Assembly (NCBI RefSeq): GCF_032362555.1
Contig: NC_083512.1
Span: 11,024,001-11,088,000 of the forward strand
DNA from: Amyelois transitella
Lineage: Eukaryota > Arthropoda > Insecta > Lepidoptera > Pyralidae
Reading direction: 5' to 3'
Length of the DNA stretch: 64,000 bases
Shown piece after piece: positions 1-64,000 of the stretch (its first letter is position 1; every line of letters begins with the position of its first letter). The notes under the pieces were generated by a model that saw only the letters and a list, made by a program, of their open reading frames with translations, did no database searches and was not told where the DNA came from. A program made the position numbers and the translations under genes.

Positions 1-30
1 GGGAAAAGCCTGAAAAGAAAGAGGTCTTAC

Positions 31-238
31 CAAAAATTGTGTTGTTGGGGTTCATCGCCACCTGGTTCTTAGCGGCATCACCGATCAGACGCTCGGTGTC
101 TGTGAAGGCAACATACGATGGTGTTGTCCTGTTGCCTTGGTCATTGGCGATGATCTCCACCTTGCCATGCTGGAACACACCCACACAAGAGTAGGTGGTA
201 CCCAAGTCGATACCCACTGCTGGTGCTTTCGCTGCCAT
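31..238 (-). CDS. Hsc70-4: Heat shock cognate 70 (Hsc70-4 type), first coding exon, partial
   Basis: First coding exon of a cytosolic HSP70-family ATP-dependent chaperone. Translation from the ATG at 238-236 gives about 69 residues starting [18 protein letters not shown], which contains the HSP70 phosphate-1 loop ([12 protein letters not shown]) and then the [15 protein letters not shown] block typical of the nucleotide-binding domain. The exon ends in NPNNTIF plus one base before a GTAAG donor at 30-26; an intron at this point is known in Hsc70 genes and argues against a stress-inducible intronless Hsp70. The remaining ~580 residues lie off the left edge. The bases just before the ATG are a pyrimidine-rich stretch ending in CAG, so the ATG is the first codon after a 5'UTR intron, as in Drosophila Hsc70-4. 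Naming the cognate paralogue is inference from the N-terminus and gene structure. Confidence 0.93.
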
Positions 239-1098
239 CTGGACAAAACAAAATTAACAATTAAAATATTTCATACAAGTGAGAGGTTATGATGAAATGG
301 ATGAAAACTTATCATCATGTAATCATGAGCAATCAAAATGTTAGATGAAAATGGAAGGTAAGTTTTTTTTTTACACAAAGACTTCTTATCAAAATCTTCA
401 CAAGAGTCACATGTCGAGAGAACTACGTAGGTTTGCTCGTGTAACTATGGACAAGAAGAGTTCATCGTACGCAAACAATGACCTAACCTCGATGTTCAAT
501 TTGAGATCATTGGCACAAGGAAATCCGCCATTTTGAGGGCCCAAAATAGAACACCCACGGCAATGTGGGATGAACAACGTAAGTTATCATTTGTGAAAGA
601 AGTTTTTATCTTTGTCTACATAAATGGATACGAAATGAGGATAAGCGGCCATCATGGAAAAATCAATACGGAAGGTTCTCGAATGCCGCATGGTGATAAA
701 GTCATGAGATGATGGAAATGCAGAATTTGTGCTGCATTTTAGATTAAACTACATATTAAACGATAGCTTCAATTACAATAACTAAAAAAAATTGGATATG
801 TTATAACTTTGGGCCCCGGGTGGCACTGTCAAACCACGTGAGTCACGCACGTTTTCAATTGTTGGTCCAAGAGAAAAAAATTAAGCACGAATGTAATTAA
901 ATATAGTAAAGATTTATAGAAATAATCAAAGATTATTAACTTCTATGCCGAACTGATGCAAAAAGCCTAAAATGGAAAGGCACCTCCCAACATGATAAGT
1001 GTCAATTTCCAAAACAATTCCAATATTTTTTGGAAAATTCGGGAAAAAAAACATATAGAAAATAGAAAAATACATAACCTTGTGTTAAAATTACTTAC
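239..1098 (-). other. 5'UTR intron of the Hsc70 gene
   Basis: On the minus strand a donor GTAAGTAA begins at 1098, and the acceptor CAG ends at 239, directly before the start codon. The intron is about 860 bases and AT-rich. Small ORFs inside it show no family resemblance, and I see no repeat copy in it. Confidence 0.7.
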
Positions 1099-1225
1099 AT
1101 TTTTGTATTTTATTGCTTCGTAGACTTAAAAATAGAAACACTCGGAAAACGTGCGCGATTAACGGATTCTTCACAAGAACTAAAATGGCGGGCTGTGTTC
1201 TACAAAGTTTATATAACATTCATTC
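1099..1225 (-). promoter_or_regulatory. Hsc70 core promoter and noncoding exon 1
   Basis: Read on the minus strand, a TATA box (TTATATAAAC, about 1216-1207) lies some 30 bases upstream of a likely start site near 1175-1185. It is followed by a noncoding exon of roughly 80 bases ending at the GTAAGTAA donor (1099/1098). The downstream part contains TTCTTGTGAAGAATCC, which carries inverted TTC/GAA units resembling a weak heat-shock element. The transcription start is inferred from spacing only. Confidence 0.5.
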
Positions 1226-1476
1226 ACAGTGTTTCCGTTACTACAAATTAAAAAGTTACAAATTCTGAAAAGTTACACAAATGTAAAAAAATATTACGAA
1301 CATAAAGCCCATCATTCAAATCTAAAAAGCTTATTTCAAAAAAAGGAGCCTGGCACATGCATATTTTACTTAGAAGAAGGCCCCAGAAATCACCTCATGT
1401 ACAAAATTATAATTTGTTACCCAATAAAATACTTTTATTATTACTGAATAACTACCATAAATTAAATAACTAAATG

Positions 1477-1585
1477 TGTGCGGTTCCCAACACCTTAGAA
1501 TAGGACCACTTGTATCTTTCCCATGAATGTCGTAAAAGGCGACTAAGGGTAGGTTAAGAAACTTGGGATTCTTCTTGTAGTAATT
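1477..1585 (+). repeat. Family A retroposon fragment (5' part)
   Basis: Matches the first ~105 bases of the window's most common repeat (here family A): the GTGNGGTTCCC start, the GAATAGGACCAC block, the GTCGTAAAAGGCGACTAAGG block and the ACTTGGGATTCTT block. The 3' half is missing. Confidence 0.6.
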
Positions 1586-2148
1586 TATAATTGATTTGTT
1601 ATATCTTAATTATATTTTTTGTCCAACAATACTGAACTCGAAAAACAGCTACTGATACCCAATTTAAGTAATAAAATTACTTTTGGGGCTTAGGAGCCGG
1701 AAGTATGTTTTGTAGAGTGAAGAGAAAACTAAGATCTCAGCTTTACGCATATAAAGTTGCAGGATTTTAAATGAAATATCGCTCGTTTTTATAGAAGTAT
1801 ATTTATTTTCGTATGTTTATTGTAATTTTCTACAAAGGAGACCGAATAATTTTCCGTATTTGGCGAAAAATTGTTTCAGACATACATAAAATCACGCCCT
1901 TTGCCAGAAAGGTAGGAAAAAGACGAACAATATATATCATTTATTTATAACCTACATTACTACTCTATATTATGTTGTTAATTAATATTAATTATATTTA
2001 ACTTTTTATTTAAATGCATGCAATAAGTTACAGTAGTTTAATCAGATCTGTAATAAATCGTGATTAATTACTAAAATTACGTAAACTGAAAAAAAATAAA
2101 ATAATGGCAACATTTTCATGGCAGAATCTAGATTGCAATGAAAGAGTT

Positions 2149-2166
2149 TTCTGGAATATTCCTGAA
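2149..2166. promoter_or_regulatory. Perfect heat-shock element
   Basis: TTCTGGAATATTCCTGAA is four alternating TTC/GAA units spaced by two bases, the consensus binding array of heat shock factor HSF. It is about 0.95 kb upstream of the Hsc70 TATA box and flanked by CCAAT-type motifs. Its position suggests regulation of the Hsc70 gene or of an upstream alternative promoter. The motif is seen directly; the role is inferred. Confidence 0.6.
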
Positions 2167-2654
2167 CATTAACCAATCAAATTGTTTCCCTCTGACGCTA
2201 TCCTCTTTGATTGGCTGAATTTGACAGATGAATAGACAACGGTGCACGAATGGGCAATGCGCATTCATTTAATTTTCATTCATTCATTCTGTTCTACTTT
2301 CGTTCATTCTTTCCTTTTTAGTGTTGTTCAGCAACACTACAATACAAAATACAAATAGGCCCTTCGATATTATAAAACCATCGATAGTAAAGATTTCTGT
2401 TGACGATTAGACTATTGATGGTACGGACAGAATTTCTCTGAAATTGCTTGCTCTAAAAAATTACATAAACTATCAATATTTAACTACCTACTCTAATAAA
2501 TCATATTACGTCATTTTCACATTTGATTCCATGGTATCGACTAACTACGAAAATTGCAAGGCAATATTATCGATAGTTAGTATTGTTCTTTATTAGTAGT
2601 CCATTCATTCATATAATCACATCTTTAATCTTAAAGATTGAATTGAGATTCAAA

Positions 2655-2742
2655 TAGTGACAAGACCCAGCGCCTATAAGAAGAATCCCAAGTTAATTAG
2701 CTTATCCCTTAGTCGCCTTTTACGACATTCCATTCATTCGGC
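2655..2742 (-). repeat. Family A retroposon fragment
   Basis: Reverse-complement match to the middle of family A: AGTGACA, the GAATCCCAAGTT block and CCTTAGTCGCCTTTTACGACAT. Both ends are missing. Confidence 0.55.
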
Positions 2743-2825
2743 ATTAGTAGTACTGCTCGATAAACGACTATCCATATTATTGTATTTCCTCAAACTATTG
2801 ATAGTCTCTAATATTATATACGGTC

Positions 2826-2967
2826 TTAACACACAGCATAGATAATGAAGAAGCTGTCTATGGTTTTACCATACATACGGTATAAAGCCAACAAATTGTC
2901 ATTGGTTTAGCTTTCATTTCGGGTCACCGCAAGACATATCCATCCTGTCAATGTCATCTCTTCATAG
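2826..2967 (+). repeat. DIRS left inverted terminal repeat
   Basis: 142 bases from TTAACACACAGCATAG to CTCTTCATAG. The reverse complement of 7710-7851 matches it at every position by eye. Confidence 0.9.
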
Positions 2968-3119
2968 CGTTTTTGGTTTTGCCGCGCAACGGTTTTTCGC
3001 TTATGAAAATTTTTTCATAAACTCAAAATAATTAGTATTACTGAATGAAAAGTGTTTCAAAGTGGGTTTTTTATCTACCACGATAAGAAACCAAGAAAAT
3101 ATTTTAATAATTTTACGTA

Positions 3120-3900
3120 AGTAATATGCAAAGTTCAAACGTGAGTGGGTTCAGAGGGTCCACATCTGCCGCTCCAAATGGAGAGCAAAATGTGAATCCG
3201 GTGGCTGAGGGCAGTTGTATAACTAATTCGTTCTTCATCTTCGGAAGATGAAGACAGTCATGCCAGTTTGCCACCAAACAATCGACGTAAGTACAATAAA
3301 AAATCTCACGATGCAAGAATTGATTCCTGGATTAATCGGGTCGCTTGCTTTTCTAATTACATTGTGAACACTGTCCCATATATGCCTGCCATGTCAAATG
3401 CTAATCTTTGTAGTGTGATGATGGGGCTGCCCCGTCAACATAACATCAGGGCTTTTTGAGAAACCCTAATTTAACAATACTGATTTGGCTTTGGGCGAAG
3501 GAGGTATCGAGCTTTAAATTAATGTGATTATTCCACCAACTGAGAAGAAACATTTGAAAGAATTGACAACTTTGCAAAATTTGGTTCTAAGTCTTGGAAG
3601 GGTATACAGTACAAAAAAACATTACAAACCGGCACAGCTAGTTTGAAATTTGTATCACTACAGGTTAATAATGAAGTCTACCATTTCAATAAACAAAAAA
3701 GACTATTTGCTGGCAATAGAAAATTTCATTGCCGACTAACAAAATATAAATTTAGAACAGTGTAGTTACTACACTGTAGTATATATCAGGCTGGTCTGCA
3801 GAGTTTAGTTGATTGGGGAGCGCTACCAATAAAATAGTAATTTGAATGAAACCTTTTTTGACCAAGTTAATTTATTTTTGGTCAGGGATCACAAACTAAT
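3120..3900 (+). pseudogene. DIRS gag-like ORF1 remnant
   Basis: A start at 3126 opens a frame of about 40 codons (MQSSNVSGFRGSTS...), and the sequence continues in other frames as PPNNRRKYNKKSHDARIDSW and later short blocks. The composition and position directly inside the left repeat fit the first ORF of DIRS elements. There are at least one early stop and several frameshifts, so no intact product is possible. The assignment rests on position and the following RT, not on a strong motif. Confidence 0.5.
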
Positions 3901-4749
3901 AAAAAATGGGATAATATGCAACTTATTTGTGGTACAAAAGGTCCGAGTGCATTGAAGTGAGATGCAATTTAATCTCTAAATATAAATTTAACAAATTGAA
4001 GTCTTAACTGATTCATCCTCAAACATGAATCTTAGAGATACATTACAGATTAAAAAATTTCTTTCCCAGATTAGAAAATTTGCCCAATTCTGAAATTATT
4101 ATTTCTTTTGTGGCACAAAGCTATGTCTGAATACACCTAACTAATTAAAGGAAAGTGGCATTGTCAAATAAAAAAATATCAAGTCAGTCTTTATATAATG
4201 AGAAAGATAAAGATTGATTGAGTTAATATAAATGTAATAAAATAAAATAAGTAATTAAGTAATTGTGTCAATTTCTGTGCAATAAAGATATTACAAACAA
4301 ACAAACAAACTTCAAATATTTTAAGTCTGATTTAAATGCAAAAATAGTTAGGCCTTTAGTCACAAATATGTTGCCAATGCATGGAAAAACTTCCTAGAAT
4401 CCTCAGAATATAATTTGTTTTTATTATTATTATTTTTTAAATACATACTCAACTTTATTAACTGTGATAATGAAATAAAACAACAAGAAATGTTTTTAAA
4501 TCTGTGATGAGGACTGACTTCCAATAAGTCAACTCTAGGACAATGACGCATTCTTTTGAGGTGAGTGCTTGAAAGATCATGTTTTCAAGCATTGGACATA
4601 TTGGTAGCAAGTAAGTTCAGACTCGAAACAATATACCAGGGCCGTACCCCCTTTAAGTGAATACTGCCTTATATATATCCTTCCAAGAATATTGTCAAAT
4701 CCTTCACAACAAAGCATTTTGAGCATAGGTCTATTATCATGTCTTCATC

Positions 4750-5412
4750 CAAAAGGGATGTTAGAACATGCCCCAAATCTAACCACAGGTTATTCAAAAA
4801 ATGTTCCTAGTTCAGAAACTAGATGGGATCATGCAACCCATCTTCGATCTGCAGGGCGTCAACCATTTTGTTTTTACAAAATTTGTATCTCAGGTTGATT
4901 TTTCTGTTTTCCTCCAAAAGCAGGATTGCCTTGTAAAAGTAGATTTGCAACAAGCTATTTTTCATTTCAATAGCAGAAAACTACAGATGATTTCTGTGGA
5001 TCATCTACCAGGGGCAATAACTACAAGTAACTGCCCTAACTTTTGGTCTTTCACCAGCCCCTCAAATCTTTGCAACAGTAAGTAAAGTAAAGTAAAGTTT
5101 CTAAGAGCCTGAGGTATGAGATTGATAGTTTACTAAAATAACTATTTTCTGTCTGATCAGATCAAAACAGCACTGTCTGTCTTGTGTGGTGACAGAGATT
5201 CTAGCAAAAAATCTAGAATTCTCTGGTTGGCAGACAAATTACAAGTAATTGGGATGTCTGTTCAGATAATCGATTATCTAGTTCTCACAGAGGACACCCA
5301 ACAAGGAATGTGTATCCTACCACAAGAAAATCTCTTTTCTATAATTAAACCAAACAAACAGCTATCAGTCTTTTCAAGACTGTTGGCTCTGTCTACTCTG
5401 CAAGAGACATAG
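4750..5412 (+). pseudogene. DIRS reverse transcriptase remnant
   Basis: The longest open piece (4801-5085) reads MFLVQKLDGIMQPIFDLQGVN then a CLVKVDLQQAIFH block. These correspond to the finger and the first catalytic region (VDLQQAYFH) of DIRS-like reverse transcriptases. The downstream piece (5182-5412) carries the YLVLTEDTQQGMCILPQE block that follows the catalytic core in the family. The expected YxDD core between them is lost through a deletion, and an inserted family A copy interrupts the 3' part. Confidence 0.7.
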
Positions 5413-5445
5413 ACGTTAATTATATGTATGTATGTAGTCATACAA
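5355..5445 (+). repeat. Family A retroposon 3' end inside the DIRS element
   Basis: Carries the TTTTCAAGACTGTTGGCTC block, the CTCTGCAAGAGACATAGACG block and a TATGTATGTATG tail, all diagnostic of the family A 3' end. It interrupts the RT region and so is younger than the DIRS ORF. Confidence 0.65.
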
Positions 5446-5479
5446 CAGAGAGGGGACGGTAGTGCAAACTGCCTAAATT

Positions 5480-6330
5480 AAGAGAATTCTGGAAGTTATC
5501 CAGGATCTAAATTGGTGGCTTGGAGCAATAAACCACAGCTTTACACCATTGAGCAAAAGAGAAGTCACTCACTTCCTGGCCTAGACGCAGCGGATGCGAA
5601 CTAGGCGCTCTCCTGAATGGTCATTTCCTCTCAGGGAAATACAATGTTCAGAACACTTGGCACTCAAACCTAGAAGAACTTTATGCAGTATATGTGTCAA
5701 TAGAGTGCCATCTAGAGGACTTGTTGGGTATACACAGGCCAATACAGTCGATCCCTTCCCGGAAGGATAAACCGGTATTGTCGACGCTCAGTTCTAGAAG
5801 AGGTCGATCAGTGCCCGAGTGGTACTTACACTGGCCTCGGAGGCTCTGTTCAAAATGTGGGGAGCACCCAAATATAAAATTATTGGCATCCAAAGAAACA
5901 GGAGTGGTCAACCTCTATGTTTGACTCTGAAGGGTCAGCAACTTTTTGCGACACATTCAGTCGACAGTGGGACTACAATTTAGGTTGGATATTTCCACCT
6001 GCCAACCTTATTGACACACCTTAATTGTGCAAAAGGAACTTATATCCCAACATTCCCCCTTTGGATGCAATGCTTTTGGCTACCAGACCTGCAAACCAGG
6101 GCACTGTGTGAGCCTGTAGCAATCACGAACCTGCGGAAGGTTCTAATAGGCCAGATCACAGGGACATACTCTCTAATGGTTAGCAAATTATCTCTCCAGG
6201 CATGGATGATTGAGGCTAGTCAAGTCAAATCTCACGCTGGTCTATTAAAGAATGGCATTTATTTAGAAGAACAAGTAGTTGGCGACCATCTACTCTTTCA
6301 ACATATAAAGCTCCTATAGGAGCTTGGTTT
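5480..6330 (+). pseudogene. DIRS RNase H and downstream domain remnant
   Basis: In-frame islands such as VSIECHLEDLLGIH, GRSVPEWYLHWPRRL, NIKLLASKETGVVNLYV and CAKGTYIP...MQCFWLPDLQTRAL follow the order of the RNase H and C-terminal part of DIRS polyproteins. Stops and frame changes separate the islands. Confidence 0.6.
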
Positions 6331-6599
6331 TTTTGGGGCCAGCTAAAAAGAATAAATGATAAATAGACTAATGATATGGCTTGATTTTTAGGCAGTTTAT
6401 TCTAAAGGAAACACCTGGCTTATAACACAATAGGTTCACACAAATAAGCTATTTTGACCTTTTGTGGAGCTGTTAATAATTAATATTCAAACAATTACTT
6501 TATTGACAAGTATTAAAAGTTATACTTAGAGCTTAACCCCAGACTAATAAGAGCCCCCAATTGGGACCTAAAATGGTTTGATTAGTTGATCAAAACCCC

Positions 6600-7000
6600 T
6601 TTCATAGAGTCATTATTCCATTTCTCCAGGAGAGCAGCTATAGTTGTATATATTACATTAGCTGCGGGAAGTAGAGTTCATGATTTAACACTACTTGTTA
6701 TAACCGAACAAGGTATAATATAAGATGATATAATTATGTGGCCTCAATTTTGAATTTTGTTCTCTAACTGACTCTAGAAGTTATGAGCAGTCAAGATGGC
6801 GTTTATTGCCCCATGCTGAGGAAAGAGTTTGCCTAGTTTAACTTAGAACTTTCAATAAATCCTGAACTTTTATGGGAGCAATATGCCTGCTTTTACAGCT
6901 ACGATAGCTGTGTGTATAAGTACTATTTTCAAAGAAATTATTATTGATGCATTTCCTGGAAGTGTAAGGTCGGCGGTGGCCCTTTAAGCTGTTCAGAAAA
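6600..7000 (+). pseudogene. DIRS tyrosine recombinase remnant
   Basis: At about 6619-6710 one frame reads FSRRAAIVVYITLAAGSRVH then DLTLLVITEQG, which matches the box I region with the first catalytic arginine (SRVHDL). At about 6920-6985 another reads IDAFPGSVRSAVAL, matching the later SVRSAVAS block that precedes the catalytic tyrosine. The two lie in different frames with stops between, so the recombinase is dead. Its presence excludes LTR and LINE classes for this element. Confidence 0.7.
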
Positions 7001-7587
7001 ATTTTAATTGAGGAAATTCATCATTTCACATTAATAGGAGTAATCATTACTGCTGTCAACATTACTGCCATCCAGTATATAAGTCACAGATTAACTTAAA
7101 TGACTGAGAACAAAATAACTTTTTGAATATTTAAGTTGTTATGTAGAAAGATGTAATAACATAATTAATGATGTTGATCATTAACTTCATTTAGTGAATA
7201 AAATTATTAAGTACATTATCCTTAAACTTAATAATAATTGTTTTGCAAATATATGGAGTAGTAAAGAGTTAAAACATGTTATGCTTAAATGTTACTTTAT
7301 TTCAAGCTTGAAATTATCTAATTTAAATAAGATTTTCTTTTGATTTATTGAGATTAAATGTTGTTTTAACATTTATCAGGTCTATTGGTAATAGGCATGT
7401 AAATATGTTGCAAGTGATACTTTTCAATTTCTGTTACCTGGGTATCACAATTTTAATTGAAGTTAGTTGATTTAAAAGATATAACATATTTTTTATTTTT
7501 TTTTCAGCTTACAGTTCACATAGCGTTTTTGGTTCCTTTGATAAAGGTTCTTAATCATTTCTTGTCACCAGCAGATAACAAACAAGT

Positions 7588-7683
7588 CTTCATTATCTAT
7601 GCTGTGTGTTAAGACCGTATATAATAGAACTGTTTTGCATTACAACAAAACAGATATTATATACAATTAACACACAGCATAGA
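7588..7683 (+). repeat. DIRS internal complementary region
   Basis: 7588-7626 is complementary to 2812-2850 and 7621-7683 is complementary to 7835-7897, so this block equals the reverse complement of the right end joined to the left end. Such a region is a hallmark of DIRS elements and is thought to template completion of the circular replication intermediate. Confidence 0.9.
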
Positions 7684-7709
7684 GCAAGGCTCTTGCTGCT
7701 GAAGAACTA

Positions 7710-7851
7710 CTATGAAGAGATGACATTGACAGGATGGATATGTCTTGCGGTGACCCGAAATGAAAGCTAAACCAATGACAATTTGTTGGCTTTATACCGT
7801 ATGTATGGTAAAACCATAGACAGCTTCTTCATTATCTATGCTGTGTGTTAA
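7710..7851 (-). repeat. DIRS right inverted terminal repeat
   Basis: Exact reverse complement of 2826-2967 by eye. It is followed by a unique 46-base right end that stops at 7897. Confidence 0.9.
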
Positions 7852-8582
7852 TTGTATATAATATCTGTTTTGTTGTAATGCAAAACAGTTCTATTATGTA
7901 AAAATAAAAACACTATCGATAGTTGACTTTCGAGCGCCAACAACACTATTTATTTTTATCTTTTCCGACTGCTAAAAAAAAGGAAGTTCGCATTCGCATG
8001 TTCGTTGAAATTTTATATACCTAACCAGTTAACATATCAAATGAGTAAATAGAATGTTACCTTCTAGGCGTATGTATTGAACCTACACGTTACTAATCTA
8101 ACTACCATTTTGAGAGCTTTTCACTATCATTTTCATCCACGTGCGAATCACGGAGAGCCAACAACAGCTGTGCATTCTGGCGGGCCTCATTCAAACCATT
8201 AAAATAATTCCGTTATCAGTCTATGTAAATTGTCCTTCTAGAATATATTATTAACTGATAGGTCTACTTATAGCATTTTAATGTCGTCGGCATGTTATCT
8301 GTGATACATACAAACATACTCGCGCGTCTGTCACACAAAGTTAATGAGGTAAATACGTAAAGAAATAATATTAAAACATAAATTTTAAACACAATTTTAT
8401 TTAAAACATTCCATATCACATAAAAAACAAACAATATTAAAAACAGTCGTAATACCTACCTTAAATTATTACATTGCTACTTCATTTTCAGTTCTTTACA
8501 TTATCAAATGGCTTTCACACTCCTGAAATCATCCTCTTGCTCTTCCTGTTCAGAGTGGGTACATACTTATTTTATAAGTAAT

Positions 8583-8815
8583 TAAATAAAGGGATAGATT
8601 ACACAGATTGAGTAAGCCTCGAAGTAAGTTCGAGACACGAGATACTAACTCAACGATACTATATTCTATATAAAAACAATAAATACTTTTAAAGAACATC
8701 CAAGACCCAGGCAAATCAGATATAGTTCATTTCTCATCATGCCCGGACCGGGATTCGAACCCGGGACCTCGGGTGTCACAGACAAGCGCACTACCGCTGC
8801 ACCACAGAAGCCGTT
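8583..8815 (-). repeat. tRNA-headed SINE (family D)
   Basis: Read on the minus strand, a tRNA-like head with an A-box-like segment and a B box (GGTTCGAATCC) is followed by a body with CTTGGATG...ATCTATATAAGT-like sequence, the GTTGAGTTAGTATCTCG block and an AT-rich tail. Polymerase III-type internal promoter boxes are seen; the family name is unknown to me. Confidence 0.75.
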
Positions 8816-9921
8816 ATTTGAATGCAGATTGTTCTTAGTGTCAACGTAAATAGGTACTGATAGTCCAATTAATATGAGATTCGTTTCCAGTACAAATAAT
8901 GAAAAACATTAAAATTACAGAAAACACATTCGTTTCGTTTAATATTTTACTTATTTTGTGATTAATTTATGCTTTATCCAATCCGTTTTATTTTTTTTAT
9001 ATTCTTTTTAATAAAAAGCGGAGCGGTGACCTTATTACCTGAGGTCCAGCCTGTAAAAAAAATTATCATGCCAATAGGGTGTCGAGTCTCAGATATTTTA
9101 CTGTTTTTCATTGTACGAGCCAGTAATTGAACACAAATTGTCTAAGCTATTAATAGCATGTAAGACATTTCGACAACTCATCGAAACTTTCTTTTTTAAT
9201 TATTCTTTTTTACAGATATGACACCCATGGTTTTCATTTTATACTTAAAATAAACTGGTAACTAAAAGTGACAGGTAATTCAAAAGTGAATTGATAAAAA
9301 TGCAATACAATTTAATAAGTAAATTTAAATAACTACTTATCTATAAGCAAAAGAATATAGGGTTGGAATTCCATATAATTTGATCGCAATTTTATGAAAA
9401 GCCGTCCTTATTTAATTCATTCAATTCATATAAAATACTTTGGTAATTCAAACATGTAACAACATATCAGTCCGAAACAATTATATCAATCGGTCAGAGC
9501 TGTGCAGATTTTCACAAGTCAATTCTTTAATTTTGACCTTAAAAAAAAATAATTTACATCATACGTCAGGTATGAAATAAACCGAACGATTTTAACAGTT
9601 CTTTCTTAATGAATTATAAAAAATAACTCATCTTCACTATTGCATAATGAAAAATTTGCACAATACACCATTCTCAATGATATTTATTTAGGAAGAGTAC
9701 TATGTTACATTCAAAGATGTCTTTAATCTAAATACAACCTTAAGTTATAAAATTGTAGATAGAAGCTTCTCCATTATTTAACAAAAAAAATAAAAACAAG
9801 CAAAACATTAAATTTATAAAATTTTAATGTTTTAAATCTATTTTTAGCCTTTGAATTAGTACAAAACGTAGTTTTATGGCAAATAAATCAATTTCGTTAC
9901 TTACATACTTTATGTATACAT

Positions 9922-10012
9922 AGATAATCACGTCTATATCCCTTTCGGGGTAGACAGAGCCAACAGTCTTGTAAAGACTGATAGGCCACGTTCAGCTATT
10001 TGGCTTACATAC
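9922..10012 (-). repeat. Family A retroposon 3' end
   Basis: Contains AATCACGTCTATATCCCTTTC, the GGGTAGACAGAGCCAACAGTC block and GGCCACGTTCAGCTATTTGG, i.e. the 3' third of family A in reverse. Confidence 0.7.
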
Positions 10013-10319
10013 TTTATCAAGAAGACTTTAATTTCAATACCTAAAAAATCACAGTACCGCTTCCTAAACGAACAGCACGAGAGACTAACTATATACATAT
10101 ATAACATACAAATCAATCAATGACATTTTAAATTATTCAACTTATTTGTAACAGAATTTTAATTAAGCGCCGATTGTAAATTAGGATTTAGATAACTGAC
10201 ATCCAAATATTTGTACGCTTGATTATAAGGCAGAATGCATGTAGGTACTTAATTATATCGTGACCATCTGATTGTTAAAATTGTATTCTAACAAATAAAT
10301 GATTTGATTTGATTTGAAA

Positions 10320-13300
10320 TCATTGCATCGTGAAGTAGGTCTGGTAGGCCAGGCCGAGCGCCGTGGTGAGGAACCAGGCGCAGCAGCTCCACCACGTGCC
10401 GAACCCCAGCGCGCCGCGCAGCACGCCCGCCGGGAACACCTACACCACGGGGGCATTGGCTCATTCAACATACATACATATAATCACGTCTAGGTAGAGA
10501 GAGACAACAGTATTTAAAAGACTGATAGGCCATTTTCTGCTGTTTGGCTTAATGATAGAATTGAGATTCAAATAGTGACAGGTTTCTATCCTATCGCCTA
10601 AAAGAAGAATCCCAAGTTTATAAGCCTATCCCTTAGTCGCCTTTTACGACATTCGTGGGAAAGAGATGGAGTGGTACCATTCTTTCTCTTAATACTATAT
10701 TTGTACTTATATTGTGAAACTATATACATATAATTCATTCCTACAATTAACAGTAACACCACAAGACCACATAAGGAGCCCACATGACAATTGTCAAATC
10801 TCTTGACCTAGTGGTTTTGGGCTGTGCCTCACGCTTCTTTCCCAGAAGGGTAGGCAGAGACTACATCTTTCTACTTGCCTCGATCCCTGTATTCCTTCTT
10901 TAGTTTGATCTTCTTCCATCTATAAAACAAATTTTTCACAGATGAAAAAAAACACAATTACCATTTTCAAATTTTCCCAAGCCAATTGATATTGCTCTGT
11001 GCCATCTTCTGCTATCGAGGATACCGGCGCAGACGCAGCACTGCACGTCTCCTGAAATCAAATATTGAGTAAGCCATATAAATCTAATCATAAAAATCAC
11101 TTTTGACCTTCGTGACTCTTGTTAACAGTACTGACGGCCTCTGTGCTGCAGCGGTAGTACGCTTGTCTGTGACACCGGAGGTCCCGGGTTCGAATCCCGG
11201 CCAGGGCATGATGAGAAAATAACTTTTTCTGATTGACCTGGGTCTTGGATGTTTATCTATATAAGTATTTATTACCAAATATAGTAGCGTTGAGTTAGTA
11301 ACTCAATTTTTGTAATTTGTCCCGTATATATTTATTAAGACCTTGTACAATGTTTGCTTTTCCCTTTCCGCCCTTAGCTTAGGAATTATTATCAACTTCG
11401 ACGTAAAACCAAAACAAATTCCTACGTTATTCGAAAATGCATCTTAAAATATTACAATAAAGCACACAATCATCAAATATAAAACACTGAGTTCAAAATC
11501 AATATCCATTTTTAAATTTGAAACTTCAAAAATGGCTGATAAAAAAAAACTTTTTTTTTTAAAGTTGATCTAAGATTATCCACGGATTTTTGGTGACAAA
11601 CATTGAAATAAATTTACCTGCGTCTCAAAGAACAGTGCTGACCAGGTATACCCTCCTAAGGTTTTGTACATCACGGCTAGATACAGACATATTACCACTG
11701 GACAAATGTACTGTAGAGCCACCACGCATAGGTAGTAAAATACTGAGGCTACCTGAAATATTGAGAGGAATCTATCATTATAATAAATCATACATACATA
11801 TGGTCATTTACAAGACTGTTGGCTCTGTCTACCCCGCAAGGGATATAGACGTGATTATATGTATGTATGTACATATGGTCACGTCTATATCCCTTGCGGG
11901 GTAGACAGAGCCAACAGTCTTGAGAAGACTGAATGGCCACGTTCAGCTACATGATGGGCTAGCACAGGTTGCTAGCCCATCGCCTAAAAAGAGAATCCCA
12001 AGTTTATAACCCTATCCCTTAGTCGCCTTTTAAGACATCCATGGGAAAGAGATGGAGTGGTCCTATTCTTTTTTCATTGGTGCCGGGAACCACACGGCAA
12101 TTATAAATATAAAAAAGTAAATCATTATATTATTAATTCAAGCTTGCATGAGGAGAGTTATGAATGTGGATGAAGCGAAGGAAGTATGCAGATCGTGGCA
12201 AGTGGAAAGATGTAGTCTCTGCCTCTGGGAAAAAGGCGTGATTTTATGTATGTATGTATCTATCATTATTACTTTTCACACTAGGTAAAAAGCGACTGTA
12301 GAAAGATATGACAATTATTAAGTGATATGAAGTCCTACTCCTCAGTCGTTCACTCTTCACAGAGTGGTCGTGGTTTTATGATGATGCGTCTTCTTTGGAT
12401 AATGCAATACAGCCCCAGAGATGCGCCTCCATTTGTTGCGGTCTTCATCGTTACGGGAACATTGGCGACGGCCTCTGTGGCGCAGCGGTAGTACGCTTGT
12501 CTGTGACACCGGGGGTCCCGGGTTCGAATCCCGGCCAGGGCATGATGAGAAACGAACTTTTTCTAATTGGCCTGGGTTTTGGATGTTTATCTATATAAGT
12601 ATTTATTTTAAAATATAGTATCGTTGAGTTAGTATCTCGTAACACAAGTCTCGAACTTACTTCGAGGCTAACTCAATCTGTGTAATTTGTCCCGTATATA
12701 TTTATTTATTTATTTATTATTGGACTATAGATGCTGATATGAAGTACCTATTCCATAATAACGAATAAATTTTTTTAATTTCGATTTTATTTTTTAATTA
12801 AATTTTTAATTTCTTTTTAATTTTCAGTTAACTTACCTTCTTCTGCAAATCGATATTAGTTATCCTGCCAGCCTCTTTCTTCTGCACATCCAACCTTCTC
12901 TGCGCCATGTCGAGGTAGGCCTGCAGTTGTTTGGGCATCAGATACAACCTCAGTACCGCTGTTAGAACCACCAATACTATGCGTAGTGTGTCGAACGCTT
13001 CAGGCCTCATTCTGTAAGCAATGTTCAGTTCATTCATTCATTCATTCATATAATCACTTTTACTGAAAAACGACCTACAAACAAGGAGTACTTACAGAAA
13101 TTTCCAAATTATAAATTCAACTCAAATAAACACTAAAATTACTGAACCGTTTTTGATGATATTTGACAAAGAGACGGACCGAAACGATAAAAATGTAAAG
13201 GTCATTCGAGGTGACTTCTTTATTCTGATATACCTAATTGTTTTTAGAGTTAGTTTTCCGAGTTTGTCATAACGCTTTCATTTTCGCGACCGATGTCGCG

Positions 13301-16300
13301 TGTAATAACTAGTCTACCAATCAACTTCGGGCCAGAATGCTTTCGAACCGCTGGTCGGATATTAATTAAATTTAAACGGTACATATGTACAAGGGGGATC
13401 TTTCAACAAAATTTATAAGTTCTTGAGACAACGAAATCACAAATTGAGTTTGAAAATTGTAATTGAGATATTGACAAAAGTGCCCAGCTAGGTCCTAATT
13501 CACCGCGAACAACTTACATACATACAATCACGTGTCCATCCCTTGTGGGATAGACAGAGTCTACAATTTTGAAAAGACTAATAACCCCGCGTTCAGCTGT
13601 TTGGCTCAACGATAGAATTAAGATTTAAATAGGGAATAGGTTTCCTTAAAGAAAAATTCCAAGTTAAAATATAAGGCTATCGAACAATTTATAATTTTAA
13701 AATGTAACTCACAGAGGCTTCTCCATGCCACTGAAGACCCTCACAGTGAGGTAATGCCTCGTTATAGGTCGTATCCAAAGTAGCGCCAACACGAATGGCA
13801 TTGCGAAGTTCACGTTTAGAAGTAGCGCTTTTAATTTGTTGTCGCCGTAGTATCTGTGAAATGACAGAAGAATAAATTTAATTTAATTAAAAAAAAATAC
13901 CATTCGATTTTCAAAAACATGCTGAGAAAAGATTCACGGATTGTTTTTATTAAAAAAAAATGAAACTCAATCTAACGGTAGTAAGTATGTAATTATTAAG
14001 AAATTCGTCGCGTTGGGGATAATTTCAAATTAACTACTTTTTTTATAAGTATCTACGTGTATAGGTAGGTACTGTATAAGTAATACATAATATACCTTAA
14101 TATTATTCTGTAAATTCTTGTCGAAACTTTTGTAGTCATTCAATTATAAAGCAAAACAGCTGAACGTGGCCTTTTGATCTTTTCGAGAATGTTGGCTTTG
14201 TCTACCCCGCTAGGGATAAAAGGTCTATATTCCTAGCGGGGTAGACAGAGCCAATATATTATAGACGTGATTAATGATTTTGTGTATGTATGTACGTTTG
14301 TCACGTCAAACTTATAACACCCCGCTTTTTCCGTCGTGGGTTAAAACGTACATACATCACAGTATAATTTTTGTTTTATATACATGAGATATCTGTAACC
14401 ACCTCGAGGATTTGAAGGCTACGGCGAAGTAGACTCACCTCAAAGAATCCCAATGCATTCTAGCAACTCGTAAACCAGGAAAAGTGAAAAGCGTGCCGAT
14501 GACAGCGGCCCAGAATGCAAACATCAGCTTCATTATCAATTTGGATGCTGGTCCCCTGAAAAAAATGTCAAGTTAAATTAAAATGCCGTCTGGAAACACA
14601 CGAATATGAATAGAAAACAGTAAAGGAACACTCCATCTCTTTCCTATGAACACTCCATGTCTTTCCGATGGATGTTGTGAACGGCGACTAAGGGATAGGC
14701 TTTTAAACTTGGGAATCCTCTCTTAGGCGATGAGCTGTCATACCTGTCAATATTTGAGTCACAGTTTTAAGTCAAACAGCTGAACGCGGCCTATCAGTCT
14801 TTTTAAGATTGTTGGCTCTGTCTACCCCGCGAGGGATATAGACGCGATTAGATTGATCAATGGACATTTCCGTCACTTAGAAGAGCAGTATTGTTAACTT
14901 TTCTTCTAAGTCTTTCAGTATACCAGTTTCCTGTCAGTCATCTTAAGCTTATACAAGCAACAAATTAAAAATAAATTCCACTCACACAGAGGACAGTCCC
15001 TGATTTTCTAGAAACTTCGAAGCGTTCTCATTGAAGATGTCGTACGCGGGATCCACTCCCACTTCTAAATTCGACTCGTCCACTATCAGTACCATCATGG
15101 CGACCAGCAGGAATATACAGAACGCCACGATGCAGGTGGAACGCTCACCGATTGACTCCTCGCTTGTGAAGTACTGCTTTGTTAGCGATAACAGGATTTT
15201 ACTGGGCTTGAGTTATGGATAATTTCAGTAAACGCTTGTTTCCTATTAAACTATTGTAAAAAAAGAAAAAAAAACTTGGGATTCTTTTTTAAGCGATGGC
15301 TAACCCATCGCCAACCTATCAATATTTGAATCTCAATTCTATCATTAAGCAAAATAGCTGAATGTTGCCATTAAGTCTTTTCAAGACTATCGGCTCTGTC
15401 TACCCTGCAAGGGATATAGACGGGACCAGGTAAAATCAGGTAGGTGACATAATCATGCCTCTATCTCAAAGGGATAGGAAATAAATATACTGGGAGTATA
15501 AGTATGTAGGTACATTTTTTTTCTTAATCCACATCCTTAACTCTTTAAATACTAGTTCGTCGGTTTCTGGTAACCTTAACCTGACCTTTCGCCAGAATGT
15601 CTCTGATTGACTCAAATACAATTTTTTCTTTAACTTCAGCATTTCTTATAATATGTAATACTCAAGACAAGCTTTTTATTCAGTTCAAGTCATATCTACT
15701 GCGTAGAAGGTTGTCTTTCATTAACTATTATTATTATGGCTATGAGTTTATTTTTGTAAGAGATTTCAATGTGGTTGACCTGCCTTAGCAAGATGAGGCC
15801 TAAGGTCATTATAGTGCCTATTCACTCTAGCCTTGAAAATCTTCTAAACAAGTACAAATACACATATAAAGTAAAAACAGAATTGCGGAATTACCGCCAT
15901 CATGGATATTCTCCTAAATCCAATTACTCTTTTTTAATTTGTCATATTTCATTTTATGTGCAACAAAAAGTTTACAAACAAAAAAACAATGTCCATCAAA
16001 CTTAGCAAAGAACCAATCTTGAAAAGCAAGGCATTCAATTAAACAAAATTGGCAAATTTTACTGATACAGAAAAAATTCAAAACTTATAACACTCGTCCC
16101 TCTTAGTTTGGGGGTTAAAAAGGATACAGTGAAAATAAAACAACCAGGAAACACCACACCATACTCAAATTGAACTCGTCCTTCAGTGGGAATATTGATG
16201 TGTACACCTTAAACATAATAATAATAGTGATTAAAAATAATATAACAGCTCTTTATAAGGCCTTATTCTTTTTAAAATTGAAACACTGTTTACTACTGCT

Positions 16301-17073
16301 TCTAATTGTCAGTAAAGATGAAAGAATAACAATTTTATTAGAATAACTATGTGTTACTGTGTAAATTTCTATGCAATAAAGATATTACAAACAAACAAAT
16401 TTTGTTTGTTTGTTTATAAACTCTTTATTGCACATAAAAATAAATAAAACAAATTACAAAACAATAATTACAAATTTTCTTCAATAATTAAGACAATTAT
16501 CCAAACTTACAATAGAGAGTATAAATAAAAATAAAATTAATATTAATATTATAAATAAAATTAATTAATAAATAAAATTTATCTCTATCATAATTCTATC
16601 TTTTATTACTATCATATTCAAAATACTTACCTCTGACATAATATACACAATACTTGTGTATAAAGAGAAGTCTACTATCCACAGATACTCGGTATAAAAC
16701 CTTAAATGTACTACATCAAGAGGTGTCACTGGGGCAGTCTCAAGCTGAATATCCAAGCTTCTGGGCACATGAAACGTCTCAGGTTTCCCATTAGCTTCAC
16801 TTTTACCCCCCTTTTTACCTTTCAACTTGTCTTTTGGCACTCCTGCCAAAGCTTTCAGCTCATGGTTATCAGGATACAAGTAACGATATAAACCTTGCGA
16901 ACATAATAACCATCTCGCGAATGAATAGCTCCCTAGTTTTTGTATTACGGACACCATTATCAGGGTTATTACAAGTTGGGCTCCAAGTAAGGCCTGCGAA
17001 ATTAATTTTGATATAAGAAATAAATTCAGGTTTTTTTTACTTTCAGTCTTTGAAAACTAAATATACACACCAT
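10320..17073 (-). CDS. TMEM161-family transmembrane protein
   Basis: Multi-pass membrane protein of the TMEM161A/B family, whose molecular function is poorly defined. Ten coding exons on the minus strand: 17073-17071 (ATG only), 16993-16631, 16207-16128, 15201-14986, 14555-14439, 13853-13713, 13011-12837, 11752-11618, 11051-10962, 10439-10320. All junctions have GT/AG and matching phase; they sum to 1440 bases, about 479 aa against about 480-490 in the family. Diagnostic stretches: ALLGAQLVITLIMVSVIQKL at the N-terminus, SFARWLLC, EAFDTLR, QLQAYLDMAQRR, KEAGRI, VFYYLCVVALQYICPVV, VMYKTLGGYTW, and a C-terminal VLRGALGFGTWW segment. About eight hydrophobic spans are visible. It is divergent from the V-ATPase gene, with 1.4 kb between start codons. 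Confidence 0.92.
10474..10690 (-). repeat. Family A retroposon copy
   Basis: Reverse-orientation copy from the TATG-like tail (ATACATACATATAATCACG) to the CGACATTCGTGGGAAAGAGATGG block, lying in TMEM161 intron 9 just upstream of the last exon. Confidence 0.7.
10805..10915 (-). repeat. LINE 3' end fragment (family B)
   Basis: Matches in reverse the end of the resident LINE: CACGCTTCTTTCCCAGAAGG, GTAGGCAGAGACTACATCTTTC and the CTTGCC...TCC block. It lies in TMEM161 intron 9. Confidence 0.55.
11136..11340 (+). repeat. tRNA-headed SINE (family D)
   Basis: Starts GACGGCCTCTGTGCTGCAGC, has the B box GGTTCGAATCC at about 11188-11198 and ends in CCCGTATATATTTATTA. It is shorter than the 12467 copy through loss of the CTCGAACTTACTTCGAGG segment. 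Confidence 0.75.
11808..11867 (+). repeat. Family A retroposon 3' end, plus-strand arm
   Basis: Only the last ~60 bases of family A, starting at CAAGACTGTTGGC and ending in TATGTATGTATG. It faces the next copy tail to tail, forming a 44-base perfect inverted repeat (11811-11854 with 11879-11922). Confidence 0.7.
11868..12105 (-). repeat. Family A retroposon, near full length
   Basis: Reverse copy from the TATGGTCACGTCTATATCCC tail to the GGTGCCGGGAACCACACGGC head, which defines the approximate 240-base unit. It lies in TMEM161 intron 7. Confidence 0.8.
12147..12260 (+). repeat. LINE 3' end fragment (family B)
   Basis: Encodes the RT C-terminus remnant [13 protein letters not shown] and then ends GGCGTGATTTTATGTATG, with the short TATG-repeat tail seen in all family B copies. 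Confidence 0.65.
12467..12719 (+). repeat. tRNA-headed SINE (family D), full length
   Basis: Best copy: head GACGGCCTCTGTGGCGCAGC with A box TGGCGCAGCGG, B box GGTTCGAATCC, body ending TCTGTGTAATTTGTCCCG, and a TTTA-repeat tail. About 253 bases. Confidence 0.85.
13515..13680 (-). repeat. Family A retroposon, truncated
   Basis: Reverse copy with ACATACAATCACGTGTCCAT tail, GTTCAGCTGTTTGGCTCAA and a degenerate head. Lies in TMEM161 intron 6. Confidence 0.6.
14145..14295. repeat. Two family A 3' ends in inverted array
   Basis: CAGCTGAACGTGGCC...TCTACCCCGCTAGGGA runs on the plus strand and is met by TTCCTAGCGGGGTAGACAGA in the opposite sense, giving a hairpin-capable inverted repeat around 14205-14255, followed by a TATGTATGTATG-like tail. 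Lies in TMEM161 intron 5. Confidence 0.6.
14620..14850 (+). repeat. Family A retroposon
   Basis: Forward copy with a small internal duplication of the ACTCCATCTCTTTCC segment at its head and the GATATAGACGCGATT end. Lies in TMEM161 intron 4. Confidence 0.65.
15271..15425 (+). repeat. Family A retroposon, 5' truncated
   Basis: Starts at ACTTGGGATTCTTTTTTA and ends GGGATATAGACG, so only the 3' 60 per cent is present. Lies in TMEM161 intron 3. Confidence 0.65.
15560..15625 (-). repeat. LINE RT C-terminal fragment (family B)
   Basis: On the minus strand the sequence matches the block that encodes [15 protein letters not shown] in the better copy at 45498-45728. Only ~65 bases remain. Confidence 0.4.
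15775..15905 (+). repeat. Dispersed repeat shared with ~57302-57440
   Basis: GCCTTAGCAAGATGAGGCCTAAGG followed by CTAGCCTTGAAAATC and a TACCGCCAT block resembles 57312-57440. Family not recognised. Confidence 0.35.
16355..16450. repeat. Tail-to-tail retroelement ends (CAATAAAGATATT family)
   Basis: GCAATAAAGATATTACAAAC on the plus strand is followed by a near reverse complement ending CTCTTTATTGCAC. A single forward copy of the same end occurs at about 4255-4312. This looks like two AAAC-tailed retroposon 3' ends meeting head-on in TMEM161 intron 2. Confidence 0.5.
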
Positions 17074-17519
17074 TTTGTTCCTTTTTTCATTCAGGGAATA
17101 GTCAATTCATATTCTAATAATAAATATTTTTATTACAAAAAAGCAATGCATAACCTCAATTTACTCTCCCACGCATTTTAATTCAAACAATTAAAAATAG
17201 TGGTCTCAGTAACTAAGAAAAGGATAGCACTAGCTAGAACCGATGCTTCCGAAAGAGAAAGACTAATCGAACTGTCATTAAATCCCTTCGATGTAAATCG
17301 CTGGCATAATACGATACGACTGCATCAAAAAACTGGATACGACAAAAAGTAAAAGTATGTAAATACTATTAAGACGTAAAGACATGACAACGCATGACAA
17401 TGGCAAAAACAGAATTTGGAAGTCAGCATGATCCTGAAGCCAGCACAATTTCTTTGGCAAAAAAAATACTTTTTTGTTTCCAACATAGATTAATAATAAT
17501 AAGTAGTAGTCAACCAAAT

Positions 17520-17650
17520 AAAATCACACCTCTTTCCTAGTGGGGTAGGCAGATAAATAATATTTCTACTTGCCGCGATACTTCCATACTTCTTTTGCTT
17601 CATGTACATTCATGACTCTCTTCTTGTGACCTCCTCTTAGGGCTTAGGGT
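17520..17650 (-). repeat. LINE 3' end fragment (family B)
   Basis: Reverse match with AATCACACCTCTTTCC, GGGGTAGGCAGA, CTTCTTTTGCTTCATGTACA and TTCATGACTCTCTTC, equivalent to the [10 protein letters not shown] coding block. Lies upstream of the TMEM161 start. Confidence 0.6.
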
Positions 17651-18045
17651 ACACGTGGCATTTCGGCACCGATCAAATTAAGGTACGTACGATAAGCCAT
17701 CTCTTTCAAGTGTTTCCATTAACATTCTTCTGATAAACTAACTGCTTTTATTTATTCTTTCTATATGGCCTTTTTAACCGACTTCAAAAAAGAAGGAGGT
17801 CTTCAATTCAACTGTATATTTTTTAATTCAAACAATTGCCATCACATCATTACATTACGCTGAACTATCCTATCACTCAATTTTTCATCAATTATACTCC
17901 ATATCGCTCTCATTGCCATTATGTTAATTTTTTACATGCCTTTTATGCCACACTCCACTTGCCATTAGAATATAATTTAACAGAAAAGATTTATTTTCAA
18001 AATAACAAATTACAAATTACAAAATATGGATAAAATCTTTCCAGG

Positions 18046-18150
18046 TTCAGGCTGTAAGGCTCTGGAATGCTCTTCCTGAAATGATTAGGAGAGCTCCTAG
18101 TCGCTCGGCGTTCAAACATGCAGTGAATGGTTCTTCAATCGGATAATGCA
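18046..18150 (+). repeat. LINE reverse transcriptase C-terminal remnant
   Basis: One frame reads AVRLWNALPEMIRRAPSRSA then FKHAVNGSSIG, the LWN-LP-IR-S-FK pattern common near the C-terminus of Jockey/CR1-like LINE polyproteins. It runs into the hairpin at 18122-18182. Confidence 0.6.
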
Positions 18151-18182
18151 CATAGCATTATCCGATTGAAGAACCATTCACT
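18122..18182. repeat. Perfect 28-bp inverted repeat, 5-base loop
   Basis: Left arm 18122-18149 and right arm 18155-18182 are exact reverse complements around the loop ACATA. The left arm is the end of the LINE remnant, so the right arm looks like an inverted copy of it. Confidence 0.85.
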
Positions 18183-18486
18183 AAATAAAGTGGTATAATA
18201 AAGTATGTTAGGTTGTTGGTAACATTATTCCATTGACAGTTTGATGTACTTACGTCGTCGAGTCGCATCGATCGACCAATGAATGAATTCCTACGCGAGC
18301 GGCGAGGTGACGTGCGCAGGACGAGACGGTGTTTTTAGGAAATCGTTTCTTATCAATATCGATTTACTCATTAATTTTATTTTAATCCGTCGCTGACATT
18401 GTCTGCTTGCAGACAAATGCGACGAAATATTTTTAGATAATAAGTACAGTGTTTAACGTGTGTGTGGTGAAAGAAAAACGTGCAAA

Positions 18487-21400
18487 ATGGGGTCTTTATT
18501 CAGAAGTGAAGAAATGACATTATGCCAGCTTTTTTTACAAAGTGAGGCAGCGTATGCCTGCGTTTCTGAGCTTGGAGAACTGGGACTTGTGCAGTTTCGT
18601 GATGTGAGTATTTTCTATAAATTATGCAAACGGAGTCAGTGGAGCTTTCTCATTTCGCCAAGAACATTTCCAATTTGAATTGGAAATGGAATATCTATGA
18701 CCCAGTTTGGTATGTGATTGTATCGTACGCCCTCTCTATGGTACATATAGTCATGTCTTTATCCCTTGCGGGGTAGACAGAGACACCAGTCTTGAAAAGA
18801 ATGAAAGGCAACATTCAGCTGTAAGGCTTTATGATGGAATTGAGATTCAAATAGTGGCAGATTGCTAGCCGATCGCCTGCAAGAGAAATACCAAGTTTAT
18901 CCCTTAAGCCTATCCCTTAGTCGCCTTTTACGATATCTATGGGAAAGATATGGAGTGGTTTCTTCGTCTAAAGTGCTGGAAACCACATGGTATGCTATAA
19001 AGTAGGTAATCACTATTCTTTCTTCTAGTTTTTCTAAAAGTTTCTAAAAGTCATCAATTGTATAAAATTAAACATGAATAATCTTCAACATTCATTATGT
19101 ATTTACATAATATGTTATTGAGAAAATCATTGGATGTTAATTATTCACACTTATGTTGTTTATTTTATTTTTATGTAGGTATTTATTATTTTTATATTTG
19201 AGTTTGTATCCAGCAACAATACTATAAATTAAAACCTAAAAGCATCTGACAACAACTTCTACAAACCTTAAATTCCTTCTGTTGTCATTGAGGAGGTGTT
19301 TCTTCTGTTGGTATCTTGATGGTCTCTTCCTCCCGGCTTTAGTCCCGGTTGCATCTTCACCACTCTGGAAAGGAGCACTGGGTATGCCATTGACCATGGA
19401 TCCTGGATTGGGTGAGTCAGGTTTTTACACAAAGCGAATCCCATCTGACCTCCGCAATCTTTGCAGGTAAACTTAACATGTATTGGATCCATAGTATGCA
19501 TGATAATAACATCAAGAAGCTCCCATTCAACTCCATTTTTTTTATTCCTTAATTATACATTGATGATGTAATGACAAAAGTGGGATTTAAACCTGGGTCA
19601 TGTTGACGATTTACTTATAAATTTTTAAGTCATGTGATTATTAAAATTTGATAATTTAATCTTTTATTGATTTGGCAGGGTGAATTATCAGATAAAGTAT
19701 CGGTTTAATTATATAAAGTGATAATTTGATAGATATATGTATGTGTACATTAAGTGAATATGAAATACTAATTGAAAGTTCACTTATTTATCTAATCCAT
19801 ATCATGCAGAAAATGTGATTTTAAAAAATTACTGTTTGTCTGTATGTATGTTTGAACTTGCAAAACACGAAAAGTTTTTTCTTCTTCTTTATAATGGAAA
19901 TTGGAATTTTCGTTAATCCTTTTTTTGGGATGCCTTAAAATTCCGAAGGACACAAACATGCAATTTTCTGCTTTCTAAGACCAGTGTACTTCAGACATAT
20001 GTTGTGTGTCAAACAGAGAGTGCTGTGTGGTTCCTGGATTCAACAGAAAAAAAGAATAGGACTACTCCCTCTTCGCACTTCATGTCTATATAACTTTTGG
20101 GGTAGACAGAGCCAACGGTCTTGAAAATACTGATAGGAATATTCAACTGGCTTAATGATAGAATTAAGATTTAAATAGTGACTGGTTGCTAAGCCCATCA
20201 TCTAAAAGGAGATTTCCACGTTTATAAGCCTAACTCTCAGTCGTCTTTTACGACATCCACGGGAAAGAGATGGAGTATTCCTATTCTTTTTTGTATGTGT
20301 GCGGAAACCACACGGCACGCACACACCCTAGATGCAACTAGGACCAATACTACCATAATAATTATATACTGGGAAATGATAATTAAGATTAGTTTTTTTT
20401 CTACAGCTAAACCCTGACGTCAATGCGTTCCAACGCAAGTTCGTCAATGAGGTCCGCCGCTGTGATGAGATGGAGCGGAAGCTGCGGTACCTGGAGAAGG
20501 AAATCAGGAAAGACGGCATCCCCATGCTCGAGATCCCAGGGGAATGTCCCGAGGCGCCGCAACCCAGGGAAATGATCGATCTTGAGGTAATTTACTTTAG
20601 GTAGTATTATTTTACTTTTATTTAAAACAGTTATTTAATGGGGTCTGATGATAAGGAGTTAAAATCTTAATCATGAGATCAATATGAATGATTTCTACAT
20701 GCTTGAGATCTCAGGGGAATGTCCCGACGCGCTAAAATCTAGGGAGGCGATCGATCTTGCGGTATTTCCCTAGTTAATAATTTTAAAGTTCTTTAATTAG
20801 GTCTGCTGAAAAGATAGGAATAATCAAAAATTTGTAGTATTAGGTCAAAATGCAATGGCATCCAGTTGGTGTGAAGCCCAGGGGAATATTCCGTGGCTCG
20901 AGAAGTGATTGACTTTGAGGTACCTTCCGTATTGGTTCTCAAATGACGATAGTTAAAAATGGGTCAGGAAGTATCCAAACTTATAACATTCACATGCGGA
21001 TGATCCCAGGGGAATCTTCCGAGACCGGCCTTTCTTTGTCCTTACCGTTTCACACTGTTAACTCACTAGCCACTTTTTTCATTCATACTCTCCTCTACAA
21101 TGCTGCAATGCTGCTGTTAAGTTTGTTCCGCCGCTTCTTCTACACATGCGCTTTGGAAGCGGTGGTAGATATAATTAGATTTAAGTTATGTAACGTTAAT
21201 AAGTGAAACCTTGTATCCAAGTTTGAAAATAAATCTATTCTATTCTACGCTGTCTATCCAACTCTTTTTTGGGCTTCCCCCATTTCTTAAACCTTCTGAT
21301 AAGAGAGAAGAACCTTCCAAAGAACCGCACTGCAGATATATAAATCTTGAGGTAATAACGAAGTTATGTCGCAATGGTGCTATAGGTTATATTTTATAAA

Positions 21401-24400
21401 AGTGGTTAATATCAACTCGTCCTGGGTATCGCCAACGGTTGGAATTTACATACATTGAGCAACAATGGTTTTTCTATATTAACTGGCTGTGCCCGCGACT
21501 TCGTCCGCGTGGAATAGTTGTTTTCGGCATCATTGAAGCCCTCAAGGAGCGTGATGCTAAATAGCCTAAAGCCTTCCTCGATAAATGGTCTATTAAACAC
21601 AAATATATATTTTTAATTCGAACCAGTTGGTAGTTCCTGAGATTAGCGCGTTCAAACAAACAAACAAACTCTTCAGCTTTATAATATTAGTATATGTATA
21701 TGGAAGTAACGACATGAGGTATAAGCTTGATCGCAGTAGGTATAACGTAAACAACATCTAGTATTTTTACCGAAGCAATTAAGATTCGAGATGATCTTCC
21801 TCATTCGAAAGCAAAAAAACACGACATATCATTATCTGAAGATTATGATTGGATTATAATAGTGATAACCTGTTTTTCGGGGGACACTATGGCATTTTTG
21901 TATTTCCTCATGCATATAAGGAAAACATACATATATAAGTATTTATCATAATCCCATACGGGGAACGACAGAGCCAATAGTCTTAAAAAGACTAAATTGA
22001 TTTAAATAATTTAGATAGGTTTAATTAATGACAACTTGCAAGTCCATCACCAACAAGAAGAATCTCAAGCTTATCCCTTAGCCTTTCCCTTAGTCGCCTT
22101 TTATCCTAAAATGCCAGGAACCACACGGCACATGCATATAAGTAATGTTTGTGACTTTTTTTGTAATTAGCAACTGTTAATTGCTTACTATAATGCAAAC
22201 AATTCAGTAGAAAGATGTAGTCTCTGCCTACCCCTCCGGGAAAAAGGCGTGATTTTATATATGTATGTATAAACCCGAGCTCGCACAATACACCTTATAT
22301 CAAGTTACCACGCATAGAACTCTTCTGTCGCGTTAATAGAGGCGAATTTAAAGTTAATTTTTGCAAATCGATTAATTCTATATCCTTAAGATTCTCCATC
22401 TAAGTCCAACTAAATTCTATCATTCTTCACGTTCAGGCCACCTTCGAGAAACTGGAGAACGAGCTGCGCGAGGTGAACCAGAACGCCGAGGCTCTGAAGA
22501 GGAACTTCTTGGAGCTCACCGAACTCAAGCACATTCTGAGGAAGACGCAAGTATTCTTTGACGAGGTGAGTTGTTGAACCCCACGCTCTTACGAGTAGGC
22601 GTCGTCAGTTAGTGTTGTCACCTGCAATTGTTTTGACATGAAGTTGATTGATTTGATATGGTTCTTAATTAAACTCTATTATGAGTCGTTTTTGTCTGTG
22701 TTGTAGGTGTAGGTATTTGTTAATTAAAGATTCGTTACATTGATTCGTCGTTCATGTCCCTTTTGTATATTTGTTAATTGAAGTTAATTGTTTTTGTTTG
22801 ATAATGAGAATTTCTTTGTAATAGTATGAAATTAGAATCGTAGAACCTATCATGTAGATTTGGAAGGAAAACTTTTCAATATGGTTTTTGAAAATAAAGC
22901 GGATCCATCCTACTTCAATGGGACTTGTGAAATCCCGATGATAAAGTCAACAAAGCAAGCAAGTTAAAGTAATAGATTAAGATTGTATTATGAACCAAAA
23001 AGACACTATTGAGTCGAGTCCTGTACATCTTGACATTGGCGAAGAAATAACCGAAATGAAATGAAAGGAAAAAAAATTGAACAGATCAATCGATAAAAAC
23101 ATTGCAGGTGGCAGCACCGTAGCGATTGGTAATTACCAATCGAGCCACGCGACACCAAATCACATGATTACCAACCATTCCTACATTTCCTGATTATCTG
23201 TGGTTCGTTCACGTAACCTCGATCGTAAATTAATTACATCTATCGATAAGATAGCTGTGATAGTGAAACCGCAGATTACAAATGTCTAATATTTACTCGG
23301 GATTTTGAATTATGGGATGGTGTTAGGGTTGCCTGATGTCAAGATTACTCAAATTCAAGGAGTCCGAAAATAAGAAGGTCGCTTTGAAACTTGAAAAATT
23401 AACCCTTTGTAATATGAGCGCGGGAAACGGTCCGCCTATTTATGACAGCTGCCAAATCTAATCTTTCAGACCTATTTGCTTGAATTTTTTTTTTTGCATA
23501 TAATTTCAATGCTCTGGATACATTCATTCTGTAGATATAATTCGCCTTTCGAGCACAAATTTTGATCAAGTTTCATAAAAGTGAAATGTCTTGAAATTTG
23601 ATTTTCGAATACTAAAATATTAGAGATAAAGTTCAGCTACTTACAACAAAATGTAACAATTTGAACATTTGGCAACCCTACACAAGAGCGACGTCACGCC
23701 GGCCATCAGTTTTACAGCATCATACATTACGATAGTGAATTGTCATCAATCATTAAACAAGACTTTATTCGCTCGGTTCTTTAATCTTCTACGAATAAAC
23801 AAAACGTTAGGGGCCGAGAACAGATTATAGCATTGTACTATCACAAGGTTAATGCTGTTGTAGAAAAAAAATTAGCTCCACGATCGAATAAGGTTCATAT
23901 ATCTCTTTATTTTTTTTGTCCTCATTTATTCATTTACCGTTATCCTTATTTTCGGTCAGTGTCTCATTAAATTATTTCATTTAAATTACATTATCTATAT
24001 AAGTAGGCAGCACTTAACTGTTATCATCGGAAACTAAACTCACCCTATTTTTTTTTATCTTTTTTATTTTTAATAATTTTCAATTTAATAAAGGTCGTGG
24101 GACTTATCTACTTATTGTTTTCATTAGTATGACAGATGTGGGCTTCAAAAAAATTGTTTTTGTCAAAAGTTTAGGTTCGTTTCTTTTAATCTGTGCGACC
24201 GTTGACAATGTCACATTTTAATTACCGTCTATTCATTTCTTGTATCTTCTTAAAGTATCCTGATTTTTTAGAAGGCTATAAATACTTAATTATATACCTA
24301 GTTTGTTGTTTTCCTTGCATATTTTTTTGGTCGATAAAAAAGTCTTAGACATAAATTTAAATAAATAAGAAGAATATACCCAGCAGTGGGACCATAGATT

Positions 24401-27400
24401 ATATAAAAAAAAAACAGATAATCATATAACATTTCTGTTTCTAGTAACTGTAAATGTCGATTACACAAATGCACAATCAAATTGCCTTCACGCACCTAAT
24501 TTACACGGTCATTAAACTGTGACATTGACATTGGCCGCCTCTGACCTTGACGCCATGTTGGCGTGTGTGTTGCACAAGATGGCGGACCCGTCGCGCGAGG
24601 AGGAACAAGTCACTCTGCTAGGGGAGGAGGGACTCATGGCAGGAGGGCAAGCTCTCAAACTGGGGTATGCCAGATTGATTACGATGCCACGTTGATTCTT
24701 TCAAGTTCACTTGCAACAAATAACCCAGTTTTCATATTCAAAAGCTTGCCAGTTCAACTTGCTTGCTGGGACGTGATCGCTTCTGACGCATATTATCTTC
24801 CTCCTTTCTTGCCATTAACAGTGTTACTTGGTCCAAGTGTACTTGAACGCGTCAATGCGGCTTTTACCGCTCTCTGGACCCCTTTGACTTTACCGAGTCA
24901 AAGCAAGTCCTTGAGCGTTATTATTTTTGCAGCGCTTGTACTGTGACGCTGATACGGGAGTCTACCGATCACCACTCAGGCAAGCATTGGAGTCGGCCGG
25001 TTTATAGTATATCATCAACATAACACCTCTCTTTGACTTACTGTGTGATGGAATGATAGCTTAGCGTAGCGCCGAGAAATGTCGATCCTCATTCGAGCTT
25101 CGACATCTAGATTGGACCCTGTGGAGCTAACCATTGCTGCCTGAGTGAGTTTGAACTAACAACCGAACATGATTTATTTTTGAAGTCCTCGATGGATGTT
25201 AAACAGGTCGAATGTGAGCGAAGTCGTTATCAGTATTTATTTTTCAGTTTTCATATCGTTATGCTTTCTGTATACATGTCATATGCATGCCATTATGATT
25301 TTATGTTCTTGTTACCAAGTAGTCTAGATCACGATGAGATACAATATTCAAGCGTTAATATACATATATCCTTATTTAGTTTAATTACACTGTATTTTGA
25401 ACACTGATGGAGTAGCTATGGACTAACAAAAATTTAGAGATTTGAGTAGCTTTTAGTTAGGTACAGCACAAGATGATCCGAGCGACGCGTTGGCGCTACT
25501 TTTTTTTACTACAACAGACGAACGGATACATATAGCGATGCCCTGTTTGTTGTATTGCGTACCAGCTTCGTTTGTGCCGTCCGGGCGTATGTAAATGTCT
25601 ATGTTTGTCCGATAGCACGAGGGTGGTGCCAATACCACTGAATCGATGACGCGCGCGCTGATTTCCGACGACCCGAACAGACATATCGGGCATGTCCAAC
25701 TAGGGTATGTATGCGTGTGTACATACTACATTAGGCACCAATTTTTAGCATCACAACTAGACGGTAGCTGTTCTTCGATGTGGAATTCTCAGCGGAATTA
25801 TAGAACTGTGTGAATATATTATATAGGTCATGACAAATTTGGTGACTTTATTAGATATTGTTTGATGGCGTGCTTCATGTTTCATTTTCTGAGTTGATAT
25901 TTGATGGAACTCAAACACGGATCAATTGAGCGGAGTGTAACATTTGCGTAACTCGACATCTTTGGCGTCATGTTTCCAAGATATCTGTCACATAAATTTG
26001 AATGTGAAAGAAATAGTCGGATGCTGTTTCTATTTTGGCAAATTTTAACCAGGTATCCATAGATGAAGAACAGCTGCAGTTTAGTGGTTATGTACGAATA
26101 TAATCCCAATAACATAGCAACAAGTTACGTCTGCTCTACGCGTTTGGTTATTAAGAATTGTCACCTGATCACCATGAGTGGTTATTTCATTTGCATCTCC
26201 GCCTTTTTGGATATTGAAAAAATGGTAAAGATATTTGTGGTCGTGTCAATCGACGTAAAATTGCATGCGTAAAAAACACGCGGACGTGGCATGTCGTTAT
26301 CAATCAAGGTGTTCACATAACGTAGACGTTTTTATTATTTGATAAAGTTTGTCCACATCCTTTGTGATTACCGATTACCATACTAAGTCTACTATGCTTC
26401 TGACGCTACTGTTACGTGTGGACACCTTCAAGGATTCCCGATAAATCTGCGTTACATTGTTAAATTTATTGCAAATTGAGATAAAGTTAAAGTAACGTGG
26501 ATAATAACTTACAAAGTCACTTTACTGAAACAGTAACTTAAAAAGATAATAAAATATTAATGCATGATAAAGACTTAACTCTCACAGTCCTATTTGTAAA
26601 TACAATAGTGAAAGTAATGATATTAATTTAAAAAGCTGATATATTGCCGAAGATGCTTAATCAAATTCAAGACTTAGATTTACAATTAATTGTTACAGTA
26701 TAGCACTAAATAAATTTTCTAAAATTTTTGCTTGATTCTCTAGTACACGGGATAAGCAAGAGTCTTTGGAATTTCTGCCTTGGTTAGTAGTAATTATTAT
26801 ATTATTGTAGTGGGTCTGTAGTTGTGGCGGGTAAATTTATAGATATGTATGTTTATGTGTTTATTGTGAACGTGTAAATCAGCTTGATTTCTTCAGACGG
26901 AACAGCGTTATTTGAGGACAAAACTCAAAACAGTTTTTTTGTCATATTTTAACATTGTCTGGGTTTTTGTCTTTTACAAGAGAAACCTCTGTGTATTTAT
27001 TTGATTTGTTTTAAAATTTGGGATGGGAAAATGAAGGAGACGACATCGCAGTTTTGAGTTTGCGCCTCCAGACTCCGTCCTATAGGAACTTCTCAATTGA
27101 CCACAATATTATCTATTATCACTATGCTTACTAACACTTCACTACAAATATCACTTATTATACTTATCAATGTGCGGAAGGTAACATGGACTTCAAGAAT
27201 AGATAATGGCGTTAGGTGCGAATATTGTAAATGCTGAATATTTTCGGTTTGCGCGCTCACATTTTTTCTATTCACGACACGATGCCAAGTTTACACGGAT
27301 CTAGTAGCCTATTCTTTAGAAATTTATGTAATTCGCGACCATTCATTGATGTTTCAAGAGTGCCCAAATGCGGTTTGATATCCAAATTTGCTATTTTCCA

Positions 27401-30400
27401 GAAAATATTACCACCCTGAAATTTTTGTTCTTTTGAGCTACTAAGTTCTTTTAAACTGAGTGTATCAAAAATGTTTTACGTGTGATTAATGCCCACTTGT
27501 TCTAATCCCCTGATTTTGATTGCTTGAATAGAAAAAGTGTGAACTATTCGAACACTTTCCTTTGAAAGTGATCTAACAGCGTCCTGGTACGAGTGTCTTA
27601 GATATTAATTTTATCTGTGTATATTTCCATTTTCAGCTCACCCGTGTTATTTTATTGTTAGCATTTGAATGGAACAATTCAATCTTTATGTCCCAAGTGT
27701 GAATAGGCAAAGTTACAAAAGCAACCTTGGTTACACTAAGAATGGAGCTGATAAATTAAGTTAGCGCACGTCTATATTTTTACGCGACTACAAAAGGAGG
27801 GTTTTAATTACTTATACCGCTCAATGACGCCAACCACTTATAGTCTCGGATACCTCCATGGTATTATGGAAATTCGAAACGGTTCTAGATTCAGCTTAAT
27901 TTTAAAATGCAGAAGTGTGTTAAACGTTTAATTTGATGTGTGATATACTCATATATCGTTTTTATATATGCACGAGTGTAAGTATGTATATAAAATTCGG
28001 TGCTCAGGCAAAATACTTATTAATTAAACCTTTTTTTCCTATTATTTTTTGATTTACTTTGTTTAGTACGATCTGATCAAAGAACTAGAAACGATTTTAA
28101 AAGATCTTGTGTGACCAACGATTGCATTGCAATTTCCATATTGAAATGTTGAATCAATTATACGTTGCATCTTTTGATCCTACTACATATTATTATATTT
28201 CGTATGAAATAGTATTATTTTTAACAAGTAATTAATTTATGAAATAGTGTTATTTTACCGAAAAATTGATCATGTGGTTATCAAAATTATCAGACCATGA
28301 GCCGTACCATCGCCCCGTGGTACACATGCATCGTTATCGTGCCGCTTATTGTTAGTAAGTTTAGCATCATAATAGACGCGTCTCGACATTACACGGCTAT
28401 TAATGAGTTATCACAAGCCATTGTGTTGAGAACCTCGAAACTGCCTATCAGTATTTATAACTGTCGTCGAGGCTTGTCTAGAAATCTATTTGAATGATTA
28501 AGTACGAGTTATAATTCGATTTGCCGTTCAAATTTTGTGTGGTTTTCGACAGAATGTAAATCTATTTCTTCTTGCCAGGTGGGCTTGCCAAAATTGTCTG
28601 TTAAATCTTTGTCAGACGCAGTATCACTTGTTGCTGTATTGTCCTGATTCCTAAGTACCCTTGTGTAAATTTGGGATAAAGATTTTGGGTCATCATTATT
28701 ACAATTAACATTGCCTGCAATTTTAAGACATACATTTTTGCTAAGATTAATTGTAGTGATCTTTCGATGACCTGATTTTAACATACATTAAAATTTTCTT
28801 TTAAAAATGTATTATAACGAAATTTATATCGAACCAGTATTGATGATGGTAACAGATATGTAGAATTGCAACAACAATTAAAAGAAAATTTTAATTGACA
28901 CTGGAAAGTATGAATTAATACTGTTACTCAACGATCGACTTTTGTCGTAATAACTACTTTGTATCTGTTCAATAATGCTTAAAAAATCTACTGGTACTCT
29001 TCATATCAAATGGAACATGTGATTTCGTTATATCACTTTATGGGCATAAATCTTCCATTCCAAAGTTTATTTGGCGCCAACATTGAGTTATCGAGATTAT
29101 TTCTATAAATTCTGCCACATTGTGATTAGATTTGTTAAATTTCCTGTTTAAGATAACGGCGCATCAAAACAAAGCCTGATATACAGCATCAGGTCATGAC
29201 TTACAAATTTTCTAGACTTCGAGTCTCAAGGTTTTCTTATCTCGATAGTAAAAAATGTGGATCAAATGTAATCCTACATCAGCAGAGATTGTTTGCAATA
29301 GATTGATCTTTGTCTACGGTATGTTTATTTGGATTTTAATCTAGTTCTATAAATTGTTTCGTAGTTGTGTTGGAAAATTATTTCTTTTTTAAGGAAATGA
29401 CGGACAAATACACTGATTTTTAAAAAGTAAAGTTTAAACTAAATTTTACATTGTTTCTCACAACAAAAATCTGAATTTGTCAAACTAAAAAGACGTTTAT
29501 TTTTTAAATGTTTATTGATATTGTTGTTGTTTTGATATATATCACTTAATAAAAAATATATATTCTCCGTCGTGGAAAATAAATTTGTTATTTGTAATTT
29601 TATTTCGGCTGGTCTTAATTTGAACGAATTTCAAATAATATAAATAAATATTTTTAACAACCTGTCACTATTTGAATCTCAATTCTGTCATCAAGCCAAA
29701 AAGCTGTACGAAGCCTGTATCTCCTGTCTTTTCAAGAATGTTGTCCCTGTCTACCACATAAGGGATATAGACATGACTATATGTACTTACTCAAAATTAA
29801 CACAGAAAAATCTCTTTGTTCAGTACTTCCCCTATCGAATGAGTTCCAGTATTCAATGAGTCATGAATATCACGTGTGCACCTCGGGGAGTATTTCTCTC
29901 TCAACTCATACTCACACGACAGTTGTTGCCTGCAAAAATATTTAAATAATCACTCAATTTATATGGGATCTCGTGCTGTACTGCATTATGCAACTACGGA
30001 AGTTGACTGGCAGATTTTATTTCCCTCGTATTCAATCCATTTTAATTTGTTATCCAAACTGTAAACTTGTAAAATTTTCATTCATAAATATTAAATTCTT
30101 ATTTTGTATTACGTGATGCCGTAGTTTCGTAGTAATTTAATTAGTTCAACGTCAAAATAATACCGCAGATTGCAATGATATGCTCAAATTTTTATTTAAA
30201 AAAAACTAATGATAATCAATGTTTAAATTTAAGTGTGAATTGCACGATTGAACGTGGTTTATTCACCGTGAACGTCCTCATTTAGCAGTTTATTACTTTT
30301 AGTTTCAATAAAGTCAAAAATAGTTTCTCTGGAACTACAAAGTGGTGGTTAAACCAATTGGTCACCGCTCGTTTCAGTCCGTTCCACTTCCACCCACGTA

Positions 30401-33400
30401 TCATATAGCAGAACCGCTTCTATTGTTCCAGTTGTGTTTACAAATACTTGCATTTGATGTAGTTTGTCATCTTGTATGCGTGGTCTTGTTTGTAGACTTA
30501 CGTCCCGTTTCTGATAGTTCATCTACATATATCTTTCATTGGAATTTTCATATTGGTTAAATGATGTGGAAACCAAACATCTAATGCAAAATTTAGATTT
30601 ATTATATTATTTTTTAAATTGCCTTTTTTTTAATAATAACATTTTGTACTTTTTTTTATACTAGAAGACTTGGTGAATTTGATTAGCCAGTACTATTTTA
30701 GCGATTGATTTGCAAAAATAGAAAGAAGTCTCTCATAAAATACGCCATGATGGAATTAACATTTCTCGAACAATTTTACGAATGTAAGGTCGTAAATAAA
30801 GTTGATTTTTGTTTTGATGAATCAACGAAATAAAGTTATGGCAATATTAATTTTACATTGCAATGTGATTATAAATCGCTGATTAAAATGTAGCGTTGTG
30901 AATATTTAACAAATAAACTCACAAGTCATGTGGTATCGAGTGATTCACTATTTCTGAGTATTTCATCTGCGGTGCGTCGGCGGTTTTGTCATTCCATTTG
31001 GTCATATGTTACTAAGTGGAAGTAATTATTATAGTTCTTTGAATTCCTTAGTCGTTTTTTATCCAATTGATTTGTTATTCTTTCTTCAACTATCACTGTG
31101 CCCAACTGACTTTATTCATAGGTATATATGGGTATTATTGCATGATAATGCAAGCCGTGTGGATATTTTAATAAAAAAATATTGAATTCAATAAATATGA
31201 GATACAATTTTATTGTCAACCACATCTTACATGTGCAACCACAGTACAGTAAATTTACTCATATCGTCATTCTAGGCTTATCCTCGTGGATGTTTTGATC
31301 TTATACAATGGAAGTCAGCAATAGGATTAATTGGTCCGATTGGAAAGGATCCGGGCATCAATCAATGGATTCAGTTACCATACTGCGTCTATCCGAATGA
31401 TGGTTAAGATTAATATTTTAACTACCACAAGTTTTAAATTTTAATTAAGTCCCATTTATTCATTCTTTACAAATTCCAAAAGTGACTTTTTACACAGTTA
31501 TAATATCTGCGAATTCCATTTTCTTCTTAGTGTCATTTTTTGAGATATCCATATGATTATCGACGCGCGCGCCGTAGCCATCTTTATGCATGTGATGGGA
31601 GAGTGGAACAATCAGCAGTCACTCGCTAATTCGATACAGATGATCAGTGTTGGTTCTTGTTGAATGGTGTCCGTCAATTTGTCAGTCACGAGTCGGGTCG
31701 ATGGTCTGATAACTGTTCATGTTTCAAAATATTGGCTCTAATAAGCGGAAATTGGCGAAATGCAACAGCTGCGTTTGTATTCTGGGCTGATTTTCTTTGG
31801 ATAATCTATATCAATGAGAGAATTGTTGTAGAGATAGTTTTTAGAAACACTTATAAATTGGGCTGCAAAGTGTCGACTATTTCGTTTTTAGGATAGTTGA
31901 TATCTTATTGATTATTTCCAAAATTTGTTTGGTCATTTAGAGCATATTTTTCACAACTGTCATATGGAGTTTATGTAAGTTAAGTAAAACACATAAGTTT
32001 TCAAAAGTCAGTGATTTTTCTTATTATTATAAACAAAAGTTGAATTTAACTATTTTAATAAAAAAAAAATTTATATTTTGTTACCGTTTGTCTCAAAACT
32101 TCTTCTCTTATCAAACTTTACGTGCTGTAAACTCTAATCTGAATCACAGTTCTTCATTTTCGACTCAAAGCCATAGAATAGTAAATTACACTTGACATAC
32201 AGCTTGCTAAATCGAAATTAGTTCACCATTCAAGTGGTCTGTGTTTTGTTCAACACATTTACGGAATGTAGTCATCGGGCACTTAATGTCGATCAGTATT
32301 CTTTACAAAAACGTCGAATAAAAAGGCTGATTTACCGCTGTGTGATCATTCACAATACAGTTACATTATGTAACCGTTCGTATGAAATTAGTGATTAAAT
32401 GTTATCCTTCACTTTAACCAACTACGTGAGATGTCATCAGCATGGAACAGGGGAATATTGTTTATATTATTGTTTTTATTTTAATGTAAAATTGTTAACC
32501 TGGTACCATGGTTAAGTTTCAGTAATAATAGTTAAACACACTTCTGCAATCTTACTTGTAACATCTATGATTACCTTACGTCAATAATTGATCTGCCTTT
32601 GAACTGGATGTAAAATACTGTGGAAAAAAAAATAACGAAACGGGAAAAAGCGTTAACGAATATTAAACGATAGTTTGATAGAGCATCACAATGGATTAAA
32701 TAATTGGAACAAAAATGAAAAAAAAAAAACAAAAGAGATCCATCTTACTTCACTGCCATAAAATTATTTAAGAGTTTTCCGTAAAATTAAATTTAAGCCT
32801 TCCCTTGGACAAAGAGATTGTAATAGTAATTATCGTTTAAAAAAACATTATCACATTGAAGTCGTAAATAGTTAATTATGATTGTTCTACAATTTACTAT
32901 TAACAATTTACGATCTAATAAATAACACGGGTGAAAGTTTTCCACGTCAAATTGTAAAGGAGATGTTGATTGTATATTTGAAATGTAACAATGCTTCATG
33001 ATATGCTTAATTTATTTCCGCGATTATAAAAGAATATACTACTATTTAATATTCCGTAAAATTTCCATTAGGTACTTGTTTTATCTTTGTTGTATCATAT
33101 TTATATATCTTCATTCAATATAATATACCTTACAAAAATCCTCATAAAACAACGTCTACTAATTTTTATTATCTTTATTACGGCATCTATAAATTTCAAT
33201 ATAGCACAGATTACATAGGTTTATACGTTAAAAAAAATATTTCATTGAAAAATAAAACCGATCGCTAGCCCTATGTATTATTTCACCTTAAAAAATTAAT
33301 AAATACCAACGATAATTTTAATATTAATTTGCTCTTAAGTTAACACAATGTAATGTATTAGTGCATTGCTACTGGGCATTGTCACTACGAGTCAATGCTC

Positions 33401-36400
33401 TTATTTATTTTTTTATGGCGATAATGTTCTAGAATTACATTACTTCGTTGCCATACATATTATGTCTTAACATCATGCATAAAATGTCTGTTATGAATTT
33501 GTTACCTTAACGATTCGCCTGTGCAAAATCATATTTTAGTTAGCTTGCTAGTAAAGTAGGTCTAACTGTTTATAGGTCGGACTCTTCTAATATGATACAC
33601 ATTTAGAAAGCGTCGTTTGCTCGTGAAATATAATCTAATGTTTTCTGACTGCAAAGTTTATTATTATTTTTTATTTGAAACTGGTTGGTACAATGATGTC
33701 ATGACAAGCGAAATTATTCTTCTAAGAGCGAACACGGCATGCGTACGAATATATATGTTATATAAAAGTAAAGTTAACAAATAAAAAATATTATTAATAT
33801 ATAATCACGTCTATATCCCTTGCGGGGTAGACAGAGCCAACAGTTTTGAAAAGACTCATAGGCCACGTTCAGGATTTATAAATAAATAAATAAATATATA
33901 CGGAACATATTACACAGATTGAGACTTGTTAAGACTTGTGTTACGAGATACTAACTCAACGATACTAAACTTTATAATAAATACTTATATAGATAAACAT
34001 CCAAGACCCAGACCAATCAGAATTCAGGCCGGGATTCGAACCGAATTTATAAGAGTTATATGTATTGGCAAGTAAAACCAAATCCTAGAAGATCGAGCAT
34101 AAAAGAATCACAACTCCTGAATTATTTACCAATCTAAACACCTGACTGTCGGCCCGTCTGGAAGGCATTCCTACAAGACACGGGTGCCATTCAAATATAA
34201 ACTGTTTACGTGCAGACTTGGTGCGTTGCCAAGGCGACGGCGCCTCGCGTCATCACCAGGAAATCTCCCGGTACCAGACGTGACTTCGTCGTAGACTACT
34301 TTGAGACCTTTTAATGGTTGATGCTCCATATTGTTGAATTGATCATCGAGTAATCAATTTGGGGCGAAAACACATTTTTCTATGTATGTATGTTTGTTTG
34401 TAACGCGATAACATCTGAACAGTGCGTTGGTTTGAATTGAAATTTTTTTAATCAAAATAAAAAACCTATGAAAAACCTCACTCACCCAATTCAAGATCCA
34501 TAGTCAAGGGCTTTCCTCGGGCTCCTTTCCAGAGTGGTGAGGATGCAACCGTGACTAGCTATGAAGAAGAAGAAGACCGTTACTAGGAAATGACTTGATT
34601 TCATACCCCACTGCAAACGTCGACTAAAGTTGTACTTTGAGACCTTGAACAACACAATATCATCTAAAATGTCAACCTTCACTTGTCTTTTAAGGGAACA
34701 CCTCTTAGCATGTCTTCCATTTACGTTATATCACACAACAGAATCCTGAAACACGAACACTTATTTGGCAATACTTATTCGTGTCATACAAATATTGATA
34801 GGCACTACAGTCGTACAATTTGTTCGGTACAGTTTTCTCTCACGAATATTATGAGAATTGACATTTGTGTCTTTCAGATGAGAATTGTGAGAAGTGGTGG
34901 TAATTGACGAATATATTTTATTATGGTTATCACACGTTGCCGCCGTGCGTTTTGTGATTCATATCCTTTTACGTGTGGGGATTTCAGAAATAAGATACGT
35001 TCATTTAATATCTGGGTTGTCCCAGATCAAGTTAAATGCAAATTTTGTTTTAAGTATGTCTTCTGCTTACCGTTGCCTTTGTGGCTTTTTGAGACTTTTG
35101 GCTTTGTTCGCTGAAAGGTATATAAAGACTGCTAAACTCTGTCTATCCTACTACATAGTACCATTGTGTTGCCCCAAGGTGTGACACGTGGGACGGTTTT
35201 GTCCCAGCAGTCTTAATATGCAGACATATCAGACAATACATGTGAAAAATATAATTTTCTTGATGATTTAATAGGCTAAGGTAATTTGATGTGCTTATTT
35301 TAACAAGAAAGGTTTTGAACATGGTGTAAAAATTAATTTTACAACGTTAATTTCCGGATAGATAGCTGAAGTTTACGTTTACCTTATCGTTATATCACAC
35401 ACATTAGGAATGTTTTAGTAGAAGGGGCCTTGTAGTATTTATCATGGATTCACAATGGAAAAAAGATGATTCTAATCTTATCTTTTGACTACCTTTTGCC
35501 CGGTTATTTCCTCATTGTAGTTATTTAATTTAATCTTAAGTATTTGTAAAAAGCGCACTGTTATATCTAGGAATATTGAGGCACACACACACTAATACAT
35601 ACAGTTATTATAACTATTATGAATGCCAAGAACTATTTTTGTAGTGTCCTTGGTCAAATTAAGAAATATTGATTCATAGTTCGTTTTATTCTTTGTTTAC
35701 TTTTATAATAAACAAATAAAATCAATCGTGATGATGTTTTATGTTAATAATTTGATGTACTATTTATATATAATACACTAGCTGTGCCCGCGACTCCGTC
35801 CGCCTGTTATTTCATCATGGTATCATTGAAGCCCTCAAGGGTGAATAATTTTCCCCGTTTTTTTTTTACATTTTCCATTATTTCTTCGCTCCTAATAGTT
35901 GAAGCCTTCCTCGATAATTGGTCTATTCAACATAAAGAAATTTCCATTCGAACCAGTAGTTCCTGACATTTTTGACTGACGTTCAAACAAACAAACAAAC
36001 TCTTCAGCTTTATAATATTAGTATAGATAATACAGGTATAATACACTATGTGCACGTTACGAACCTATATATTTTGTCTCGACCGTTTCCAATCATATTA
36101 CAATGATCCGTGGTCACCCAGCGACCGAAAACCAGCGGGCTACTGCTTAGTCAGCACGGCAGAATGTTCTTCTGCCGCCAAGTTCTTAACACGCCAACTA
36201 CCGTCACTGACAAGAGTCCGTATTCTGGAGCGCGGTCGTATTACGATGAATTTTAACCGACTTACTTTTATTACTTTTCGGACATATCAGATAATACATG
36301 TGAAAAATATTATTTTCTTGATGATTTAATAGGCTAAGGGAATTTGTTTTGCTTATTTTAACATGCCATGCCGTGTGGTTCCCGGCACCAATACAAAAAA

Positions 36401-39400
36401 GAATAGGACCACTCCATCTCTTTCCCATGGATGTCGTAAAAGGCGACTAAGGGATAGGCTTACAAATTTGGGATTCTTTTTTAGGCGATGGGCTAGCAAC
36501 CTGTCACTAGTTGAATTTCAATTCTATCGATAAGCCAAATAGCTGAACGTGGCCATTCAGTCTTCTCAAGACTGTTGGCTCTGTCTACCCCGCAAGGGAT
36601 ATAGACGTGACCATATGTATGTATGTATGTACATTCTTATTACTTTTTTAAAGATTTTACTTTACGGGCGAGTTTAATATCTGTATTATCAATAAATAGT
36701 AGAATGCAACGCGATAGTTTGAAATCAGTTAATTTATGTAGTTTGTCGTTTGTGGAAGCGATAAATTGTAATACATTTATTGCTATATTTGTGTTGATAA
36801 GAATTATTAAGGAATCAGGAATATATTACTACCGTATTGTATGCGGTTATTACAATACATACATAAATACATTAATTTAGATATCTTTATAACTATAAGA
36901 ACATACAAATTAAACTTTCATCAACAAATAATTATAAAATAGGTTCTTTGCTTTAACAAAGAAGTAGAATATTATTATCATCACTAAATAAAAAACAAGT
37001 TTTAAAATAGTATAATTAAAAATATATTATAAAAAAAAATAAAATCAATGTGTACACTACACTACCAAAAGAAATTTGGCGTTAAGTAGAAATGTCAAAA
37101 TTATAACGTGTATATAAATTTATCTCAATATATCGGCGAAACAGATATGTATCTACTGGAAATCAGCTAAACTCATATTTATTTTGGGAGGCGGATTCCG
37201 AAAACTAGGTTATCGAATAGATAGATAATATTTCCCACATCAGTATTATCTATATCTTTAGTTAAGAAGAGTTTTCTCTGTATTTATAGTTAGCGCCAAC
37301 ACTTGAAGTTGAGCTAAAAATTAACACTAAACAAGTAAGAAAATACGGCAGATGTTAACCGCTTTGAAAATAAAAGTGATTCTCAGTTTGACCTGTATGA
37401 ATAGATTTGATTAATATTGTTAAAGATGATGGATGTCCGCGATCATCTCGCGTTACGCTGAACCGTTTTTGATACGGTTCTCGGGAATGTGGTTGTTATA
37501 CTTAGGAGAAGGTTTTACAAATGTAATCGATTTGAGCAGGCTTCTCATTTTACAAAAGTTATATACATATGTATCAAATACCTATTTTTCTCTATTCTTT
37601 GATATGCGTGCCGTGTGGTTTCCGGCACCAATACAAAAAAGAATAGGACAACACCATCTCTTTCCCATGGATGTCGTAAAAGGCGACTAAGGGATAGGCT
37701 TAAAAACTTGGGTTTCTGCTTTTAGGCGATGGGCTAGCAACCTGTCACTATTTGAATCTCAATTCTATCATTAAGCCAAATATCTGAACGTGGCCATTCA
37801 GTCTTTTCAAGACTGTTGGCTCTGTCTACCCCGTAAGGGATATAGACGTGACCATATGTATGTATGTATGTATGTATTCTTTGATATATCTATGACTTAA
37901 ATGTCAAATACGTTGCGTTTTATATATTTCTCTCTTCCGCACTCGCATGTTAGTACGTCTGTCACAAAAATAATGGTTCCTTCTGTTTTAAAGAACAGTT
38001 GCAAGTAACTTGTGACTATATGTATCTGTGTCATCATTGTGCCAGCCAACAGAATGTGACTTAAGAGTTTTTTTTTCGATACTGTTGGCTCCGTCTACAC
38101 CGCATGGGGCAGGGACGTGATGTATGTATGTGTGTATACAGTATAATGTTATTAGTATTCAAATTTTAAACTGACTTTCGACATCCAAGCGGTTTACGGA
38201 TTGCATATAAATGATATATACCTATTGTATTGTGAAATTAGTTTGCCTAACGACAAAGAGTAGTCTTCCTTTTGAAACGCGAGTTGTCAAACCTTTGACT
38301 TCTTGCCAATTTGCACGGGATGTAAGAATCCGACCAGTGACAGGTTGATTTGCTCAAATTAAAAAAAAATATGTTTTATTTTTTAATTTTTTTGTTCTGT
38401 CAATTTAAAGAAATAAAGTTCTACGAGTATGAAAGATGAGAATGCTGTTTATATTCATTTTTAATATTTTGATTTTGCAATAGAGCATTATTATTGTTTA
38501 CATAAATTATTCAACATCTTCTTTTAAATTTGGAAATGTGTGAAATCGGACTATCGATTCGGTTTTCTAAGATTAAGTTTTTAATATATTTTAGTAGCTA
38601 TAGCGATTTTTTTTTATGAAGAACTCTCATAAGTAGAATTTAAACGCGTTCATTAAAAGCGTATGGTATGATGAGCGTTTGTTTAAGATAAAATATTAAA
38701 TAATTATCTTGTGAAATTCCCAAAGATTTTATAGATTTATCTCATTTAAGTATTTGTTTAATGATGAAATCATTAACTTATCACACCCGCAACTCGTAAT
38801 ATTTAAATGTGATACAAGATTCGTGTAATTTTTGCTGTCATAGTCGTAATTTATTATTTGCACACAGAATATTTACATTAGAACACTACTTTTGATTGTA
38901 ACGTAATAGTACATCCGATTTCTTACATTTGCAACACTTTTTATTTTATAAATAGAAAACTTAGTTTCAATAAAATTAGATGGTCCATTTTCTCTGTAAT
39001 TTTTTACTATCTTGTATCCAATGAATGGTTAATTTTTATTATACAACCATGATAAAAATCACGTAAAATTATGCATTTTAAAGTAATGTAAATGGTTTAA
39101 CTTTGCTTTATACAATACAATTTTAGATTTTTATATGTGGTGAAATAATCTTGAAACTTGAAGCAAAGTTTTGAAATTGTAAATATTTTTGGACATAGGG
39201 TGGGTTTTATAAATCTGCATCCCTTTTTATTTTCCATCCGCGTACAAGACGTCATTTATTACTGGCAAACTATGTGAAAATTCAATAGCCACCAGTCTGA
39301 TAAATATAATTTTTACAACGTAAATATTATGTTCTAAAATGTAAACTTAACATATCTTGATTAAGCTACTAAGTTCGTGTAAACGAGGCATCATTCAGAC

Positions 39401-42400
39401 AGTGGAAATTGAACGTTCCCCAAAGTGTGCTCTTACTTGTACAGTGAAAGGTGTTTGAAGTCTGTACTAAAGGGGATCAGATTTCAATGCTCTTCGTTAC
39501 AGTCAAGAACAGATAAAACTAACCCCATCTCCATTCGTGTAACTAAAAGGGTTGTATAAAATATATTTATACAGTCAGTGCATAAATTAGTCCCGACAAC
39601 GTTTCCCAACGTAATAAATATTGTTACATATCGTTTAAATAGAGAAACTTACCTTTGTTATTGATTGTATAAACAGACGGTCAATTCTGCAAGCGACTGT
39701 ACACTTTCAACCCCTTTTTTTACGCACACTGCAACCTGACAGTTCAGTTTCATCTGTCCCCGACTGTACATGGACTGTATCATCACTACACGGTGCTAAT
39801 GCCCTGTGCGTGTGTAGTTTCGTGGCCGGCGTGATCCTGCGGGAGAGGATCCCGGCCTTCGAGCGGATGCTGTGGCGCGCGTGCCGAGGCAATGTGTTCC
39901 TGAGGCAGGCGGAGATTGACATGCCTCTGGAGGACCCGTCTTCTGTGAGTATTCTTCATCAGTCGTTTTGTCTTCGTCGGCTTTAGTGCTGTCTGATTTA
40001 AAGTAGTCTATGTTTTGTTTTTTAAACTTTAATGTTGGGGAATATATACAGTAATCATGTCTATATCCCTTGAAGGATAGACGGAGCGAGGTCTCGGAAA
40101 GATTGATTGAGATAGGCCACGTTCAGCTGTTTGGCGTAATGATAGAATTGAGATTCAAATAGTGACAGGTTGCTAGTCCGTCGCCTGCAAGAAGAATCCC
40201 AAGTTGATAAGCCTTTCACTTAGTAGCCTTTTACGACAGCCATGTGAACGAGATGGAGTATCTATAGAAGATCGTCAAAATAGGTTCAAATAAACGTTTA
40301 AATGAAATTTTGACATGTTATAAGTAGGAACTTATAGTGGTATTATATGCAGTAAGTAACACAATACCTCGATCCTATTGTTATAATCATAAATATTAAT
40401 TAAGACATAAACAAAGATTGCTTTTTTAAATACTTCCCCAGTTTTCCTCTGTTATACTCGTAGTAAGTATTTTATATCACTCTGTCTTTTTTTCCATAAT
40501 TACAAATTACAAAATCTATATATTGATGTAATATCCTTCCTCCTGGCTTTAGTCCCGGTTGAATTCTTATCACTTAAGAGGCCACACATGTTTATCATTA
40601 ATATAATCATCCGTGCTGCAATAGGCTTTCTTACAAAGCTCATCTTTAATGTACTTTTTGGTAATTAATTATAAAATTTTATACAATTAATCAGAAATAC
40701 CTTAGCAAGCCGATGCGCTGAGACCAACAACTTATAATTGTTCCGCAGTGATTTACTGAATCTCAATTCCATCATTATTAAGCTATGCATTCATGCATGC
40801 TTGTCGGTTTAGTGTTCTCTTTAATTTATGATACTTCCCATAATAACTAACTTTCTCTTCGCAGTCGGACAACGTTTACAAATCGGTGTTCATCATCTTC
40901 TTCCAAGGAGACCAGCTCAAGACCCGCGTGAAGAAGATCTGCGAAGGGTTCCGTGCCACCCTCTACCCGTGCCCCGAAGCGCCGGCTGATCGAAGGGAGA
41001 TGGCCATGGGAGTCATGACCAGGATTGAGGATTTGAATACTGTAAGTTTGTAAACATATTTGATTATTTGAAATTGTTCCGTGTAACTTTCGGGCACTCG
41101 ACGGGAGATTAGGGTTGAAAAAAGCGGGAAATTTTCCGGTTTTTTTTTCAAATTCCCTCGTTTTTATACAAGTTTTTTACGAAAGTTTCAAGAAAGATTA
41201 AAATTAAATATTTCACGTTTTTTATTAATAAAACGGAAAAATATGAAAAAAACGGAAAAATATGAAAGAAACGGAAAAATACGATAGGAAAAGAATTGAT
41301 TTCCTTACAATATGCATCATTGTTTTAAAAATTGGTAATTATACATAGAATATATATATAGTTTTACAATCGTCTTTTTCTTATTTTTCGAAACAAACGA
41401 CGAAAATCTCAATAAAACCGTTTTTTCCCCAAGGTTTTATTCTGATATAGGTATTTCAATGTAACAAACCAATAAAACGGTAAAAAACGAAAAAACGTTT
41501 CTTTCACCGAAAAAAACAATTTGTTTCTTTCGGAATTTTCAACGCGACGGGAGATGAATATGGGAGTCATGATCAGGATTGTGGATTTGAATACTGAGTT
41601 TTTGTCAAGATTATCATAAATAAGTATAACTACTTTGTTGAAAATATAAACACTAACATCTCCAAAACATTCTCAAATTTTTCAAAATGGTATTTTGAAA
41701 AACCATCCTATATGTTATTAGTTTTTTTAGCCACCACATGAATGGTAAATCTTTAGATGCACGTGATTTTCAAACCACCTATTAAACTTTTAAGATTTCT
41801 ATGCCTTTTAGAACAGAGTTCTCCGTTAGTAGTTTTAAGCTATTAAATTATATGTTTAAACGAGTAACTTTTACATTAGTATACTGGATATTAAAGTTCT
41901 TCAATTTGGCCTTGGCGGGCGCCTGCTAAGTAAAGCCCCGTTGTCATGACAACCAGATAGAAATTCTGTAATGAAAACCCATTTGTGATAATAATGTTGT
42001 CAATATAAGCTTTTACCCGGGGTGCGTGCGCGCGGCAGTAAACTTAGTTTTGAGTAATTTATTTGTCGTCGACCAATGTTGTGAAAACAAAATCAATGAC
42101 AATTATTGAATGATGTTGACATGTCCCATAATAATTAATTAAACATTTTAGAATTTTGACAAAACGGTGACAGTTATAACGATGTATGTAATCACTTATT
42201 ATAATAATCACTTAATATATCCATTTCCAAGGGCGAGTTAATGTTAAATTATCTGTGGCATACTGTGTTATAAATTTGCATTCGTGGCAGAGAAACCTTG
42301 TAGATAATGTACGGTGTCCGTTTAAAAAATAATTGGTTATTGTACTTGAGTTACCGTGACCTCTGGGCGCCGTAGTGTGGCGTTTTATAAAATACAAACG

Positions 42401-45400
42401 ATTGATAAGTTGGTATAAAGGCTCACGGTCAAAATGCGGAAAGTGAATAGTATACAAGTGTTTAAAAAAGAAATTATGTGAAAGAAATAGGTATATAGAA
42501 TAAAAACATAAATTAACGACTCAATAATGATCAATTTGTGAAAGAAAGAAAGAAAGAAAAAATATTTATTTGGTACATAATTGTGATCTGCTGATGTGTA
42601 TTTAAGAGTTTTTTTTTTACTATAAATGTTAAAAAATGGCTTTATCCGTAAAAAAATCAACTAAGTAATAAAATAGTTAATTATTGAAAACTGATTATAA
42701 AAGACATAAATATTACTCAAAACACTTTAGACCCAATGGTTGACTGGTAGATAATGCTGCTAGCATTTAGTCCGCCAATTGTGCTAAACATTTGTATTTA
42801 GTACAATGAAGTCTAAATAAATAAATAAAAAACTAATAAGTTCTGGTAAAGTTAAGCTTTTTTCGAAATATCATAGGTCAGTGCATGCCTCGCCTTACTC
42901 GGCTTTGACACACTAAAACGTACCGCATTATACCTACTATGTACATAGCGGCGTATGATTAATAGTGATTACAGTGATATATGCCCAATAAAATTGCCTG
43001 CTTTATAAAACACTAGCTGTGCCCGCGACTTCGTCCGCGTGGAATAGTTATTTTGGGCATCATTGAAGCTCTCAAGGATGAATAATTTTCCACGTTTTTT
43101 TCACATATTCCATTATTTCTTCGCTCCTTATAGTTGCAGCGTTATTTTATATAGCCCAAAGCCTTCCTCGATAAATGGTCTATTTAACGCGTTCAAACAA
43201 ACAAACAAACTCTTCAGCTTTTAGTATAGATTGCGCGGAAAATGTTAGTGTCAACTTAAGTACACGTACTTAGCGGCGTATAGACTTGTTGGTCCAATGC
43301 AAACCAATGTTGTGAAACCAAAAGATATGAAAATTATTAAGCGATATGAAGAATTCTATAATAATGAATAAAAATTTTGAATTTGAATTTGGTCTGATAA
43401 GCACAAAAAATCAAAGGTAGCCTTGGACCGCTGTCGGATTATGTGTGGAAGTGCAGTATACGACGTCCTGCTCTTTACGGGGTAAACAAAGCCAACGATT
43501 TTAACTGTTTTAAACTTTCGCGATGCATTATACTATATTACTTTATAAATACTACGCGCACTTACCTTTATATATACAACATACCTTTATTTTATTTCGG
43601 ACGTTTCGAAAAATGTTACAAAGATTCGTGGTTTTTTCTGGGTAAAATCTGGGGTCTACATAATGATCAGGAACTTAGAGCGAGGCGAGATCCACTCCAT
43701 CTTTTTCCCGTGGATTTCGTAAAAGGGATATTCTTATAAACTTGGGAATCCTTGTTTTAGGCGATGGGCTAGCACCATGTCGCTATTTGAATCTCTATTT
43801 CAAATTCAATTCTATCATTAAGCCAAACAGCTGAACGTGACCTGTCAGTCTTTTCAAGTCTGTTGGCTCTGTCTACACCGCAAGGGATATAGACGTGATA
43901 ACATGTACGTAAATTCCTCCAAGTCCTCGGCCAAACCCAAGACCACCGTCACCTTGTCGCTATTTTAATCTCAATTTCAAATTCAATTCTATCATTAAGC
44001 CAAACAGCTGAACGTGACCTATTAGTCTTTTCAAGACTGTTGGCTCTGTCTATACCGCAAGGGATATAGACGTGATAACATGTATGTAAATTCCACCAGG
44101 TCCTCGGCCAAACCCAAGACCACCGTCACCGCGTCCTCGTAGCCGCCGCTAAGAACATCAAGAATTGGTTCGTGAAAGTGCGCAAGATCAAGGCTATATA
44201 CCACACTTTGAACCTGTTCAACTTGGACGTGACTCAGAAATGTCTGATTGCCGAGTGCTGGGTGCCGGCCCTGGATTTGGAGACCATCCAGCTGGCTCTG
44301 AGGAGAGGAACCGTGAGTGAAATAAATAAATATTTTCGGAAAAAAAAATTACACAATTCGTGTTTAAGACGCAAAATTCGTGGCTTGATTTATTAGATAC
44401 TAATTCAATATTCCATTAATTCAAATCTATAATAGAAGAGAAAAGTTTTAGTTTTAGTTCACAACGAGTTAATTCGAAACAACTGGACCGATTTTAACGA
44501 TATTTTGCCTAGTAAGACACAATAACCTAGTATTTTTTTTTGTAAACGATATTTACACAGCTAGAAAAAATAAAAAGATTTTAGAAATAAGGCAACACAT
44601 AACTGTAATAAAAATATATGTATTGTAAGCAAAAAGAGACCATTCGTAGAAAGGTAGTGACAGTGATTGGTAACATAATTTGCCTAGCCCACCAATAAAG
44701 TCGGTCAAATATAAAAAAAAATTAAACAAAAATACGTTTATTTACTCCACAACAAAATGGCCTTAAGTAAAAATGTGTAGTAATACTTATTATCACTGGT
44801 AAATATACCTGTGGACAATAATCGTTGTGGATATGTGGTGCCTACGCTAGGTGTCAAAAGAACCTGTATTGCAGGTCACCAGGTACCCCGCCCGGTATGA
44901 CACAATAAACGGTAACTATAAGGTTATTGCTATAATAAAATATTCTGTCCAAAACACGAAGGTATATTAATTTTCTTCAAAACAGGAACGCAGCGGCAGC
45001 TCTGTACCGCCGATCTTGAACCGCATGGAGACTATGGAGGACCCGCCTACTTACAACCGCACCAACAAGTTCACTTTCGCGTTCCAGAATCTGATTTACG
45101 CGTACGGTGTCGCCACCTATCGGGAAGTTAATCCAGGTAATACATACATAAAATCACGCGTCTCTCCCGGAGGGGTAGGCAGAGACTACCTCTTTCCACT
45201 TGCTGCATACTCTGCATACTTCCTTCGCTTCGTCCACTTTCATAACATGACATCCAGGTAATTGAGAAATTATAATAAATCCGGGCCCGTAGACCCCATC
45301 CTAAAACTATCGCTGTCTTATTTCACGCCATAATAAAAAGCGAAATCCACAGAAGTGTTACAGGGCCCGGGGTCCGCCTTCCGGCTTTTCTCTCTCCACT

Positions 45401-48396
45401 TGGTACGGTTTTCGGCGTCCTCTGATTTCAGTCCATTGGCTCGCGTATCATCTTTTGCGACGTCCAGCCATGAATATTTACTTATATTATGAGTATTACA
45501 TACATACATACAAAAAATCACGCCTCTTTCCCGGAGGAGTAGGCAGAGACTACCTCTTTCCACTTGCCACGATCTCTGCATACTTCCTTCGCTTCATCCA
45601 CATTCATAACTCTCTTCATACAAGCTCGGCGGTTTCGGGTACTCTTGACCTGACCCTTTAACAGGACGTCCTTAATTTGATCAAGATACGTTCGTGTAGG
45701 TCTTCCCACTCCGGCCTTTCCCGATTATGAGTATTATTTTTCCTTATTTTTCATACTGTTGTTTCTCAGCTCCGTACACTATAATAACGTTCCCGTTCCT
45801 GTTCGCGGTGATGTTCGGCGACCTTGGACACGGCGCCATCATGGCCGCCTTCGGGTTTTGGATGTGCTACAAGGAGAAACCTCTGCAGGCGAAGAAGATT
45901 GACAGCGAGGTAGGTTTACCACTGAACGGATCTGATGAGAAACTATGAGAAACTTCGAGAAACCTCTGTAAACCAAGTAGATTGACCGAGAAAGTAGGTT
46001 GCCGGTACATAATTAAGAGAAACGATGAGAAACTTCGAGAAACCTCTGTAAACAAAATAGATTGACCGAGAAATTAGGTTACCACTACATACTTAAGAGA
46101 AACTATGAGAAACTTCGAGAAACCGTTGCAAGTAAAGAAATTGATAGCGACATAGATAAAAATATATTCATCTTAGGAGAACTACAAGAATTTTTGAAAA
46201 ACCTCTGCCAACCAAGAAGATGGACGAGATAGTGGGTTTACCACAAGAGAAACACTCATTCACCAATAACCTTCTAGTGACTTCGGGAATGTCTGCCGTG
46301 TGGTTGTGGCACTTTTGAATAAGACCACTCCATATCTTCCCTATGGATGTCGTAAAAGGCTACTAAGGGAAAGTCTTGTAATTTCGTAAAAGGCGACAAA
46401 AATGCCTTTTACGAAATTTATTGAGAAGATATTTCTAAAATTCTGGGAACCGCACGGCAATCAATGGAAATGATACCTACAAGTCTAAAATCATATACAT
46501 ATATATTTATTTTCAGATCTGGAACATATTCTTCGGCGGCCGTTACATCATTCTGCTCATGGGGCTGTTCTCGATGTACACCGGCCTCATTTACAACGAT
46601 ATATTCTCAAAGAGTCTTAACATATTCGGATCGTCGTGGAAGAACAATTATAACGAGTCTACTTTAACATCGAACAAAATATTACAATTGAATCCCGACT
46701 CTCACGACTATACGCAGAGTCCGTATCCGTTCGGCGTGGATCCTGTCTGGCAGGTAGGATTTTTTAACCCGCCTTGAAAAAAAGAGGGTATGTTATAGGT
46801 TAAACGTGTCTGTTTGTCGCGTTATACCTCACAAAGAGATATCAGTTTAGATTTTTTTATGCCTTTATAATATCTGTATGGATGATAATTGTTAATAATA
46901 ATAATAAAAAACATTGAAATATTTGTATGTAAGCACAAAGTGATCTCATTATGTTTGTTTATAAGAAATTAAATGCCATTTTATGCCATAAAAAAATAAA
47001 GGCATTTGTCCGCGATTATTTCGCGTTTCGCTGAACCTATCTTAATGCGATTTTCATGCGGAAATAGTTCGTTACACTTGTAGAAAGTTTCGAAACATTT
47101 TACCGATTTCAAAACAGAATAACATCGATCGGAGGCGGTTCTCTAACTTATCGATAACCTTTTTTTTTTTACTGAATTGAAAACCTAATTTTTTTGTTTT
47201 TTGTTCACCAGCTCGCTAACGCCAACAAGATCATCTTCATGAACGCTTACAAGATGAAGATCTCCATCATTTTGGGCGTGTTCCACATGCTGTTCGGTGT
47301 CTCCCTATCCATGTGGAACTATGTGTGAGTGATCACTACATAGTATAAAACAAAGTCGCTATTTTAGTCTGTTTGTCTGTATGCTCAAAATCTTTAAAAT
47401 TACGCAACGGATTTAGATGCGGTTTTTTGTAACAGGTAGAGTGATTCGAGAGGAAGGTTTTTATGTATAATTTTTTTTGAATTTTGCACCCGTGCGAAGC
47501 CGGTGCGGGTCGCTAGTTGATAATATATAATATTGAAGATACATAATAATAATAAAATATTTGAAATAAATATATTTAAAATATATTAATATTTTTAATA
47601 TTTTAAATAATAAGAGTACCCGAAACCGCCGAGCTTGCATGAAGAGAGTTATGAATGTGGATGAAGCGAATTAAGTATGCAGAGACCGTGGCAAGTGGAA
47701 AGAGGTAGTCTCTGCCTACCCCTCCGGGAAAGAGCCGTGATTTTATGTATATATGTATGAATGTGAGGCTTTCATATGCTGTAATAGAGTTCGGTGTTCA
47801 AGAAGTCAGATATTTATTTTATTATTTTAGTGGTCTTACAGTGTATTCAAGACTGTTAGCTCTGTCCACCCCCGCAAGGGATATAGACGTGACTATACGT
47901 ATGTATGAAATAATATCACCAAAAAATATCATCAATGCCGTGTGGTTCCCGGCACCAATACTAAGAAGAATAGGACCACTCCATCTCTTTCCCATGTATG
48001 TCGTAATAGGCGACTAAGGGATTCTTTTTTAGGCGATGGGCTAGCAACCCGTCACTATATATAGACGTGACCATAATATGTATGTGTATGTAAAAATATC
48101 TCTTACTTCTTACAGTTATTTCAAGAGGAGGATTTCCATCTACGTGGAGTTCATCCCTCAGATCATGTTCCTGACCCTCCTGTTCTTCTACATGGTGCTG
48201 CTGATGTTCATCAAGTGGACCTCTTACGGGTCTGCCGGCGAAGGTCACTTTGGAAGCGACGACCCGGGTTTGTGACCATATTTCTCTTGTAGACAATGTG
48301 CATTCATCCAGGATTTAGATTTAAGTGATATCTAGATTTGTAATACATAGAGATTCATTCATTCGAGTTCCTCCCCTAGGCAAGTGATTATATATG

Positions 48397-48429
<33 letters not shown>

Positions 48430-51400
48430 CGTTGAACAGATATAATAAAATCGAGCGGCTACTGCGCACCCTCGATCCTGATCACCTTCATCAACATGAT
48501 GCTGTTCAAGAAGGAAGAGAACACACGCCCCGAGTGCGACCCGCAAATGTTTGCCGGACAATTCTTTATACAAAAGGTACCTAGTAGTTAGTTAATTAGT
48601 CCCCCCAGGTGACGGCCTCTGTGGCGCAGCGGTAGTGCGCTTGTCTGTGACACCGGAGGGTCACGGGTTCGAATCCCGGCCAGGGCGTGATGAGAAAAGA
48701 ACTTTTTCTGATTGGCTTGGGTCTTGGATGTTTATCTATATGTATAAGTATTAATTATTAAAAAATATAGTATCGTGGCAAGTGGAAAGATGTAGTCTCT
48801 GCCTACCCCTCCGGCAAAGAGGCATCCTCCGGCACCAATACAAAAAAAATGGAACCACTCCATCTCTTTCCCATGGATGTCGTAAAAGGCGACTTAGGGA
48901 TAGGCTTACAAATTGAAATTCTTTTTTTAGGCAATTCACTAGCAACCTGTCACTATTTGAATCTCAATTATATCATCAAGCCAAACAGCTGAACGTGGCC
49001 GAACAGTCTTTTCAAGACTGTTGCCTCTGTCTACCCCACAAGGGATGTAGACGTGACCATATGTATGTATGTATGTTTGTATTCCGCAGTTGTTCGTGAT
49101 CGTGGCCCTGATGTGCGTTCCAGTCATGTTGTTGGGTAAACCTTATTTCGTTTGGAAGCAACAGAAGCAGAGGGAGGTGAGTTGTCATGATTTAAGCTAT
49201 TTCTAAATGATAGACAGCTATTGCCAATATAGACATTATACCATTGTAACGAAGCGATTTACCTAGGTAATTGGGCGTTGATAACTAGGTTATTGGATAA
49301 TCTGTTGTGAATAACTGGATTCTTCATGGGGCTTCGTTCACGTGGAAATTCTGGGAGTTCTTTAAAAGTACCCGAAACCGCCGAGCTTGTATGAAGAGAG
49401 TTATGAATGTGGATGAAGCGATGGAAGTGTGCAGAGATCGTGGCAAGTGGAAAGAGGTAGTCTCTGCCTACCCCTCCGGGAAAGTGGCGTGATTTTATGT
49501 ATGTATGTAGACAGCAATTGAACATGTCACAATGATCCGCGGTCAAATTCAAAAAAATCAAGTTCAATATTTTTATTCATTATTATAGGATACTTCATAT
49601 CGCTTAATAATTGTCAAAACGTATGGTTTAACAACATTGGTTGACGTCAAATAAATCACTTTAAACTAAGTTTACTGCCGCTTCCAAGGCGTCAGTGCAG
49701 AAGAAGCGGTAACAAACTGCACTGCAGCATTTTCTTCAACAACGTCAACTTCACAATATTAATTAAACTTAGAATAGAAATAGGTCACCGAGCGACTCTA
49801 AAATGAAGGTTCATTACGTGCGCGTTTAATACCTGTATAACATACAAGCTGTGCCCGCGACTTCGTCCGCGTGGAATAGTAATTTTGGGCATCATTGAAG
49901 CCCTCAGGGATGAATAATTTTCCCCGTTTTTTTTTTTTACACATTTTCCATTATTTCTTCGCTCCTAAAATTTGCACCATGATGTTGTATAGCCTAAATC
50001 CTACCTCGATAAATGGTCTATTCAACACAAAAAGGATTTTCAATTCAAACCAGTAGTTTCTGAGATTAGCGCGTTCAAACAAACAAACCAACTAAAAACT
50101 AATATTAGTAACATATAAACAGTGTCTATGTTATTTATTCGTTGACGAAATAAATTGCTTGAAAGAGGGTTTTCTGAGTAAGGTTTATATTTATTAATGA
50201 TACCCGTGCGAAGCCGGAGCGGGTCGCTTGTGTTACATATATTTAATGCCCCTCTTTCCCACAAAGTTTCAAAAGTTGCGTGAACAAGTAAATTGCTTTT
50301 AATATGAATCGGAAACTAGGGTATAGCATGGCAAAGGTAACATAACGAACGGATAATTCTTTCATTATGTCAATATAGACATTATACCATTATAAAGAAG
50401 CGATTTACCTAGGTAATTGGGCGTTGATACCTAGGTTATTGGATAATGATCTGTTGTGAATAACTGGATTCTTCATGGGGCTTCGTTCACGTGAAAATTC
50501 TGGGAATTTTTTATACAGTCTTTGAACTTTGGAATTGAAAGCTCAGAATGCAATCGGGATGACACTTTGATGAGAGAATAAATTAATAATAAGTATGGCC
50601 CTTTGTGACGCAGCGGTAGTGCTCTTGTCTGTGACACCGGAGGCCCCGGGTTCGAAACCCGGCCAGGGCATGATGAGAAACGAGCTTTCTCTGATTCAGG
50701 CCTGGTTCATGGATGTTTATCTATACAAGTTTTTATCATAAAATGTAGTATCGTTGAGTTAGTATCTCGGAACACAAGTCTCGAACTTACTTCGAGGCTT
50801 ACTCAATCATGTATATTATGTTTTTTATACAAAATCATTTCTGTTTAAATCATAATATTTAAACCTTGTTGTTTTGTTTTTCTCTTATCATTACATGGAC
50901 AGTTAATGGCGGTAAGAACACTTTATTTTAATAAGATATTTCCTCGTATAATAATCAATATTTTTAATGTAAAATCATGTTATGAATATGATATTTGCAT
51001 GTCAAATTTCCTAGCCAGTCAAATTCATTAAATTATCTTAAGTTTATAAAAATATCTCTCTATAGTAAGCGATAGATCGTCTCGTGGTTATATATCTCGA
51101 GTAAGAGCTGTTACTGGATGATATATGTTGGGATGCGGTTTTGTTTACCAGCGATAGATTTTCTTACTAAAAGTTAGGCGCAATTCTCTTTAGATAGGTT
51201 ATTGGGAACGGCTGTTATACGGTTTCTCTGTTAGTTCAACCTTACATAGTATAAAGCAAAGTCGTTTTCCGCGTCTGTCCCTATATATGTATGTATGCTT
51301 AGATCTTTAAAACTTGTTTTGTCATAGATAGAGTGATACTATAGGTTTATTTGAGAGTTTATTCGCTAGAGGTTCGCTAGTTTATTTAAAATATCCTATT

Positions 51401-54400
51401 GTCTGCTTATCTAGAGCCAAGGTCACCACCAGCCGACAGAAACTACGGCTGAGAACGGCGCGGCCGGAGGCGCTGTCCTGCCCGCCGCGGAACACGACGA
51501 GGACCTCACCGAGGTGTTCATACATCAGGTCAGTGATGGTATCATTAAATTTGTATTTCTACTAGTGTTCATGTTTATTACTGGAAGTCCTAAGCCCTGC
51601 AGGGGTACAGGTTTGGTTTACAGTCATTTAGAGTATTGCTATGTGCAATCTCATCGCGTCTTTCTATCCCCATACATGACATGGTCCAGAATTGAAACCA
51701 AAAGAGTTAATGAAATAATGAAAAAATAATATTAAGCCCTTATGGCGGATAGGCGACCAATACTGCAAGAGTTATTTTAGCTGGTGCATCTTCTCTTGCC
51801 AGTGGTCGATTTGTTCTTGCGAAGTACCAGCACCGGGGAGGGTGTCCATTTTGAGGAGTATTTCGTTCTGTTCTTTAAAGGGATTCTGTGTTCGTTTTTT
51901 TCGCCGTTTTGAAGAGCGTTTTATTTTGTTCGGGGATTGAAGGGGACGCTAGCCTTAGAAGGGTAAACTACTTTACTTTGTAGCTTTTGTTTTTTGACTT
52001 TATTTACATGTATAATGACGTGAAAAAGTGCCTGCCTACACATTTTGTATAATATAAATAATATTTTTGATTTTAATTTTGAGTTAGTGAGATGTCTATA
52101 CGAAGTAACTCTATTTAAAAAATTTTGGTTATTGTTGGTTTTAAATAAATCATTTTAATGTTTTCACATTATGAATAATTTAAATACAAAACAAAGCAAC
52201 TGAAACCAGGATTATAATTAGAGTAAGTATAGTATAACTACATTATAGAGTGCTTTACGTTAGTATAGGGTAAGCATATTACAGTTGGATTATAGCAAAG
52301 CTGCATTAGACAAATGTGCCATTAACGACATCTACCGGAGAGCGATGGCGTTATTCTAAAGTGGCAAAACCACACGGCACCTGGCCAACATTTAATTTCA
52401 CTTTAACAAAGGAATAACATAACTTCCAGTCAATCCACACGATCGAGTACGTGCTAGGCAGCATTTCCCACACGGCGTCGTACCTCCGGCTGTGGGCGCT
52501 GTCGCTGGCGCACGCGCAGCTCGCCGAGGTGGCCTGGAACATGCTGCTCAGGAAAGGTAACTTGCTAATAACATTTTATTTGCAAATGTCATGTTGGTCT
52601 GGTAGGAATGAAGAACTAAGTGCGTAGGTTTAAAGTCAATAGATACATACATATGGTCACGTCTATGTCTCTTGCGGGGTTGACAGAGCCAGCAGTCCTG
52701 AAAAGACCGAATGGCCATGTTCAGCTATTTGGCTTAATGATAGAATTGAGATTCAAATAGTAGCAGGTTGCTAGCCCATCGTCTAAAAAAGAATCCCAAG
52801 TTTGTAAGCCTACTTAGTCGCCTTTTAAGACATCCATGGGAAAGAGATGGAGTGGTCCTATTCTTTTTTATATTGGTGCCTGGAACCACAGGGCACTGCC
52901 TACAATTTTAGTATAGATTTATATTTGTAGTGGAATAAAATGCCGCGTGGTTCCCGGCACCAATACAAAAAAGAATAGGACCACTCCATCTCTTTCCCAT
53001 GGATGTCGTAAAAGGCGACTAAGGGATAGGCTTACAAACTTGGGATTCTTTTTTAGGCGATGGGCTAGCAACCTGTCACAATTTGAATCTCAATTCTATC
53101 ATTAAGCCAAATAGCTGAACGTGGTCCATTCAGTCTTTTCAAGACTGTTGGCTCTGTCTACCCCGCAAGGGATATAGACGTGACCATATGTATGTATGTA
53201 TGTAAACTCTTCAGCTTTACAATATATAATTAATATAGATTTATTTTTGTAGCGGAACAAAATGTGAGAAATGAATGTAACTTTTAACCCCCGTGCAGGT
53301 CTGATGTCGTCGGACTTCGAGGGCGGCATCATCCTGTACGTGGTGTTCGCGGGCTGGGCCGCCATCTCCGTGGCCATCCTCGTGCTGATGGAGGGGCTCT
53401 CGGCCTTCTTGCACACGCTGCGGCTGCACTGGTGGGTGGAATCACTGATAATGACCTGACCTTCTTCTTACATACACACACACACACACACACACACAAT
53501 CACGACAGTCAACAGTCTTGATAAGACTGATAGGCCACGTTAGGCTTTATGATGCAATTGAGATTCAAATAGTGACAGGTTGCTAGCCCATCGCCTGAAA
53601 GAAGAGTCCCAAGTTTATAAGCCTGTCACTTAGTCGCATTTTACGACATACATGGGAACGAGATGGAGTGGTCCTATTCTTTTTTGTCTTGGTGCCGGGA
53701 ACCACACGGCAAACACGCGGGAACCTTCTTCTTAATGGCTTTTAGTCCCGGTTATACTTAAGTCTGGAGAGGAGACCGGGGTATGCTTGCGAGCTGGATT
53801 GGGTGGAGTCGGGTTTTTAAAACGGAGCGACAAACGTCTGACCTCCGCAACCTTTGCAAGGTAAACATAATATCAAAAAAAGTATTGGATCGATCATGGT
53901 TACACATTCAGTTTAATGAATGTGCAGTTTTCCTCAAGATGTTTTCCCTCACTTTAAGAACATCAGTTTTATGTCTCAAGTCATTTAATAGAACTTCATT
54001 GGAATGACAACAAGACAGATATATGACTATGATTTAAGAGCGACAAAGATAGAACGTAAAAACGTATGAATATGATTTCTTTGATGATGATGTCATTTTG
54101 TTGGTTGCATCACGCCTCTTTCCCGGAAGGGTAGGCAGAGACAACATCTTTCCACTTGCCAAAAACGTTTCACATTTCGCCAAAAGGTTGTCCGAAACGA
54201 TACGTGTTTTTACTTTTTTAGCTCTTATACCTGGGCGACCGAGCGGTGCACGCGTATTACTTACGCATATATAAATATTGTTTATTTAATACTATGGGCT
54301 AATTTGATTCTAGGGTGGAGTTCCAGAGCAAATTCTACAAGGGCGAAGGTTACCTGTTCCAACCTTTCTCTTTCGAAATCATCCTCGAGTCTGCTGGCCA

Positions 54401-54413
54401 GGGCGAAGAGTAA
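18487..54413 (+). CDS. Vha100-1: V-type proton ATPase 116-kDa subunit a (Vha100-1 type)
   Basis: Membrane subunit of the V0 sector that, with the c-ring, forms the proton path acidifying endomembrane compartments. Exons: 18487-18603, 20407-20586, 22437-22565, 24579-24664 (4a) or 25616-25704 (4b), 39818-39944, 40865-41041, 44100-44312, 44986-45136, 45770-45909, 46517-46753, 47212-47324, 48116-48267, 48440-48576, 49090-49176, optional 50903-50911, 51415-51528, 52430-52556, 53299-53431, 54314-54413. Every junction is GT/AG and phase-consistent, giving about 839-843 aa, the family length. N-terminus [20 protein letters not shown], cytosolic domain with coiled-coil parts ([24 protein letters not shown]), then the membrane domain from [39 protein letters not shown] holds the essential proton-path arginine (about Arg740). 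The weakest join is exon 12/13, where phase fits but the junction residues ([12 protein letters not shown]) are not conserved. Confidence 0.96.
18742..18995 (-). repeat. Family A retroposon, near full length
   Basis: Reverse copy from ATATAGTCATGTCTTTATCC to GTGCTGGAAACCACATGG. Lies in V-ATPase intron 1. Confidence 0.75.
20080..20320 (-). repeat. Family A retroposon, near full length
   Basis: Reverse copy ending in GCGGAAACCACACGGCACG. It is about 85 bases upstream of V-ATPase exon 2. Confidence 0.75.
20587..21365 (+). repeat. Decayed tandem copies of the V-ATPase exon 2 3' end
   Basis: The last ~65 bases of exon 2 and the intron start recur downstream. Copy 1 at 20697-20770 has ATGCTTGAGATCTCAGGGGA, TGTCCCGACGCG and GATCGATCTTGCGGTATTT. 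Copy 2 at about 20874-20930 has CCCAGGGGAATATTCCG and TTGACTTTGAGGTACC. Copy 3 at about 20998-21030 has GATGATCCCAGGGGAATCTTC. A weak fourth copy at about 21300-21358 ends ATCTTGAGGTAATAAC. Spacing of the shared GGGGAA is 175, 167 and 128 bases. The intervening intron sequence also resembles itself between copies, so this is a tandem repeat of exon-plus-intron units, later split by another repeat. None has an intact exon. Confidence 0.75.
21055..21245 (+). repeat. Dispersed repeat (also at ~49660-49770, reversed)
   Basis: CAATGCTGCAATGCTGCTGTTA, GTTCCGCCGCTTCTTCTACAC and GCTTTGGAAGCGGTGGTA recur in reverse as AAGTTTACTGCCGCTTCC and GAAGAAGCGG near 49680. Family unknown. It interrupts the exon 2 repeat array. 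Confidence 0.5.
21484..21700 (-). mobile_element. Non-autonomous Helitron, degraded ends
   Basis: Reverse-oriented relative of 35778-36027: GGCTGTGCCCGCGACTTCGT at the left, TTCAAACAAACAAACAAACT and CTTCAGCTTTATAATATTAG at the right. The CTAG terminus has mutated to CTGG. Confidence 0.65.
21935..22135 (-). repeat. Family A retroposon, degenerate
   Basis: Reverse copy with GGGAACGACAGAGCCAATAG, CCTTAGTCGCCTTTTAT and CAGGAACCACACGGCAC. Lies in V-ATPase intron 2. Confidence 0.6.
22200..22272 (+). repeat. LINE 3' end fragment (family B)
   Basis: GTAGAAAGATGTAGTCTCTG, CCTACCCCTCCGGGAAAAAG and GCGTGATTTTATATATGTATG. Confidence 0.65.
22566..24578 (+). other. V-ATPase intron 3, no gene seen
   Basis: About 2 kb of AT-rich sequence with no recognised repeat and no protein-like ORF. 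Confidence 0.6.
24579..24664 (+). CDS. Vha100-1: V-ATPase subunit a alternative exon 4a
   Basis: Encodes [20 protein letters not shown] then AGGQALKL plus GG, entering in phase 0 and leaving in phase 2 (CTG GG / GTATGC). It follows FFDE of exon 3 and precedes [20 protein letters not shown] of exon 5. The sequence resembles the MAD...LLGEEG...LKLG version found in Drosophila Vha100-1. It lies in the cytosolic N-terminal domain, in a segment that varies between isoforms. Confidence 0.9.
25616..25704 (+). CDS. Vha100-1: V-ATPase subunit a alternative exon 4b
   Basis: After an acceptor CCGATAG the sequence encodes [20 protein letters not shown] then NRHIGHVQL plus GG, ending at a GTATGT donor. 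This matches the EGG...[10 protein letters not shown] variant known in insect V-ATPase a subunits at the same place. Phase in (0) and out (2) equal those of exon 4a, so either can join exon 3 to exon 5. Joining both would shift the frame (86 + 89 bases is not a multiple of three), so they should be mutually exclusive. Lengths are 28 and 29 residues. Confidence 0.85.
28509..28784 (-). CDS. Hypothetical 91-aa ORF inside intron 4
   Basis: Minus-strand ORF beginning [20 protein letters not shown] and ending [10 protein letters not shown]. Its mixed, hydrophilic composition (many D, N, S, T, K) is more protein-like than most AT-rich random ORFs here, but I recognise no domain and no transmembrane segment. 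There is no obvious promoter. It could be an old transposon fragment or chance. It lies next to a pair of short inverted repeats (28787-28895). Confidence 0.15.
   Translation of the reverse strand: MLKSGHRKITTINLSKNVCLKIAGNVNCNNDDPKSLSQIYTRVLRNQDNTATSDTASDKDLTDNFGKPTWQEEIDLHSVENHTKFERQIEL
28787..28895. repeat. 18-bp perfect inverted repeats, MITE-like
   Basis: ATTAAAATTTTCTTTTAA at 28787-28804 is the exact reverse complement of 28878-28895, with 73 bases between. No target-site duplication was recognised. The arms are AT-rich, so chance is not excluded. Confidence 0.45.
29657..29790 (+). repeat. Family A retroposon, 5' truncated
   Basis: CAACCTGTCACTATTTGAAT through AAGGGATATAGACATGACTA. 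The only clear retroposon in the 25.7-33.8 kb stretch. Confidence 0.7.
33800..33875 (-). repeat. Family A retroposon 3' end
   Basis: ATAATCACGTCTATATCCC, GGGGTAGACAGAGCCAACAG and ATAGGCCACGTTCAGG, abutting a SINE. Confidence 0.65.
33887..34045 (-). repeat. tRNA-headed SINE (family D), head truncated
   Basis: TAAATAAATAAATATATACGG tail side, ACTCAACGATACTAAAC body, ending in CCGGGATTCGAACC (B box). The A-box part is gone. Confidence 0.7.
35220..35308 (+). repeat. Direct repeat copy 1 (with 36279-36363)
   Basis: GACATATCAGACAATACATG then GAAAAATATAATTTTCTTGATG and TTTAATAGGCTAAGG recur at 36283 with few mismatches over ~80 bases. Confidence 0.6.
35778..36027 (-). mobile_element. Non-autonomous Helitron
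   Basis: On the minus strand it begins TCTATACTAATATTATAAAG, continues with GTTTGTTTGTTTG, and ends with the short GC-rich palindrome GCGGACGGAGTCGCGGGC and CAGCTAG before a T. TC at the 5' end, a 3' hairpin followed by CTAG, and the A/T target are Helitron hallmarks. About 250 bases, with no coding capacity. Confidence 0.8.
36279..36363 (+). repeat. Direct repeat copy 2 (with 35220-35308)
   Basis: Second copy of the ATATCAGATAATACATGTG segment. Its right end is cut by the family A insertion at 36364. Confidence 0.6.
36364..36635 (+). repeat. Family A retroposon, full length
   Basis: Runs from CCATGCCGTGTGGTTCCCGG to a TATGTATGTATGTATG tail. One of the best copies and used here as reference for the family. 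Confidence 0.85.
37606..37880 (+). repeat. Family A retroposon, full length
   Basis: GTGCCGTGTGGTTTCCGGCA to a run of five TATG units. Confidence 0.85.
38068..38137 (+). repeat. Family A retroposon 3' end
   Basis: TTTTTTCGATACTGTTGGCTCC, CACCGCATGGGGCAGGGACG and TGATGTATGTATGTGTG. Confidence 0.5.
40050..40262 (-). repeat. Family A retroposon
   Basis: Reverse copy: AGTAATCATGTCTATATCCC to CATGTGAACGAGATGGAGT. Lies in V-ATPase intron 5. Confidence 0.65.
41545..41600 (+). repeat. Decayed copy of the V-ATPase exon 6 3' end
   Basis: CGACGGGAGATGAATATGGG, AGTCATGATCAGGATTGTGG and ATTTGAATACTGAG repeat the end of exon 6 (CGAAGGGAGATGGCCATGGG...AATACTGTAAG) 554 bases downstream. A further scrap, CGACGGGAGATTAGGG, lies at 41100-41115. 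Confidence 0.7.
43013..43230 (-). mobile_element. Non-autonomous Helitron
   Basis: Same family as 35778-36027: CTAGCTGTGCCCGCGACTTC at the left, CAAACAAACAAACTCTTCAG and TTAGTATAGA at the right, with an internal deletion. Lies in V-ATPase intron 6. Confidence 0.8.
43683..43908 (+). repeat. Family A retroposon
   Basis: GAGATCCACTCCATCTTTTTCC through GATATAGACGTGATAACATG. It is the upstream partner of the duplication that includes the exon 7 start. Confidence 0.7.
43775..44134 (+). repeat. Tandem duplication: family A tail plus 5' edge of exon 7
   Basis: Two successive units each carry CTATTT.AATCTC..TTTCAAATTC, the family A 3' end, GTAAATTCC.CCA.G and TCCTCGGCCAAACCCAAGACCACCGTCACC. Unit 1 ends at about 43955, unit 2 at 44134. 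Unit 2 contains the functional acceptor (CCACCAG/G, exon from 44100). In unit 1 the acceptor reads CTCCAAGTCC and only ~35 bases of exon 7 are present before the next copy begins. Confidence 0.8.
45137..45250 (-). repeat. LINE 3' end (family B) abutting a splice donor
   Basis: Starts within the exon 8 donor: CCAG/GTAATACATACATAAAATCACG. Then CGGAGGGGTAGGCAGAGACT and CTTCGCTTCGTCCACTTTCA. Lies in V-ATPase intron 8. Confidence 0.7.
45330..45480 (-). repeat. LINE C-terminal fragment (family C)
   Basis: Minus strand reads [20 protein letters not shown] then [16 protein letters not shown], a typical LINE polyprotein C-terminus (W-D-R-KWR--SR-ADP). A second copy is at 56085-56255. Confidence 0.6.
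45498..45728 (-). repeat. LINE 3' end (family B), best coding copy
   Basis: Minus strand reads [20 protein letters not shown] then [20 protein letters not shown] and [20 protein letters not shown], stop, then TGATTTTTTGTATGTATGTA tail. This is the reverse transcriptase C-terminus with almost no 3'UTR. Very short 3'UTRs with tandem-repeat tails are seen in RTE-like LINEs; the clade is inference. Confidence 0.7.
45925..46245 (+). repeat. Decayed tandem copies of the V-ATPase exon 9 3' end
   Basis: The end of exon 9 and its donor (GAGAAACCTCTGCAGGCGAA, GATTGACAGCGAG/GTAGGTTTACCAC) is followed by at least three imperfect repeats: GAGAAACCTCTGTAAACCAA...GATTGACCGAGAAAGTAGGTT (about 45957-46000), the same with AAATTAGGTTACCAC (about 46036-46087), and AAACCTCTGCCAACCAAGAA...GAGATAGTGGGTTTACCAC (about 46199-46243). 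GAGAAACTATGAGAAACTTC recurs between them. Period is near 80 bases. Confidence 0.8.
46293..46460 (+). repeat. Family A retroposon fragment with inverted scrap
   Basis: GCCGTGTGGTTGTGGCACTT, AATAAGACCACTCCATATC and TGTCGTAAAAGGCTACTAAGG, followed by a short inverted piece ending TGGGAACCGCACGGCA. Lies in V-ATPase intron 9. Confidence 0.55.
47335..47516 (+). mobile_element. Short Helitron-like element
   Basis: ACATAGTATAAAACAAAGTCGC at the left and GCACCCGTGCGAAGCCGGTG, CGGGTCGCTAG at the right before a T. The 3' hairpin plus CTAG terminus is Helitron-type. Begins ~10 bases after V-ATPase exon 11. Confidence 0.65.
47612..47760 (+). repeat. LINE 3' end (family B)
   Basis: GTACCCGAAACCGCCGAGCT, GAGTTATGAATGTGGATGAA, CTCTGCCTACCCCTCCGGGA and CGTGATTTTATGTATATATG tail. 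Confidence 0.7.
47935..48095 (+). repeat. Family A retroposon, internal deletion
   Basis: GCCGTGTGGTTCCCGGCACC to CTAGCAACCCGTCACTATAT joined directly to ATAGACGTGACC and a TATG tail that ends 20-25 bases before exon 12. A separate 3' end lies just upstream at 47845-47910. Confidence 0.75.
48390..48426 (+). repeat. TA/TATG microsatellite before exon 13
   Basis: TATATATATATATATATATG followed by TATGTATG, ending ~14 bases before the exon 13 acceptor. Confidence 0.8.
48612..48775 (+). repeat. tRNA-headed SINE (family D), tail truncated
   Basis: GACGGCCTCTGTGGCGCAGC, B box GGTTCGAATCC, ends at AAAATATAGTATCG where a family B fragment begins (48774-48828), itself followed by family A. It is a nested cluster filling V-ATPase intron 13. 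Confidence 0.8.
48828..49078 (+). repeat. Family A retroposon abutting a splice acceptor
   Basis: TCCGGCACCAATACAAAAAA to GACGTGACCATATGTATGTA. Its TATG tail ends about 12 bases before the exon 14 acceptor (TTTGTATTCCGCAG). Confidence 0.8.
49365..49512 (+). repeat. LINE 3' end (family B)
   Basis: AAAAGTACCCGAAACCGCCG, TGAAGAGAGTTATGAATGTG and GGGAAAGTGGCGTGATTTTA with TATG tail. Encodes [20 protein letters not shown] and so on. Lies in V-ATPase intron 14. Confidence 0.75.
49660..49770 (-). repeat. Dispersed repeat (reverse of 21055-21245)
   Basis: TTTACTGCCGCTTCCAAGGC, AGAAGAAGCGGTAACAAAC and ACTGCACTGCAGCATTTTC correspond in reverse to the copy in intron 2. Confidence 0.5.
49850..50112 (-). 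mobile_element. Non-autonomous Helitron
   Basis: AGCTGTGCCCGCGACTTCGT at the left, CCTCGATAAATGGTCTATTC inside, CAAACAAACAAACCAACTAA and CTAATATTAGTAA at the right. The ends are slightly mutated. A separate Helitron-like 3' end (CCCGTGCGAAGCCGGAGCGG) lies at about 50203-50231. Confidence 0.7.
50595..50815 (+). repeat. tRNA-headed SINE (family D)
   Basis: GGCCCTTTGTGACGCAGCGG head, GGTTCGAAACCC variant B box, ATCTCGGAACACAAGTCTCG body. Confidence 0.75.
50903..50911 (+). CDS. Vha100-1: Candidate 9-nt microexon of V-ATPase subunit a
   Basis: TTAATGGCG (Leu-Met-Ala) is framed by an acceptor with a strong pyrimidine run (TTGTTTTTCTCTTATC...ACAG) and a consensus donor GTAAGA. It is in phase 0 on both sides, between exon 14 (KQQKQRE) and exon 16 ([11 protein letters not shown]). 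Skipping it also keeps frame. It would lie in the variable cytosolic loop before the conserved [13 protein letters not shown] segment. Needs transcript support; the sequence signals alone are suggestive. Confidence 0.4.
51245..51382 (+). mobile_element. Short Helitron-like element, degraded
   Basis: ACATAGTATAAAGCAAAGTCG matches the start of 47335-47516, and the end GAGGTTCGCTAGTTT keeps the CTAGT terminus. It ends ~35 bases before V-ATPase exon 16. Confidence 0.5.
51772..51948 (-). pseudogene. Unidentified protein-coding fragment in V-ATPase intron 16
   Basis: Minus-strand open frame of 58 codons with no ATG near its start, preceded by TAG (which could also be an acceptor AG). It reads [20 protein letters not shown] then [38 protein letters not shown] and stop. 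The basic cluster looks like a nuclear localisation signal, and the rest is a soluble, possibly helical tail. Composition is protein-like and unlike flanking AT-rich DNA. I do not recognise the family. It could be the 3' end of a retrocopy, a transposon protein or a nested gene. Confidence 0.3.
52645..52905 (-). repeat. Family A retroposon, full length
   Basis: Reverse copy from ATACATACATATGGTCACG to TTGGTGCCTGGAACCACAGG. Lies in V-ATPase intron 17. Confidence 0.8.
52940..53203 (+). repeat. Family A retroposon, full length
   Basis: TGCCGCGTGGTTCCCGGCAC to TATGTATGTATGTATG. It sits head to head with the copy at 52645-52905, separated by ~35 bases. Confidence 0.8.
53471..53500 (+). repeat. 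AC dinucleotide microsatellite
   Basis: About 14 CA units just after V-ATPase exon 18, at the tail end of the next family A copy. Confidence 0.85.
53500..53715 (-). repeat. Family A retroposon
   Basis: Reverse copy, ending GTGCCGGGAACCACACGGCA. Its tail side is fused to the CA repeat. Confidence 0.75.
54106..54165 (-). repeat. LINE 3' end scrap (family B)
   Basis: CATCACGCCTCTTTCCCGGA, AGGGTAGGCAGAGACAACAT and CTTTCCACTTGCC. Confidence 0.6.
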
Positions 54414-55757
54414 ACCAATCGCTTTTAACGACCATAGTAAAATTTACAGTAAGACATCTCAATGTTTACATTTTGTAATCGTTGAATGATACTTTGCAGA
54501 ATTAGGAGATTGTTTCTTTTGTTTTGTTATTTATTTACAAAGAATCGTATGAATGATTATCATAGAAAATGAAAAAATAATAATCATATATATCTAAGGG
54601 TGGCAATATCTGTGACTCATATCAACGTGAATCAAATAGCAACAAGTCCTCAAATATGTTTTACAAATCATTACTTTCTTGGACTTGAAACTGTTGCTGT
54701 TATTATTTCCTATTAATATTTGTTGTAATATTGTGATCAATATTTGTATTACTTTCATTCACATCTCTTTATTTAATTAGATCAATTAAAATCATCATAT
54801 TAGTTACGAGTTATTTTTCTTGTATTATAAATCTTACTAGAGATGACTTACTGTTTCTATTTTACTATAACAATCAAATAGTTTCATTATAGCGGCAGAT
54901 ATTCCAGAGAACTGTTGCCTCAGTGTCTATGGTAAATAAAGATAATAAAACTCGTTTAATGTTGCATGCAGTATTTAATCAGATTATAGTAGAATTTTGA
55001 ATAATTAAATATACATCTATGTGTAGAAATGTAGTGGTTGCTTCAAATTGATGTTTGTCAATCTAAAAAATATATAGAAATTTTACGATATTATCATATT
55101 TAATTACAAATTGTATCTGCCCTGTAATTTTTGATGTCTTTTTTTAAATATAACAAGCGATGTACTCAAATCTTTATCACAGCTTCTTAGACTAAAATGA
55201 GAAATCTTAGCCAAAATGTCGAGGTGATTTTTTTTATATTTTGTTAGTTGAATTAGCATTTTTAAACAGAAGATTTTTTTAAAGAAATAATGTGTTGAAT
55301 AATTTTATTGTAATCACCAGATTCTGTACTTAAATAAATTTATTTATATTGTTTTTTCTGAGGCTCTCTTTGTTGTGATGCGCACGCGCCTTGCCATTCC
55401 AGAAATAGTTTTTATCTGATTATCCGTGAAATTGTTCGCGTAGGAAATATATTGGTGATGAATAAACATTGTTTTGGTAGCATAATAATGGTTTTTTATT
55501 TCATAGCTTAATCTATTTCATAATAATTAGTAGTAATTAAGTACTTGGGACAGTATGCTTGAGACGCGACTTAACTAAATTATAAATATTAAATATATCA
55601 AAGACTCAAAAATACCCTTTATCATTAAGCCGAACAGCTGAACGTGGCCTGTCTACTCTGCAAGGGATATAGATGTGTTTATATGTATTGTAAGAGCACA
55701 TAACCAAAAAACATGAATTTTTGAGAAATGTTTTAAAAATTTTTTTTAAACTTTCCT
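54414..55757. other. Convergent 3'UTR region of V-ATPase a and JmjC-like genes
   Basis: AT-rich, without ORFs of note. Plus-strand AATAAA signals at about 54934, 55335 and 55460 could end the V-ATPase mRNA. A minus-strand AATAAA (TTTATT near 55496) could end the neighbouring gene. A family A tail (55618-55688) lies inside the minus-strand 3'UTR. Depending on the sites used, the two mRNAs could overlap tail to tail. Confidence 0.45.
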
Positions 55758-58700
55758 TTAGTCGTATTCTGCGCCTATAGTGATGCTTATGTCTCCCGGC
55801 AACACGCTGGTCTTGTGGAACCATCTGTTTGTGTCCAATACCACTGAAAAGTGAATGGCTGATTAAAAAAAATTAAAATGTCGTACAAATGGATATCATG
55901 GAATATTGTGTGCGTCACTTAGAATGAAAGGTAGTTTTTATGATCATACGGTGTTGATATTTCGTTCATTGATATAAGGACGCAATTCTAGTGATGGTAT
56001 CAACATTATTATAATGCTAATTTAGTGAAAATATTGCTTTCAACTACTATCTATATTCCAGTATGGAAATTAGGAAAAATATTCATTATGAAGTAAATAT
56101 TCATGGCTGGACGTCGCAAGAGATGATACGCGACTGGACTGAAATCCGAGGACGCCGAAAACCGGACCAAGTGGAAAGTGAAAAGCCGGGAGGCGGACCC
56201 CGGGTCCCGAAACACTTCTGTGGAGGGTGCAACCGGGAACACCCAGAGATGAGAGAGAGTACTTTCAACTATGCGTTGTATACACTCAAATGTGACACGA
56301 AGCGATTTCCTTTAGTAATCTTTGAAACTCTGTCTTCTTGTTTAGGCTGAAGAGAAACCTTCGCTAGTGGTTCAAAGTTGTTGCAAATGGCGGAAATCAT
56401 TTTCCTTTAGTCGCCTCTTGACAAGGGGAAGAAATAAAAGTCCTATTTTATAGTACCTAAAATCACAGCACGACTATCGAATAATTTTGTGATTAATTTT
56501 ATACGGATGTGGCGAGGATGAATGAAAGCAGGTTGACTAAAAAAATATACATATTAGGAGAGTGTGGAGGGAAAGGCCGGAGTGGGAAAGTCTGGACGAT
56601 CATATCTTGTTCAACTTAAAGACATCCTGGAAAAAAAAATCAGGTCAAGATTACCCGAAACCGCCGAGCTTGCATGAAGAGAGTTATGAATAGTAGACGA
56701 AGCGAAAGAAGTATGCAGAGATGGTGGCAAATGGAAAGATGTAGTCCCGTGATTTTCTCGCGTGATTTTATATACATACATAAAATCACACCTCTTTCCC
56801 GGAGGGGTAGGCAGAAACTACCTCTTTCCACTTGACACGATCTCTGCGTACTTCCTTCGCTTCATCCACATTCATAACTCTCTGCATAATTTTATATATA
56901 TATTCTATACGCACAAATCTCGCCCGGTTCGACAGTGAAGGTGATCCTCCGACATCGATAGAGGCACTCCGGTGGAGGGGCCAACTCCCACTGCTTCCTC
57001 CCGCGGATCTGCGCCTGCCAGGATATGTACCGCACTGTGTCCACCTTGAAATAGAGCAGAGATACATAACTACTACATATAATCACGTCTACAATCCTTA
57101 CGGGGTAGACAGAGCCAACAGTGTTGAAAAGACTGAAAGGCAACATTCAGCTTGATGGATGTGAGTGTCAAATAGTGACAGGTTGCTAACACTTTCCCTT
57201 AGTCGCCATTTACGACATCCTTGGGAAAGATATTCAAAAGTGCCTAGAACCACACGGCATGGGAGAGATTTTAACAAAAAGGTGTGAATTTTAGTGTGTT
57301 TGATATGAATTTGCCTGATAGCAAGATGATGAGGTCTAAGGTGGAACACGCTGACTCAAATAATGCCTTTTCGCTCTTGCCTTGAAATCCAGAATTTGTA
57401 GTTCAATATAAAGTAGCGGTTTACCGCATATCCCACGCATACCGCCTAACTTTGTTCCGTATAAAACTACGTTTTTCTTTTTTCTCCTAACTACCAAAGC
57501 ATAAATTTAATAAATTTAAGCTTAATCGATAAAGCGTTATATATAGTGTATGCGCAAATACGCAAATAGGTACCTATACTAAGACTGAATCAACTTACGT
57601 GCATATGAGCGCCTTGCCCCGGCCCGCCCATAAAAATCCAATCTACCGGCAGACTCTCAGAAGTCTTAGGAAGGAAATACGGCCGATTGTAATAGGCACG
57701 CAATCTCTCCGCCTCTTCAAACGTGCAGGTACTCCATCCAACATACCAGGGTTCGCCGGACAAATTGGCGCGCTTTTCCTCCATATTGAAAACTTCGTCG
57801 AGTGAATTCAGACCGGATTTGTAGGGATAGAAAAAACATGAGCCGAATTTTTCATTGGATTTTAGGTTGCGGTAGAAGTCTGCGAAGAATGTGAAGTTGA
57901 ACTCCTGCAACAAATTTAACAATAACATTTTGACTAAGTTTGATCAAAGAGTTCACAATTCTACCGGTGGTGCCGTGTGGTTCCCAGCACCAATAAAAAA
58001 AGAAAAGGACCACTCCATCTCGTTCCCATGGATGTCGTAAAAGGCGACTAAGGGATAAACTTGGGATTCTTCTTTTTGGCGATGGGCTAGCAACCTGTCA
58101 CTATTTGAATCTCAATTCTATCATTAAGCCAAATAGCTGAATGTGGCCATTCAGCCTTTTCAAGACTGTTGGCTCTATCTACCCCGCAAGTGATATAGAC
58201 GTGACTATATGTATGTATGTATTTTTTAAACCATCTCTAAAATTAATTGAAACATCGAACTGAGAACCTACTAATTTTTGAATTCGATGAAAAAAGCAGT
58301 CAATTCAATACCTGCACAGCTCTCCAATCCTTCATAGCATCAGTAACAATAACAGGCACAGTGCCATATGCGTATTCTTCTTCAAACTTTGTTGGAGAAA
58401 CATTGGCTATACGGACCACGTCTTCTACGCCGATGCACATGGAACAGTCTTCGGGGGGTCGGAAGAGTGCTTGCTGGGTCTTGGTGGGACCCGTGGGGAT
58501 ACCATCGGCATCGCAATTCTAAAGAAAAAATCAGCATAGGTTATTCACACATCTACGCTTCTGAGGCCCTTATAGCTTCACTCAGTCTAGGGAACAATGT
58601 TTTTAAATACAAAAATCTTTTCTGTTTCTATCAATGCCTTTAAGTAAACTCTCCACAAATAAAACACCGGTGCATTTAGCACTTTCGTTTCATATTGTAA

Positions 58701-59320
58701 TCTTCTACTTTATCTTTTAAACTGAAACTTGTAAAAAAAAAAAATAGAAAAGAACTAAGTAGTAACAATTTCTATAAACAGTTGAAAAAACATTGGAAAT
58801 CGAATGTCGTCTAGTGTTGAATAGCGATATAACGCGATAACAAACTAAGAATAACATACTTTGTTTTTACAAATATCAGTTTTGTTTTTGTTAGAATGGC
58901 CAACCACAATACTTATTTTCGATAAACCGTCAACATTTTTCAAATTCGATGTATAGATTGTTTTTTTTTTAATACTTATATATGAGAGATAAACATAAAT
59001 TAATTAACAGCAAAAAGTAATGTTGACCAGTGTTATCACGGGCCTTACGCATGTTCCCGCTTATAAAACACACTCACCTCAGCAAAAACTTCTTTGTTAA
59101 TCCACCACGCACTGCCTACGGAAACAGCAACAAAAGCGACACTGACTAACATCCAGTTGCAGCTGAGAATTCTTAAAAAATTATAACTATTTTCTTTCCC
59201 TACATAATTAAGTTTCGACACATAGTTATCACCGAGACGTAAGTTATTAATTTTATGCAGAATTTTCTGTAGTTTAACTTCGGCATTTTTAATCGTTTTA
59301 TCGCTGGTTTTGTCACCCAT
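55758..59320 (-). CDS. Membrane-anchored JmjC/cupin-like 2-oxoglutarate oxygenase
   Basis: Five exons on the minus strand: 59320-59078, 58518-58312, 57904-57599, 57044-56915, 55843-55758. GT/AG and phases fit; total 323 aa. Residues 1-55 are basic and probably cytosolic, 56-74 form one hydrophobic span (MLVSVAFVAVSVGSAWW), and the rest should be lumenal (type II), with paired cysteines (DCSMC). The C-terminal domain resembles JmjC/cupin-8 enzymes: DWIFMGGPGQGAHMHVD gives the iron motif H252-x-D254, followed by WQAQIRGRKQWELAPP with a plausible 2-oxoglutarate lysine (Lys269), EPGEI, and a distal histidine (WFH305). All three metal ligands are present, so it may be an active hydroxylase or demethylase; the substrate is unknown. 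The first ATG of the frame (59368) lies 16 codons upstream; I chose 59320 for its AAAATGGG context. Confidence 0.82.
56085..56255 (+). repeat. LINE C-terminal fragment (family C)
   Basis: Reads [20 protein letters not shown] then PDQVESEKPGGGPRVPKH, a decayed form of the 45330-45480 copy in the opposite orientation. Lies in the last intron of the JmjC-like gene. Confidence 0.55.
56505..56775 (+). repeat. LINE 3' end (family B), longer copy
   Basis: Frames read RMNESRLTKKIYI, then GKAGVGKSGRSYLVQLKDIL, then [13 protein letters not shown], the order expected for the RT C-terminus. Ends CGTGATTTTATATACATAC. It meets an inverted family B copy (56775-56890) tail to tail. Confidence 0.65.
56775..56890 (-). 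repeat. LINE 3' end (family B)
   Basis: ATACATAAAATCACACCTCT, CGGAGGGGTAGGCAGAAACT and CTTCGCTTCATCCACATTCA. It ends ~25 bases from exon 4 of the JmjC-like gene. Confidence 0.7.
57075..57262 (-). repeat. Family A retroposon
   Basis: ATATAATCACGTCTACAATC to GTGCCTAGAACCACACGGCA. It begins ~30 bases upstream of the exon 4 acceptor of the JmjC-like gene. Confidence 0.7.
57302..57500 (+). repeat. Dispersed repeat shared with 15775-15905
   Basis: GCCTGATAGCAAGATGATGA, GGTCTAAGG and CTCTTGCCTTGAAATCC, then a TTTACCGCATATCCCACGC block. Family not recognised. Confidence 0.35.
57968..58222 (+). repeat. Family A retroposon, full length
   Basis: GGTGCCGTGTGGTTCCCAGC to GACGTGACTATATGTATGTATG. Lies in intron 2 of the JmjC-like gene. 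Confidence 0.8.
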
Positions 59321-59368
59321 TTTTAAGTCTAAGGTTGGAGTTAACTGAAAGACAGACCTTCGGATCAC

Positions 59369-60550
59369 GTTATTTATAAGCTCCCATGTATATACCTACA
59401 CAGAGATTAGAATATTTAGAAGAGACTAGTAAGTTCCTTACAAAGTGGAAAGATAAAAGTAGGAAAGCGGACCCCTGGCTCCGAAGCTCATCGTTCAAGC
59501 ATCGGTAACGGGTAATCAATATATAATTCACATGACATAAATATTCACAAGTAAAGTCCCAAATGGCGACTAAGGATTGTAAACTTGGGATTCTTCTTTT
59601 AGGCGATATCTTAGCAACCTGTCACTATTTTTTATTAAACGTTGCTTAACATTTTTTTATGACTGTTGGCTCTGTCTATCCCGCAAGGGTAGGTAAAGTC
59701 CCAAATCTAGGCACATCCAGTACTTGTTTCATGGAAATCCCCGTTCCTGTTTCCTGGGTAAAGAGCGTGTGGTGTGCAATTGGTATGAAATTGAAATTCA
59801 TTATCAGCCCGCGACACAGCATCTGAGACCTCGTCCATTACGCGTCCTCATTTGTATCCGAGAGGGCGTGAAATTTAGTTTACGACCTCTTTTCAATAAT
59901 TTCCCCATGATGTCACACGACACGCGATCGTATATTATACTAGCTGCGCCCCCGGGCTTCGGTGAAGTCCGCGGGGAAATGTTGGAGGTCGCCTCTAACA
60001 GAGCGAGGTGGAAGTCATTGGAGAAGGCCTATGTTCAGCAGTGGACGTCTTACGGCTGAAATGATGAATAAGATAGGAAATGATGAACGATGGAGGTATT
60101 CATATGTTAATCCTGTTGCCGTGTGGTTACCAGCGCTTAAGAATAGAACTCTCCCATAAGTGGCGATGAAGGGAATAAGCACATTAATCTATCTAGGTAT
60201 CTAACGAAAAGATAACATTTGTGTGAAATATGCCAAAAAGTTAATCAATGGAAAAGTTTACAACCTTTGGGATTAATCTACATACATAAATAAAGTCACG
60301 TACAATATTTGACTTAAGTCCGTCAGTGTGGACTTAAGTTCCATAGTGATGATAAACCTAAAAAAATTCCAACATGTGCCAAACGCCAAAACAATGTCAT
60401 TTTGACAGAAATCGTATCGGCGGTTTGTTCGACGTATCGCCGATGTGATTTCTCAAACAAAAATAAATTAAATTCCGCTTAAAAATCAATACAAATTTGT
60501 TTACTCATAATATAAATTATTAACAAAACAAATATTCACATTTATAAGAA
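59369..60550. other. Divergent intergenic region with repeat debris
   Basis: Separates the JmjC-like gene (minus) from protoporphyrinogen oxidase (plus). It holds a family A piece (59560-59700), a LINE C-terminus (about 59975-60062) and another family A head (60115-60185). The last ~150 bases before 60551 are free of repeats and presumably carry the Ppox promoter; no TATA box stands out. Confidence 0.45.
59975..60062 (+). repeat. LINE C-terminal fragment
   Basis: Reads GEMLEVASNRARWKSLEKAY then VQQWTSYG and stop. The R-RW-LE-AYVQ-W pattern is a common C-terminus of lepidopteran LINE polyproteins. Confidence 0.55.
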
Positions 60551-61969
60551 ATGGCTGCTATTCTAGGAGGCGGTTTAGGTGGACTTTCGACTGCTTACTA
60601 TCTGCTAAAGACCAATGTTACACGGAACAGTAATCTCAAGTTATTTCTGTTGGAAGCTACAAATTACTGTGGTGGGTGGATCAAGTCTATCAAAACAAAA
60701 GACTACACATTCGAACAAGGTCCACGGACGATAAGGCCTAAAGGTATCACTGGGGTGAATACTTTGAATATGATAGAAGATTTAGGTCTCAGCGAGCACG
60801 TCGCACCGATCACTTCGGAGCACCCGGCTGCTAAGAACCGCATGATATATGTCAATCAAAATCTTTATTTACTCCCCTCCAGTTTGAAAGGTGTCTTCCA
60901 GAAAAACCTGCCATTCTCTAAACCTCTAATTTATGCACTTTTTTATGATATTTCTCAACCGCACAAACATCTACAAGATGATTCTATTTACAATTTTGTT
61001 GAAAGAAGGTTTGGTAAAGAAATAGCTGACTACGCAATTGCTCCAATGATCTGTGGCATCTGTGCAGGGGATGCCAAAGAAATATCAGTCAAATTCTTGA
61101 TGAAAACTTTGTTTGAATGGGAGCAGAATCATGGCGGAGTTGTGAAGGGTATGATGAAGTCTATGTTTAGCCCTAAAACTGGTGAAGAAATAGATATTAG
61201 CAACCTGGCTAAGAGAGCACAGGAAGAGAAGTGGAATGTGTACACAATAAAAGGTGGTTTGGAAACATTCCCAGCTACATTACATGATTATTTATGTCAA
61301 AATAATGTGGATATCAACTTGAATACACGGATAAAAGAGCTACAGTTTGTAGATTCTGGTACAGTATTACTTAAAAATTGTTCAGGGGAGCTGTTCAATG
61401 CAAGTCATGTGTATTCTACAATACCTTCATATGCTCTTGCAAAGTTAGTGGAAAAACAGCATCCAGATTTGGCTCAAGAGCTCAATGAGATACCATTTGT
61501 AACAGTTGGTATTGTAAATTTGTATTTTTCATCTGAAACACCTCTAGTGACACCTGCGTTTGGCTTCTTGGTTCCTCCGATAGAAAATTCGCCAATTCTT
61601 GGTGTGGTTTTTGATTCCTTCTGCATACCGGATCAAAATGGGACTGTTCTTACTGTGATGTTGGGTGGTAAATGGTTTGAAGAAAAATTTGGAGAGAATG
61701 TCACTGAGGAAAAATTGTTTAATGTTGCTATGCAAGAAATAGGTACTATTCTCAATATCAAAGAGAAGCCAACAGTGTATCATGTGAATATTTTGCACAA
61801 ATGTATTCCTCAGTATGTGATTGGTCATTACGAGAGGGTGGGGAAGATAAGAGACTATATACAAAAGAATAATTTGCCAATTTCTTTGGTCGGCAGTAGT
61901 TATGACGGTGTTGGTATAAATGATGTTATTTATTCTGCTAAAAAGCAAGTGCAAGAAGACTGCACTTAG
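60551..61969 (+). CDS. Ppox: Protoporphyrinogen oxidase (Ppox), intronless
   Basis: Oxidises protoporphyrinogen IX to protoporphyrin IX (EC 1.3.3.4), the penultimate haem synthesis step, on the mitochondrial inner membrane with FAD. 472 aa, the size of animal PPOX (~475). N-terminus MAAILGGGLGGLSTAYYLL is the FAD-binding GxGxxG fold (Gly6-Gly11), followed by LLEATNYCGGWIKS and FEQGPRTIRP, both typical of the family. RRFGKEIADYAIAPMICGIC is the conserved middle region. The C-terminus GSSYDGVGINDVIYSAKKQV is the second FAD contact. No cleavable presequence is visible, as in other animal PPOX. The ATG is well placed (TAAGAAATGG) and nothing upstream is in frame. A single open frame without introns contrasts with its neighbours. 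A poly(A) signal AATAAA is at about 61980. Confidence 0.96.
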   Translation: MAAILGGGLGGLSTAYYLLKTNVTRNSNLKLFLLEATNYCGGWIKSIKTKDYTFEQGPRTIRPKGITGVNTLNMIEDLGLSEHVAPITSEHPAAKNRMIYVNQNLYLLPSSLKGVFQKNLPFSKPLIYALFYDISQPHKHLQDDSIYNFVERRFGKEIADYAIAPMICGICAGDAKEISVKFLMKTLFEWEQNHGGVVKGMMKSMFSPKTGEEIDISNLAKRAQEEKWNVYTIKGGLETFPATLHDYLCQNNVDINLNTRIKELQFVDSGTVLLKNCSGELFNASHVYSTIPSYALAKLVEKQHPDLAQELNEIPFVTVGIVNLYFSSETPLVTPAFGFLVPPIENSPILGVVFDSFCIPDQNGTVLTVMLGGKWFEEKFGENVTEEKLFNVAMQEIGTILNIKEKPTVYHVNILHKCIPQYVIGHYERVGKIRDYIQKNNLPISLVGSSYDGVGINDVIYSAKKQVQEDCT

Positions 61970-63206
61970 TTATTATTAAAAATAAATATTGGTAACAGCT
62001 TTAACGCTATCTGAAAATTGGCTAGCTATGATGGTAATGGGAAAATGTAATAATTAAATGGTATGTACTTGAAATTGCAACCAAAGATGTAATTGGAGTA
62101 TGCCGTTGATGAAATTAACTATAGCTAATATATCTTTGTATATAATAATAATTCTGGACTGATTAAGTAAAAAATATGGAAATATTACTGTATAAAATAT
62201 GAAAGTTCATAAGTCTGATTGTTGCATTTCTAAGATTTCCAATATATTTTTTACAATATATATTTTTACGTTTTTTAATTTAAAAGTGTAGAAAAAGATG
62301 GGTAGAAGTATACTTCAAAGTAAAAAAAGACATTTTAAAAGCTGCAAATATATATTTTTGCTTTATACATACTTTATCTGTTATACCATAATTATAACCA
62401 AACAATATTGTTACACTGTGATAAATTACGTAAAAGTGTAAAATATATTTTCTGTTAATACACATAATTTTTAACTAAAATATTGCACAATTTTAGTAAA
62501 AATCAAAATGAAACCTTGCAAGATTTGAAAGTAATATATGATCCTTAAAATAAATATGACTATTTTTATTAGAAAAGCTTACCAAAATAAAATTAAAAGT
62601 AATGAGAACTCATTATACTTACAACCTAAATTCAACTTAATTCTAAGTTAAGGCTATATAAATAAATTAATAAATCAAACTTCTTAAGTTGTATCTCGTA
62701 ATGGAATTCCCAATTTGCATAAGCGTGACTTAATTTAGGCACTAATTCGTTTTATATATAAAAGACTGTCCTAATAAAATAGCACACAATTTTTTTTTAT
62801 ATAATAATAGCAATTTTTTTTACATGTGATACTGCCAGATGGAAGATTTATAAGAATTTATTGTCTATCTAAAGTGCTGAACATTGATATTTTAAGTAAC
62901 ATGACAAGATCCATAGCAAAACCGCATTAACTTTCAAATAATTTACAATAATATCTAGCTAAACATTTTTGTTTCATTCTCATATAGGCTGAGCATTATA
63001 AATTGTACGCGTGAATTTAGTTTTTATGTACATATATACCTACATAGATACACGTCTAAATTCCTTGCAGGGTAGACACAGCCAACAGTCTTAAAAAGTC
63101 TGAAAGGCCACGGCTTAATAGTGGACTCGAGATTTAAATAGTGACAGACTACCCCATCGCCAACAAGGATCAATAGATTTTTTAAACTACCCTCAAAATT
63201 TTCAAA
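61970..63206. other. Intergenic, no gene seen
   Basis: Very AT-rich. The only identifiable content is a reverse family A copy at 63045-63165 (ACACGTCTAAATTCCTTGC, GGGTAGACACAGCCAACAG, AGGCCACGGCTTAATAG). Confidence 0.5.
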
Positions 63207-63408
63207 CTACCCGCTAACGGTGCCCAAATCTAACAAAAGTACAGTGTGCAGCGTGTGATCGTGCGGCGGCTGCGCGGCCGGCACCGTGTTGCGGTACGAG
63301 TGCTGCACGGCCAGCGCCGCGCGCGCCGCTGTACCGGGCGCCGCCGACGGGGGCGTCTCCACCTCGAGGCGCACCGCCACCTTGTTGGATTTGCGCCAGA
63401 TGATGAAA
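63207..63408 (-). CDS. Last exon of an unidentified gene, partial
   Basis: A GC-rich island on the minus strand. After an acceptor CGTCCGCAG the frame reads FIIWRKSNKVAVRLEVETPP then SAAPGTAARAALAVQHSYRN, TVPAAQPPHDHTLHTVLLLD, LGTVSG and stop at 63209-63207. It enters with one base completing a split codon. High GC in an AT-rich setting, a clean acceptor and the conserved-looking start FIIWRKSNKVAVRLEVE favour a real terminal exon, with the upstream exons beyond the right edge. The Ala/Pro-rich tail looks disordered. I cannot name the family. Confidence 0.45.
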
Positions 63409-63689
63409 CTGCGGACGTTGGAGAAATAACATTGTTTTTCTTCAATGAAAAATTATCATACTTCTCAAAGTAATTCAAGTAAGTCTGCGTAAGTTATTAT
63501 CTTACTTATGCAGACTTATTTGACACAAGTGTTACAAGTTCAAACTGACCTTCGCAATTTTGCGTATTGAATCATGTTTACACATCATGTCTGAATGTGA
63601 GTGCTGGTTTCTTGCGATTCAGTTTAATTTAAGTAAGAATATTATGTATGGGGTATAAAATATATGTGTAGCAGAAGACGCACAAAAGT

Positions 63690-63960
63690 AGAATAAACGT
63701 TGTGGAAATGAGAGACTTAAGGGAGTATGATCGGTGTGAAATTGAGTGACAGAATAAGGAACAGCGTGATAAGAGAATGTTGTGTGGTGAAAGAAGATAT
63801 TGTGACTGGAATAGAAAAGGGTATGCTTGAATGATTTGGTCCTGTCGAGAGGATGAATGGAAGTAGGTTGACTAAGCAAATATACAAAGGGAGTGTGAAC
63901 CCGGACTATTTAAGTGGCATGTCCTTGGCGAAAGTACTGAGACGTCATACTGGATCTTGT
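63690..63960 (+). repeat. LINE reverse transcriptase C-terminal region (family B, upstream part)
   Basis: One frame reads GSMIGVKLSDRIRNSVIREC then CVVKEDIVTGIEKGMLE, stop, FGPVERMNGSRLTKQIYKGS. This is the domain just upstream of the family B 3' ends found elsewhere (compare RMNESRLTKKIY at 56509), so it links those short copies to one LINE. One stop replaces the expected RW. Confidence 0.7.
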
Positions 63961-64000
63961 GTCTATAACTAAACCCACGATCTCGTTAAATTTGTAAAAA

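Follow-up and report, generated by a model that had tools for sequence, protein, structure and literature searches.

A probable pair of mutually exclusive exons that exchanges one cytosolic segment of an insect V-ATPase a subunit

The 64,000-nucleotide window of the Amyelois transitella genome analysed here contains a V-ATPase a-subunit gene with two neighbouring short exons, 4a (24579–24664, forward strand) and 4b (25616–25704, forward strand), between exons 3 and 5. We conclude, with a probability of roughly four in five, that these are mutually exclusive exons of an insect a1-type gene that swap a single N-terminal segment of the encoded protein. The two are probably a real alternative pair, and their arrangement is best read as one of mutually exclusive use. 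If both exons are used, one gene gives rise to two a1 subunits whose only difference is a stretch of about 29 residues within the regulatory N-terminal domain, providing a clean natural swap for tracing the residues behind targeting of the pump to a compartment or its coupling to V1.

Exons of the a-subunit gene were placed by hand using conserved protein motifs and splice borders and then checked by script, with every exon other than 4a and 4b assumed to be constitutive. The complete coding span (18487–54413, forward strand) comprises 18 coding exons in each transcript, with GT–AG borders at all introns and a single open frame, and yields an uninterrupted protein of 839 aa with exon 4a or 840 aa with exon 4b. 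The N-terminal 272 (4a) or 273 (4b) residues matched the PF01496 (V_ATPase_I) profile at 258.7 and 261.1 bits, respectively, against a cut-off of 30.7; this match and the full-length protein bear out the a-subunit identity proposed by a sequence-only reading of the window. The best relatives of solved structure were a1 chains (425–438 bits), followed by a4 (322 bits) and by plant and yeast chains (at most 187 bits), which places the gene in the a1, or Vha100-1, type among matches that included no animal a2 or a3. Its introns are filled with repeats that we take to be typical of Lepidoptera, and the solved a1 chains matched here are presumably mammalian. In the excerpted text of PMC10352029, 6WLW is named as human.

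Exon 3 (22437–22565, forward strand) ends in RKTQVFFDE at phase 0, and exon 5 (39818–39944, forward strand) starts at phase 2 with T|TTC GTG GCC (F V A), its first base, 39818, completing a glycine codon. Exon 4a measures 86 nt (AG before, GTATGC after; 28 residues plus GG) and exon 4b 89 nt (AG before, GTATGT after; 29 residues plus GG); both lengths equal 2 modulo 3, and each exon has an entry phase of 0 and an exit phase of 2. With 22565 joined to 39818 through 4a or 4b alone, the gene yields an a1-type a subunit, the segment that the exon encodes forming residues 143 to 171 or 172 and linking VFFDE of exon 3 to FVAGV of exon 5. Joining both shifts the frame, with the first stop at codon 182, and joining neither does so with the first stop at codon 176. 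Neighbours of similar length and identical phases, out of frame when both or neither are used, 4a and 4b are built like a mutually exclusive pair in the broad sense, and each would supply the same variable stretch of the N-terminal domain on the cytosolic side. The sequence-only reading had described these coordinates, lengths, phases and GTATG donors, along with the breaking of the frame by both or neither exon and the location of the segment in the cytosolic N-terminal domain, and all of this held up. Its statement that splicing must pick one exon does not follow, as the frame-lock makes double or zero inclusion unproductive and does not prevent either.

We then scored every open AG...GT stretch of 23–199 nt running from phase 0 to phase 2 between exons 3 and 5, using splice and codon tables built from the gene's other exons only. 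Exon 4a ranked first among the 476 candidates with a score of 32.2, and exon 4b sixth with 12.8; between them stood two fragments of 4a, the stretch 34504–34550 and the stretch 36122–36234, which itself has no repeat match and is flanked by repeat matches at 35902–36028 and 36281–36400. An earlier version of the scan with a cut-off on the acceptor score lost 4b entirely. Both alternative acceptors are weak, scoring 1.5 (4a) and −1.4 (4b) when the gene's 16 other acceptors, each left out singly, range from −1.4 to 9.7, so that the 4b acceptor is level with the weakest of them. Weak splice sites are usual in regulated exons and are also expected in false ones. We regard 4a as close to certain to be an exon and 4b as likely to be one, with weaker support than for 4a.

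The weak acceptor of 4b and the five candidates scoring as high or higher, two of them 4a fragments, would suit an alternative that we consider unlikely, in which 4a is the sole real exon and 4b an open frame that arose by chance or the relic of an exon no longer in use. Against this stand the 89-nt length of 4b, free of stops and with the right phase on both sides, and its composition: its GC content is 57% versus 33% for the interval, and its coding score was second only to that of 4a among the 179 candidates of at least 70 nt. Across the 17.2 kb of 22566–39817, GC content reaches 57% or more in four peaks, namely 4a, 4b, 34199–34311 and 36107–36196. Isoforms of Drosophila Vha100-1 presumably include an exon similar to 4b. 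A phase 2-to-2 scan for an additional cassette exon downstream of 4b and before exon 5 gave no convincing candidate (best score 14.2 among 78), and short motifs of a Drosophila isoform had no match there. The peak at 34199–34311 is an isolated GC-rich stretch inside the 14-kb intron downstream of 4b.

Peptide comparisons separated the two exons. The 4a peptide aligned at a score of 50, reached by 0 of 5,000 shuffles, with the a1 segment MADPDLLEESSSLLEPSEMGRGTPLRLG known from solved chains, and with a version of the a1 segment carrying a seven-residue insert at a score equalled by 2 of 5,000; its 28 residues alone, searched against solved chains, gave no match at E values up to 10. The 4b peptide showed no resemblance to any of three versions of the a1 segment (3,649, 2,225 and 2,357 of 5,000 shuffles scored as well) or to 4a. 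Because 32% of 1,000 shuffles aligned with 4a equally well, there is no recognizable similarity between the two exons, and we do not class the pair as born by tandem exon duplication. Given that 4a matches the a1 segment and 4b matches neither, 4a appears to be the segment type common to solved a1 chains, and 4b would be either very diverged or separate in origin. Relatives of the insect a-subunit exons were found neither in two scans of viral contigs nor in one of genome contigs, and plasmids held none of 4b; the lack of a sequence relation to any relative reached is compatible with 4b as a chance or dead exon.

Pfam scoring likewise lends 4b no support. The higher full N-terminal score with 4b (261.1 versus 258.7 bits with 4a) was discarded as evidence after a shuffle control in a shorter frame, where 4b scored 137.0 bits and its six shuffles 136.3–137.0; because the shuffles score the same, the profile is uninformative on 4b. 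Exon 4a behaved similarly (134.6 bits; its six shuffles 133.9–135.1). Four intron decoys gave 125.1–133.8 and deletion of the segment 119.8, values from which we conclude no more than that the profile accommodates a hydrophilic stretch of about this length.

How one exon of the pair would be chosen is a separate matter. Steric hindrance was rejected as the basis of exclusivity because the 951 nt separating 4a from 4b (24665–25615) are too long, and incompatibility of U2 and U12 sites was rejected because the donors GTATGC, GTATGT and GTGAGT, judged by eye, are not of the U12 type, the consensus of which we take to differ from all three. With so long a gap and donors resembling the U2 class, exclusivity would have to come from regulatory factors or RNA structure, together with degradation of wrongly joined products. 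The same gap lets 24664 join 25616, and the frame consequences permit a second alternative, that both exons are real and not strictly exclusive, with abundant transcripts containing both or neither lowering the output of the gene through decay; we consider this very improbable by analogy with C. elegans unc-32, in which exon 4 is mutually exclusive by RT–PCR according to the part of PMC3585155 available to us. A third, that 4a opens a shorter protein from an intron 3 promoter with its own ATG, is scarcely credible, for although 4a begins ATGG in a fair start context, the MADP residues lie in register after DE inside the solved a1 proteins, so the methionine is best taken as an internal residue, and a product without residues 1–142 would lose much of the N-terminal domain.

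Candidate structural elements flank exon 4a. Upstream, an inverted repeat with 81% complementary arms (24195–24231 and 24502–24538, forward strand) ends 40 nt before the exon; 0 of 60 shuffles were as good, the best reaching 19.0 versus 19.5, and the fold z was −2.45. Just downstream of the 4a donor lies another (24686–24730 and 24817–24861, forward strand), equalled by 1 of 60 shuffles in the repeat test and with a fold z of −3.16, reached by 0 of 200 shuffles. The best inverted repeat downstream of 4b did not stand out, 6 of 60 shuffles doing as well. These hairpins could be a control element, hiding or presenting 4a, or the remains of mobile elements.

Acceptor composition offered a further hint. 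In the 60 nt preceding each acceptor, TGT and GTG together occur 8 times for 4a, 6 times for 4b and 9 times for exon 5, compared with 0–7 times for 15 other exons, exon 1 being omitted because it has no upstream coding intron. Only 3 of 816 relabellings were as extreme, in a grouping that was chosen post hoc with exon 5 on the alternative side, and exons 12 and 14, the high controls, adjoin repeat sequence. Downstream counts were ordinary (4a, 0; 4b, 5; others, 0–6). We read the richness in UG at these three acceptors as a post hoc regulatory hint. The available portion of a review (PMC4290612) describes UNC-75 sites as accompanying exclusion when upstream of an exon and inclusion when downstream, a rule by which the UG run before 4b would speak against inclusion of that exon. 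The RBFOX motif TGCATG occurs 5 times in 22000–40000, compared with about 4 expected by simple arithmetic.

On our preferred reading of mutual exclusivity, both exons would be used in RNA with each cell choosing one, a choice that most likely allows one cytosolic segment of the pump to take two forms in different cells. Transcripts carrying both exons or neither would be removed by nonsense-mediated decay, of which they are expected substrates because their early stops precede many exon junctions. Trans-acting factors may make the choice, perhaps CELF/Bruno proteins like the one that acts on unc-32, and the hairpins on either side of 4a may assist. The exchange would probably affect sorting or regulation of the pump rather than the proton path, and the role in targeting or V1 coupling suggested by the sequence-only reading is plausible by analogy only.

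Several other features of the window were recorded. Four exons of the a-subunit gene have edges copied into neighbouring introns. The 3′ end of exon 2 (20407–20586) recurs in decayed form in the next intron at 20698–20767 (81% over 70 nt, E = 6e-14), extending a few bases beyond the exon end, and a second piece lies at 21002–21023 (91% over 22 nt). The 3′ end of exon 6 (40865–41041) recurs in the next intron at 41545–41601 (86% over 59 nt) with an altered donor, and the 3′ end and donor region of exon 9 (45770–45909) recur in tandem at 45957–46244, with three matches at the DNA level and four at the protein level. The start of exon 7 is duplicated upstream together with the repeat element preceding it (43863–43953; 96% over 91 nt), and this copy, when read on, meets a stop. 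Inspection by eye also revealed a possible 9-nt microexon between exons 14 and 15, TTAATGGCG (LMA; 50902–50910), with AG before and GTAAGA after. The upstream neighbour of the gene is part of a TMEM161 homologue (16565–16957, reverse strand; PF10268), and downstream lies an uninterrupted flavin amine oxidoreductase open reading frame (60551–61969, forward strand; PF01593) that resembles protoporphyrinogen oxidase; a reverse-strand open reading frame at 57590–57928 matched no Pfam family. Three tRNA-family matches above the Rfam gathering score (11137–11208, 12471–12542 and 48615–48687) are taken to be heads of tRNA-derived SINEs.

Among known systems, Drosophila Vha100-1 is of the same gene type, and its annotated isoforms presumably contain both exon types, 4a-like and 4b-like; for this reason the pair may be annotated already in insects. 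Judged by title and start of abstract, no paper among the literature matches listed deals with exons of this mutually exclusive kind in the a subunit of an insect, and the listed matches on Drosophila Vha100-1 describe no such exons.

In a1 (presumably mammalian ATP6V0A1), whose segment aligns with 4a, chain 9bra_a has AELHHQQ between DE and MADP, exactly at the position of the exon 3/4 junction. The insert is lacking in the five other a1 chains among those printed and may be the product of an alternative microexon. Splice variants of mammalian a1 are known, two of them being sorted differently in rat neurons according to the excerpted text of PMC2835735; the parallel is drawn at the level of a1 variants as such. 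ATP6V0A1 would differ in adding a short segment, whereas the insect gene would swap one.

Alignment ends of 12–291 in 36qx_a versus 3–271 here set residues 143–171 at about 152–191 of that chain, which by its name and length is presumably the Arabidopsis protein VHA-a1. Excerpts of PMC10313074 and PMC10352029 portray the cytosolic N-terminal domain of the a subunit as a dumb-bell that contacts the peripheral stalks at both ends and carries sorting and lipid-binding information. In Arabidopsis VHA-a1, a targeting domain (L132–E179) decides TGN/EE localization, 34 residues being partly sufficient (PMC7717909, in the part available), and it is placed in the distal end of the N-terminal domain (PMC10313074, likewise). 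To go by the alignment ends, the exon 4 segment may overlap this targeting stretch. The plant sorting stretch thus occupies about the same N-terminal position, as far as these excerpts go, but is fixed in a separate gene, is specific to seed plants, and is likened to the insect segment by position, not by sequence.

The nearest parallel in exon arrangement is C. elegans unc-32, also an a-subunit gene, for which the available portion of PMC3585155 reports mutually exclusive exons 4a–4c between exons 3 and 5, with reporters active mainly in intestine (4a), neurons (4b) and pharynx (4c). There, exon 4b depends on the CELF protein UNC-75, although four probes spanning the exon 4 cluster were tried and UNC-75 alone shifted none effectively (PMC3585155, same portion). 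Any of three isoforms rescued the worm neuronal mutant (PMC3585155, same portion), and by analogy a large functional difference between isoforms is therefore less favoured. In both genes the alternative exons sit between exons 3 and 5, with one used per transcript in the worm, according to tissue, and presumably one in the insect too; they differ in that the insect has two exons rather than three and in that UNC-75/CELF regulation is established, on the text available, in the worm. The likeness is one of exon number and neighbours, and the two places in the protein may correspond.

A broader reading, which we put forward as possible though doubtful, would make the exon 4 position an ancient exchangeable slot in the a1-type subunit, holding three exons in nematodes, two in this insect and a short insert in mammals, with a sorting signal nearby in plants; in insects, CELF/Bruno-type proteins bound to the UG-rich sequence at the acceptors of 4a, 4b and exon 5 would then shift neurons from 4a to 4b by repressing the former, so that synaptic-vesicle pumps would be addressed differently from the gene's other pumps. 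The interest of the pair would rest mainly on its parallels with unc-32 and a1, and, if both exons are used, 4a and 4b raise the question of whether nematodes, insects and mammals have splice choice at this position in common.
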